Positions 1 through 64,000 of a stretch of DNA of 64,000 nt are shown here, piece after piece; within the stretch, counting starts at the first letter, position 1; the number at the start of each line of letters is the position of its first letter. Position numbers and translations under genes: made by a program. The DNA lies in the NCBI GenBank assembly GCA_021904315.1, contig CM038917.1:14926041-14990040 (forward strand), given 5' to 3'. Under the pieces are notes generated by a model that did no database searches, was not told where the DNA came from, and was given only the letters and a program-made list of their open reading frames with translations. Origin of the DNA: Sphagnum magellanicum (lineage: Eukaryota > Streptophyta > Sphagnopsida > Sphagnales > Sphagnaceae).

Positions 1-425
1 TTGAGAACACAAGTGGCAATGCCAGGGTTTTGCAAACCCAAGGAGAAACAAACACTGGAAGAAGGGTTTCTGCAATCAAATTTGTCTGCATTTGCACCCA
101 TGTCATCATAGAGAAGAAGAAATCTGTGCCCTTGGAAATCTGATTCTTGAGAAATGATTGGTTTTGTGGAGCTGTTTTTGTCTGCATTTTGCATGAAAAT
201 GATTTGCTACACTTAGGAATTTGATGCATAGAGAGAGATTGGGTTTTGGTGGCTGGTTTTTTATGCATTTGCACCAGATGTGATGGAGAAGAAGAGTTGT
301 GCTCTTGGAGTTTGATGCATGAGATTGGTGTTTTCGAGCTGGTTGTGGAGCTGGTTGTTCGAAGTAGAAGAAGAAGAAGTGCCAGCAACCTTTTGGCCTG
401 AAGAAGAAGAAGAAAAAAAACCACA
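1..425 (+). promoter_or_regulatory. Upstream/5' UTR region of the UGT80 gene with an imperfect duplication
   Basis: No coding signal is visible. The stretch at about 81-178 (starting at a TCTGCATTTGCACC-like motif, then a GAGAAGAAGA run) recurs imperfectly at about 257-345, so the leader is partly an old direct duplication with a period near 177 bases. A GAAGAAGAAG purine tract lies directly before the ATG at 426. The transcription start cannot be placed. Confidence 0.4.
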
Positions 426-3400
426 ATGAGTTTGGGTGGTTCATTGACTGGCAATGATGAGAAGGCAACAACAACAATGAAGAACAAGACGAATGAGAAT
501 TTGAACTTTCTTCTTCCAGCAACTCCTGGAACAACAACAACACCACCACAAGTGTGCCACCCTTTTCAACAGTCAAAGTCAGAGCACCTTCTTCACCATG
601 AGAAGAACCTGAAAGGCTTGTTATTATTAGCTCCACAGAATGAGCAACAAAACAACAACAACAGCAACAGTGATGTTGAACATATGTTGCTTGAGACACA
701 ATCACTGCCGGTGTGGATGCCCTCTGTTGTCACTAGTACAACAGTAGTAAATGCCAATGTCAAGCAGAATTTTGTTTCAAAGATCAGCAATCCCTCCTTA
801 CAGCAGCTGAGATTGGACATTGCCAAGTTGGATAGTGTGGAAACTGGAGAACAATCAGTGACAACAGGTTTCAGTTTCTGGTCTCTTGAATTTTTTTGCA
901 GATTGCTAAAGACCCATCCATCATTCATTATGTTCATTTCTTTTTCTTCCATGAGTGAAGTTCTTTTGCAAAGATCATTCTGGAGTCCATCACTTTGGCT
1001 CCTGACTCTCACACACTTTTCTCTTTGAATCTGAAAGTTTGTGGAAGAAAGAGTGGCAGGCCATTTTTCAGCTTTCTTTGAAGGATTTCTCCAGAGTTCT
1101 CAGAGTCCAGATCTGATTTGTGGATTTGATAGTAGTGGGTGTGTTGACTTTTCTTTGATCTAGCTTGTGATGCTTCCCAATGGAAGAATAAATTGCAAAT
1201 GTGCAAGGCAACTGAAGACTGATATTAATGCACAATTTTATTTGTGTGGGTGTGTGCAGATCAAAAGTTGTGTCGAGCGAAATCAATGTCAAGCATGCAA
1301 TCTCCAGATGCTGGTAAGAGTATCAGCTCTGTAAAACACCAAGGGAAGAAAAATCAAGAGCATGCAAATCATCGTAAGGTGGAGGAAAAACTAACTGATC
1401 GAAAGAAGGTGGGCTCACCTGGTTCTTCCATGCTCATCATCATCAATCTGAGCTTGTATCCTTCTAGTCTTCTTAAGGACTATGCTTTCCATTTAGGGCT
1501 CCTGTTCTCCTAAAGAAAAAGGTTATGGAAGCCTGGCAGCTGTTGCAAATAAAGTGTTACCTCAGTTTGTAATCTTTCATGATTTCATGTTTTACCTCTA
1601 AAGGTTTAAGCACTTCTGCCTTGTCTGCTTTTTGTCTTCTTTGAGCTTGTTGTGTGACATTGCTGTTATCCAGGATGCAGATTTTTTGTAATAGGTTTGC
1701 CCCAGACTTTTGGGCAGTGGATTAGAGACAAAATGCATAAATGTTGCCGCAACACCAATCTGTTTTCTGCATGGAAAATCACATTTGCCAATTTTTTTCT
1801 ACTTGCAACATTGTTGGTTTCATTGTGTGTGATAGGTGTGATTTTCTTCCTGCATGCATGTTCTCCATACATGAGTTTTATTTCTTGGATCTGTATGCAG
1901 TTGGAGATTCAAATGTGGTGGTCAAGAAAGAAAATTTGGATGCAAAACAGTGACATGCCCATTTTGTCTTTTTGGTGCACTTTTTTTTTTGCAGGAAAAA
2001 CTGATGAGAAAGCTAACAACTGTGCAACAAGATGGAATCGTTGATTTTGACATAGAAGGGAGTCCTAGTCTCGCTCAAGTGTTGTTTGGGTCAAAGACAA
2101 GGGATGAAGTTGGACAACAAGATGATGAATTGGGTGAAGAAGATGAAGATGAATTGCAATCCATTCCACCCCTCAAAATTGTGATGCTCATTGTTGGGAC
2201 CCGAGGTGATGTTCAGCCATTTATTGGAATTGGGAGAAAGTTGCAGGTCCTTCATCTTCTCTCTGTTGGCATCTGTCTGTATGTGTGCACACATAATTTG
2301 TGAATAGATATATATACATATATGAACCTCTCGAGGGACCTCAAAGAAGCATGTTTTCTCTGAATGTTGTGAAATCTCTTGGAACAACAAGACTCTTGCA
2401 GGCTTGCACACAAATAAAAGTCAGTTTTTTGGGTTTTATGACTCCCTGTGGCCACTGCAGGAGTATGGGCATCAAGTAAGATTGGCATCACACGCCAATT
2501 TCCGCGATTTTGTGAAAACAGCTGGTTTGGAGTTTTATCCTCTGGGAGGGGATCCAAAGATTCTTGCACAATGTGCGTGTTCTCTGACTGATTGTGGGTG
2601 TTCTCTCTCTCTCTCTTCAACAGAGTTTGTTTGGGTGTTTTTGGTTCGTTTTCCTTCTTTTCAGGTGCATCTCTCTGTCAAGCTGTGAAACAATTGTCAA
2701 TTGCCAATTGTTGCAGATCATCACTGTTTTTTTTTATGCAGAAGGTGGTGGTCTGACACTTTGTGAGTAACACTCATAAGGTTATGACCACACCTGGCTC
2801 TTTTTGTGATAGTTTGGATTTTGTTGGAACTGAGAGAATGGGTTGGTTACCTTCAAACTGATGTTGCAGAGTTTTGCTCTGCAATGTCATAGATATCTCT
2901 GGCTCAATTGTGTCTTTGCAGTAATGGTCATCATTGCTGGTTGTGACAGATGGTGTGAAGAACAAAGGGGTTTGTTCTCTGCCCAAAGATATCAAAGGAA
3001 GTCAAATCCAAAGCAAATATATATTAGACTTGATGGTGTAAATGTTTTGTTGCATTGGAAGGGTTTAAGGTTTGGATGCAGGAACTTGGCACATATTCTT
3101 TTGGCTTCTGTTTTGGGCAGTACTGTTTGTGATTCCTGCGTTATGAGTGTGTTCTGATAGATATGGTGAAGAACAAGGGCTTTTTGCCCACGGGAGCAAA
3201 GGAAGTCGCAATGCAAAGAGAGCAAATCAAGTCAATTGTCTATTCTTTGTTAGCACCATGCACTGAGCCAGATCTGGATTCTGGTGTTCCCTTCCGCGCA
3301 AATGTGATAATTGCTAACCCTCCAGCTTATGGTATTTTCTTTCCCTCATTTTCTTCTCCTTATGTTCTTCTCCATTTAGGTGAAGTGAATTTTGTTTTAT

Positions 3401-6400
3401 TTTTCTGAAAAAACATTGTGTGATGCTGAAGAGTGGGTGCTATAGTTTTCTTCTTCATTTGTACATGACACCAATAAACACATTTTTTTGGCAAAGTAAT
3501 TGTGCAATCCAGGGTCTGAGAAAAGGGTGTCAGAAATTACAAAGGCATTGAATTGGCTCATGTATGGGTATGGATATAGGGCATGTTCATGTGGCAGAGT
3601 ATCTCAAGGTGCCTCTGCACCTGTATTTCACAATGCCTTGGACGTATGCTATCTAACCACCATACCCACATTAGTATATCTTGACAATGTTTTTAAGAAT
3701 GTCTCACACATAAATAGTCCAATTTCAGATGATCAAGAGGAGTTGATGCGAGCACATGAATGGAAACAACAGATGCTGCTTCTCATGAGAGTAGGGAATT
3801 TATTATGATTGGGTTGTACTTGATGTTGATTCAAACACTTTGGAAAAGTTTTATGAAAGCTAAGCAACTGAAGTGCTGCATTTTTTCCTCCCCTAAACAG
3901 GCCAACAAGTGCTTTCCCACATCCACTATCTCGTGTCAACACACCAGCAGCCTATAAAGTAAGTTGGATTTTCCTACTTTGGCAACTCGGTAGAGTTATC
4001 AAGTTGTATGTCTTGAACCCATTTTCTTAGGGTGAAAGATTTTCTTAAAGACACCAGAAGTTCCTTTTTAGCAATTGCTTGAGGCAAAATATTTCTTAAA
4101 TATATCAGAGGTTCAATTTATAATTAACAGCAATAGATTTGAGTAGAACCATATAGCTGTGTCAATTCTCCCCATGGGTATCTGAGCTTCCAGAACAGTT
4201 TGTCTTTCTTTGACTCAGCTACTATCCCAAATTACTACAGAGTCTGCTGAATTTTTTATGTGTGCCATGGGTATGTATCAGCTGTCATATCAAGTTGTAG
4301 ACACTCTTATATGGCTAGGGATTCGAGGAATTATCAATGATTTCCGCAAGAAGGAACTGAAGCTGCGCCCCATCACCTACTTGAGTGGTTCTCAAGCTTC
4401 AATTTCCAACTTGCCAACTGGCTACCTCTGGAGTCCCCATATTGTACCAAAACCAAAAGGTGTGCTGCGCTGTTTTCAGTTGGTTTCATAGTTACAACTT
4501 TCTGACTTATGATCAGATGTCTGTTTGAGGGTCCTTGTCTCATAATCTTACTGAGCTTTCATATGATGAATTGCCAATCTGGTTTTGAGTGTTGATCAAA
4601 ACATGTTTTATAGCAGGAACTAATGCATCTGGTCAGCTTTTGTTACAGATTGGGGACCACTTATCGACATTGTTGGGTATTGCTTCCTAAATCTAGCAGA
4701 AGATTACAAGCCTCCAGAGGACCTTGTCAAGTGGCTGGCATCAGGGACACCACCAATCTATATTGGCTTTGGAAGCCTTGTAAGTGTCTTTCTTACTTCA
4801 TCTTGTGCATGATCTGAGCACTCTCCTGCCATACTGTTGGCTCCAATATGTCAGAGTGGTATGCTAATAGAATGTCCTAATCCACACCACTGAGCTGAAC
4901 CTATTGAAGCACTTCAAACCTTTGATATTTTCTCTCTGCTAGGTACAACACAATCTCCTCATCAGTTAATTCATGAGCTGCACAAGAACATCATGAGCCG
5001 ATACACACATTTCCATGTTCAAAATATGTTGCAGCTGATCATGCTCTTATATGAATAGAAGTTGAAACTGCTCTGTGGCTTAACACATTAGGAGGGGGGT
5101 GCATTTGCATGGATGGTATTGTAGCCTGTCGGAGATCCTGATGGCATGACAAATATCATTGTTGAAGCATTGCAAAAAACAAATCAGCGTGGTCTCATCA
5201 ACCAAGGGTGGGGTGGCATGGGCCAATGTATGGAATACCAGTCTCCTGCTTTTTCCTTTCTTGCTACAAATCATTAGCTTTCAAAGGCTGGCCTTTTGTC
5301 AGTATCTCCACCTTGTCATGAGTGTTACATACTATCAATAACAAGCTTGAGTGTCATTCAATTGCATTGCCCTCCTAATTGCTCCACACTTCAGAATGAC
5401 CCATTTGCATTGTGCACCTCAATCTTCATTGGTTTACAGTCACAAATTTGCTGGACTCAGAATGTAGTTTCATTACTGTAGTACAAGTCTGCCACTGAGG
5501 TTGCAGGTTTTCCAAGAAAACAAGGCATCTTGTCTTTTCCTGTCTGTTGTTTAGTTTTTGAGTGCCTGTGGACAGTAGTTTGATTTCTTCCTGCCTTTTC
5601 CTCATTATGTGTCTGATAGAAAATCTGTCCTTTGGACTTGACCTGGACAGTGCCTCAGCCCCCAAAGTTTGTGTACCTCCTCCAAGATTGTCCTCATGAC
5701 TGGCTATTTCCACAATGTGCTGCTGTGGTGAGTTCATGAAAAACCCAGCGTCACCAAATGGGTCACCCCAGAGAGTTGCAGGATCCAGTTGTGAAGGAAT
5801 TGGAGTCCTTTACTCCTCTGAGCAGCTCAATTGTACAGTATTTTGAGAGATCTCATGATAAGCTTGGCTGATTGTCCATCAGGTACATCATGGTGGTGCA
5901 GGCACCACAGCTGCCAGTTTGAGAGCTGCAGTATGTACAGTCTCCTCTTGCTTCCCCTTCCATTCAGCTCTCCATGTTTACAAGCATTCTGGAGAAAAAT
6001 GGCAGTAGCATAGATGGGGCAATCTGTGACTGGAAGTTGAGATTCCCAGGCCGAATGGTTTGAGACTAAATTTGGATGGCAAACTGCTTTTCTATGTCAA
6101 TCACAGTGCTGTCTAGTTCTCTTCAGTGATTAGTCTCTCTTACTACATGACTTCTGTGACTGAAAAAATGACCTGGTTGCAGTGCCCAACAACAGTAGTG
6201 CCATTTTTTGGAGACCAGCCTTTTTGGGGTAGCCATGTTCATGCGAAGGGTGTGGGCCCAGTTCCGATCCCAGTCAATGAATTCTCTCTTGAGAAGCTTG
6301 TAGCTGCTATACATTTCATGCTGAATCCTGAGGTGTGTCTGTGTGTACCACCCACCCTGCTCTGCTCACAAGTTTAAAACCCAATATGGAAAAATCTGGA

Positions 6401-6831
6401 ATGCAAAAAAATAAAATAAGTTTGATGGACTTATAAAGGAATCATTTCACTTTGAAATGCTTTCAATCCCAATCAACTAATTCTCTCTTAAAGAAGCTTG
6501 TAAATTGCAATTCAGAGTTATCTCACTTGAGGTTTGGAACTCTTTGAAGGGGATACTGTATGCATTTCACCAAAATAAAAGCTATGTTCTGTGTTGGATC
6601 TGTGCACAGGTGAAAAGGAGGGCAACAGAGTTAGCAGAGGCAATGGCTGACGAAGATGGTGTACAAGGTGCTGTGGATGTCTTCCATAAGCACATACGCA
6701 AATTCTTACCAGATATCATGCACAGTACAACTACACCACCCTCTGACTCTCCTGCACTTAGAAGGAGAAATAACTCCTTCCTCAAATCATGCTGGTCATG
6801 CGGCAGTTCAAAATTAAAAACCTCAGTCTAA
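426..6831 (+). CDS. UGT80: UDP-glucose:sterol 3-beta-glucosyltransferase (UGT80 family)
   Basis: It transfers glucose from UDP-glucose to the 3-OH of membrane sterols to make steryl glucosides. I join 14 exons: 426-867, 1260-1408, 1995-2246, 2461-2572, 3161-3331, 3580-3643, 3901-3958, 4282-4459, 4649-4779, 5125-5227, 5651-5727, 5883-5930, 6183-6332, 6610-6831. All introns are GT-AG and phases agree, giving 718 residues. The first ~240 residues are a poorly conserved, Gln/Asn-rich and acidic leader. The GT28-type N-terminal motif IVMLIVGTRGDVQPF is near residues 259-273. The sugar-nucleotide site HHGGAGTT is at 581-588, followed by FFGDQPFWG near 603-611. The C-terminus has the Cys/Trp-rich tail common in plant UGT80 proteins. 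There is no secretory signal, as expected for a membrane-associated cytosolic enzyme. Exons 1-3 are the least certain; all from 1995 onward are strongly supported by family similarity. Confidence 0.95.
2946..3022 (+). repeat. Intronic relic of UGT80 exon 5
   Basis: Within the intron that precedes exon 5, the segment from a GTGACAG acceptor-like site through GGTGTGAAGAACAAAGGGG and CAAAGGAAGTC aligns with the start of the real exon at 3161 (GGTGAAGAACAAGGGC, GCAAAGGAAGTC), offset about 217 bases. It has small indels and in-frame breaks, so it is not a usable exon. It looks like a local tandem duplication that has decayed. Confidence 0.7.
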
Positions 6832-7993
6832 ACAAAGCAATTATAACAAAGCATTTGTTCTTTCACTTCTGATTTTTCTTCAGGGAGAGAGGGATGTCAG
6901 TTTTAGCATTTCTACCTCTGGCACAACAGCTGTTGTAGATTTTTTTCCCCCTCTTAGAAAGCATCCCTTCAAATGCTGCCTGCAAAGCAATGCAGAGATT
7001 TTTACAAAGTAAAAACCTAAAAGGAGTTTTTTTTACTCATTAGCGAACATGCGGAAATGTCTTCTGAATTGGGTTTTTCACATTACTTGCAATAGCCTCG
7101 CTACTTAAACAACTATACAACTATACAATTCTGTTCCAAATTTAATGAACAATGACTACACATCATTCTCCCAAATTTTGATATGAAATCAACCTGCTTT
7201 ATAAAGATCATGTACCATTGACCTCAAATGAGAAGATTTCAAAAATGTTGTATAAGTACTATAGCCATCAGCCTCTGCATTTAGCTTCAACATATCCCAT
7301 TATATGCCTAAAAAACAAAGAACAATGGACCTGAACTGCTGTACAAAACTCCAATTCTTTACTACAAACATTGCATTCGGTTCTTGGGTTTTAAACTCTC
7401 TATACCTTTGACCTTCTTCAGCTCAGCTCATAGACATCCTATTAACACACTATAGTTTTGCAGCTCTAGAATTTGAACTCATAGGATGAAGGCTTTAGAA
7501 GGAAAGATCTTAAATTGCCAAAAAAGCTGAGCATTGAATCCTCAGATAATGTTTTGTTGAAACAGAAAAAATTGACAGTTCAGGAAAAAAACTGTTTCAC
7601 AAGGAGTTCACATTGACAAAGAATAAAATGTCAGCAATTGACTGCAGGCAAATCATGCAACAACAGAGGCCACCACATTGGACTTCACCATATTGTCTGC
7701 GGCCTAAGGTGCTGTCAGAGGCCAACTTTTAACTTTCTTTGAAGTTTGGTAAAAAATCACCAGCCAGAACGGATCTTGTAGCTTCCTGAACTCATAATGT
7801 AGTTAAAAACAGTGAACAAAATAACACATTTCAGTGATGAAAGCAGTAAACACTATTACAATGAAAAAAAGAGCAGTGAAATTCTACAATTCCAATACCT
7901 GACTCTCTGCGAGCAACATCAGCTTCCAATAGAACCTTTTTTGCAATAAAATGTTACATGAGTATGTACTTCACTCGTCTATCTGGGACACAT
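6832..7993. other. Shared 3' interval of two convergent genes
   Basis: This interval separates the stop of UGT80 (+) from the stop of TRAPPC11 (-). It is AT-rich without a coding signal and should hold both 3' UTRs and poly(A) sites. AATAAA-like hexamers occur on both strands (for example near 7620 and 7945), but I cannot choose the true sites. Confidence 0.6.
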
Positions 7994-10900
7994 CTAAGCT
8001 TCCTTGAGAGGAGACAGCTGAGTTTGTATGGCATTCAAATTAGGGGCAGAAGGGAAAACAAAGAGCTGAGTGCTAACAGACGAGGGCTGAAAGCCGGCTG
8101 AGTACCAAGAAGATGTAAGTCTTACGTGCGGAAGCTGTTGCATTCCTGAAGTAACAGGAACAAGCCTGTAAGAAAGAGAGTAAGTGGATCTAGGAAGAAT
8201 GGAAACAGTGTCAGTGTGTGCACCAGAGAAGATGAAACTTGTGGTATCAAAAACAGCGAAGAAAATCTCCTGCAATGTGCTGGTAAGGTTCTGTACTCTG
8301 ATAGAGATTGTAAAGGCTGTGCCCAACACAGCATGCGGTGGGCAGTCCAGAGTGACAACTAGTGGTGGGGATTCAACCAGAATGCTTGATAGCTGCACAC
8401 GAGTTGTAACTGCATTGAATGAAGACTTGGCCACAGATTCCACAGTCCCTAACAGAGCCACTTCTGAAGGCATTGAATTGTGGCCACGCTGCCACTTTGC
8501 AAAGATTGTCCCAACTGGGAGTGCTTTTGAGGCAACCAAAGGCTGGACCCAAAAAAGCTGTGTGAAAACCTCATCTGCTCCAACAATTATCCCTCCCATG
8601 AGTTGATTAATGCTCATTTCTCCCTCCTTGTCTGTCACTTCAGTCAGGTGGTCAGTACCAAGTTTGATGAGTTTGGCTGGCCCATGTCCTCCAGAGAGTC
8701 GAACAACACATTTGTTCTCATCAGCCTCTTCAATACCCACTGAGAAAAGACGAAGAGGAAGAGAGCTTGTATTCTTAAATGTTACTACCAGAATACTGGA
8801 CTCTTTCAGTGCCAAAGCTGCTGCAGTCACCTTGCCTGCTTGGTTTGCCTCAAGTCCCCCAAGTAGTAGGGCATCTCTGCGAAAAGGAGCCATGTAGCGA
8901 TGCCCAACAGACAATGCCTCCTCACACTCTATGAAAACACTTTTGTGCAACCGATACTGGTAACCTGGATGCCCACCTTCTGCTGCTTGGTACACAAAAG
9001 TGGACATCAATGTTACAGCTTTTGAATCCCTCCACCGAACAAGCACCACTGTAGACCAGCTCTCCCCCACTTTAACTTCAGGAACCTCCACAAGACCAGT
9101 GAACTTCACATAGGATTCATCTCCTACCAAATCAACAGAGGCTGGAACAGCAGGAACAAGAAGCTCTGCTTCAACAGGCGATGGAGTGGACATTGAGGAC
9201 AAACTTTGATTTGGTATCAATGTTCCTGAAGTTGAAGGAGCAAAATATACTTCAAGGTCTCCAGATTGTATGTGATGGCCCATTGGTCGAATCTCTACTC
9301 GCACTGGGAAAGCTTCACCAACAAGAGCTGGACTGGGTGCTTCCAGCACAATATCAACCAGAGCCTCTGGCTCTTCAACCTATGAGGAAAGTTCAGGAGA
9401 GAAGCATCTCCCTCGTTAGCCAGTCAATCACAAAAAGAGAACGTCTGTGTGACTTGAGTCTACAACTCAACAGAGGTGTAAGTGGTAGAGACAGTCAACC
9501 ATACTGGATAACTACCAGACAATAGGAACATGGACATGAACTAGTCCTAGAAACTAAGAAATAACTGTGCTGGCAGATTTCAGCTTCATGCGCTCAATGT
9601 GTTGATGCATTCAACATCAAAGGAAATCTGCCTCAGGTGGCATTAAATAGCACTTCAAGCCACTGTTGTGGGTGATTGGAGAGTGCAAAGTAGCAAAAAC
9701 TTACCCGGATTACTTTCTGCCCAAATTCAGCCAAAGCACCATCAGCCAGTGGCAATACATCAAGCCCAGACTCAAACATCCAAAGAGGAATCCCTTCCCG
9801 ACTCGCAGGGCTCTCCACTTGACATTGAATGGTTGCATGTGGTCCTACACGCACCACGACTGCCATGCATTCCAGCTTCCCACTCTCCTCTACAATTTGC
9901 ATACATGTAGGGTGAGAGATTAACACAATCCAGCTGACATTTGTGTACAGGCCCTAAGAGCTGAAGAAACAATTCCTTTCCAGAACCCATAATTGCAGCA
10001 ATTCCATCAGACGGAACCACTCACACATCTCTCACAATCCATCATGCATGAGAAGAGCTTGGGAACATGAAATCCATTCCCTAAATCAGTGAGCAGATTG
10101 TCAAAATCACAACACGCTTAGGACACCTTGCAATTGATTGAGCAACCACTGCAGAAACATAGACACACCTGCAGTTATTTCAACTGTAATTCTTTTCCAC
10201 TTCCTTGGTTGCAGTTGCAAATCAAAGTCAGATACTCGAGTCACATCTTGTTCTGAAGGAGAAGTATCTGTTGCTAAGAGTTTAGATCCCTCGGATGTCG
10301 AAACAGCCCTCTTCCTTCCTAGAACGAAGTTGCAAGAAGGTTGATTGAAAACCACCTCCACCTCATGCAAGGTGATGGGAAGTGGGAGATGAGTGAGTAA
10401 GGCAATTGTAAGACTTGTTGCTTTCCCTGGTTTGACTGTCTGGTTGTGGAATGCAACACAGGCTGACATGACAGCTCGCAGTGGACTCACTAGGTCAATT
10501 TCAAGTGCAACTGGCTGCAAGTCAGTCACATTTAGGGCAAGGTCCCCTTCATTGGACAGAACCTGTGTTGACCCCTGCAAAAGCTCAAGAACTTCTTCCT
10601 GCACCATTTCCTTCTGGAGGTGTGCATTAGGACCAAGTTCTGGGCCAAAAAGAAACCCCTCAATGCTAGGCAATGTACTGAGCTCAAGACTGTACTCCAC
10701 ATAATCCTGTAGCAAACCTAATTGGCGAGAACACTCTCTCAAGTATGCAAGTGCAGATGCTAACAGTGCCACCCACGCCTCTTTTCGATACATTCCAGCA
10801 ACATGCCCAAAGAGGCGTTTTGCATTGCTGTAATCCTTCGCAGCAAAATATTCCCTTCCCATTTCGCTCCCAAGTAGGTAGATAGTCCGCCCTGCCTCCA

Positions 10901-13900
10901 TTATCTTGAAATGTTCATGAGCTTTTGTCAAAAGCTCAATTGCTACATGTGAGTGGTGAAAACCCTTCTCCATAAGTATTGTATGTCTCATATATTCAGA
11001 TCCCGTTGGACTGCAGATCCATGAGGAAGCAAGTTAGCACTTTCAGGCATTTATCCTAGGAGCATGAGAAAAAAAAGATACAAATGACATGCTTCAGCTA
11101 GAATAAAAACAACACTTTTAAAATATGAATAGTAGGTCATTCAATCTAGAGAAAGGACCTCTGGGAATGGTTGTCATTGCCTCGTTTCAGCAAACGTGAT
11201 GCCTGTCCAACATAGACAGGCGGCCCAACCTCTGAACGTGGCCCTGCTAAGACATCAATGACATTGCCATCCTCAAATCTTTCAAACTTTGCCAATTCTG
11301 CTTCAAATGTACGCCTTCTTCGTACCATATAAGCTGCTGCTGCCTGCATGCCAAAGTCCCATGCAACAGGCAACAATCACCCAATAAATTTTTCCACTTA
11401 TAGCTTAACATCAGACCTCTTCTACAGCAATCTTCGTGAAAAAAGTATGCATGGGCTTGACTTTTAAAATTTGCACTTGAATGACCACATTGGATAACAC
11501 AGTGCTCTGAAATCTAAAGATACTGAACAATGCTCCAAGTCCTGATATTGCTGCACAGCCATCAATACAAGGCTGCTAATGCTTAGCTCAAATAATGCTT
11601 ATAAGTGATTGTGTCTCTGAAAGTAGAAGGACAAAATTTTAAAAAACCTGATAGTAGAATCCAGGCTGCAGTTCACGTTCAGAGAGGCCAGGGGCTAAAG
11701 CTGCTGGTTGTGAGGTTATTGCCAAACTATTTTGAAGTAGCTCAGCAAAAACCTGGAACTGCTTACTGAACCAGGCCAAGTGTAAGAAAGTCCCTTCTGG
11801 AGGCCCCACCATTTTCTTAAACCAAGCTACATGCTCTCGAAACCACCTTACTGCTTCACTTTCTTTGCCACTATGTAGCAACAAAGTTGAAACCTTAAAA
11901 TGCAGCTGCTCAGCCACAGCCTTCATCTCAACAACACGTTCCACAGGCTGCAGCTCCATTGTTGTGTTTGTTATCACCTGCCAAAAAGGGTATCTTCAGT
12001 ATCATGTATGGAATTTCCATCCTTTTAAACAACTGGCTTTTATATCAGATCTGCAACAACTGAACCCTCCATATATTTCATCAAGTAATCTGCTGGATGC
12101 CTTTCAACAGAAATTCGTTACATCCTCTTGTATGATCTCCATATTTTCAACCATGTCAAGAAGCAATTACTGACAGGATGTCCATTATTTCTCAGTTGCA
12201 TTCCATTGTCTACTGTGACAATGCTCCGACAAACTAAAAAATGACAGACCAAAGAAGCTTAACCTTATATAGATAACAGAGAGGCCAAGCACCTCCTGCA
12301 GTAGAGAATAGGCTGTCTCGTAAAACTTGAGGGCTGCCACCCAATCCCTTCTGAATTCAGCATAAACTGCAACCTGTCGGCATCACAAGCCAATCAAAGT
12401 TGCTGAGAATCAGACCAGGATCAACAAGTAGCAGATATAGGAGAGTCAATATCTAGCAGAAGTAGGACAGTCAATAAGTGGCAGATACAGGAGAGCCAAG
12501 GAGAGCCAATGGATAAGGCATGTACCTTGAAGTTGTAGCGGACACTTAGCTCCAGAGAGCTGTAAGTTTTTTTCTCTATCCGCAGTTTCACCCTTCGCCC
12601 TTCTTCTCGGTAAAAAGTGGTTGCAAGTTCACCCATAATGCTTCCCAATCTGATCACATGCACAGAGTCAAGTCCTACAGCACTGTCAGGAAAGCAAACT
12701 CTATACCAACGAAAATATCAGAGATACCAAATTTGAGATGATCATTCTGAACACTTCACAAGCTCACAATGACTAAATATTTCACATCAATTTCTCCCTA
12801 TCCTGATGCCAGGAACTCAAGAGATGTCAGCAAGCACTGCTAACTGAAACAGAAATGCTAGGAAATATCTAACCTAGCCATAGAACGCTTCATCTCACTG
12901 GGCTCATGTGTGACAAAGATGATACAACTCTTTGAATCAACCTCTGCACGCTTTCGAAGGGTTGTTAACCGATCCTCATTCACTTCACCTGCAGTCAAGA
13001 TTGCCAGGGAGGTCAGTATGAAGAATTTACATCACCCCCAATCACCATTAATCAACCAATCAAAGAAAGTTCAGTGGTGGAAGTGCAGGCATAATCTGAC
13101 TGGAAACTTGTGATGCTCCCCTAGCATTAGTGTCACCAGCATCACAGTCTTGTGCACTTCAGCACATTCTCACCACAATGTTAGGGTTGCATGGATGGGC
13201 TTACTTTGTGTAGTCGGTTGCACAATTGCCACAACAAGCTTTAAGTTGCGGCCTCGAATCACTCCCCTGTCCATATATCAAAACAACAAAGCAGAAGCAT
13301 ACACAAGAGTTCAAACTGCAGCCCCAGAGTTACAATAGGCAAATCAATTCCCCTGAAAGTCCTTAGTACATGCCAGCAAGAAATGTCAACTCTATGACAC
13401 ATCATACTAAACCTCAAGATGCATGAGTCACAATCACAAAACCTAGATATATGATTTTCTTTTACAGAACCATTTTTGGTGATTTTGCATTGAATGTTTG
13501 CAAGAACATGACCTAAGGATGGATTCTCCCCATTGAATAGATGTAATAACACAACAAATGCAACCACACACAAGAGCAGGTAATGTGCACATTGACACTC
13601 CAGATAACCAATTCAATAGATTAAGAATCTTACTTGATGTCGTCATGGTGAGCACATTGACGACACTCCAGATGACTACTATAGTAAAAGAATGAGAACC
13701 TTACTTGATGTTGTCAAGGTGAGTGCACACTTGCATCCACTGTGCAGGGTCTCCATAGACCTGATCTCGATCAAACAGCACAGCCAGAACAGCAGGCATT
13801 CTTGTCCGGTGCTTGGAAAGCCAGTCAGCTTTCAGAATACCTAAGGGAGGAGGCATTCGTGCGTCCGCCGGCTTTCTTTCCTTTCCTCCGATCATTGGCA

Positions 13901-14048
13901 CTTTGGCAAAATCCGGCAGAGCTAGAGTATTTAGGGGCGGCGACTCACGGTGTAGATACAGCGAGATCGCCGCGTGTAGATCCGGAATTCCTACCAACGC
14001 CACCAGCGGCACTGGCGGCGTCCTCAGTTCTTCCGGATACTCCTCCAT
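7994..14048 (-). CDS. TRAPPC11: Trafficking protein particle complex subunit 11 (TRAPPC11, foie gras family)
   Basis: A subunit of TRAPP complexes, which tether vesicles and activate Rab GTPases in ER-Golgi and Golgi traffic. Ten exons, in gene order: 14048-13705, 13266-13205, 12988-12874, 12649-12526, 12373-12293, 11977-11648, 11343-11159, 11010-10169, 9889-9705, 9379-7994. Every intron is GT-AG and every phase agrees, giving 1217 residues, close to the ~1190 of flowering-plant proteins. The start is the ATG at 14048, because the family begins MEEYPEELRTPP; the GTG two codons earlier is not needed. Diagnostic blocks are TFYREEGRRVK (exon 4), AEQLHFKVSTLLLH (exon 6, foie gras domain), YLRECSRQLG (exon 8), VALEIDLVSPLR (exon 8) and SPALVGEAF (exon 10, in the C-terminal gryzun-like beta-rich region). 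No signal peptide or membrane segment is seen, as expected. The last exon is 1386 bases, long relative to the rest. Confidence 0.96.
12421..12510. repeat. Short tandem repeat in TRAPPC11 intron 4
   Basis: Three or so imperfect units built on GCAGATAYAGGAGAGYCAA follow one another immediately downstream (gene sense) of the exon 4 donor at 12525. They stop about 15 bases short of the splice site. Confidence 0.65.
13579..13717. repeat. Tandem duplication covering the exon 1 donor of TRAPPC11
   Basis: Two adjacent units of about 68-71 bases each contain GCACATTGAC, ACACTCCAGAT and CTTACTTGATGTYGTCA. On the minus strand the last motif is the end of exon 1 plus its donor (ATCAA|GTAAG). A second copy of the exon end and donor therefore sits 71 bases downstream, at 13634. 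Using it would shift the frame. Confidence 0.75.
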
Positions 14049-14780
14049 TTGCACAAAGAAATTCCGTCACCTTCTTCCCACACAACACAATCTCACAGCT
14101 CGTAGAGCTTGGGGCAGACCGGACAGAAACTCTTCCACTCCAAATCCCTCTACCTCAAGCAACGCCTTCAGATGTGATCACGAGGGCTACATAAAAAGAA
14201 AAGCACGAAATCTCGGTCTCACGCCTCTTTCTATGTCCTCAAAGACCACGACACCAACACACAACAAACCTTCTCGATTCTTCAAAAAGAGGCAGCACAA
14301 GAAAGACAAGTTCTCCGCTTCTTCACCTCATGACTTCGAACTTAGCTTGTTGGATCCGCAACTCGTTTCTGGAATTCTTGCACATTCGATTTCCAATCGC
14401 TTCGACAACCGAACCCTCGAATACCGATCACAAACATCAGCAACAACCGAAGAACCCGATCGTGCACAGCAATCCAAAATAATGGAGCTCCCGAAACCCT
14501 AAAACCAGAAGCTAGAAGGCAGTGAGACGGGCATGGAAACGGGTATGTACCAGGTTCTGAGTACAGACTATATACCGACGTTGGGCCAGAGTGAACCAGC
14601 ACCCACCAGTGCACCAAACGTGGATGGATGGTGCACTGATAGGATTCTCTTTTCTATCCCTGTGCCATCCCAGGTTCACTTTTTCTTTGCCCTTTCTCAG
14701 CCCTGATCTCAGTTTTTTTTTGCAACTTTATTTTGTCCCCGCCCCCTACCCAGTTTTTTTTTTTTGGCTTTTGAAACTTT
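14049..14780 (-). promoter_or_regulatory. 5' UTR/promoter region of TRAPPC11
   Basis: This is the region upstream of the TRAPPC11 ATG. Up to about 14510 it is less AT-rich than the flanks and open on the plus strand, but that openness looks like a compositional by-product of the antisense of exon 1 and its leader. No recognised protein is encoded. No clear TATA box stands out. Confidence 0.45.
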
Positions 14781-15010
14781 TCCCACCCACCTACTATTCC
14801 TCACCGACCTACTCACCTATATATTTAGATTAAAAGTATACTCTTCCCCATCTACCTACTCACCTATAAATTTAAAATGTGCTACTCTCATCCCCACCCA
14901 CCTACCCACCCCACCTATTTGTCTACCTACCAACACTTTAGATAGATACCTACCAAACCCCACTTAGATGGCTACACCAACCTACCTAGTTGGCACTCCA
15001 ATAAACCCCC
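14780..15010. repeat. Degenerate ACCTACC-type low-complexity tract
   Basis: A run of short C/T/A-rich words (CCCACCCACCTACT, CTACTCACCTATA, CCACCTACCCACC) with partial repeats such as CTACTCACCTATA-A-ATTTA at about 14810 and 14860. It resembles a decayed minisatellite. No coding signal. Confidence 0.6.
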
Positions 15011-16137
15011 AACGATTAAGAAAGAATAAAATGAAAGTATTGCATGGCACTTGGTCTTGTTCATTGAAGCAAAATTAATAAGGCAAGATTAAAGTAATCG
15101 TCACCCCCTATGTAAAGGGTATTGCAAATAGACATTGATGGTAAACATGATGTTTTTATGTGTTCTAAAGCTATTACAAAATCTTTTGAAAATCTAGAGG
15201 ATGTGAAACCCCCCAATGAGAGTATTGTAGGTTCTATTTGGGGAGTGTTTTCCACAATGGGGGGGTATTGCACAGCCAACACATTTAATGAATGTTGTAC
15301 ACATGAGGGGCTTAGATCAACAATAGGACCTACATAAAAATATTTGATTTGCTTGTTTTAATGGTGTATTTAAGCAATGTGGAGTAGATTTAGCACTTAT
15401 TTATATTAACACTAGGGTTTTAGAATTTTGGGTTATGGAGACAACAAATATTTATGATTTTTTTGCATTTTTTAAATTTAATTAAAATTAGACCTAATAT
15501 GGATTTTGGGGGTGCGGGGGATTTGGCACAATACACTTTATCTCTCAAAGAAAGTCGAGAAAGGTTCAAACGCAAAGACCAAAGCAAAAGGTAAAAGACA
15601 CATTGTGGTTTCTATTCATTTGTTTTTTTCATTTAATTTCTTCAAATTAGGGTTTAATTAGTGATTTTATTTTTATTTTTTTACTTAAGGTATTTTGTTG
15701 CCCATTACATATGGATGGTCATGGAGGTATCAATTGCATGTGGGTATTGCACATCTAGATTGAAAGCCCTACATTTAATCAATCAATTGTCTCGAAAAGG
15801 ATAGGGATTTGTTTTTTTGCGTAAGTCTAAATAGCCATAAGATAGTTGTGTGAATTTTTTTTCCATTTGTAAACTACTGTTTATATATGGGTTGTGGTAA
15901 AGTTCATTTGTAAGGTATAAGGGTTTGTTAATTAGGGTTTAATGGCTTTGTTGATTAGGGTTATTACAATTTGTAAATTTGTGAAGGTATTCCATGAGTT
16001 TTCATAAGTTGGGGACTCCTACTACAAGGTTATTCCTTCAGCACTTCAAAACATGGGCGCAAACTCCATTGTCCCAATCCATCAAGATCCAAAACCTGGC
16101 AAAATCACATTTCTTGAATGTGTACTTAGTGTGGAAA
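15011..16137. other. Unassigned flank left of the Ty3 element
   Basis: AT-rich DNA with short open frames only and no recognised domain. The last bases, GATGG at 16138-16142, are the left target-site duplication of the Ty3 element. Confidence 0.5.
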
Positions 16138-16142
16138 GATGG

Positions 16143-16764
16143 TGGTATAAATGAAATTTAAATTCTTGCAAAATATTTCACACTACTATAACAACATATT
16201 TGCATTTCACATGCATATGTTCACTACTCATGTCTTAAATCTCAACAAACTTAACACTACCATTCATTCCAACATCAAATTCATGGTTATTACATATAAC
16301 CAAAATTTGCACTTCAGAATACATTGTAAAAAACTCCAAAAACAATATTATAATTCACTTCATCATAATCTGATATTACAAAAAATTCACACAAAAGATG
16401 AACATAGAATTCAATATAGAAGTATGTGTTTCTCTATATTACTAAAACCATGAATCCAAATTATAGCATAATCCCATATTTTGTTTTAAAAAAATTTAAA
16501 CAACACTTAAAATTTGTGTTATATCAAAATAGAATTTATGGTTTTATACTATAAATACTTATAGTTCCTCTTGTTCTTCTCAAAATTTTGTGTCTCGTCG
16601 TCTTTTTTTTCTCCAGAACTCTAACCTTTTGAAATATTCCAAGTCACATCATCATGATCAAAACAACAAGAATTCAAAATTCAAACTAACAATGTTACCT
16701 TATCAATCCCTATCCTAAGTACCTAATTCATCCAAAATCACATACTTGTCCTACCCCTTTAACA
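16143..16764 (-). repeat. 3' LTR of the Ty3 element, with polypurine tract beside it
   Basis: This is a 622-base LTR. In element sense it starts TGTTAAAGGGG and ends TACCA. Its inner neighbour, 16765-16779, reads CTACAAAGGGGGTAA on the minus strand, a good polypurine tract. The left half (16143-16423) matches 30115-30400 directly. The right half (16424-16764) matches 37183-37521 in inverted orientation. Confidence 0.88.
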
Positions 16765-16779
16765 TTACCCCCTTTGTAG

Positions 16780-19365
16780 TTTGGATTCTGTCCCTGAAAT
16801 CCTTGTAAAATGATAGAAATGAAATGAAAATATTTTATATCCTTTCAAACATCTATTTCCCCTACTATAGGTCTGTAATCCCAATCTACATAAAAACTAG
16901 TGGTTATATCTACGTTTTGTTTTGCAATTCCAATCTCCACCACCATTAATTCAGTTTGTGGTTTTATTTCCAAATGTTATATCTTGGATATTTCTTTTTC
17001 TAATGCTGGAATAACCTCCACCTTTTCCTGTTCCTAAATTCCCTTTGATTATTTTTCTTCTTGACCCATTCCACTAAGGTCTTGTGGTATCTTTAACATT
17101 ACCTCCTCCTCCTAAATTATTCCATTAAACCCTGCTTCTGTCTCTTCATCCTGGCCCAATACCTCTATACTTGTTGGACTACCACAAATGAACTCTGGAA
17201 ATTTTTTTTAATAAGCTTCCAACTTGTACTTCAAAATTCTTTCATCAGTCTATGTTGAGCCAAATTCTTTTCCAACTCCTTTGTAAAATATGCCTCTGCA
17301 ACCTCCCACCATTCCTTAGATTATGCTTCAAAATCTTACATCTTATTCTTCATCCTCATTAAGATATAATACTACAACATTAGTTCATAATCCTCTAGTC
17401 TTTTTTTAATACCAGCTAGATCCAAACTCTTCCTCTATTCATGTGCCCTCTCCAATTGTGCTTACATGTGTTACGAAATTTTCTAATACTCTTCCTTGTC
17501 CTCCATTAATTGCTCTCTTTCTACCTTTATTATCTTTCTTCGAAGCTCCTCAAATTATAACAAAAATACATCCTTCAGATTTATCAATTCCAAATCTATC
17601 ATAACATTCTCCTTCTCCTTCTTTTCTTTAGTCAGTGCTTTCACCTAACTATGCAAAGCCTCCTTTGTTTCTTATGAAAAAAACAGTGCCTCTATCCACT
17701 TCCTCTCTATGGTTTCCCAGATTTCAGCCTTTTGCCTTAATTTATGTAGTTCTTCATCTTGTGATTTCAACCATGTGCTACCCTTGAGCTTTTGATTCTC
17801 ATCCTATAGTTTTTTAATGAACATTTTATTTTTCTACTCAACCTTTGTCCTATTTTTCCTATAATTTCCACATTATGTTTATACCCCTTCTGGAAATCTC
17901 TCTCCTTACCCAATTCCTCTTGTAACATTGCCTTTTCCTTCTCCCCTATAGCTAATCTATTCTTCAAAGTGTTCACCTCCAAAGTCAAATTCCCTATATT
18001 CAAACTCACAATTGCCATGGTCTGAAATAAATCAACTGCTTAATCTGCTTTCATTACTTCTACAACTACCTCTTCCACAAACTTTGGTGTACTTGTTTGT
18101 GTCATAGGATCTCTAGATCCTTTTATAGATGATCCCAACTCCTATACCATTCTTCTCCCCAATTCAAATTCAAATGGGAATCCCTTTACAGATTTTGGCC
18201 TACTAGGTGGTACCTAGAAATCTATTAGTCTAAACTTTTCGAAAGCAAGTTGTGTTGCCACTCTTTCCGGCTACAGTTCAGTAGCATGTAAACTTTCCTT
18301 TGTCCATTGTTGTTGTTGCTGCAAATGATGTTATAAATGTTGAAAATGTTTTGGACTTACAATGGTCTCCATCCAATCTTCACATACATCCCCTTCAAAG
18401 TGCAAATGCTCCTCACCCTCCGAAAACCTTATTTCATGTTCGTTCTTAACTCCCTAGCTCTACTCCATTGATTGTTTCTCCTATGGCAATGTCATCTATG
18501 GTATCTCCTGCCTTTGCTCCCTAAGTTGTCTCTCCTATGGAGATGTCTTCTGTGGTACTATTGTAGTTTGTTTAATTACCTATACCACTATTAACATTAC
18601 CCATACCACTGTTGGCACTTCAAATGGTTCCACTCTACCCCTCATCATTTTTCATGCCTTCAAATATGTGCTCTCCTATTCCCTCTTCACTCCTGAGCCT
18701 AAGGCTCCTCCTTCCTCAACCTTCTTCTTCTTCTTGAGAGAACTTCTTGAAAAGTCTACTACAACTTTCCTTCTATTTTCTAGCATTATCTGCATCTCTT
18801 CACTAGTTTTTTTAACCTTGGCTAGCGGTTTTTATGGATTGTCCCTTTGATGCACAAATAGATACTGAAAGATTTTTGCCAATACCAAGGCAAATTAATA
18901 GGTATCTTTCATATCCCCCTTATTATCCTTAACATAATTATACCACCTATCTAGTTGACTACACAAACTATTGAATATAATCGTGCCCAATTTACCTTCT
19001 TTGCTCTCACCAATGTAATAGATTTTTGTTGCTAAAATATTGTACCTTCTCCCTCTGATAAATGATAGATATAATGGTAGGATATTGGACAAATATGGCA
19101 AACCCAAACTCTTTGCATTCCATTGATTTGCAGAAGAATTTGCAGATGCAATTCTACAACTCTATAATGCCTAAATTGCTAGTGACTTACTAACTTGTCC
19201 TTTCAATTCTTCTACATACCCTTCCACACACACTCCAAAAACATCTATAATCAGTTGTTTGCTAAATACGTACACCTTATCCTTATGCCCAAAGTAGATA
19301 TTTGCGCCCTTAATCAAGAATGTGTTCAAAAATTCCAACATTACACGGGCATTAGTGCTTCCCAC
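16780..19365 (-). pseudogene. Extra open-frame region 3' of integrase in the Ty3 element
   Basis: Between integrase and the 3' LTR lies about 4 kb that still contains minus-strand fragments: 19365-19171 (includes DKVYVFSKQLIIDVFGV), 19107-18895 (includes NSLCSQLDRWYNYVKDNKGD) and a charged, Leu-spaced coiled-coil-like stretch at 18018-17767. Some plant Ty3 lineages (Athila, Tat/Ogre) carry an additional ORF here, so this is plausibly its remnant. I do not recognise a defined domain. Stops and frameshifts are frequent. Confidence 0.55.
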
Positions 19366-21358
19366 CCCATTAGAAACAAAGGAACAAGCCCTATTTTAGA
19401 AGCCTAGTCTTCTTACTCAACAATATCTTCCCAATTCTCCATATGCTCTACATCTTTGTCATAATTTTGTTTCGTTTATGTCCACATGAATCGTTCAAGG
19501 TCTAAAATATTAATATTTTTCTCCAAAAGTGTAGCTTTGTCCAGGATTACGCGTCTTTTATTCGATTTTGCTTCACACTACTCCATCTCCATCGCCCTTC
19601 GTTGTGCTTCTACCATTATCTACACCTTTGTGGCTTGCTATACTTTCAATTACACTTTTGTGGATAATTATTCTTCTTTTGCAACAACGTTCTCCTCCCT
19701 TGTGTCCTTTTGCATTGTTTATGCATCCACAAAATGTTGCTCCTCATCTTCATCTTCCTCCAATTCTTCAATGCACACCGAATCTATTAATGTAGCTCCT
19801 AGTCACATTTGCTCTCTTACACACTAACATTGTTTACTTTTGCACAAAAATTCAATTGCAAATGTTCTAATTATATCATGTCTTGAATTATTGTTTGTGC
19901 AAACTATATTTTCTTCATTATATGCCTTCCTTTCTACACATTCCAAAGATGATGAATGTGACAACAACCTTACAACCAATGACTGAATATTCAACACTCG
20001 TCTCACTGCTCTTTTCAACTCCTCTTCTACTTTTGTTCTTCTCAACAATTTCGCTTCCTCCTCCTACCTTCGTTTGTGCTCACTCATATGTGCTTCTTTT
20101 TCCCTTGTTATTCATTATAGTTTTTCAATTGCACTCTCTGCATTCATATTGTTATGAACTCCAAAACTTTGAAAACACAAATAACTACTAGCAACAAAAG
20201 CAAATTGCTTTCGACAATTACCCCATTTTTTCTCGTCCTTAAACATCCCGCCCGCCACATTCATTTTTTCATCAGTGCACTATTTTTTAATTAACACACG
20301 ATCCTCAAAATTAATATGGCCCATCACTATAAGTTTATGTGTCCCTTGTACAACCACGTGGAAGCACTTAGTATCATCATTATGAATGAACATCACAAAT
20401 TTAATGTTCCAATTATTCCACATCCATAACCTTCTTACATTATTTGTATTGACTCCACTTCATTCGCCCTATACACCTTCTATTGATTATGCCCATTTAT
20501 CTATTGATTATGAAAACACATTTGGTGATTATACTAATTTTTCTACTAATTGTGCCCACAATTCTGATGATTATGCAAATAATCCTAATGATCGAATGAA
20601 TATTGTTGTTAATTCAGCCAATATGCCTAACATTTCACCTTTAGATCTTTGCATCCCAAATCCCGCACTTCTATAATTATTGTTCATCTACATATTGAAA
20701 ATAAAAGTTGTGTTCACCATTGGATCTATGATCTGTTCTTTGTCTTCAACATTCTTCATCTATGGTTTCTGTATTTCACATCCTTCATCATCCTCCTCTA
20801 TGTCAGAATTTGTTTCTTGAACTCCACCTACACTCTATTCCCAATATACTAAATTTGTTTTTCTTTTTTCTGAACTTTAGATTCCATGTATTTATAAGGT
20901 TTGAAATTATTCACATTGACCAACACAGGGTTGCTTTCAAACTTCTCAATGGTCACCAATAACACAATGTTATTTGGCAACACATATTGTACTCAATACG
21001 CTCCAAACCATTTCCTAATAAACTTCCCTAGGTGTGATTTATTGTCCTTTGGAAACCACAGAACATATTCACCCTAAATTGTTGTTCCGGATTCTTTTGT
21101 TGATTCCTTGCACTTTATAATTCTACTAGTTAAAACTCTCACTAGAGTATCATCTCTCTCATTTCCACCAACAATTGGAATAATGTACTCTATGGGCATT
21201 AATGGATATGGTGTACACAATGTTGCTACTTTATATGCAGTTATGTATGAAAATAACATTGTAAAGATATGCTCATACTAATCTATTTTATTTTCACTAA
21301 CTAACTTGGTTAATAGTGTCCCAAGTACCTTGTTCATAGATTTAGCTTGCCCATTCCC

Positions 21359-21800
21359 TTAAGGATAATAAGTTGTAGAATTCACATGTTTCATCAAAAA
21401 ATGATCTATCAAATACTTGATGGCATCATTAATGAAATGAACTCCCTGATCTATGACTATAGTCAAAGGACATCCAAACCTAGTTAATATGCATTCATAC
21501 ATAAATTTTGTTGTGATTAATGTTATATTAGTTATCAATGCTCTTGTTCCCACCCACTTAGTAACATAATTTGTGGCAACAAAAATATATTTGTTCCCTT
21601 TATATCTTCTTGCTAACTTAATTGGCCCCACAAAATCAAGTCCCCATTTCATAAATGGTTCCTTTGGAAGACTTGTGACTAGTTTTGCAAGGCTTTGAAT
21701 TGTTAATCCTCATGTTCTTTGACATGCATCACAAGATCTATAGTAATCATGCACATCCCTATACATAGTTGGCCACTAATATGCAACATCCAATATATTC
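21359..21800 (-). pseudogene. Integrase remnant of the Ty3 element
   Basis: The zinc-binding end is visible near 21720-21760 as YYRSCDACQRT, followed by the catalytic core start [10 protein letters not shown] at about 21652 and the second-Asp region [15 protein letters not shown] near 21450. In intact Ty3 integrases the core is WGxDFxGP...D...SDxGxxF; here the first Asp (GLDF) and second Asp (VIDQG) remain. The frame ends at 21359. Confidence 0.85.
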
Positions 21801-22109
21801 CTTTGTTTATGTTAGTTGCAAAATGCCTTCCTAAAGGTCTTTCATGTAGTTTTTTCATCACCATTTGTGTTTATGTTGTCAAACATCATTGTAGTCTATT
21901 TATTTGGCCCATTCTGTACAATTCACAATTCTTCAATGTGAAGGGCTTTACTTTTCTAACCAATCTTTGTTTTATTGCACCGATAACATGTCCTCAAGTT
22001 GTCATGTTTTCAAAAATTCTTTTAAATTATTCGATCATTCAAGCCTTGTATAAAACAAATTTGCATCTATGGTTTGATCATGCACACCTATGGGCTCTAA
22101 TATTCAGTA

Positions 22110-23048
22110 ATCTTGACAATGCATCTGCAACTACATGAATTTTACCTAGCTTATACATCATTATGAAATCATATTTGAGGAACAATAACAACCATCTAGT
22201 TATTCTCCCTAAAACCTATGGTTTGTTGACCAAATAGACTAATGCCATATGATCTACATAAAAGACAAATTTATTGCCCAACAAATAATGTTTGAACTTG
22301 TGCAAAGAAAAAACCATTGCTAAAACCTCTTTTTCTATTATGCTATAATTTTGCTTTGCTTTGTGTAGAAGCCTAAAATAATATTGGTTGATCACTCTTC
22401 CTTGTTACATTCTAAGACAACATAGCCCCCATAACTAACAAGGACACATGTGTATGATCATGAAATTCCACCTACCAGTTTGGTGATATCAACATTGGTA
22501 CTTCAATATATTTCTGTTTAATCAATTCCTAGGCCTTTTAACATTCCTTTATCCAAAAAACTATTTTTGTCTTTTTGGTTAGTTTAGTGATAAATGCCAT
22601 AATAATAATAAAATTTTCTATAAAACATTTGTAAAATTGTGCCATCCCATTGATTACTTGAATCTGCTAGGGATTCTTAAGTGGTGGCATGTTTACTATT
22701 GCTTGTATTTTCTTTGGATCTGGTAGTGTCCCTTCTTTAGAAACAATAAAACCCAAGATCATCCCTAAAAATACCCTAAATGCACATTTGTCTACATTTA
22801 AACCAATGCCATATTCTTTACGCTTTTGAAAACATAGTCTAAGCTTCTACAAATGACTCTCCATGTCATTATACATTGTAAAGTCATCCAAAAATATCTT
22901 CATAAAACTATCCAAATACTCTCTGAATGTTTTAGTCACGATTTTTTGATATGTTGGAAGTCCATTTTTAACTCCAAACGACATCACCTCCCATATAAAA
23001 GCCCCCTTAATTTGTAACAAATATAGTTTTGTATCTATCATCTGGAGC
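22110..23048 (-). pseudogene. Reverse transcriptase C-terminal half and RNase H, Ty3 element
   Basis: The RT catalytic motif reads FLDDF (as in KIFLDDFTMY) at about 22890, in the open segment 23041-22847, with the palm-side FGVKNGLPTYQKIV before it. RNase H remnants end in KIHVVADALSRL near 22115-22150, the standard C-terminal RNase H signature of Ty3 elements. Several stops lie between. The upstream half of RT is at 25717-25949, on the far side of the nested CACTA element. Confidence 0.87.
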
Positions 23049-23052
23049 TATA

Positions 23053-25712
23053 CACTGGTAGAAATTGGCCAAAATGTAACCATTCTATTTATGACTACAT
23101 GCGACTATTAGTTATTTGCAACTACATTTGGACATTTTTGTAACTTTTTTTGTATTGGTCATATTTGCAGCTATAGTGCAACTACTTTACAACTACTTTG
23201 GTGTTCATTCTTCCATGTGACCAACATTTAGTTTAGTTTTCATCCAAAAAAACAATTTATGTCTCATTAACTGCAAATGTGACCAATTTAGTTGTAACCC
23301 TATGAGTATACAAAGGTGTACTTTGTGAATTCTAAGGAATATACTTGAATGTATTAGAATTTATAAATGTATATTTTGAATTTATATGAACAACCATATT
23401 ATATGTGTATTCAAGTATTATTATTAGCATAGATGGCCTTGATATTATGGTTTCACTAAAAAAGGATATATTTTTAATTATTAAATTTTTATGTCAAATA
23501 TTTGCTAAATATATTATCCCCATATTACAAGTTTATCCAAACCATCTTATTATACTTCTTTAAATGATGAAAAATGACATTTATTATTATTATATATTTA
23601 TATTTATTACATGTGATAAAAAACTAAATTTGAATATTATCTTTGATTAAAATTTTGAAATAATAATATCTTATTACATGATGATGATGATGATGATATC
23701 AAAAAGATAGGAATATATATCTATATATATATAATTTAAAACTTGATATATTATTGTTAAAATCTTTTCAAATGACTAATGTACTTATTAAAAATTAATT
23801 TTTATTTATGAAAAAATGAAAAAATAATTATAATAAATCATAATAGCTCTAACGAGTGACATAATAAGATACTATAATAATAATAAAATAGCTAACCTAG
23901 GCTACCTACAAACATTATTATTATTATTATTATCATTATTATAAGTAATCAATTATGAAAAATTATTAGATTAATATAATAATTACTACAAATATTAATA
24001 TAGGTTTAAGTTTTTATGTTTCAAATATATAATTGATATTTATTAATTATTAATATTCATTGACTATAATCAATTACTAATATATAATTTTTACTTTCAC
24101 TTTTATTATTTTATAATAATTACTGTATTAGTTGGAATGGAAATCTAATAAATTATTATACAAATGTAATTCTTATTTATGAAGGAAAAATATACTTATT
24201 AATATATAAAGTATTTATTGTAATAGTTTATAAATAGATTCAATGAATGAAGTAATAATATGAATAATAAAAATAAAATAGTTAACCTTGGGTACCAATT
24301 AGCTACAATAATAGTTAAATTAATGTTATTTTTATTATTAAGTATTTAAATTTAAATTTATTGTTAACTATATATATGAAAATAATAATGGGAATAATTA
24401 TAATAAAATAATTATCCCATGCTAGGTTTTAATTATATTATTAAATATTTTAAAAATATTGAATATTTATAATTAATAGTTAATAATTATTAAATACTGA
24501 ATATTTCAGTTATTATATTAATTGATTTGGTTACAAAATAATAATTCATTAGTTATTAATAATTACCTAATTATTTCAATATTAACCAATAGTTAATTAA
24601 ATTGGTTGATAGATTATTATAGTTAATATATATTTAAAATTGAATATTATAACTATTTATTTAGATAACAAATTATGTAATATTTAATAATAACTAATAA
24701 TATAATTAATTCAAAATCATAAGATATTGATAATTATTACTACAAATAATTAGTTAGTTGGATAATTTATAAAGTGAATTAGTTAGTTTCCAGTTTAGTT
24801 GTTAATCAATTATTTAGAAATTTATTAATTTATTTTTCTATATTATATTCATTAAATAATTATTAATTTAATTATTTAATTAGCTAGTTAGTTGTCACTT
24901 ACCTATTTAATTATATACTTTTCAAGATAAAAATGAAAGCCAAAACATATGGGATTAAAAAATGACTTACAACTAAAATTTTTATCCCATATGTTTTGGA
25001 TTTCATTTTCATATTGAAAAGTATATAAACAAGGTGTTTTGTCTTACATTTTCATATTTTAAAAGATGGGCATATGGGATGAGTCAATAAAAATGACTTA
25101 AACCAAAATAAAATATAAATATTCATGTATTTACACCTAACTACCTACTTTCTTAACTTACCTACCTATTTTTTTACTACCTAAGTAGGTATTTGGCCTA
25201 GGTAGGTGAACAAGTCTTATTTAGATAGGTGTTTATCCTATATGGGTAGGAAGGTATATAGGTAGGTAGGTACCTAGTTCAACCTACATACCTAAATATT
25301 GATTTCATTTTAATTTGGAAATTTTCAATTAATATGCCACATGGCAAAATTTTATTGCACCATGTGTCACAATCTAAACCATCCAAACATAAAAATTAAA
25401 CATCTTATATTATTTCAAAATAATAAAATATTTTTAATTATTAAAAGTTGGGACACATGGCAGCACATAACTTGTTCCCATTGTTCACCAAAAAAGTCGC
25501 ATTTCAATTGTAAGCGACAATACATATATGACCAATAAAAGAATGAAAACATATTTTGTTGACCTTTTCTTTCATTCAAAATTCATTATCGTTTACAACT
25601 TATGTCGATGTAACTTGTCCAACGTGCCTATTAAGATTTTAATTGCAAATGTCACTTGTAACTAAAAATTAGTCACATGGACCAGTTGCAAAATGGCCAT
25701 TTTCTACTAGTG
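23053..25712. mobile_element. Non-autonomous CACTA-type DNA transposon inside the Ty3 RT
   Basis: The left end starts CACTGGTAGAAATTGGCCA. The right end, reverse-complemented, starts CACTAGTAGAAAATGGCCA; the similarity continues to about 28 bases with about six mismatches. The flanks are TATA at 23049-23052 and 25713-25716. Removing the element plus one copy of the duplicated bases restores the RT codons for QISIAPDD, so the insertion site is exact. CACTA elements normally duplicate 3 bp; TAT or ATA within the shared TATA satisfies that. The interior is 2.66 kb, very AT-rich, with no transposase-like frame, so it must have moved with enzymes from elsewhere. Subterminal GCAACTA/TTACAACT words recur near both ends. 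Confidence 0.85.
24912..25027. repeat. Long hairpin within the CACTA element
   Basis: The arms 24912-24955 and 24984-25027 are 44 bases each with about three mismatches and a 28-base loop. The inner ends read CCAAAACATATGGGAT and ATCCCATATGTTTTGG. Possibly a foldback or MITE nested in the CACTA element. Confidence 0.8.
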
Positions 25713-25716
25713 TATA

Positions 25717-25949
25717 GATATTTGATAATATCCTGAATATCCATCCAAGAAAGAATATGCCTCATACCCTACTATTGTGTTCAATACTTCATCTATGAAA
25801 GGTAATGAATATGGATCTTTTTTTGTGGCTGCATTTAATTTTTTGAAATTTATACAAATTCTTAGCTTGCCATTTTTCTTGGGTATTGTTACTATGGGTG
25901 ACAACCATGTAGCTTCTTGTATAGATTCAATGAATCTAGATGTTAACAT
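25717..25949 (-). pseudogene. Reverse transcriptase N-terminal half, Ty3 element
   Basis: Reads SPIVTIPKKNGKLRICINFK, then PYSLPFIDEVL and SFLDGYSGYYQISI, i.e. the fingers and first catalytic-Asp (FLDGYSGY) blocks of Ty3 RT. It is then cut by the CACTA element. The frame resumes on the other side at 23048 with APDDRYKT. Confidence 0.9.
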
Positions 25950-26657
25950 TTTATCTATATGTTATTTGACTATTGTAGCATAGTTTGGATTTAATCTATA
26001 TATGGTTTGATGTGCCGGTGGTATAATAATGTCCAACTCAATTTTGTGTTACGCTAGTTCTCGTGGAATCCTTTTCAAATCTTTATATATCTATGCAAAA
26101 ACATTTTTGAATTCCTTCAACAATTGCTCCACTTCCAGCACCTTGCCTATTTTCAATTATGCATTAATTTTCACCATTACTGGTTCTACATTAGTTCCCA
26201 GATTGAGCTTCATCAATTGTTGATTTTCAATTAATGTCCATCTAGTTATCTACAATCCTTGTGCTTTGATTTTTGTTGGAGTTTCATCCATTACAACACT
26301 CCCTGGTTGATGTTTGTAGTATGTCTCTCGATACACCTTATCTTCTAGAGCTACTTTTGGCTCATATCTATTGCTATGTATCTTCTTCTCTATGTTATGT
26401 ACTTCATATCCTTGTTTTGGAATACTAGTTTTCACATATGTATCCATGATACCCACATCTATGGTTTTCACAAATTGAATTGTCTTAGGTAAACTAATTG
26501 TTCCTATGGAGAACAATTATGGCTCTGTAAAAAAAATGATATCTTCTTCTTCATTTGTGATGTCATTCTGATAATCGTAGCATAGTAACACTTATGGTCT
26601 TCTTACTTCACTTCCCAAATGTTTGGTAATTATAATTGTTCTGAATGTCCCATTCCC

Positions 26658-26912
26658 TTATATGGTAACAATGTTACTTTCCCAATCATGTGCCACTTTA
26701 GCATCCCTCAACCATGGTTTCCTCAATAACATGGAAGAACTAGAATGTACCACATTATTCTGAAGTACAGTAAAAGTAGTTATGAAAGGAATGCCATGAA
26801 CAAATATCTTCAGGTTTATGATCAACCCCACTAGTTTTGTGGTTGTTTGATCTACCATCCTTAGATTATATGATGCAAGTTTAGGTTTTAGAAACCCCAA
26901 CTTTAATGTCAA
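26658..26912 (-). pseudogene. Retropepsin-like protease remnant, Ty3 element
   Basis: The C-terminal part of an aspartic protease domain is visible, ending in SSSMLLRKPWLRDAKVAHDW, the typical end block (usually LLGRPWLRDAKVSHDW) of Ty3 proteases. The active-site DTG/DSG motif lies upstream; from the minus strand near 26935-26950 only a damaged form (GSGINI-like) can be read. A spacer open frame (26516-26250) separates it from RT. Confidence 0.75.
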
Positions 26913-27414
26913 TTATTATATGATGATATTAATTCCAGAACCTCCATCTAATAACACATCTTCTATTGTATTCTTCTTAATCTATATTTAGATAACTGCC
27001 ATATGATTATCTATTACTACAACAATTGTCCCTACTTCTAATATTGAAGAACCAACTTGTTTATCTATGGTTGTTTTATTTACATTTTGAATTTTTCTCT
27101 AATTTCAGCTTATGCCAAAGATATTTTTTTAGCTTAAGAGTTATTTAAAGCAAATGTCCCAAGTTCAAAATATAACTTATTTCTAGCATCTACTTACCAA
27201 TGTCCAAAAAAATCTCTTTTACTATGATAAGTTTCCCTTGAGAATTCACTACTTTTTAAGATTTTTGTGCGTCCATATGAGTAATATTTGGCATACCTAG
27301 CCAAGTTGTGTTCCATCCTTCCATGGATATGGATGGCCTTTCTATCTAGGTTTGTGTTTTCTAAATATGTTGAATTATCTCCACCATTGACTTCTTCAAC
27401 TATTCTTCTTTCTC

Positions 27415-28104
27415 CTAGTCAACAACACTATTTTCTTTTATTAGCTTTCTATCCTTGAACACTTGTTCTTCAATTACTCTACTTCTTGTGGTAACATTAA
27501 CATCCACCACATTCACAATCGTAATGATTGTTTGTGTCTCAACAATAGGTTGAACCTCTATTATTGTCACAAATTTCCCATGAAACATTTTCCACATCTC
27601 AGCAAACTTTAGACAATCTATCATTTTATGTCCATTCAAACCACAAATGTGACATGCATATGAAGGTGTCTTTTGTTTTTTTTGACTTGGTTGTGCTGCC
27701 TTTGTGGTTGCCATTGTGGTTTACTTTTTTTTCTTTTTGCATGTTTCCACATTGTGATTTGTCATCCGATAATTCGGGCAATGTTTATCAATCTTCCCTA
27801 CAATACTTTGTGTTTTTGCTGGTGTTGCTTGTTTGGTATTCTATGGTATTAACGATGCACTCCTTGTTTCTACAGTAGTCATACCTTCTTCACCCAACAT
27901 CGCCACCTCATTGTGCTATTATCGTGTTGACCACTTCATCCCTACAGTTGCAATTATGAAGTATGATTGCAAACCCACTTTAAACACAATAGTTAGAAAA
28001 TTGTCTATGGTTGGTAATTGTAAAGCATGAGCCAACTTTTGAATCCATTCATAGTAAACCTCCACCCTCTTAGTCATCTCCTGCTTCATGTTCTTTAGCT
28101 CCAT
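27415..28104 (-). pseudogene. Gag remnant with CCHC zinc knuckle, Ty3 element
   Basis: 28104-27919 carries a gag capsid-like segment (VEVYYEWIQKLAHALQLPT). 27714-27415 carries one complete CCHC knuckle, CHICGLNGHKMIDC, with spacing C-x2-C-x4-H-x4-C. The frames are offset. Part of the upstream gag up to about 29 kb is too decayed to follow. Confidence 0.82.
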
Positions 28105-30094
28105 GTATATTTGCTCGTCATTTTAAGTCTTTCGATGACATTTGCAAAATGTTTGTGTAAGTCTTGAAAAAATAAAATCAGGAAATTTTAACAGGTAATT
28201 ATGGCACCAATCCAATGCCATATCTTTTAGCATATAGTTAAATGCATTGATGATATACTTTTCAGAAATCTTTGCATTTATTTTTATTATAGAATTGAAC
28301 ACTCTAACATGGGCGTCTAAATCAACATTTTTTTGAAATCAAGATACTTAAAAATTACTTTGTTTGGCTTAACATAATGGCCATCTCTGTGATCAAGAAT
28401 TGGTGTAGTTACAACATATGGTTCTTAGTATCCTCTTCTTGGATTCGTGGCATCTGCACTTCTATACCCTCCAATAGCCATTGAGCTCATCAATGGTCGA
28501 TCTGCAATCTTGTTCACATGAGTAGTCATTATCAGATTAGTAAACATCATTTAAGGTGTGTGAACAACTCTAGTAGTAGTTGTTGGTAGTGCTGAACTTC
28601 GATTCAAATTCCTCACTTCCGAAATTCCACCTGATTCGTTCCTTAATTTTGTTGTAGATCCAATTAATATTCCCTTTCTGACAACATTTATGTTGGGTGC
28701 AACAACTATTTCCACTCTTGTGGTTGTTACACTTACATTAAGTGATCAAGTAACTCCTATTCCAACATGTTGTTTTTAGGTTTCAACAACTGTCACTTCT
28801 GACACTATTGGTGGAGTTGTATTGACGTGAAATCGATAATGTTCCAATCTATGGTTACTCATTAGTATTTATTGTGGTGCAATATGTGGATGTGAATACC
28901 CCTCTGGTTCTTTACTCCTGGTCTGAATAGATGGACAAATATGTTGACTCTATGGTCCCAATTGGCTTCCCAACTCCATGCTTTTAAATTTATTATGGAC
29001 TACAGGAATTCCTAATTCCTATTCTTGTGGTTGATCCATTAATGCTCCTACCACATTCTGTAACTCCACATGCCTAACAATACTTGTTCTAATGTGAAAA
29101 GGCACAAAAGGACAATCCATGGTTACATGTCCTTCTTCATAGAATGCACAGACTTTTCAAAACAACTTGATCATCTCCAAATCCACATATTCATGATCCC
29201 ATGTTTCGATTGTGTACCTTGTTTGATCCAACTTTGGATTCTTTTGATGTGAATATGATTGTAGTACTTCATTTTAATGCATTCACCTGTGTTTCTGAAT
29301 ATTCATATGATCATGGGTGATTTTCCTCAATCTCCTTAAACACATCAGCATTGGTGTTTTCATCCACCTCCTAGTGTTCCACTGGTTCATACTAATCTGG
29401 AAATGCAAACTAATACATAAACTTGGGTTGTATACCTCTTGTAACATTTCTCCTTTGGCTAGTCACCAACTTTGGACTTGAAATTTCCTAAGGCTGATTA
29501 GGTACTATAAAAGTCCCTATTCCGTCTTGATCCCTATGACTTTGAACCACACATTGCGATTAAGAAGTATGTTGCATCTCTCTTCGTGGAAATTGTCGTC
29601 TAAAACTGTGCCTTTTCGAAAGACCCCCTAATCCATACGTCATGTTGTACCACTTCTTACGGTAAATTTTTTTATGTCGTACCACTTCTTATGCCCCACA
29701 AACCTTTCCTTTATTTTCAAAACTCGTTTGTCCAACATTAGATTATAATATGGGGTTTTTGTAAGCCTTGCATACTTCTTTCCATTTTCAAAATTATATT
29801 CTGTCTAACTTTCAATAACTTGTCGATTTGTTTCCAAGTCCAATTATTGTTATAAACTTTGGGTCACCATTCGATTCATCTTGTTTCACAATTCTTCATC
29901 TTCAAATACTATAGATCGCTTTGTAATCCTTACAACGTCAACTGCATAGACCTCTGATACTTTCTAACATACCCTTTAAAATTTTGAATTGAAAAAAAAT
30001 AACACTATTTGTTAAAACATTTTCATCTACAATATACAACAAAATTTGTAGAAAACCTTTCCATTGCTGAAAAAAAGAACAGGAAAAAAAAATT

Positions 30095-30112
30095 CCCCCA
30101 GCATGGTCGCCA
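30095..30112 (-). other. Primer-binding site of the Ty3 element
   Basis: On the minus strand this reads TGGCGACCATGCTGGGGG, two bases inside the 5' LTR end (TACCA). TGGCGAC...GGGG sites of this kind occur in Tat/Ogre-type elements and prime from a tRNA other than initiator Met. The exact tRNA is not determined here. Confidence 0.7.
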
Positions 30113-30114
30113 AA

Positions 30115-30400
30115 TGGTACCAGTGAAATTTAAATTCTTGCATAATATTTCACATTACTATAACAATAGATTTACATTTCCCATGCATATGTTCACTATT
30201 CATGTCTTCAGTCTTAATGAACTTAACACTACCATTCATTCCAACATCAGATTCATGGTTATTGCATATATAACTACATTTTGCACTTCATAATACATTA
30301 TAAAAAACTCTTGAAACAAGGTTACAATTCGTTTCATCATAATCTGATATTATAAAAAATTCACACAAAAGATGAACATATAATTCACTATAGAAGTATG
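30115..30400 (-). repeat. 5' LTR of the Ty3 element, proximal part
   Basis: Aligns with 16143-16423 across its whole length and stops abruptly at TAGAAGTATG (30391-30400). The next bases do not match the LTR. The missing remainder is found inverted at 37183-37521; together they total 625 bases against 622 for the intact LTR. Confidence 0.88.
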
Positions 30401-31810
30401 AAAACAAATCTACATAGTGGGTTATTGATTTGGAAAAACAACATGAGGGCATTGAATCGACCTCTATTGCATTTGGGAGTGGTGTTGCAACTCGAAGAAG
30501 TGGCAAAACTCTAAAGCACGTCCATTATGTTTTAGAATCCTCTAACATTTTTTAGTCTACATGTTGTCCATGTCTATAAGTGCCTCTGGCATTTGTTGTA
30601 GTTTTGTTGACCATTGGCTATATGGCTTTTCACCATGTTTTCATAGACTAAACTTTATGTAACAAACATATGTATAGAAACATATGTAATTTATGCAATG
30701 TTTTGATTTTTTTCCCTGAATTGTATACCTTTTATTCCTTTTTTGATTTCAAAACATTTAACATTTGTGTTTCATAGACATGAAATACACATGTTTGCCC
30801 TTGATTTGAACTATGAATTAAGTGATTAGGTATTACATTCTTTGAAAGCATGATGCACATATGCAAACCAACTAGTTGTTCTAGCAACAAGTATGTAGAT
30901 AAGTTTGGTATTAGTGAACTTCCTTAAGTAGGTAACCATTACAAAGATTGCCAAAATAATAAATACAACATGAACTAGAGAACATCATTGTAATATGGTG
31001 GTCTGTGTGTTTTAGATTGACAAAGTAGGTTCCACGGTTGTAGGTTCAAAACAATGTTAGGTTATTGGTGGGAGTATATGTTGAGAACCTCAGGAGGCAT
31101 ATATTTTTTGTTGGGGGACAATTAATTGTATAGACAATTACTAGGAAATGCACATTTGTCCCCAATAGATGCATGGTAAGGCTTAAACAATTGATATTTG
31201 CTACTAACAAAACAAATTTCTACCAGTACAAACGTCCAATTAAATGTGAATAAACATGGTTGTTTTGTTTTTTAGATTATGAGAATTAGCACCTTTACTT
31301 TCAAGCGTACCTCTATGCCTTTTCAAACTATTATCACTAAGATTCATTGGGAACAAATGCTAGTCATTCAGATGCTCCAACCCAACCAAACCTTGTGCAA
31401 GCATGTCATGTTGTTTGCCTCTAATAACTTTCAATGAAGAAAGAAAATGTTGTTGCAAGGTTGGAATTTCTGTTGTTGTGTTTAGTACTTCAAGCCACAT
31501 TAGCCCAACCAGGTTGCTGATGTTGCTTGTTTGTTGGAGATCATGATGTTATGTATCATGAAAGGTGGGAAAGCCTTGGATTTGTGGAAGGTTGTGTTCC
31601 TCCTTAGGAAGCAAGTCTTCAAGAGTTGGCAAGTTTATTACTAAGGATTCCCTTTGCACCCCATGGAAAGTACATATTTTTCAAACAATTGCACCATCAA
31701 GAATGGTTGGATAGAACATCTTGTAAATGTTTATAACATGTTGCAAATAATCCTTTGTGCTACAAGTGGCAATTGCATTAGGGCCATTCAGAACCTGGGG
31801 CATGCACGAT

Positions 31811-32555
31811 CTAGACCTTGGGTGGATGATTACAAAACACCAGAGCAATGTTAACCCCATCTAGGTATACCAAAACATTGGTGGATGGAATGTCATGGGC
31901 TTGAAACACAACATTAGCTACAATTCCTTCACATTTTTTGTTCTTAATGTAACCAAAGATCTTGCATTGCACACCATACCAATAATAAGTAAGGACATCA
32001 CCGACTAGGTGGTAAATGGGCCAATCCATTCAACACCTTGTAAGTTTTTTTCATGAAGAACTTTGGTTTTCAATCCTTCACTAAAAGCTTTTCTTAAATA
32101 AATATCATGTGGTTGATGTGGAATAACTATGCAAAGTTGTAAAAATTTGTCATAGTAATATTCTACAGACTCATATTTCTTTTGTTTTGTATATTTTAGA
32201 GTTGCTTTTGCTTGTTCTTCACTATGGATTTCACTAAATCGACTTATGAAAGCACATTGTACTTCACCCCATGTTGCCATTAGATGAGTCATTGCATTTC
32301 TAGCAAACCAATCAACAGTTTTCCATCTAAGAGAATTTGGAAAGTATTATAGTTTATGATCGTTTGTATCTTCTCCATAATCACATAGACTTTAGTTGAT
32401 TGTTGAATATGTATAACGAGATCATCATTGTCATGATATTTTGGTAGTTGAATGCGCAAAAAATTAGTAGGTACGACAACCATGACTGGATTCACATTCA
32501 TCATTGTTGTAACAATTGTTGGTTGTCGAGTTGACAAAGTTTTTATATTAACCAA
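31811..32555 (-). pseudogene. Retrotransposon gag fragment
   Basis: 32555-32289 includes LPKYHDNDDLVIHIQQ, and 32292-32005 includes TWGEVQCAFISRFSEIHSE and KKYESVEYYYDKFLQLC followed by IPHQPHDIYLRKAF. This is a retrotransposon gag core in two frames. The same family occurs on the plus strand at 54.5-55.0 kb (LPKYHDNED, KQKKYESMEDYGDRF). No polymerase domain is attached. Confidence 0.72.
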
Positions 32556-33736
32556 ATCAAGACTTGAGTTGTTCCAAATAGTTCTATTTCAAATGGTTGG
32601 TCACTACTTCCACCGTCGTTTAAAGTTTTTACTAATTTTTTGTTAGCTTGTTGTCTTGGTATGTGAGGCCAACCTTCTTTTGTCACCCAATCAATTGTTC
32701 CAAATGCATTGACAATATTTTATAGTATATTCATCATTCAACGCATCCTAAATTTCCTGCAGTTATGAATTATCACTATATCATAGCCCAAGACTCAACA
32801 TGTAATTGCAACTCCTCATTTAGCTTATCCATAACTTGAATAAAAGTTTCATTCATCATGAAATCCATGTTGCCATTGCCACCTTATCACACTATTTATT
32901 TTAATTGTTATGTTATCTAGAATTAATCTTATGCTTGTAATGTTTGAAGATTATTCTATTTCCATTGGACCCTTCGTTGGCACCCCCTCAACTACTTCAT
33001 GAATCTCAAACATCCTCACTTATATGATTACCCACTAAATACCATAACAAGACCAATGTTTTGCCGAACATTATGAATTTTGGTGTCTATTTTTAACCCT
33101 AACCTTTTAGAAATTTCTCACCCCTAATCATGCAACTGAGGTTTTAAAACTATGATCATCAACTTTTGTTGAAGAAAAGAATTAACTTTACACCTCATTC
33201 ATCTAATATCAAATTTCAAAAAAAAAAAAAACTCCCCATGCAACCATCCGCATTCATCATTCTTTATTTTAACATGAAGTTGTTAAAAACCCCTAATAGC
33301 CTTTCCACACCCCAATATCCTTGATGTAATTCTTAAAAATTGAGACCACTGCACATGGTTATGTCACACTAGGATGGTGTTGATTTTACACTCACCAAAC
33401 GTCATCACCATTATCCCCTTCAAAGGTAGGTGAAATCGCATTGGTGTGTGAAATCCGAATAATTTTGTCAACACTTGCCACCACAAGTGATGCCGTGACC
33501 TTGTTTTTTATGGACCCTTGCCTCTTCGTTTGACTTGGTGCATATATTATTGTGCCACAATTATGGTTAACCTTCACACTAACTAGTCGATGTGGTGTTG
33601 TTTCAAACCTTTGGTTTTAAGAAAAAACCAACGTTTTAGAGCCCGTGATAAAACTCTATGCTAACTTGTGTCTTGATTATAATGTGGCACCTGACAAAGC
33701 CCAACCATCCAAAGCTCTACATGGACATGCACAACA

Positions 33737-34558
33737 TGACGCGCTCCTAAGTCACGGGGTGAAACCCACTTGAGGGTTTCACAAAGTCAAGTTGCGGAAA
33801 GTTGAACTTGGTAGCACGCTCCCGACTTCCAACTCTAGAAAAGGGGTAGAGGGTCGAGTTGGGAGCCCCGGGATTAGACTAGGAAGAGGGACTAGCTTAG
33901 CTCGTGTGAATCTGCATCCAAAAACCAACCAAAAACGGGTTAGTTTAGCATTCGGGACACCCTTGGGTGTTGGGACTTGCCACGGGCACTTGGACACACA
34001 AGACTCACCACGGCCCGGACTCGGGGGAAGCCACCACCTTCCCCCATATAGTATTCTCTATGGCTGGTCGCGGAGGCTACATCCGAATGGCACAAATTCC
34101 CGGGACTCCTGAAATGGAGTCCCGAAATTGTCCCGGCGGGACTCCCGGAACTTTGAACCGCCATAACTCCCGACTGCAGAGTTGAATCGCGACGAGGTCT
34201 GAATCAAAGTTGTATCCCTCGTCGAGATCTTTTCAACGCCATGTCGCACGCTCAAATCGGACGTCGGGAAGAGGTCGATTCCTGACTTTTAGTGGTCGGG
34301 AGTCAAACTGCCAGTTTGACTCCCGGCGCTTCTTTTGCCCATAACTTGGGCTGCAGATGTCCGAATTGCCAATGCGAGGGCATTTTCGATATCTACGTTT
34401 CAAGACCTTTCCAATGACACCAAGAACACCCTAATGAGAGGTGTTTTGCCCCTTGTTGTCGAGCTCTGAACATTCGGGAGTCCCGGAAGACTCCCAACCT
34501 CCAACTTTTCCAAGTGTTGGGCTTCACCCTCACACTTGGCCAAAGTGGGGTTGCGACA
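33737..34558 (-). repeat. Solo LTR, minus orientation, with CAACA target duplication
   Basis: This is an 822-base LTR. In its own sense it starts TGTCGCAACCCC and ends GCGCGTCA. Identical 5-bp flanks CAACA lie at 33732-33736 and 34559-34563. It is GC-richer than its surroundings, with GGGAGTCCCGG-type words. No internal retrotransposon sequence follows, so recombination between two LTRs removed the rest. Confidence 0.87.
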
Positions 34559-35304
34559 CAACACATTTTCAACCCATGATGTGTAATTCAAATATGTGTG
34601 AAATTGAACATGCATCCATGTAATCCATCCATAACAAAAAGGTTTTAAATTATGCCATACTTGGAAGGGGGACCTTTTACTTATCGAGTTGGCGATAATA
34701 AGCTCAAAAGTATCTTGTTTAAGCAACACCATGTTGTAAATTATCAAAACTCTCCACCACCACCTCCCTCCCACATGCTTTGAAATCATTAATGGTTTCA
34801 TATGGGTTGATGGACATGAACATCACCATGTGGAGGCAATCAACTACTACACACCTCACCTTTGAATCCTTGATTTTTTCCATGGAGCGCAAGCACCATG
34901 CTTTCAACACATGCCATTCACAAAAAAAAATTAAAACAAGATCTTGACCCCACATAATCCTACCATGGTACATGTAACACTAGTGTGGTTACCATGGCCC
35001 TTACCATGAACATTAAATATGTTATGGAATCCTCATGTTAACATAGTACCAAAGCATAAGACAATGCAACAAAAAATAAAAAATCAATGTACAACTTATC
35101 GTAATGTTCGGAGTTCTTGTGGGGCATCATCCATAATGAAACATGATGGTTTCTAATCTAGCATATGCGAAAGAAGCTTTGCTCACAAAGCACTTAACCA
35201 TTCCACCAAGTTTTCACATGTTTGTTGATTTGTGATAACCCAAGCAATTAGCACCTTTGTGTGATGAAAATCAAACACCATCAATGTGAATAAGTGATAT
35301 TTCA

Positions 35305-36279
35305 TGTCACAGCCCTAATTTTGGGCTCGTAACCAAGGCAAAAAGGTTACAAGGTTGTGAGTTAAGAAGAAGCCCCGGAAGTCAAAGCAAAAAGGACGCA
35401 AGTGTGTGGGTCAAGAAGAAACCCAGGAATCACATCACATACTCCTGGGATTGTAAGAAAATGTGAAGGAGTATGAAGGAGTGAACCCTCACACTCCCAA
35501 GGCAACTCCCACTTTGGGAGATGGAGTCCCGATGGACTTCCAAAACTTCAGAGAGCAATTTCAAGGGTCAAAATTCAATGACTTGTGACGTTCTTTATAT
35601 CATTGGAAAGCTTTTGGAACTTAGATGTCTAAAATGGGCTTGCATTACTCATTTGGACATCTGAAACACAAAGTTATGGCCAAAAGAAGGGCCGGAAGTC
35701 AAACTGCCAGTTTGACTCCCGACCAAGAAAAGTCAAGAATCGACCTGATTTACTTGGCTGCAGAGGGCGTGCGACATACCGTTGGAAAGCTCTTGACGAG
35801 AGCTACAACTTTGCTTTAGACCGCATCTCAATTTGAAGTCTGCTCACAAAGTTATGGGGCTCCAAAGTCATGCAAATCCTAAGTGGAGCGATTTCGGGAC
35901 TCCCATTCAGGAGTCCCGGGAGAGAAAAACCATTTGAATGTAAGCTCCATGGCCAGCCACAGAGTACACTATAAGGGGGGAAGGTGGTGGCTTCCTCCAA
36001 GTCCGAGCCATGGTGAGTCTAGTGTGTCCGTGTTACCCATGGTTCATTTTAACACCAAAGGTGTTCCAACTATGCACTAACCACTTTGTGTGGGTTGTGT
36101 GCAAGCCTGTGTGAGTGAGTGAAGCTTGTCAACCCTTCCTGGTCCCATCCCGGAGCTCCAACACGCCCCTCTACCCCTCAAAGTGTTGTGAGCTAGGGAG
36201 CGTGCCCCAATTCCTCCCTCTTTCGTTATCTTCTACTTGGACTCACATTTGAGTCTTTCGAGGAGTTGGGAGTGTGTCA
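35305..36279 (+). repeat. Solo LTR, plus orientation, with TTTCA target duplication
   Basis: This is a 975-base LTR starting TGTCACAGCCC and ending GAGTGTGTCA. Identical TTTCA flanks lie at 35300-35304 and 36280-36284. It belongs to the same family as 33737-34558 (shared AGTCAAACTGCCAGTTTGAC block near 34303 and 35698, shared start and end), in the opposite direction. TTGGTGCC just outside looks like a primer-binding site, but it is MULE coding sequence (FGTN on the minus strand). Confidence 0.88.
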
Positions 36280-37182
36280 TTTCACATCATTGGTGCCAAA
36301 CATGGCATCCATAGAAATGATCGAATTAGAGCATGGATTGAAGTTGCATAAGTGTTTGGATCCCTATTGTGAAAGGGGCATGAATCCCATTCACTTCACT
36401 TGCATCCTAGAAATAAAAAAATTCATCAAGATGAACACAACCCCATGACTAAATGGAAAGCGTCAAGTTTATGTGCAAACGCCAAGTGCCCCTCTTGTGC
36501 TTCTGATCCAAGTAGGTAATATCTTGGAATTTTAGGAAATCATCCTGAGTCATCCATTCATTTGCATTCCCCTGTGCCCACCAAATTTCTTTATGCTTGT
36601 CATAAATTTGTTTCATGGTGTACCCTAACCCTAATTGGGTCCATATAAATTCCTTCAACTTATGAAACATGTGTGGAACATATGTTGACATCTATGGACC
36701 CTAGGTCACATGCATTGTGAATAGGATCTCCATTGGCCCGAGTGTGAGTTTGATGGTAAAAAATGATTTCCACCACAACTCGTTATGTGTAAAACCTCTT
36801 TAGTGGGCCAAACAACCGCACTTGATTGACTTCATGTGGTTGGGGTCTTTGCGGGTCTTTCGGCGCATAACCACATTTATACCTACAAAACATAATTTCC
36901 ATTCAATCAAATCAAAAGACACAAAAACGATTAACCTTAAAACTTGCAAAAATGACCAATGGAAAGGGTTTATAGGTTTTGAAATCATACCAAGTATGTC
37001 CAAGGTGATTTTTTATCCTTGGTTTTTTACATCTTGTTGAGGGACAAATTCTTGGAGATGTACCATTCAATCACAGTTTGCATATCCCCTCGTTCAGCCT
37101 ACAAAAATACAAAGATACAAGCATGGAAGATGTATGAGGTTTCAATTGCCACGTAGTTTTGGTTTCCATGCCTAAACCCATC

Positions 37183-37521
37183 TATTAAAGGGGTAGGATG
37201 AATATGTGATTTTGGATGAACAAGGTTGTTAGGATAGGGACTAATTAGGTAACTTTGTTAGTTTGAATTTTGAATTTTTATTGTTTTGATCATGATGACA
37301 TGATTTGGGATAGTTCAAAAGGTTATAGTTCTGGAGAAAAAAATAGATGATGAAACATAGAGTTTACAGAAGACTAGGAGGAGTTGTAGGTATTTGTACT
37401 AGAAAACCACAAACTTTGTTTTGATATAACACAAATTTTAAGTGTTGATTTAGATTTTTTTTAACAAAACATGGGATTATGCTATAATTTGGATTCATGT
37501 TTTAAGTAATACAAAGAAGCA
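37183..37521 (+). repeat. 5' LTR of the Ty3 element, distal part, inverted
   Basis: Reads TATTAAAGGGG at the outer LTR end (consensus TGTTAAAGGGG) and continues as the reverse complement of 16424-16764, including GGGATTATGCTATAATTTGG. It ends at GAAGCA (37521), exactly where 30400 breaks off. 37178-37182, CCATC, is the displaced target duplication. Confidence 0.88.
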
Positions 37522-37599
37522 CACGTTGTGGTGTTGTCATTTCTTTTTAATGTGTTGTTCACATCTATTGCAATTGTCAAATGGGGTTTAACTCTACCA

Positions 37600-39855
37600 A
37601 ACTTCACATGTAAAACAAGGACTTAACTATCCATGATTTCAACTAATGTAGTGGTGCATTTAAGATGCTGGTTTAAAATAGTTTCATCAGATGCAAAGGA
37701 AAGTTTCCCAGGGAAGACCTAACTAATATCTATTTCTTCCCGAACAAACAAAGCTTTAGAAACCACTTAAAGGCACCAAGTTCAAGGGTTAGGTTTTTAT
37801 AATGTAAGGGAACTTTGCAAGGGATCTTTTTATTACAAAAGTGAAATACTTGTAGCTAGGATGGCAACAAATTAAATCAAATACCTGCTCCAAATGATTT
37901 ATATCATCATGGCCATCTATGAAAGCACACCACATAGTTTTCAATTTTGGATGTCACTCCCACTTCTTACATGTTTGAGATTACTCTATGAACAATCTTT
38001 GACATGAACCCAAGAATCTTTTCAATAATTAGTTCTTATTGCTGAAGATCAAATCTAAGAAGGCCCAACAAGTCTTGGTGACATTGCTTTGGAAACCATA
38101 AAAATCTGTAGTCGAAAATGTCTTGGACTACTATGGTTATTCGAACAGAATGGGACTGATCTTGATAGTGATGAAGGATGTTGCGGTGAATCAACCCCAT
38201 ATTAGCATGAACAAGTGGATGTAGTTTCCCAAAAGTGCTTTTACAAAATAACTTGAATGCGAGGATGATGTGAAGGCATTCCATGTTAGGTGACAATGGA
38301 TGTTCCTTATCCATTTCTAACATGATGGTTTGTAGCTCCTTTTCAGTGTGCTCCCAAGGGCATTGAGGTCTAGCTTGTAAAGGAAATCATTTTAACAAAT
38401 GGTGTAATGGTGACCAACCCCATTTTGCTTTCTTTTTTGTGGCCTTGACATGTTTATCAAATTTGTGCAATTCCTGCTGAACATAGTCCTTTTTTTTCTT
38501 CAAAGTTTTTGCAACTCCTACCTTTTTCTCATCATATTCCTTTTTCAGTTGCAGGTATTGCAAGTATTCCCAAAGGCATTTCATTTTATTAAACTTGTTC
38601 ATTGTGTTCTTTCCACCCCTTCCAGATGTCCATGCATTGAGGGATTGTTTAACAATGTCACTAATGTGCCTTGTCCTTTTAATCCCTCCACTAATCAGCA
38701 TGGAAAAAGAAAAGGATAAGAAAACATTGTCTAAAAGAAAGAACCAAAGAAAACAAAATATTACAAACCTACACTTACAAGTAGATAAAGGTACCATTGG
38801 CCAAATGCAAAAATTAGCATGTTGCCCAAAGCAGCTTTTGTTTCCATTTTCATCAAAAGTGCCATAGTCTTTTCAAGTTTTTCCAAGATTTTCTTGTCCA
38901 TCACAATGTATGTTTCTAATAGAAGAACATAAAGTCCATTGATTTTCACTTCTACCAAAGGAGGAGGCAATTCACAAGAGCTTTCAACTATGAAACTTTT
39001 TACAATTGCTTTCACCTTTGCTTGTACATTAATTCTTGTGAAATGCGTTGTATTCTTCGGTGGCATAAACCTAGATGGGAATAATGACAAGGGGGGGGGG
39101 GGGGGGTTTGTTTTGTTTTGCCTAGTATACGGTTTATTGGGTTTTGCATGTTCCAATGATTACCTTGTAGGTACATTATTTTTTGTTCCTTGTTTGTTTG
39201 CAACAAACCTTGGAAAGCTCCAAAATACTAATGTTAAAAAAAAAAATGCCAATACTTGCCATTGCAAATGTCAACTTGCAGCCAAGAAATAAAATGTAAG
39301 AGAGATGAAAAATTGTACCTACTTTCGCACTGTGACTTGACAAGAAACCTTCATCGCTACATAGTTCATATACCTATTTCTCCTTTGGATGTATAGGTCT
39401 TGGAGGCGGCATACCAAATGGTTGCTTTTGTAGTTTTGGTGGTGTAGCCCTTTTTGTGGTTTGTTCTGCCACATCATCAATTGTTCATTTGCCTTAGTTT
39501 GGGAATGTTTTCCCAAACTTCTCCCTTAACTTATTGAGCTCCTTAGCTCAACTTTTGTCATCGTTGGATACATTTTGAGCAATTCATTGCTCGTGTAATC
39601 AGGGCACAAATTCATCATTTTGTGGTAAGACAAAGTATTTTTGTCTTTGAATAGATTACCATAGAACTTGCATTCAAATGATGGCCTATTACCTATAAGC
39701 ACATCAACGCATCGAATGTCAAAATATGCTTCCAAGGCCAATTGTTCATACTTGTTTTCAAAGCACAAGGTGACACAGTGATGTTTATTTTGTTGCATTA
39801 TGGACTTGTAAATCATGCTCTTCCTTTGGGGACCTCCAAATACTTGCGATGGCAA
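37600..39855 (-). pseudogene. Unrecognised multi-segment coding remnant
   Basis: Several minus-strand segments read as protein although no family is recognised: 39855-39526 (YEQLALEAYFDIRCVDVLIG; NLCPDYTSNELLKMYPTMTK), 39060-38790 (KILEKLEKTMALLMKMETKA, followed by a strong donor CTT|GTAAGT at about 38780), 38720-38387 (MNKFNKMKCLWEYLQYLQLK, then a Lys-rich coiled-coil-like run) and 38323-38036 (FGKLHPLVHANMGLIHRNIL). Below 38036, fragments such as MWCAFIDGHDDINHLEQ can still be followed near 37900. Apparent introns and frame breaks alternate. It may be a degraded host gene or a second transposon protein; nothing shown here decides. Confidence 0.4.
39091..39106. repeat. Homopolymer run of 16 G
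   Basis: An uninterrupted G16 lies in otherwise AT-rich DNA. It is length-unstable and error-prone in assembly. Confidence 0.95.
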
Positions 39856-40886
39856 GATGTCTGGCTATCATTTCCCACTACATCAACCATGTTTTTTGAC
39901 ACAACAACACACACTATACCTTAGGGCAAAATTCAACAAAACAACCATCATGTCTATAGTTGCAACAACACAATATTGAAATAAGAAGCAATGAGACACA
40001 AATCTCATCATAGGTACAATACATCTCAATACCCACATAACTAAAACACAATTCCAAACTTTTTGTTTTAATTTTTTAAAACTTACAACTGGGTTGTGTT
40101 TTGCATGCACTTATTTGTTTATTCTTATAGGGATTAGCTCTTCATTATCAACTAAAAGGATCATGGGCACAATGGACTGCTACCACAACAACAATAGTTA
40201 CTACAATTACTATTTTGAAGGGAAATTGGATTGGTACCCACAACATTGTTATAGTGACAAAAGATTCAACTTCAACAACAAGTGCAAAAGATTCAACTAT
40301 AATAAAAAGTGTAGACAAGGGGCAGGAAAGTAGGTACCTTCTAGGATTTTAAAAAGATTATGTGGAACCTGAACCTAATATCAATAATAACCTTGATGCT
40401 CCTTTTACTCAACCTTAGTTGATTAAGGGATTGGAAGTAATGGCAAAACAAATTAAAATGCATACAAAAATATGGACTAAACATGCAAAATGCAACTAAC
40501 ACATTTTGTTAAAACACAAAATGAAGAAAAAGTCTTAAGAACTGTTACCTACATTGACTTCCTCTTGTACTAAAAGCAAAACACAAAATTCCTAAACCGT
40601 AAACAAAGTTCTACTATGTTCAAAATTGAACTTCAACTTGGATTCTATTGAAATCAACAATAATATTGATAACATAATTTAACCTAGTATGTTTAGGCAT
40701 GCTTGAGAAAATCCCATGAATGGTTTTATCGCTACAATTATGAATTCTGGTAGAAAGTATCATGTACCTTTATGAATAAAAAAAAAAAAAATTTCCATAA
40801 TAATAATCACTAAACCAACTTGAATCTAAACTACGATTTAGTTTGAGTTTGACTAAAATTAGATTTACTTTTTGTGCCATAGCTTA
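39856..40886. other. No gene seen
   Basis: AT-rich. One short plus-strand frame at 40094-40333 is Asn/Tyr-rich low complexity (repeated AACTWYAACAA) and not convincing as a gene. Confidence 0.5.
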
Positions 40887-41168
40887 CTATTGTACCTTTT
40901 CTTTCGGTTTTACTTTGGTTTTCGAGGGCGAAGCTCTCTTCCCAGAGGAAGAGGGTTTTCGTGTAGAAGCAAACTTTCCAAATTTATGACCAACCATTTC
41001 TTCAGTAATCTTTAAACCAACAAAACCTTTTCCGTTATAAATTTGTGCGTAGCAACCAACAAATTGAGGCAAAATACAAGATCTATGTGACCAAATTTTC
41101 CACTTGATCTTTGTATGCTTGAATAAGCAAACATCTACAAAAGGGCCTTTCCATACAGATCGTGTCAT
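40887..41168 (-). CDS. rps19: Mitochondrial-type ribosomal protein S19 in the nuclear genome
   Basis: A 93-residue intact frame. It begins [12 protein letters not shown] and continues with [33 protein letters not shown] and FGKFASTRK, the conserved blocks of bacterial/mitochondrial uS19 (R-S-x-x-K-G-P-F; W-S-R-R-S; N-G-K; [14 protein letters not shown]). uS19 sits in the head of the small ribosomal subunit. The tail is a Ser/Lys-rich extension, [20 protein letters not shown]. Plant S19 genes have moved from mitochondrion to nucleus several times, and an undamaged frame within decayed DNA suggests function or recent transfer. A minus-strand acceptor (TTTTTTTATAG|GTC) at about 41258 could end a 5' UTR intron, but an in-frame TAG stands two codons before the ATG. 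No mitochondrial presequence is visible. WSHRS for WSRRS is unusual. Confidence 0.75.
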
Positions 41169-41642
41169 AAACTAATTTGATTAAAGTCATCATGTCCTCG
41201 AGTATAGCTCTGATAGACTTGTGTGAAAGTGAGGTTGGATCTAAACTCACTTGACCTATAAAAAAAAAATAGCAACATACAGTAGCTACTACTTGTGCTC
41301 CATAACTCAAAACCAAACATTTCACTCATCACTTATTCTAGACATGACAATCAAAAGCTTACAACACAACTTACACGAAAAGGACATAAAAAACATGTAC
41401 TAAACAGGAGAGAAATCAAGCACCCATTGACTCTTGGTCATTCAATATTTCCAAATTCTAGATGGATTGTTAGTGAATTAGGGTTTTAAAATATGCTATG
41501 TACTTGGATTTTCCGAACAATGAAATAATAGCTCCAAGTGACTACATTCTAGCACACACAATGAAAGGAAAAAAAAAAATGAAATGGGAGATTCACCCTT
41601 TTTAGCCATCCTGTTGCTGCCTACTTTACAATATGGATGTAT

Positions 41643-41948
41643 TTATGTTGACCAAGGAGGCAAATCATGTAGGGGTCTTCTTGAATAATTATCAGCAAAA
41701 CCTCTTGAAGCAAAGACCTGTGCTTTCCTTCTTTGTTTGTTGCCATCATTGACTTCAAGGTCGTTGAGCTTTAGGATGTCTTTAGTCCCCAATGCGATGG
41801 ATTCAATGGTGTGGGCATTGTCCAGAACTGTGATATTCAACTCAATTTGTGCGAAGTTTGCAATGATTTTGGAAGGCACTGAGCTATGTTGTTTAACAAA
41901 GCTTTTAGTTATAGATTGCGTGGTCTCTTCAGGAAGAGCTCCCTCCAT
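41643..41948 (-). CDS. Unidentified 101-residue ORF upstream of rps19
   Basis: Starts ATG (MEGALPEETTQSITKSFVKQ) and ends at TAA after RRPLHDLPPWST. It has balanced composition, no low complexity, and a basic segment (KQRRKAQVFASRGF) near its end. It lies 474 bases upstream of rps19 on the same strand. It could be a first exon of an rps19 transcript, but none of the donors I tried (CACAG|GTCTTT, AGAG|GTTTTG) joins in frame to S19 through the acceptor at 41258. Unrecognised; function unknown. Confidence 0.4.
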   Translation of the reverse strand: MEGALPEETTQSITKSFVKQHSSVPSKIIANFAQIELNITVLDNAHTIESIALGTKDILKLNDLEVNDGNKQRRKAQVFASRGFADNYSRRPLHDLPPWST

Positions 41949-43990
41949 GATTGGTGAAACTTAATAATGCAACACAAGTTCGTTGTGTGCTTTAGTATTG
42001 AATTTGTTAAACTTGTCACTTCATTAGTCAATGCAACATTCGCAATACTGAAAATACGTGATGAAACTATTGCAACTCAACCCTAAACGTTCATATTTTG
42101 CTCATCAGATGCACTATGTAGCTTATCCTTCTGCATCTAAGAAAAGGGAAATTTCAAACATGATCTACAAGTGCCATTTTTTTGTAGAACACATACCTTG
42201 TTCTGCAAAATGTAGATGATGCTACAGACATTGTCAATGGTGTTGCAGTCAACAACGACCAACGAAGCGAAGTTCGACAATGAACGTGAAATGAGTGTCA
42301 ACGATGGTCTGCATGGGTGGACAGAGGACAGAAACTAGTGGGTCCGTCTGATGACATGGAGAAGGTGTCAGTAGGGTCACCGAATGACATGGACGTCGAA
42401 AGCGTGGGGTCCAATGGCGAGGCCTGTTTTGGAAAGTGGGGTCAGGTGGTGGGCAGTGATGCTGAAACAGTGCCGGACATAGCTCGTTAGGGGGTATTTA
42501 GGGCTTCGCTCACCAAGGTACTACCATCTTAACAGGCAACTCATTGCATAATGACTCTGCCCATTAGTGACAAATTCAAACCAGCATATGTTAAAATAGG
42601 AAAGTTCCATTAAGTTTGGGTAGAGCTCATAATGAGTACAAAGAGTTTGAGAAATGGGCAGTAGCTTTTGGAAATGTAATTCAATTGCAGATATTGTTTG
42701 TCCTAAAACTGGATCAGATTATCAATACACTAGGACTTCACCACTGGGAGCCATGTGGTGGCAGCTTCTGACTACCATTAGCGATGAAGGAGATGGGTTC
42801 ATACTTTGCAGATGGCAATTTTCAAGGTCGTGACCACATTTTAATTCTTCTAGCTTTTTTTAAATTTTTGGGTTTTGATAAAGTTGCAACAGGTTTTCAG
42901 CCACATCCTTCCTCCTCTGGAATGCAACTCTTGATTTAACTACTTGCATACACATTTGAGTAGTTTGCTGAAATTCTACAAGCCACTCTCAACTCTAGGA
43001 TGGCAGCAGGACAAACTGCTTCAGAAATAAAATCCTTGTTTAGTTCAAAGAATAGCTCAAAGATTCAAATGACATCAAATTGGCTTAGAAACATATCATG
43101 CTAGATGTGCCTGACATTTTATACATACTGCCATCCCTAATCCATATACCAACTCAAATCTTCTTCACTTTCTTCTGATCATTCACAGATCTAAACTGCA
43201 TAAATAACATTGAAGTATTTTGTTTGAGGTTTAGGTTGTGTGACAGCCTGCCATAGTAGACACAGCTTACAAGCTACTACAATTGTCAATTTCCAATATG
43301 CAACACAAGTCTTCTTGTAGGAGATGCACAACTTGATGACCCAATTTTTTTTCTGTCCCTCTATTTTGGTGCACTTTCTTTTCCTATACAAGAAAAAACT
43401 AAGGTCTGTGATGACACGAAACACAAGAAAATCTGAAGTACTACTACTACTGCCTCCCATTCTCCAATGCATAACAAGAACAGAATCCAAAACTGTCACA
43501 TGATACCCCTTTTCCATGGATGCCAGAAATTCAATACCCGTTGTTCCAGATTCTACCTTTGCAAATCACAGCCAACCAGCCACCCAGCAGGAGAGAAACC
43601 TAAGTTTTCGAAGAAGAACACAGAATGGAGGTGGAACAACAACAACCAAGAAAAGCACCAAGCAACAAGATCATCAACAGACTGAAAAAGAAGAGAAAAA
43701 TATGAATTGCACAAGAGTGAGCTTCACACTCCACAAACCCTAGAAATCTTCTTCTTGAACAAACCAACAAAACCAGAGGAAATTGTCAAAAGCTGAAGTA
43801 GCAAAAGAGAAAAAAAAGAATTTGCTCAGAACTCTAAGAATCTTGTTCTTGACAGTGGGAATCATTTTACAGTTTGACAAAGAACTCAAGAAAGAAAGGC
43901 TGGTTTTACAAGTACATTTTCTTCATTGCAGATTGCAGAATCCAGTTTCTACAGCTCCAGCAATGTGCAAGGGGATTGCGTGTTTACAGT
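41949..43990. other. No gene seen
   Basis: 42220-42490 is locally GC-richer (GTGGGGTCC-type words) and may be the 5' region of the minus-strand transcripts below it. 43000-43990 has only short conflicting frames and is probably the 3' UTR of the gene at 43991. Confidence 0.4.
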
Positions 43991-44314
43991 TTATTCCGGC
44001 AAAGAGCCTACCTCCACATAGGACATGCCCATCAGCTTCCTACGGAACTCGTCATCAGCATCGTTTCCTCCTGGTGTAAGTTTGGGCATCACAGCCTTGA
44101 GCCCCTTGGAAATTCCCACAGATTCCAGTGGGGAATAAACCTCCTCACAGCTGCTGCTGGTGGGTGCTTGCACTTGTGAAATGGCTAGCAGTCGTGCCCT
44201 TACTGATTCCTTGCTGTCTTGCTGTTGCTGCCCAACTTCCTGCTCCTCCTGTTCATGCTTTGACTCCTCCATTTCCAGAAGAATCTCCTCTTTCGGCCTG
44301 ATTGTCATACACAT
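43991..44314 (-). CDS. Small hypothetical protein, single exon
   Basis: 107 residues from the ATG at 44314 (MCMTIRPKEEILLEMEESKH); a second ATG follows two codons later. An acidic, Gln-rich N-terminal helix (QEEQEVGQQQQDSKESVRAR) leads to a compact conserved-looking C-terminus, ISKGLKAVMPKLTPG, then DDEFRRKLMGMSYVEVGSLP, stop TAA. Clean composition, a GA-rich leader and a microsatellite 40-70 bases upstream suggest a real transcript. There is no signal peptide or membrane segment. I do not recognise the family. Confidence 0.55.
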   Translation of the reverse strand: MCMTIRPKEEILLEMEESKHEQEEQEVGQQQQDSKESVRARLLAISQVQAPTSSSCEEVYSPLESVGISKGLKAVMPKLTPGGNDADDEFRRKLMGMSYVEVGSLPE

Positions 44315-44353
44315 AAACCTCGAACCCCACAAAACCCTACAAAACTTTGAACC

Positions 44354-44386
<33 letters not shown>
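44354..44386. repeat. (TAC)n microsatellite
   Basis: About eleven TAC units lie just upstream of the small gene at 43991-44314, inside its probable leader. AAC repeats follow at 44640-44660. Confidence 0.9.
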
Positions 44387-44388
<2 letters not shown>

Positions 44389-44787
44389 TCTTCTCCAGCA
44401 ACGAGCAACCTAATGCAGTTTTCGAGAGAAACAACAATCTTCACTCAGCAGTTTGCAACCCAAAGATTGATTGAATGACCTCGGACGCTCCAAACCGAGA
44501 ATCTTCCTCGAATTCTTCAGAGAATCATCAGTCACTCCTACTCTCCTTGGAGAATTCCTCACAACAAAACCGCTATGACCTTATTATACCCCGAAACCGC
44601 TATCTTGGCCGAACAACCCACCCATTAAATGAATGAACGCAACAACAACAACAACAACAGAATAGAGGGTGAGCTTTTTCAATGCCTCCTCCTGAGCTTG
44701 CGCAAACCTTGTGTACAAAGTTGCATACCAAACTGGAAGGACGCCGGCCCACAAACAAGAGCAGTTTGTTCTTGAGGTCAGAACCTT

Positions 44788-44898
44788 TGAAGCTCAGGTT
44801 CTCCCATAAGGCTCTTAAAGCTGCTCAGGTTCTCACATGAAGCTCTTGAAACCGCTCAAGTTCTCACATCCAGGTCTTGAACTGATCAGGATCTCAAT
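44788..44898. repeat. Tandem repeat, ~31-base unit, 3.5 copies
   Basis: Successive units share GCTCAGGTTCTCACATGAAG and CTCTTGAAA. No ORF of note runs through it. Confidence 0.75.
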
Positions 44899-45362
44899 CA
44901 AGCAATGTCTTGAGAGCTTGGTGCAGGCCTTGATCAGCTGCCGAGACTGTGTGGTCGACCCACAAAGGAAAAGCAAATGAAACGGGCAGAAGCTGTTGGG
45001 TGTGCCTTGCTTAATACAAGACAGAGAAAGACACAGAGAGAATATAAATATATATAGTGAGAGAAGGAGAGAGATCTTGAAACCAAAATACCAAGGAGAA
45101 AAAACAGTTGGATTCCAAGGATTTGGGAAGAAGCAAATTGCACAGCACCAAAAGTGGAATCTTTGGAATGAAATTAGGGAAGAAAAAACAGAAAGAATGT
45201 TAAGTACACTCTCTGCGTGTTTGAGGAGGCGGATAAGTGTGGGGATGGCGAAGCTTGATTGATTCTTTGTGACATAATAAGAAGACCAAAATTCTATCTA
45301 GTAACGGAAGTGCAGGACTGTACTGATGAGCTGTTGTTTTGGTCTGCATTTTGTCACACCCA

Positions 45363-45501
45363 CATTCACAGCTGTAGAAGCTAGCTAGCTACTTCTCATG
45401 TATGAAGGGTATAAATAGCCTAAATAATCCTAAATTTTGTTTTCTCTTCTCCCATATTCATTCACAGCTTGTAGGAGCTACTTAGCAGCTACTTCTCATG
45501 T
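45363..45501 (+). repeat. 40-base direct duplication flanking a TATA-like site
   Basis: CATTCACAGCTGTAGAAGC...CTACTTCTCATG at 45363-45400 recurs at 45459-45501 with small changes. GTATAAATA lies between at about 45409. No downstream plus-strand gene is recognised, so promoter function is unproven. Confidence 0.5.
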
Positions 45502-45505
45502 TAAG

Positions 45506-48500
45506 TTAATAAGCCTACCCTATTCCCGAAATGGTTTCCTTTACTCAGGGTGCTTTGCCCTCATCACCCATCCACCCACCAACCCACGATTACCTCTCCA
45601 ACCTGCATACCCAAATATCGTAGTACCTGTTCAGGTTCAGCAGAAATTATATTTATTTATTTTTAAAATGTTGAATTTTAAGAAAATTAAGGTCCTTTCC
45701 TTCGAATTTTTTTAAATTATTTTTTATTTAATTCGAAATTTCATAGGATTCTTGAGCTACCATATTTTACAATTGTTTTCCTTTGTCGTTACACACTCAC
45801 TAATGAATTCTGTCCAGGGTCTTTTATGGGCCTGACAGTGCAGCCTTGCGGAGAATTGCACTGTTCTGTTGCCAGATTTTTAATTTTTTTCTCTTTTTAA
45901 CTTTGTGTTTGTAATAAATGTAAAACTAAACCCTACTTTTCAGTGCATGATGGTATGCTAATAGTTAATGTCATATTTCATGTAAGGGAAGATCTAGGAT
46001 CAAAATGTGTGCTATGAAGCAAAACGTTTGGGAAGAACATTGGTGATGAATAATATATGGATATTTAAAAATTTAAATGAAGTTTTGTCAAAAATTCAAA
46101 AAAATAAAATGTTGAAGTCAAAATTTCAAAATTAAATAATTATTCGACAGCAAGATGCTGAACCTAAAAAGGTACTATGGTACTTTATCTGCATACCAAA
46201 TTAGGCCAAAATCCGGGCTGTTGGTGAGTGGAGGCAGCCACAAGTTCAAGTTTTTGTTTTTGTAGCTAGAGATGGTTTCATAGAAACATGAACATGAAAA
46301 TTTGAAACAGTTAACAACACTTTTTTTTTTCTCCGAGTTACTAAACTGGGGCCAGAGGAAGTTTTTTTTTTTTTCATTTATGAGTTTGGGTAAGTTTTTT
46401 AATGAAAACTTGTCTTTTACATAGATCAATTTTTTTTTTAAGGTCTAAATTTGCCAATAAAAGCATCATCAACTGGGGTTGAGGGGGATCGTGCTTGTGA
46501 GTGAAAAGCTTGGATTAGATTGCAATACAAAGATGGAGTAACCCCACTATACATAACATCTCTAAGGATATCATTTAATATAAGAAAACAGGAATTGAAC
46601 ACCACTATAAATGTCACCAACAATTCATGTTTCCATAGTGGGTTTAATGACAACTAATCTTTGGCTTTCCTAGTAGAAATGGGATTTGAACTGTATATAT
46701 ATTTATTGGTGTTAATGCATAGAAGAAAAGTAATAATAACAATGTTGTACTACAAAAGCAGGACTTCTTCTATGAAAGCATATTGCGAAAATAATCTATT
46801 TGAGGATATGAAATAACACTAGATCCATTGGTTGTAAATCAACTGTTATTGCTCCAGGTTCACTAAGTTACAAACATGAATATGGTGTTTTAATTATATC
46901 AAAACTTGCATTCTATGTAGTATTATTAACAATATATGCAATTACAAAAGTGATTTTGATGGAGCCGTCACTATTTAGGATTTGAAGTTGGTCCATTTTA
47001 AAAGTATATTTTAACATGTAAGTCCAGTAGTTTGGAGTTCCAAAATATATTTGTGTTCAACACTATCACATAAATATTTGTGGAAACTAGTAAAAATGAT
47101 GTCAAGTTGAAACCATTTTCAAAAGGTCAAAAAAGTTGAATATCAAATTGTATTCGGGATGGGGGACAAATAGGATGGTGTTGGAATCTATATTGGGTCA
47201 ATGCTTTGTCTTAGACTAGATTGTTGGGTTTGCACATGATAATATATACATGTTGTTGATGTTTTACACAACATTGACTTTTTGGTTTTTGCCCCAACAA
47301 GTTTTGGTGTGGTGATAATTGGCAACTTACAATGCAAAAAATCATTTGTGTTGGAGCTTGGATGGTTCGTATTTTATTGCATGGGAAGGTTGCCCAATTG
47401 TGTCCTCCATGTTTTCCAATAATTATCGTTTGGTTTGGTCAAAAGTTCAATCCCACTGGATCGACACATTTGTGATGTCAAAATCGATTAAAAAAATGTG
47501 CCATTTGATATGGTGCCAAACTCCTAGGAGTGGTTTTTCAAATCATCACATTGGCCATATATTGGGTTAATTGATCCTCAAACTTTGCATAAGGGATTTT
47601 TAGGCATCCATTATGAACTTGGCATGTCCTAGAGTGACAAACAAAATAGGAATAAAATTGTTTGTTTTAAAGGCATTTGTTAAAAAAACTACATAAAATG
47701 AAAAAATGCATGATAGGAGGAAAGTTGTACCAAGTGCTCACATTTTCCCATGGTCTTCCAAGAATTTTTTTTCCTTCATGGCATATATATGTATTGACAA
47801 ATTGATTTTCTTTTGCAGATGTGTTGAATGAAGGTAGCTTGTTGTAACCTTGATACTCAAAGACATTCAAAAGTTAAAATTAACTTTTATTTCTAGGAAA
47901 ATGTTGTTTTTCTTTTTTTATTTTATTTTTGAATGCATTGGAGTGGAGGCAACAAAGTCCTATTTGAGCTTATGAAGAAATGTTGCATAATTTGCTGTCT
48001 TTAGTAGTTGTACTTAAATGTTTAATTAAAAATTATTTTAAAATACAATTTAATGAAGAAGCCAATTTCATGAATGTTTTTGAGTTTGTGAGGGAAAAAA
48101 ATGATGCACAATAAGGTGTTGGTATGATTTGTTTATGATATAAAGATTTACTTAAACTTGAAAGATATAATTTGCTTGGAAATGTTGAAATTTATGGGTG
48201 ATAGATAATCTTAAAATTTCAATTTTCAAAAAATGCATTGCACATCACATAACAAATAGGAAAAAAATAATCAAGATTTGAGAATGACAATTGACATTTT
48301 TACCATATGGAATAATGAAAAAAAAGGAGTGAAAATTACCAACTTTGTGTTCACGGTTTTAAGATGATGAATGTTTGACATGTTTCCCATTTCCAATTCA
48401 ATTATAGCAAATTCCTATTGCAAGAAGATGAGTACATAGTGATCATTGGCTAACAATATGCAATCCTCCCAAGCAATATTGAAAAGAAATATGTACTTTA

Positions 48501-48774
48501 ATTGGTTTAAGTATCAAAAAATGCAAACCTCTTATTTTGAACATCTAGTTTTTTTTTTTTTTTTCCATGGAAAATTTATATTCATGTGCATTGAAGATTA
48601 ATCATGAACATGAAATTGACTTGCCTAACTAGTTTGTTTTGGTATTGAATGCAAAGTTTGTGGTGCATTCCACCTTGTGCTCCAACATAGTTGTGAAATT
48701 AATTACAATCCCAATTATTTTTTCTAATGTCTTGTAGAAGTTAAAAATTGTTTAAGAATTTCAACAACAACAAA
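45506..48774. other. AT-rich DNA, no gene seen
   Basis: Long A/T runs and only short, unrecognised frames. No element ends were found. Confidence 0.5.
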
Positions 48775-49553
48775 CTTTTTTTTGGGTGGTACCACTAAGA
48801 GCCACCTTGCCAAAATCATAGGAAAATTAGACCCCAATTTTTAAAATAAAATTTTATTTACTTATACATTGGTTTATTTGATTGGACTAAGTGGGCTAAG
48901 CTTTCCCCACCTATGCATAAATTCATGAAAGTAATGAGCATTCAAAAACCTATAATATGCATTAACATTTTGATTCCCAAACCATCCCTAACACAATTCC
49001 TTTTTTCTTTTTTTTTTAAAAATGTCCTCACATTTACACATTAAGTATTTTTTCTTGTTTATTTAGTACGTGCACAAGGGAATGATCCAAACTAGTCATT
49101 AAAATAACAAAAAATAAAAACAATTATCATTTGTGTTCTTAACATTAATGGCCCTTTAAGACTTCACAACTGTGATTTTTAAAAATCATAACTAAATGAA
49201 AATTGATTCAATCAATTATCTATAAAAGACATCAAGTAGGTTGGCATTTGAAATATTCTTTAAAATTAATATCAAAGAAAAAATTCTCAAAAAATAGATT
49301 TTTTTTGTGTTAATTTTCAAAAATGCTTTGGGTGACATTCCTAAAACTTTTTCTTTATGCATTCATTTTCCACATCAAAACACTTTTTTTGTAAATTTAA
49401 TTAGAGTTTTGAATTCTGCATGACTTGTGTAACATTTTGACAATTAATTTGGAATGAAGAGCTTTTTTAATGTGAGTCTTATGTTGTCCTGAAGTTGGAT
49501 GGGTCTTAGAAATTTGGGGTGTGATGTTCCTAGTGGTACCACCCAAACATAAG
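48775..49553. mobile_element. Candidate small TIR element
   Basis: GGGTGGTACCACTA at 48784-48797 and its reverse complement TAGTGGTACCACCC at 49531-49544 sit in longer imperfect inverted ends (left CTTTTTTTTTGGG..., right reverse-complemented CTTATGTTTGGG...). The interior has no ORF. No clear target duplication is visible, so the exact ends are uncertain. Confidence 0.5.
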
Positions 49554-51760
49554 TTTTTCCGCAAAAGAAATCACATCATGAGCAATTCATGAATATAAAT
49601 ATGAGGAAAACCCATAAAATAATTATATGAATGTGTAGACATATCAACTTCAAACTAAGATAGAATTAAATGATGTGATTTTTTTGAAGGTACTTCCTTA
49701 TTTAAGTGTTTAGTAACATCACTTGTATAAGGATGGGTTTAGAAAATATCCAAAAAATGAAATGGCACTTGAAGTTTTAACTTCTAGTTGACTATTGTGA
49801 AATAAATAAGAGGGCCAATAAAAAAAAATGTAAAATGAAAATAATATTAGTACATGCAATTTGAAGATAAGTTTTTTGAAGTTTAATAATAATATGTTAG
49901 TTGATTTTTATGTAGAAATAGTTGCATGCATTTTTATTATGACAAGTTTCTTTTCAAAACTTTAAAGTGAAGATGCATTATAATTATTTGGAGTTTATTT
50001 GATTGTTAATGCATGTTTTTGAGCATGCATCTTATACTTAGTTGTCAAAAAATCTTCTTACATCTATGGTTATTGTGCAACTATTGTTGTATGTGTACTA
50101 AATATGTGGGATTTTTATCATGTGAAATTAAAGGTCAATGCAAGTTGAACTAAAGGTGTTGCTAGTAGCCAACACATATAGGTAAACAAGATGTTCTATA
50201 GGAAAACCTCCTAAATTTGGTTAATGTACTTTCATTGTGAAGACTTTTGGACAAACTAAAAGTTGAAAAAAACAACTACCTTTGAGTTCTATTAGTTGAA
50301 AGACACATATTATTGTTCGTTAAGAATGATTATTGAAAATCTAGGAAAAAGTTTAAACTCTTGAAAAATTGCAATAGTTTCATTGAAAAGGTCAACTTAA
50401 TACACCTATTTCATTTTGAAATGTGGATGTCATTGATGGGACATTGGCGCTTTTCATGGAGGATTGGTTTTCGAAGATGATAAAAAATTAAGTCCACAAT
50501 TTGTGATACACTTGGGACACTTTTTTGGGTACATCCACAATAAAATGAGCCAAACCCAACTCCTTTGTCCTTTTAAAAAAGGTAAGGACTTGAAATTGGA
50601 AATTGAAATGGCATGCAACCATTTCACAAAATTTATGGTTTAATTGCATATTTGACTTGTACAATATATTCTTATAATAAAATTTACTTTTTTTGAATTT
50701 TATAACTCATCTTTATATTTATCCAAGAATTATTGGAAAAAAAAGTACAGATTTTGAATTTTACAATTTATTTATATATCAATTCCAATGATGATCCAAA
50801 ACATGTAAAGTCTAATAATTATTCAATCTATATGGATATGAAAATTTTCCAAAAAAATTTAAATTAATTTTGATAATTTGTGTGTGACTTACTCAAACCT
50901 TAAGATTGGTTACAAGTGCTTAATCAGTCCTTTTCCACCCTCAAATGTTGATATAATTTATTCATATTTTTATATGTCATTTTTGAATGTATATTACATC
51001 ACATTATGTAGATTACATGAAAAACATTCAATCCTAAATGAAGTTAAAAATTGACAAGTGTGTTATTCAAGAGTGGTTACATTTGCAATGGCTCATTATA
51101 TTATAGACTTACCCTTTTGTGGTTTGTTTTGTGATAGGGAAAAATGACTTTGTGTTGCACTTGACTTCTAGAAGAAACATGTATTTCCCCGTTGCACATA
51201 TGCTTTGATAGATGAACCCAACTTTAAATTTAAAATTTAAAGATCACAATTCAAAGAGGTGACGAAAATTTCTAGGGATTTCATAACAATCCAAATGGTT
51301 GGTCATTATGGTACAGTTGAGTGTTTAATCTATCCATTAGAATTTTGTAGGGCTATGTGGCTTGGGAGAGAGTACCCACTTGAATGGGAGCTCCAAAGTA
51401 ATGTTATGTTTTAAAAAAAATTAATTTGTTATGGGCAAGTTACAAAATTTGGGTGCAATTGATTAGTCCCCATTCACTAGCCTTCGTTTATTAGACCAAT
51501 GAATTCAATAGTTTCCAACAAGGTTGTCATGATGTCCATGCGTTCATCACAACATGATGGGCGCATTTGGAAGTAAACACACCCCTATGTCATGTCAATA
51601 TAGGGTCAGCCTAGGTTAACTTAGGGTCAACTTAAGTCAATGGGACTTTCAGGTTGCCTAGGGTAGGCTTATGGGTGACCAAAACTAGGTAGGCTTCATT
51701 TTGATTGCTAAATTTTTTTGTCATTAATTGTGCAATGATCGAAAAAAAATCAATCGCCAG
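49554..51760. other. AT-rich DNA, no gene seen
   Basis: No coding or element signature is supported. 51600-51700 has repeated CCTAGGTTAACTTAGGGTCAAC-like words, cause unknown. Confidence 0.5.
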
Positions 51761-51828
51761 ATGATTGGTGACAGAATGCTTTTGGTTGCCAAGCTTGCAG
51801 CGACCAAAAACATTTCGTCACCAATCAT
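51761..51828. repeat. Hairpin with 29-base arms
   Basis: The arms 51761-51789 and 51800-51828 differ at four of 29 positions around a 10-base loop containing AAGCTTG. The outer arm reads ATGATTGGTGAC. Probably a transposon end or foldback. Confidence 0.8.
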
Positions 51829-52119
51829 GTCACATATCTCTAGATTTGGGTCGACCGATTGATGATGGATTGATTTCCGACATTGATTTAATGATGAAAT
51901 TTGGTCTGCCTGGTAACAAAATGTAAACTACACATGTCAATACTTAATTTTCCCTTTGAGGTGTGTGGGCCTTGTGTTGTTTAACACCAACCAATACCGT
52001 ATACCTTGGGAGGGAGGGGTGAAACCTTTATGGGTGTTTGAATTTTAAATTGTCATATTACATTTGCAATTGGTGTTGAATTTCAATTGTAGCCCTAAAG
52101 GTGGAGTTCAATCTTATTG

Positions 52120-52375
52120 TGAATGAACCCACACACTCCCAAGTGGACTCTCACTTTGGGAGTTGGATTCCCAATGGACTCTCGAAGCTTTAGAAATTAG
52201 TTTGAAAGGTCAAAATTCATTAAATTGAAAATTTCATTATACCATTGGAAAGCTCTTAAGACGTAGATGTTTAAAATAGACTTGCATGATCTATTTGAAT
52301 ACTTAAAACACAACTTATGGCTAAAAGAAGGGTCGAAAGTCAAGATGTCAATTTGATTCCCAACCACTGTAAGGG
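52120..52375 (+). repeat. Truncated LTR of the solo-LTR family
   Basis: Aligns with the 35490-35725 part of the solo LTR (shared CTCCCAAGTGGACTCTCAC; CTTTGGGAG; CATTGGAAAGCTCTT; GGCTAAAAGAAGG). It is more decayed (many C-to-T and G-to-A type changes) and lacks both ends. Confidence 0.75.
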
Positions 52376-52877
52376 AGATATTTAGGCATGTTGGTAGAAT
52401 AAGAATATTATACAGAATCCTAGCAAGCCTTTTGGAATCATGAAAATGTAAAAGGTTGATATAAACTAAGTTTATTGTGTCAATATGATAGACAAATTGT
52501 CATAAGTATATAACAATATGACACAAAAGTAGTTAAAACTTTTTATTGGAATTGCCAAAGGGCATGTCGGTATAGAGGTAAAGTTACCACATGAGACTTT
52601 GAAGGGGGATTATTCTAAACAATGATAGTGGTGTTTTTGAGTGAAAAGATTATTCTGTGAGAGAAGCTTGGCATGTATGTTTTATGATTTATTGAAGCTT
52701 GAGTATTTTCCCAATTGTTGTTGATAGTTTCAATTCAATAATGGCATAATGGTAAATGTAGTTCTTCAACATTAGTAAGGAATTCTCCAACAATAATTCA
52801 AATGTCCTAACTAATATTTTTACGTGGTATTTATATTAATAGAGTAGGACAAGAATCTAGAGCGGTACAAAAATGTA

Positions 52878-55520
52878 TTGCTAACATTTGGCAACCATAT
52901 TAGGGATTCAATTCAAATTGTTGTTGGAAAAACTAAAGAAGAAGGTTATGTAATCCTTCCTTGTGTAATTAAATTAATGGCAAATGAAGAAGGAAAAGTT
53001 GAAGTAGAGTTAGATTTGGGATTTTGTCTAATCCATTTACTCTATATAATTTTACCTTGTGGATTTAAAAAATTGTTGGGAGTATATAGAGTGGGAAAAG
53101 AAGAAAATATTTCAAATAAAATGACTGTTATGGGTGCTGAACATGTCATAACTTTTTTAAATTTGTTCACCTATTATGAATAAGATATGGTTAAGTCCAT
53201 TATTTTCTTTGATTACTACAACAATGTATATCAAGGATGGCATGAAAGATGGTAGAGTATGACGACTATTAAGGAAAGGAATCGTGAATGGTTCAAAGAA
53301 ACTATAAAAATTGATGAAGGGAAATAAAGGTTAATAATTCACAATAGATATGGTTGGAATTTTTTAGATTACTTGTATACACCAAGAAGAAATCCAGAAT
53401 TTGATAAATGGGAAACATTTGTTGAAAAATTTAAAACATTACTTGAGAATGTTCAAAAATTGATAATCAAGAAATTACATGGGGGAACGGAAGTGTGGTG
53501 TATACAACTACAAACATTGATAATTGATACTACATAAATAACAAATATTAAAGATGGCTACCAATAATAATGTGTTTATTGATGTGAATTCCAATTAAAA
53601 AAGTTGCTACAACCTATCATATTATTAAATTTCATGACAAAAAAGAATTTACAAAACCAAATATTAATGTTTTGGTAGAAAAATGGATACCATGTGATTT
53701 GCTATGGACACCTAAATTTTTAGGATTTGAGTATATAATGAGATTGAGAGGAAATGAGGAGTATTTTCAAAAGAAATTAAGTTAAAAGAATTCTGGTCCA
53801 TGATGATGATTTTGGATCCATATAAGAAAAGTTGAAAAAAAGAAAAAAAACATGTTAGTAATAAGAGAATTATTTTTTTTAAGAACCTATTACAAATAAA
53901 AATAGAGAAGTAAAAAAACAAAATAAACTAAAAGAATGGAGAAGGCAAAATTGTGAGGAAGCAAAAGAAATAGTTGTTCAAATACAAAAATCTAAAAAAA
54001 TAGTTGCTCAGGCAAAAAAACCTTCTAAATGGAAGGGGCTGAGAATTATTTTTAGTCCTTCTATTATTTATCAAGTACTTGATGTTGTTGAGGAAGAAAT
54101 AAAATTGACAGTAGTGCAGATGACGGCTAAAAAAACAAATGGTTCGCCTAGTGAAGACATTCAACAATTTATAAAAAATTGAAAAACCAAACGAAGCGCA
54201 AGAAGAAAGTGATGAAAGGAATGTCGATGCATCACTAAGAACTCAAGAGGCTATAGTTAATGCTTTTGGAATGTTTGATTGGGTCATCGAAGAAGGATGG
54301 CTGCATATACCAAGAAAACGGTTAGAAGAGGATGCAATAGAAGAAGCCAATAATGGCAACATTGCTAATGAAGTTTATGACAAAAAATTATTCAAACTAT
54401 TTATCCAGAGCTTTGAATGCATCAAGACTAATATTTTTTTGAAGTTACCACTAACCACTATTACATTGATAATGGAAGTTCCACCCATCATGGCGATACC
54501 CCTTACAATTGTGTTACGAATCTAGTTACCATAATATCATGATAACGAAGATCCAATTTTACACATTTGACAATTAACAAAAGTATGTGTAACTAAGGAA
54601 AAGATATAGATTGCCATAGATTACAATATTTTCCAGATTCCTTGAAGGGAAGAGCTGTCGATTGGTTTGGAAGATATGAGAATGATCATCCAACAACGAC
54701 ATGGGAAAAGGTTCAATGAGCTTTTTTAATTTGATTTAGTGAAATGAAAAATGAAGGGCAAGTAGTTGCTACTTTATAATATGCAAAACAAAAGAAGTAT
54801 GAATCAATGGAAGACTATGGTGATCGGTTCTTTTGACTGTGTGTGGTGATTCCTCAACAATCAAATGATATTTACTTGAGCGAAGTCTTTAGAGAAGTGT
54901 TATGAACTAAATTGAAGATGGCTATCATCAATAAGCCAAGAACATTAGCAAAAGTGGCTAAATCTGCAATTTTGGTAAAAGAAAAGCTACCTATGAGATG
55001 AAAGAATATGGCAAGATATCATCCAAATAATTCTAACAATGACGAATATAAAGATATTGATGATAAAAATAAACATTACGAAAAGAAGACTAGAAATAAA
55101 CCTAAGAAAGTGAATATTGAAACAATAAAAGAAGGTGTGTATTTTCAAAATTGTTTTAATGAAGGTCATTTCACAAAGGAATGCAAACTATTAATGAAAT
55201 TATGTCAAATCTATAAGGCTAATGATCATAATATGGATCAATGTCCTAGTAAAGTAGTGAATGGGAGTTGCCCCTCAAGAAAAATTATACCAGTGCATGT
55301 AGTGCAAGTAGAGATACCAATTGTACAAGAGTAAAAACAATTATCAAATTATAGTGTACCAAATGATCAAAATCAATATAATAATCAAAATATAATGAAA
55401 GAGCCAATGGTTGTAATTGGAAAAATAATAATCGGTCAAATTAGAATAATTGATATAACCAGCAAGGACAGAATAGTGTTAGATGTTATTGTTGTCAAAA
55501 GGAAAGTCATGTAAGGAACA
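52878..55520 (+). pseudogene. Decayed retrotransposon gag with zinc-knuckle remnants
   Basis: 52878-53183 and 53340-53480 keep protein-like fragments (WETFVEKFKTLLENVQKL). 54190-54525 holds EAQEESDERNVDASLRTQEA. 54530-54990 gives the gag core (LPKYHDNED; KQKKYESMEDYGDRF; VVIPQQSNDIYL), homologous to 31811-32555. 55008-55334 ends in damaged knuckles: NCFNEGHFTKEC and CQIYKANDHNMDQC each lack one Cys. A third, CYCCQKESHVRNN near 55480, has Asn for the last Cys. No protease or RT follows. The LTR fragment at 52120 may be its 5' LTR. Confidence 0.7.
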
Positions 55521-56822
55521 ACTATCTTGTATGGAAGACAAAAATTTGTAGGTGTCAAAGAAGGACAAAAATACACTGAAGCAAATTGGTCCACCATGAC
55601 ATTTAACGGTTAAGCAAGAATCCTCAAATATTACATTTGTGCAAGAAATATTGACATGTGGGCATAACTCTTGAAACTTAAAAGCAGAATGGCAGGGGAA
55701 TGTGTACTTGTCATACCTAAGAATCCCAATGCTGTAAAGCTGCTCCTTAGACCCTCTTAACACAATGATAATGAAGCTCAGTATATGTGCACCCTAAAAC
55801 TTCAAGTCTCATCTGCTGATTCCACATGTCCTCAGTTCCGTAGCCTAATTAAAAAATGGTAAAAACCTAAATGCCTAGTTTCATTGAAATTTCTGATCCA
55901 TTTGCCTAATACCACGATGTACATCAGCAGCTTGACACATCTTTGACAAATAATTATTTTATTTTATTTTATTTTTTGACAAACGGATTATTCTTTAAGA
56001 TGACATATTTCTTTCACAAATTTTTTTTACCTGATAAAAAAAGGAAATTTCTGAAATTAATATAAATTAGTATCAAAGCTGCCAAGATAGTAGGCTAACA
56101 TTTCTAATACTTGATAAATATTAGACAAAATAATGCATAACTTGGTCGGCAGGTAGTAGTAGGAAGAGAGTAGGGCTACATGCTGTTGACAGTGCTCAAG
56201 ACATGGTTTTTGTGGCAGGGTTTGATTATTTTGACCTTGTGGCACATATTAAATGAAAAAAAGACTGAGCCATTTCAGGGCTAGAAAATCAGCTTGTTTA
56301 CTACTTCCCTGTGCATTTCAACAAATACAACTCTATGTTACATATGTGGCAGACTCCACAATAGCCTATATGATGCACATTAGTTTCACAGCAAATATTT
56401 AGCATACATCAAATTGGTTATTCACAATTCAAGTGCCTCTTGCAAGATTGCAACAAATTGTTAAGACAAAAATGTGTACATCTCACACAGAAATTGTATC
56501 TTAGATAGTCCCAGTGTTAGGCACAATATTGTCACTTTTGCAAATAATTGTCATTATATGCCTTTAATTGCCCTAGATCAAATCACAAAATGGGCACTTC
56601 ATTTGCCACCAAAGGCCACTAGGTCTTCTACATGATGACCAAACTTTAACTAAAGATGCAACTAGATATGCGTGTGGGCATGCTATTATAGAAATGTAAT
56701 GTCATGTGTGTCAGCCACACAAAACTCAGCACGAGAGTGGAAAGGCAGGCCCAAATACAAGATGACTTTACAGATAACTCTAATGAAATTTGCCATGCAC
56801 TCTAGGTGAAGTTACAAATGAC
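55521..56822. other. No gene seen; 3' flank of the multicopper oxidase
   Basis: Short frames only. The last few hundred bases should contain the oxidase 3' UTR. Confidence 0.45.
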
Positions 56823-59800
56823 TCATTCACCTACCATGCGAAGAGAATCAAATCCCTCCTCCTCTTTAGAATAAGGGGTCTTAGTATGGTGTCCTTCTCT
56901 CAAGCCAGACTTCCTCGCATGAACAACTTTGAAAGGCCGCATCATGTCATTATCCTCATGGTCGAGGATGTGACAATGAAATACATAACCCGGGCCCAAT
57001 GTGGGATCAAAAGGGAAGTCACGACCATCCGATGTTTGAAAGTGAATACGGTAGCGAGTCACAAAGCTGGGTGACACTACTGCTGTGTCCTTGAACCCAG
57101 TCTGATATATTTCAGGTGGAATTGGGGGTCCAGTAAAACAAGTGCTGGGCTTTGGAAAATCCACTGTAATATTGCAGCGCCCATCCAAGTACCTGGTGAT
57201 TTGCATATTCTTCTAGAGTTAGTGGGTACACAACCACACCGTACAGCTCTCTTCTCCTCAAATGCCTCACGAACACAGGGTTTTTTCTTTTTGATATTGT
57301 GATAAATAAGATTTGGTGAATTTTATAATTTAAAAAATTAGCAAAATTAGTCAAATTTACAGTAGAAAACAAATTCCAAATTTTTGCCACAATGTAATCA
57401 GAGCGTTCCAACAGCATGTTCTACACCAAGATTTGACGACTGAGAAATTACAGGGCATTCATTCTGTTTTACGGAGAGGCCTATCTTCCATTTTTTGGAG
57501 GTATCAATCTTCCTTTTTTCCCAAATTTTGAAATTGTTAAGGCGCTCAGTTGAGGGCATTACCATCTGGAATAGTGTCCTTGCACATCCCCTTCATAGAC
57601 TGGTAATAGCCTCTACCAAGGGCCCTATCCTACACTTAAAAACCTAGTGAGATTTTTCCTAGTGTATCTGGACTGGATACTCTTACAAAGCCTATATATT
57701 AGGGTCACTGGGCTTTACAAAAATGGAAAGCCTGCCTCCGTTTGTCCGTCTTAAAGCTTGGTTGAATTTTCTTTTCTAATGATACCACCCACCAGGGATC
57801 ATGGGAATAAAAATTAAGAAGTTAAAAGCGACACCCCATGCTTTTGACGCTGTGTGAAAAAGCCCCACAGATGGGAGCTTTACGAAGACTTGGGACTCTT
57901 GCCTTTGGGTTCCATCAGGGGGTCCCGTAAAGCACTCGTTGTGGGGCTTTACCCTACACTTATAACCTACCTGCTTATGGCAGATTCGTAGATAGATAGG
58001 TAGAAAAGTAAGTAAGTAGTAACTAGCATCGCAGCTCATTGAATAGCTAGCGAGCTAGCTACCAGGTTTGGTCCACCATCTTAAGCGGAACATGCGGAAA
58101 TTAACTAGAGTACGTTGCATGCGGGGGGGGGGGGGGGGGAAGGGAGAGAAAGACACGTACAAATTTGTGTTGAAGGGCTGCTGGTTCAGGACCTGGAACT
58201 GGATGAGATGCATGTGAATGGGGTGGGCATCCGGGGTGGTGTTGATCCATTCCCACACTTCCACGGAGCCTTCCACAGGGAACTCCCGCACGGGATCCAG
58301 CCATCTCCGATTCTCCAGAAGCGACACGGTAGGATCGTCGTTGCTGTCGTCGAACTCCCGGAGCCTGATGTGTCGATGCCGCAAAACAGGAACCGAAGAA
58401 TCGTTGCTGGTGTCGCCCTGCTGCTGCTGTAGCATCTCCATCAGCTTGCTGTTCTCAGGTTGCTGGAATACATTCACACTTGAATATCTGTTACACTCCT
58501 CCTCCACATACTGTTCTAGCAACTGCGCATGTCGTAGATGATCACCAATGCTGGACTCTGCGGAGCTAGTACTCGCAGCAGCAGCAGTATTAGGAGCTGG
58601 AACAGCTTTTTTGGTTACTTGGAATTTCATTACACTCCGTGTCTGGGGAGGGTTTAAGTTATCTTGGCCATCGGGAAAAGGAGCTGGAGCTGAGTTGTTG
58701 AGGAACACCACATCTCCAGGTTTGAGACTAGAGAAATCAACGAGAATGTCCAGTCGCTCAGCGGGAGCTAGAAGAAGTGATGACAGGATCTGCGGTTTGG
58801 TATCCAAGTAGCCACCGTCGGTTCCAATTTTGTGGAAACGCAGAGATGGGTCACTCAGTGTGAAATTGAAGAATCTTGCGTTAGCGCCGTTGAGCAAGCG
58901 GAATCTATACACACGAGGTTGCAGATCCAGATACGGCCATACTTTCCCGTTCACGAGGATGGTGTCACCGAAGTACTCAGGACACCAACTGGGATGGATG
59001 GTTGCGTTGTCGCCGACGTTGGGGAAGTTGATAGATCCGTTTGGCCAGAACTGCCAATCCTTGAATACCAACGGTATTTCGTACTCCCCATAGGGAAACT
59101 GTTTGGTGAGCTTGTCTTCCGGCGATCGCAGGAAGTAGAGACCCGAAAGACCTGCCACCACGTTCAAGCGAGTGATACCCACGACGTGATCGTGGTACCA
59201 GAGCATCGCCGGTCTTTGCGTGTTGGGGTAGGAGTTGTGTTGTGTCACATAGGTGGGTCCGTGTTCTCCCTTTGGAGTCCACCAAGCTTCCGGATGACCG
59301 TCATGGATGCTTTCAGTCTCAGCTCCATGCAAATGCACCACGGTCGGCACTCCGCCTCGCTTCGGATTCGCCCAATGGATACTTCTATCCACAGGGAGGA
59401 AGTGCTCCTCGTCCGGGATATGATTGTCCCAGTGTATTCTTGATGTTACATCCATCTTGGCTTCCAGCGTTGGTCCTGGATACACTGCTGTTTCCTGACT
59501 CTCCCCATATGCATACAGAGTTGTAGGAGGAAGATCCCTGTGCAGCTTCTGCAATCAGTAGTAGTAATACATCACATGAGACGAAGAATGAATGAAAAAA
59601 CAACAATCCCAAGTCCGGCAAGAATAATCCAGAAATCTACTTCTGTACACCCATTTCTGAAATCCCTGCTTGCACAAAGTCGAAGAAGAAAGAAAGCTCA
59701 TGGCAATCTAGAATTCTAAACTAGTTGGCCCCAGCAGGTGATGCTGATGATGATGATGATGCTCTGCACCGGCTTCTTCATACCTGTTTTATCTTCCAGG

Positions 59801-60110
59801 CAGCGATGCTGATCTCAGTTGTATTGACTGCAATTTGTTTTGGGATGGGAAGCTGATCAACGAATTTCGTGAGTGTGGGTGAGGGTACCAGAGCTTGACA
59901 AAAGGAATTTTGAGCTTCCACTCTACAGCTAGGAAGCTCCCAGCTGCAGATCAGTACAAAGAAACAGCAACTGAGCAAAACCAGTCGCTGTAAACAAGAG
60001 TTGAGGCTGCCGTTACTCCATGAGCTGCTTGTGATGCTGCTGATCATCGCTGCATTCCTCATATAACTCCGGCTACTAGTCTTCATTATGTACTGCAGAT
60101 CAGTCCCCAT
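56823..60110 (-). CDS. LPR1: Multicopper oxidase, LPR1/bilirubin-oxidase type
   Basis: LPR proteins are secretory-pathway ferroxidases that tune root growth to phosphate and iron. Three exons: 60110-59784, 59548-58161, 57192-56823; GT-AG introns, phases agree, 694 residues. The donor of exon 2 is AATTT|GTACGT, which joins NTNL to YLDGRC. A hydrophobic segment at residues 43-57 (LVLLSCCFFVLICSW) after a 40-residue Ser-rich leader is a late signal or signal anchor; ATGs further in would shorten the leader. Copper motifs: HLHG 181-184, WYHDH 226-230, HPIHMHL 550-556, HCH 643-645, then H649 and M654, so trinuclear and type 1 ligands (H550, C644, H649, M654) are all present. CPEYFGD and GPGYVFHCHILDHEDNDMM-like blocks match the LPR family. 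A low-complexity linker at 422-499 (Ala/Ser, then Gln runs) is longer than in Arabidopsis LPR1. Paralogue identity (LPR1 versus LPR2) cannot be assigned. Confidence 0.93.
58123..58139. repeat. G17 homopolymer beside the LPR exon 2 donor
   Basis: On the gene strand this is C17, about 21 bases into intron 2. It could affect splicing and is prone to length variation or assembly error. Confidence 0.95.
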
Positions 60111-63109
60111 TCTAGGGAAAGAAAAAAAAGAAAAGAAAGTGAGCTTCTCTTCGCGAGAAACCCACTTAACAATTTGTACTACTACTAAGGTAAGTGAGAT
60201 CCTAGATCAAGAGCTTCAATCAAACGTCAAACACTGCTGTGCACCTCTGACATAGCTCCCTGGTACCACCTGGTAATAGCATATATAGCTCTGAATCAAT
60301 GATACCAGCTCTGGTATTATATTCAGCTGGTATCGTTGATCTTGTGATCTTGGCAAAGAGGTGATGGCCAAAATAGGTCTTCTTGCTTGCAAGTAAGTGC
60401 AACTATGAGCAGCAATATATGTGATGATGTTCATGCAATACTTGGCTGGCGATGACAATCCCTTGGTGACGTCCAGCTGCCACCTCCCTCCCTCCTAGTG
60501 CAGGCTGCATCTGCTGCTGGTTGGTGGCAGCTTCTTCTTCTTCCCCAAGTGCGTGTGCAGTTTTTTCTAATTTCCTTCAACACGTGGTGATGATGAAATC
60601 AACCATGACGACATCAAATTCAACAACTCTACGTCCGTCAAGCTGGTGTCATGCAGGTCAGTTCTTGCAGCATCTTCTTCTGCCTCGTAGTTCCCACTTC
60701 ATTGAATTTCAAGCATGTGCGGAGGCTGTGCATTTCTCAGGTAGAGACAGGACAGGGGGAGCTCAAAACCACCCGGGCTCTCCCACCCCAAGCATACCAT
60801 ACTAGGTATACCTTGGCACCCTTGACACTAATTATATATTTACCAAAAAACAATTCCGAAAACCAAAGGAAATTAAAAAAACAGTAGGACAATATTCTAT
60901 ATACATTCGATCTATCTTTGACCAAAATTAATTTATTATTGGACACAGATATTTGTGGAAGCTGTTCTGCCTGGTACCTATTACCGTCCTACCATCATCA
61001 CACATGGGCACATTCCACAGTGTTCCATTTCACTAAATTGTCATTCCAATGGAAATGATAGGATGATATTTCACAGCCTTGGGGCACTGAACCCAGCAGC
61101 CACGTTGGTACCACCCTGGTAAAATCCCCCGAAATCCATTTAAATTGTTTCTAAATATTACAAATATATCCAATGCTCAGACTAAATCAAGGTCTCTGAG
61201 TTCAAATCTAACAATGTAAGGTGAAGGTACCAGCTTGAACGCTGGTTTCCCTGGCTCCCACAGACACCACCATGCAGAGATGTAGTTTTCACTTGGTCCC
61301 ACCATTGTACGCCTCTCTGTGACCCCTCTAGCTAAATTTGGCTAAGTCCTCGTGGATGATTGCTAAGTCCGCCTGCATCACAAAATTGAAAACAATCCGT
61401 CATGATGACTCCTACTTGTTTGAATGGACAAATTTCTTATTTGCAGGGCAGCTTTTATCTGTGAATTTCCCTCCTAGAAGAGAGAAGTTTTACTTGTAGT
61501 TTGTAAGAGAGCATGTGAACTTATGCCCAAAGTAGGCTTAGGATTGCTCCTACTTTTAAGGAATAGGTGTAAGATCCCTACCTTGCTACAGCTTGTGATC
61601 TCCCTATGTCTCTAGGTCGATGATAATGTTTATGTCATGCTTTACATGGGTAAAGCCCACCAATCACTACAATCAAAATATTCCTGTATGTCAAGTGATT
61701 TCACTGGATTTTGAGGGAATTCATTGATAATAATAAACAAGACCTAACTGGGATGGAGTGATTTTACAGGTCCAATGAATAGGAAGTAATGAATTGCACT
61801 CACATTTTGTAGTAGTGAATGGATGACATTTCGAAAATGTCAAGTTGATTATCACCTTGTCCTAGGTGCCTAATGTGGAGGAATGCTCACACCTTGTAAC
61901 TTCACCTCATAAAAAATAGTGCATTGCAATATTTGAGGATTAAAAATAAACTTATGTCAAATTTGTTAACGTGTATTTTTTATGACAAATTATTATTCTT
62001 TTTTGTAATTTGTTATTAAACTTGTTTCACTATACATATGGACACAAAATGAATGATGTCAATCGTTCTAAATATATGATGGTTTAATCTATTATATTTA
62101 CATTTAAAAAAAATATGTCTTTAAAATTAATGAGAATCAAATTATTAAATATATATCAAAATATATATACCTTTTTAGTTATGCTTACATTGGACCAAAT
62201 ATTTTAACCAAAACTTCATGTGAAATGTCAAGTCTAAAATCACTTCCAACATTACATACTCATTTATGCCCAAGTGCTTAGACAAAATCAATAAAACTTT
62301 GTGAGTCTGCAGTAGCTGAGGAACTTTGTGACTTGTAGGTTCACTTCAGGTCCTCCAAATAAGGACATTCTTGATTTCACTTAGTACCACTTTAGGAAGG
62401 TTCTCAAAATAAAAATGAATGTCAACCTATTCTGTAAATCACTTTTATAGAAATATCCTTGTTACTTGGTAATTTCTCATTGGAAATAAGATTGTCAGTT
62501 GCATGAAGAGCATTGGACTTTGAAGCCCAATGAAAAAGTTGCTAGGATAACTTTGTCTCAAATTTCAAAATTCTGTAAGTAATGGGGGTGAATAAGGATT
62601 CGAAATTCTAGATGATGACAGAACTGTCTTGCATTTTGGTTCAACTTTGGTTCAACATATATTTTACATGTTTTCTGAGTTGGAAGTCAATATGTGGACT
62701 GACTTTTATGTTTTTCAAGGCCATGAAAAATGACCACCCCTTACTTACATGTCTGCACCATGGAACTTTGGCAGTGCCACGGTTACTTGTTTCCTCTATG
62801 TAACAGGTGTGGTGTGTGGTGGACCCCATTCCATGGAAAGTTCTGATATGTGACGCTTCTCGCAAAGGTTGGGCAACTTTTACAGAAAAGGTCATTGGAA
62901 GAGTCACCCCACTATGAAATGCTGTGATGAGGTGGTCAAACCATATGCAGGGTGAACCCCTTGCGGGGAGGGAGGCAACAGCCCCTCAAACCATATGCAG
63001 GGATGAATATAAAGTGGCCAACCACTAATCCTCCAGATATTCCCAAGTTGAGTTCAAAGACTTTGCATGAGCACATGTTTCTTCTCAATGCATAATTGTC
63101 TGACAAACT
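60111..63109. other. Upstream region of the oxidase gene and unassigned DNA
   Basis: 60111-60950 is the likely LPR promoter and 5' UTR region. It contains a small inverted or duplicated motif around 60290-60340 (GATACCAGCTCTGGTAT, AGCTGGTATCG). Beyond it the DNA is AT-rich with short, unrecognised frames. No element ends were found. Confidence 0.4.
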
Positions 63110-63475
63110 TCATATGTTGTTGAAAATTGTGTAACAGAACCTGTCTATACTGTTCAAAGTTAGTTCCTCAGAATCTAAAGGTGGCAGCCCAGCTTTACAG
63201 AAAGTGCGGGCCACCTCCATCTCGAGGTGGACTGTTATTGCAGGGGAGAGTTCTTTTAGGCTTGTACTTTTATCAAGTTTACCTCCCCTTTCTTTAGTTG
63301 ATATGCTCATTGCTGACTGGTGAAAGTTGCAATACTTAGTGGTTCCCTTTCTTCCTTGTGGCCTGCCTCTTTTTGGCTGTTTGCTTGCCTGGACTTTGGT
63401 CCTTGCCCCTTGTTTCTTGTTCTCTCTCCCTTTCTTCGGTGCTTTCTTTTTATAAAGGTTGGCCGGTTTCATCAT
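63110..63475 (-). CDS. Hypothetical basic protein, 121 residues
   Basis: Starts at an ATG pair (MMKPANLYKKKAPKKGRENK) with a strongly Lys/Arg-rich first half including PKRGRPQGRK, which resembles an AT-hook core. The second half (EMEVARTFCKAGLPPLDSEE) looks globular. No introns are evident and there is no neighbour on this strand. It may be a transposon fragment or spurious. Confidence 0.3.
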   Translation of the reverse strand: MMKPANLYKKKAPKKGRENKKQGARTKVQASKQPKRGRPQGRKGTTKYCNFHQSAMSISTKERGGKLDKSTSLKELSPAITVHLEMEVARTFCKAGLPPLDSEELTLNSIDRFCYTIFNNI

Positions 63476-64000
63476 TCCTCAATATTGTTGGAAGTCAAGA
63501 AAGGTCATACCATGTAAGCAAATGTGTGTATTGTACCTTAAACATCAGGGAGGACCAATTTGTTCACCCACCTTACCTTCCCCACACACTTGTGAGCAGT
63601 GTTTATTTCATTTTTCCAAGTTTATAACGTTGTATCATATGTGAGCATCCCAAGAGGTATTTAGCATTTAATGGCAACAGGTGTCTAGAACCTGTTTTTA
63701 AAAAAATTAAATTGCTGCCCAATGGTCTAAGCAGAAATGTGGCCATTTTTTTTCAAGATTTTGCAATTTTTGCTCAAAATACAAAGAATATGTTATGGAA
63801 TAATCCTTTTTTAAAATGGTACTTATGTGAAATTAAAAAAATATTGCTGGTCTTGGATGTGAGCAATAGTTTCAAAATTTGTTATACATGGGTTGTAGTT
63901 GCCATGTCATTGAATAGAGCTCAGCCTTGCAACGAGAGTTTCTTGTCTCTGGCTACTTGTTATAAAAATTTGGCACGTTGTTCGCATGATAGGACACTCT
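63476..64000. other. No gene seen
   Basis: AT-rich tail of the window without a supported feature. Confidence 0.5.

Follow-up and report, generated by a model that had tools for sequence, protein, structure and literature searches.

Positions 30401 to 37523 of the 64-kb window, the whole stretch of DNA that was analysed, appear to have been inverted after the insertion of a Ty3-like LTR retrotransposon, with one breakpoint inside an LTR of that element. This reading is supported because empty copies of the target repeat, TE-A (27 of the 39 listed), an un-inverted duplicate and the collinearity of a second repeat, TE-B, at the far breakpoint all point to it, and the core of the original prediction, an inversion after the Ty3 insertion with a breakpoint in the LTR, is thereby borne out. 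Very probably, the event was a small inversion accompanied by a loss of 1.85 kb, the ends of which would have been joined by end joining. All coordinates (Table 1) follow the numbering of the window, and stretches past 64000 lie beyond it.

Table 1. Features of the rearranged locus, their strand and the observations that define them.
Feature	Position	Strand	Basis or remark
TE-A (repeat hit by the Ty3 element), left part	14583..16142	+	Comparison with TE-A copies
GATGG target duplication, 3' LTR side	16138..16142	+	Direct reading; single 5-bp target at 27 of 39 TE-A places compared
3' LTR, intact	16143..16764	-	Window self-BLAST, base-level alignment; polypurine-like tract just inside
Element interior, decayed and interrupted	16765..30114	-	Integrase and reverse transcriptase pieces; primer-binding-site-like tract just inside the 5' LTR
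5' LTR, portion left in place	30115..30400	-	Self-BLAST, base-level alignment; last 2 bases (TG) assignable equally to TE-B
Inverted segment, about 7.1 kb	30401..37523		Left edge possibly 30399 owing to the common TG
TE-B, left part, inverted	30401..32060	-	Junction A at 30400/30401; copies on C17, C12, C18, C16, C2; C8 from 30623 only
TE-A, right part, inverted, with two nested solo-LTR-like insertions	33360..37182	-	Copies L028, L029, L030
First solo-LTR-like insertion	33737..34558		TG...CA ends, flanked by CAACA; site empty in L028, L030
Second solo-LTR-like insertion	35305..36279	opposite to first	Flanked by TTTCA; site empty in L030, alignment break in L028
Displaced target duplication, GATGG once re-inverted	37178..37182	-	Direct reading, alignment, unit 2
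5' LTR, outer part, displaced and inverted	37183..37523	+	Self-BLAST, base-level alignment, unit 2 comparison
Junction B, one base (C)	37524..37524		Matches neither the unit 2 LTR nor TE-B on C17
TE-B, right part, not inverted	37525..42501	+	Match to copies, with gaps
Tandem-duplication unit 1, part inside the window	18662..64000		Unit 1 continues to 67246; unit 2 is 67250-121077

The pieces of the decayed element lie on the minus strand in the order reverse transcriptase (25961-25710) and integrase (21709-21362), which is the order of Ty3 elements. They match Pfam RVT_1 (E=3.8e-05) and rve (E=3.3e-07), respectively, both under the Pfam curated cut-off, and the matches do not separate Ty3 from its sister clades. 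An LTR pair, flanked by a 5-bp target duplication of which the empty sites have only one copy, identifies a Ty3-like LTR retrotransposon insertion. A self-BLAST of the window aligned 16143-16426 of the 3' LTR to 30115-30400 with 87.8% identity and 16425-16762 to 37523-37185 on the opposite strand with 84.7% identity. Base-level alignment revealed that the two 5' LTR pieces add up to one LTR, with an excess of 2 bp (TG) over the intact LTR of the duplicate. Thus, the proposal that 30115-30400 and the reversed piece near 37.2 kb complete one LTR when aligned to 16143-16764 holds, and its coordinates are correct to within 2 bp, the displaced piece ending at 37523 and not at 37521.

The similarity of the LTRs (K2P 0.159 between 3' and 5' LTR in unit 1 of a tandem duplication described below, and 0.131 in unit 2) does not prove that they are a pair, because an unrelated copy on C8 is also 88% identical to the 3' LTR; the other 88% match, on C11, is the 5' LTR of the duplicate itself. 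LTR identity was dropped as proof of pairing, given an old LTR family in which the C8 copy is equally close. The same C8 copy is what might speak for 37183-37523 being a remnant of some other LTR copy that has a separate history. This explanation is scarcely credible, since the piece resumes at most 2 bp from where the other one stops, carries the same GATGG and has the second half of TE-A next to it; the explanation is already contradicted by unit 2, where the counterpart of the piece and the remainder of the LTR form one uninterrupted stretch.

As predicted, GATGG was found at both outer edges of the LTRs, at 16138-16142 and, reversed, at 37178-37182 beyond the displaced LTR end. On its own, this match is weak evidence, because the plus strand of the window contains GATGG 69 times and CCATC 59 times; chance is nevertheless no serious rival, because the sequences on either side also fit together as the halves of a single older repeat, TE-A. 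A whole-genome comparison yielded 39 non-self TE-A places among the matches listed. At 27 of these, the flank ending at 16142 on the left directly adjoins the reversed flank that starts at 37182 on the right, and the 5-bp target is present exactly once. At one further place the fit misses by 1 bp, at another the alignment of the left flank breaks off early, and ten have no abutting left row among those used, one of which (C13:12597041) does abut in its DNA. A reading frame that spans the TE-A flanks once joined was inspected and not used as evidence.

Further along, by about 47 kb, lies the un-inverted duplicate, which belongs to the second of two adjacent tandem units of 48.6 and 53.8 kb. Its 5' LTR is whole: the equivalents of 30102-30400 and 37523-37015 follow each other unbroken and lead on through GATGG into TE-A. 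Unit 2 has a rearrangement of its own, in that 78027-93101 replaces TE-A beyond the equivalent of 37015 and TE-B up to the equivalent of 38638, so that it confirms the LTR joint directly and the far joint only via the orientation of the TE-B remnant at 91128-93095. Between the units, the K2P distance is 0.052 for the 5' LTR, 0.079 and 0.080 for the element interior, and, over the 11 segments that were compared, 0.042-0.080 in seven and 0.013-0.030 in four. Two adjacent copies in a chromosome-scale assembly would also be seen if unit 2 were a retained second haplotype and the inversion an allelic polymorphism, which would be compatible with a real inversion and would change only the nature of unit 2. 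This is unlikely, as the distances of 0.042-0.080 in most of the segments are high for alleles; the position of the unit boundary, inside the Ty3 element and with a few A/T-rich bases in common at the junction, speaks weakly in the same direction.

The far breakpoint lies inside TE-B. After re-inversion, both junctions are collinear with unrearranged copies, the far joint apart from a missing segment: in the C17 copy, the equivalents of 30401 and 37525 are separated by 1,852 bp that are missing in the window, and this 1.85-kb segment occupies the corresponding position on C2 and also on C16, where an additional 6.9-kb insertion is present. Two of the six closest TE-B copies (C18 and C8) have other sequence between the flanks, the C12 copy is rearranged there, and in none of the six is 30401 joined straight to 37524. 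The copies used for the far joint are located on other chromosomes and are at most about 86% identical. Hence, the simple inversion originally proposed stands as regards the flip, and about 1.85 kb is additionally missing at the far breakpoint. None of the eight open-frame pieces taken from TE-A and TE-B copies or their flanks matched a transposon; what they did match was part of a glutathione S-transferase, in a flank, besides two matches under the cut-off. Likewise, the TE-A and TE-B pieces scanned in the window gave no family match except one under the cut-off at 41646-41960, and scanning the window for Rfam families and tRNAs gave no hit. The genome is that of a plant, as the Dof zinc-finger family, which is specific to plants, has 26 matches in it and is absent from all 14 control genomes.

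That the assembly is at fault, with the 7.1-kb piece flipped or the tandem units or two haplotypes wrongly interwoven, is very unlikely. The region is indeed repeat-rich and partly duplicated (the units are 98.5% identical over 2 kb at 46752-48815); however, misjoins usually occur within long near-identical repeats, and here at most 2 bp are common at either junction, the 154 kb examined contain zero N, and a flip by itself would leave the 1.85 kb of TE-B in place.

The order of events is TE-A, Ty3 insertion, tandem duplication and inversion. The Ty3-like element entered the older TE-A on the minus strand and generated the GATGG duplication, as the empty sites show; next, as seen in this assembly, a 48.6-kb segment comprising most of the element and sequence to its right was duplicated in tandem. 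Afterwards, and in unit 1 only, breaks within the 5' LTR and the neighbouring TE-B released the intervening fragment, whose structure shows that it was rejoined in reverse. At the far break TE-B lost about 1.85 kb, probably in the same event. The predicted order was thus right in placing the Ty3 insertion before the inversion, its MULE step falls away, and it missed the tandem duplication between the two.

The junctions themselves bear on the mechanism. Junction A has two bases (TG) common to LTR and TE-B, and junction B has no common bases and one unmatched base; little or no homology is therefore found at either, which points to end joining. Judging from the junction sequence, non-homologous or microhomology end joining of double-strand breaks is the most likely route. 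Recombination between inverted repeats, or a transposase acting on DNA-transposon ends, could be suggested by an inverted pair of solo-LTR-like insertions inside the segment and by short inverted matches 0.1-0.9 kb from the breakpoints (30753-30771/37428-37446, 19 nt, 89%; 30002-30045/38362-38405, 44 nt, 73%), which lie near the breakpoints and not at them. Both routes are highly improbable: the arms of the pair lie inward of the breakpoints, by 3.4-4.0 kb and 1.3-1.9 kb, so that only what is between them would be flipped, no pair with arms at both breakpoints was present among the 25 listed of 49 found, and the breakpoints fall within an LTR and within TE-B, not at element ends.

This pair (33814-34427/35590-36205) had been taken for a MULE. 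A MULE is a single element whose ends are long inverted repeats and whose target duplication measures 9 bp. The arms proved to be parts of two separate insertions with 5-bp duplications of their own, CAACA and TTTCA; the second also has TG...CA ends and belongs to the same family as the first (73% identical stretch). The first insertion is absent from TE-A copies L028 and L030, and the second is absent cleanly from L030 and in L028 by an alignment break only. The MULE reading is thereby ruled out.

Several features of the locus are known from other plant inversions. In a rice pan-genome inversion index, 888 of 1769 inversions show repeat similarity at each of their two breakpoints and a further 389 at one of them, with enrichment of MULEs and of Ty3 and Ty1 elements, and 59 of 100 checked inversions lack a clear inverted repeat at the breakpoints (PMC10030860). 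Here, too, the breakpoints lie inside Ty3 and other repeats; however, the index compared many genomes (PMC10030860), whereas here the repeat copies and the tandem duplicate of one genome reveal the ancestral order, and the order of events is fixed by the insertion duplication. Chromosome breakage with non-homologous end joining is one of two plant inversion routes named in a review; little junction homology and sequence loss at one breakpoint agree with this route, whose operation here is deduced from scars only (PMC7093584). The maize inversions by alternative transposition are likewise local inversions in a plant chromosome, but DNA-transposon ends were not found at the breakpoints here (PMC8225341). 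The locus was not met in the titles and abstract beginnings listed for plant inversion mechanisms, which is no claim of its absence from print. The event is ordinary in kind and the evidence unusually complete: the order, the breakpoints and the amount of DNA lost all follow from the insertion duplication, the empty sites and the tandem duplicate that escaped rearrangement, which together provide a worked case of a small inversion ordered within one genome, with no need for a second. The DNA affected is decayed repeat sequence, in which the inversion has no evident effect, and no function is implied.

It is improbable that a single complex, replication-based rearrangement produced the tandem duplication, the inversion together with the 1.85-kb loss, and the change in unit 2 at the same spot (78027-93101). 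TE-B may have a tendency to such rearrangements, since in its copy on C12 an independent inversion (about 1.9 kb) stands beside a loss of about 1.5 kb.

The original prediction that the LTR of a Ty3-like retrotransposon is split by an inversion (~7.1 kb; 30401-37521 as predicted, 30401-37523 here) held up. A self-comparison of the window recovered both matches: 16143-16426 aligns with 30115-30400 at 87.8% identity, and 16425-16762 with 37523-37185 in the opposite orientation at 84.7% identity. The two 5' LTR pieces, when joined up, complete one LTR, and re-inversion places GATGG past its displaced end, the same motif as at 16138-16142, so that it stands at both outer edges. The element lies on the minus strand, with a polypurine-like tract and a primer-binding-site-like tract adjoining 16764 and 30115, respectively. 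The minus strand also carries matches to reverse transcriptase and integrase, arranged as in Ty3 elements, but these are weak and under Pfam's cut-off. Within the element, the palindromic stretches 24429-24709 and 24911-25028 may represent a nested insertion of hairpin type. Members of the LTR family are numerous in the genome searched (439 Mb, 31 contigs), where the window occupies C11:14926041-14990040. With 26 matches to the Dof zinc-finger family, which is not known outside plants, against none in 14 control genomes, this genome is judged to be a plant's. Among the 40 scored of 657 first-look candidates, a copy on contig C8 shares 88% identity with the 3' LTR and thereby equals the supposed 5' partner; a second 88% match, on C11, is the 5' LTR of unit 2, the second copy of a tandem duplication. 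Since the C8 copy is as close as the partner and GATGG is common (69 occurrences in the window), the inversion was in need of independent tests.

An older repeat, TE-A, to which no name could be given, supplies both flanks of the element: one half adjoins the 3' LTR on its left, and the other now occupies 37182 and lower positions. A right-flank query (37182 to 36300, re-inverted orientation) yielded 42 rows from the 40 scored of 296 candidates, leaving 39 places after removal of the window itself (1) and short fragments (2); the left flank, searched on its own, gave 63 rows, 34 of which were used. In 27 of the 39 places, the two flanks meet and overlap by exactly 5 bp, so that a single target stands there against two in the window; both flanks are thus halves of TE-A, parted by the inserted element. 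The overlap is one base off in one place, the left alignment ends early in another, and 10 are without an abutting left row among the 34 used; at one of these 10, C13:12597041, the flanks do abut in its DNA.

The inverted pair 33814-34427/35590-36205 had been read as a MULE. This reading was dropped: the pair belongs to two separate insertions in TE-A with their own 5-bp flanks (see table), and both sites are empty with a single target each in the TE-A copy L030. In another copy, L028, the first site is empty, and the alignment breaks at the second, where the sequence differs. The insertions resemble solo LTRs from a single family that face in opposite directions.

Coordinates of the TE-A insertions and of the tandem duplication
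Feature	Position	Size	Ends	Flanks	Second copy
Insertion in TE-A	33737-34558		TG start, CA end	CAACA
Insertion in TE-A	35305-36279		TG start, CA end	TTTCA
Tandem duplication, unit 1	18662-67246	48.6 kb			Unit 2, 67250-121077

Comparison with neighbouring chromosome DNA, numbered onward from the window, revealed that the duplication is head-to-tail, with 90-98.5% identity between the units by segment; where the units adjoin, they have a few bases in common. It begins inside the Ty3-like element, and the 3' LTR was therefore not duplicated. In unit 2, the equivalents of 30102-30400 and 37523-37015 are continuous and uninterrupted, and the 5' LTR is whole at 77237-77858, followed by GATGG and then TE-A. 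The un-inverted order is thus present 47 kb along the same chromosome. Further along unit 2, at 78027-93101, ~15 kb of mostly other sequence, part of which (near 82-83 kb) is internally repetitive, takes the place of TE-A and part of TE-B, the repeat at the far breakpoint. A multicopper-oxidase gene at ~58-59.6 kb also lies within the duplication.

Both sides of the far breakpoint are TE-B. In the TE-B copy on C17, the equivalents of 32060 to 30401 are followed by 1.85 kb and then by the 37525 equivalent onward. This 1,852-bp segment is also found at the same place on C2 and, divided by a further 6.9-kb insertion, on C16, and its first 1,378 bp are present on C12; no C11 row matched it. The copies on C18 and C8 possess both flanks with mostly other sequence in between. 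None of these six copies, the closest to the window's TE-B (the more distant matches are ~64-78% identical), has a direct 30401-37524 join. Together with the C17, C2 and C16 copies, this indicates that ~1.85 kb, precisely the stretch separating the two TE-B ends, is missing from the window. Most simply, though other accounts are possible, the loss was part of the inversion event. In unit 2, sequence at the far joint was likewise lost, and the left TE-B remnant (91128-93095, un-inverted orientation) adjoins the 38638 equivalent. Another TE-B copy (C12:20201001-20210500) carries a separate ~1.9-kb inversion at its positions 5436-7414 with an adjacent ~1.5-kb loss.

Across the break, AGAAGTATGTGCTTC is the sequence of the intact LTR in unit 2; the corresponding ends in the window are AGAAGTATG (30400) and, in reversed reading, TGTGCTTC (37523). 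Compared with the unit 2 LTR, 30400 carries an extra TG, which can be shared sequence or the fill-in of a two-base overhang, since TE-B has TG there too. The single C at 37524 mismatches both the unit 2 LTR and the C17 TE-B. Short inverted pairs lie within 0.1-0.9 kb of the breakpoints, and no pair with arms at both breakpoints was among the 25 listed of 49 found. These features fit end joining, described as one of two routes to inversions in plants (PMC7093584). Breaks in the 5' LTR and TE-B would have led to inversion in unit 1 and rejoining by this route.

The K2P distance of the 3' LTR is 0.159 to the window's 5' LTR and 0.131 to that of unit 2, and the two 5' LTRs differ by 0.052. Between the units, two stretches of the Ty3 interior gave 0.079 and 0.080, and 11 segments ranged from 0.013 to 0.080; this spread makes exchange or differing constraint between the units likely, and an absolute date is therefore withheld. 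TE-A was followed by the Ty3 insertion and the tandem duplication, and parsimony places the unit 1 inversion last; less probably, inversion and duplication may have been one event. That the inversion followed the Ty3 insertion, the core of the original prediction, is supported by the empty TE-A targets, the un-inverted unit 2 LTR and the TE-B copies; the proposed order loses its MULE step and gains the tandem duplication and the 1.85-kb loss. Inversions of this kind are common: 1769 are listed in a rice survey, with repeat similarity at both breakpoints in 888 and at one in 389 more (PMC10030860). The Sphagnum case is notable for the unusual completeness of its evidence.

Elsewhere in the window, exons of a TRAPPC11-like gene lie on the minus strand at 7997-11033 (Foie-gras_1, E=9.3e-24), together with a Gryzun-like/TRAPPC13 piece under the cut-off. 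A gag fragment of another retrotransposon is found at 32008-32588 (Retrotrans_gag, E=8.5e-07), and 54527-54897, in reverse, is 72% similar to this stretch.
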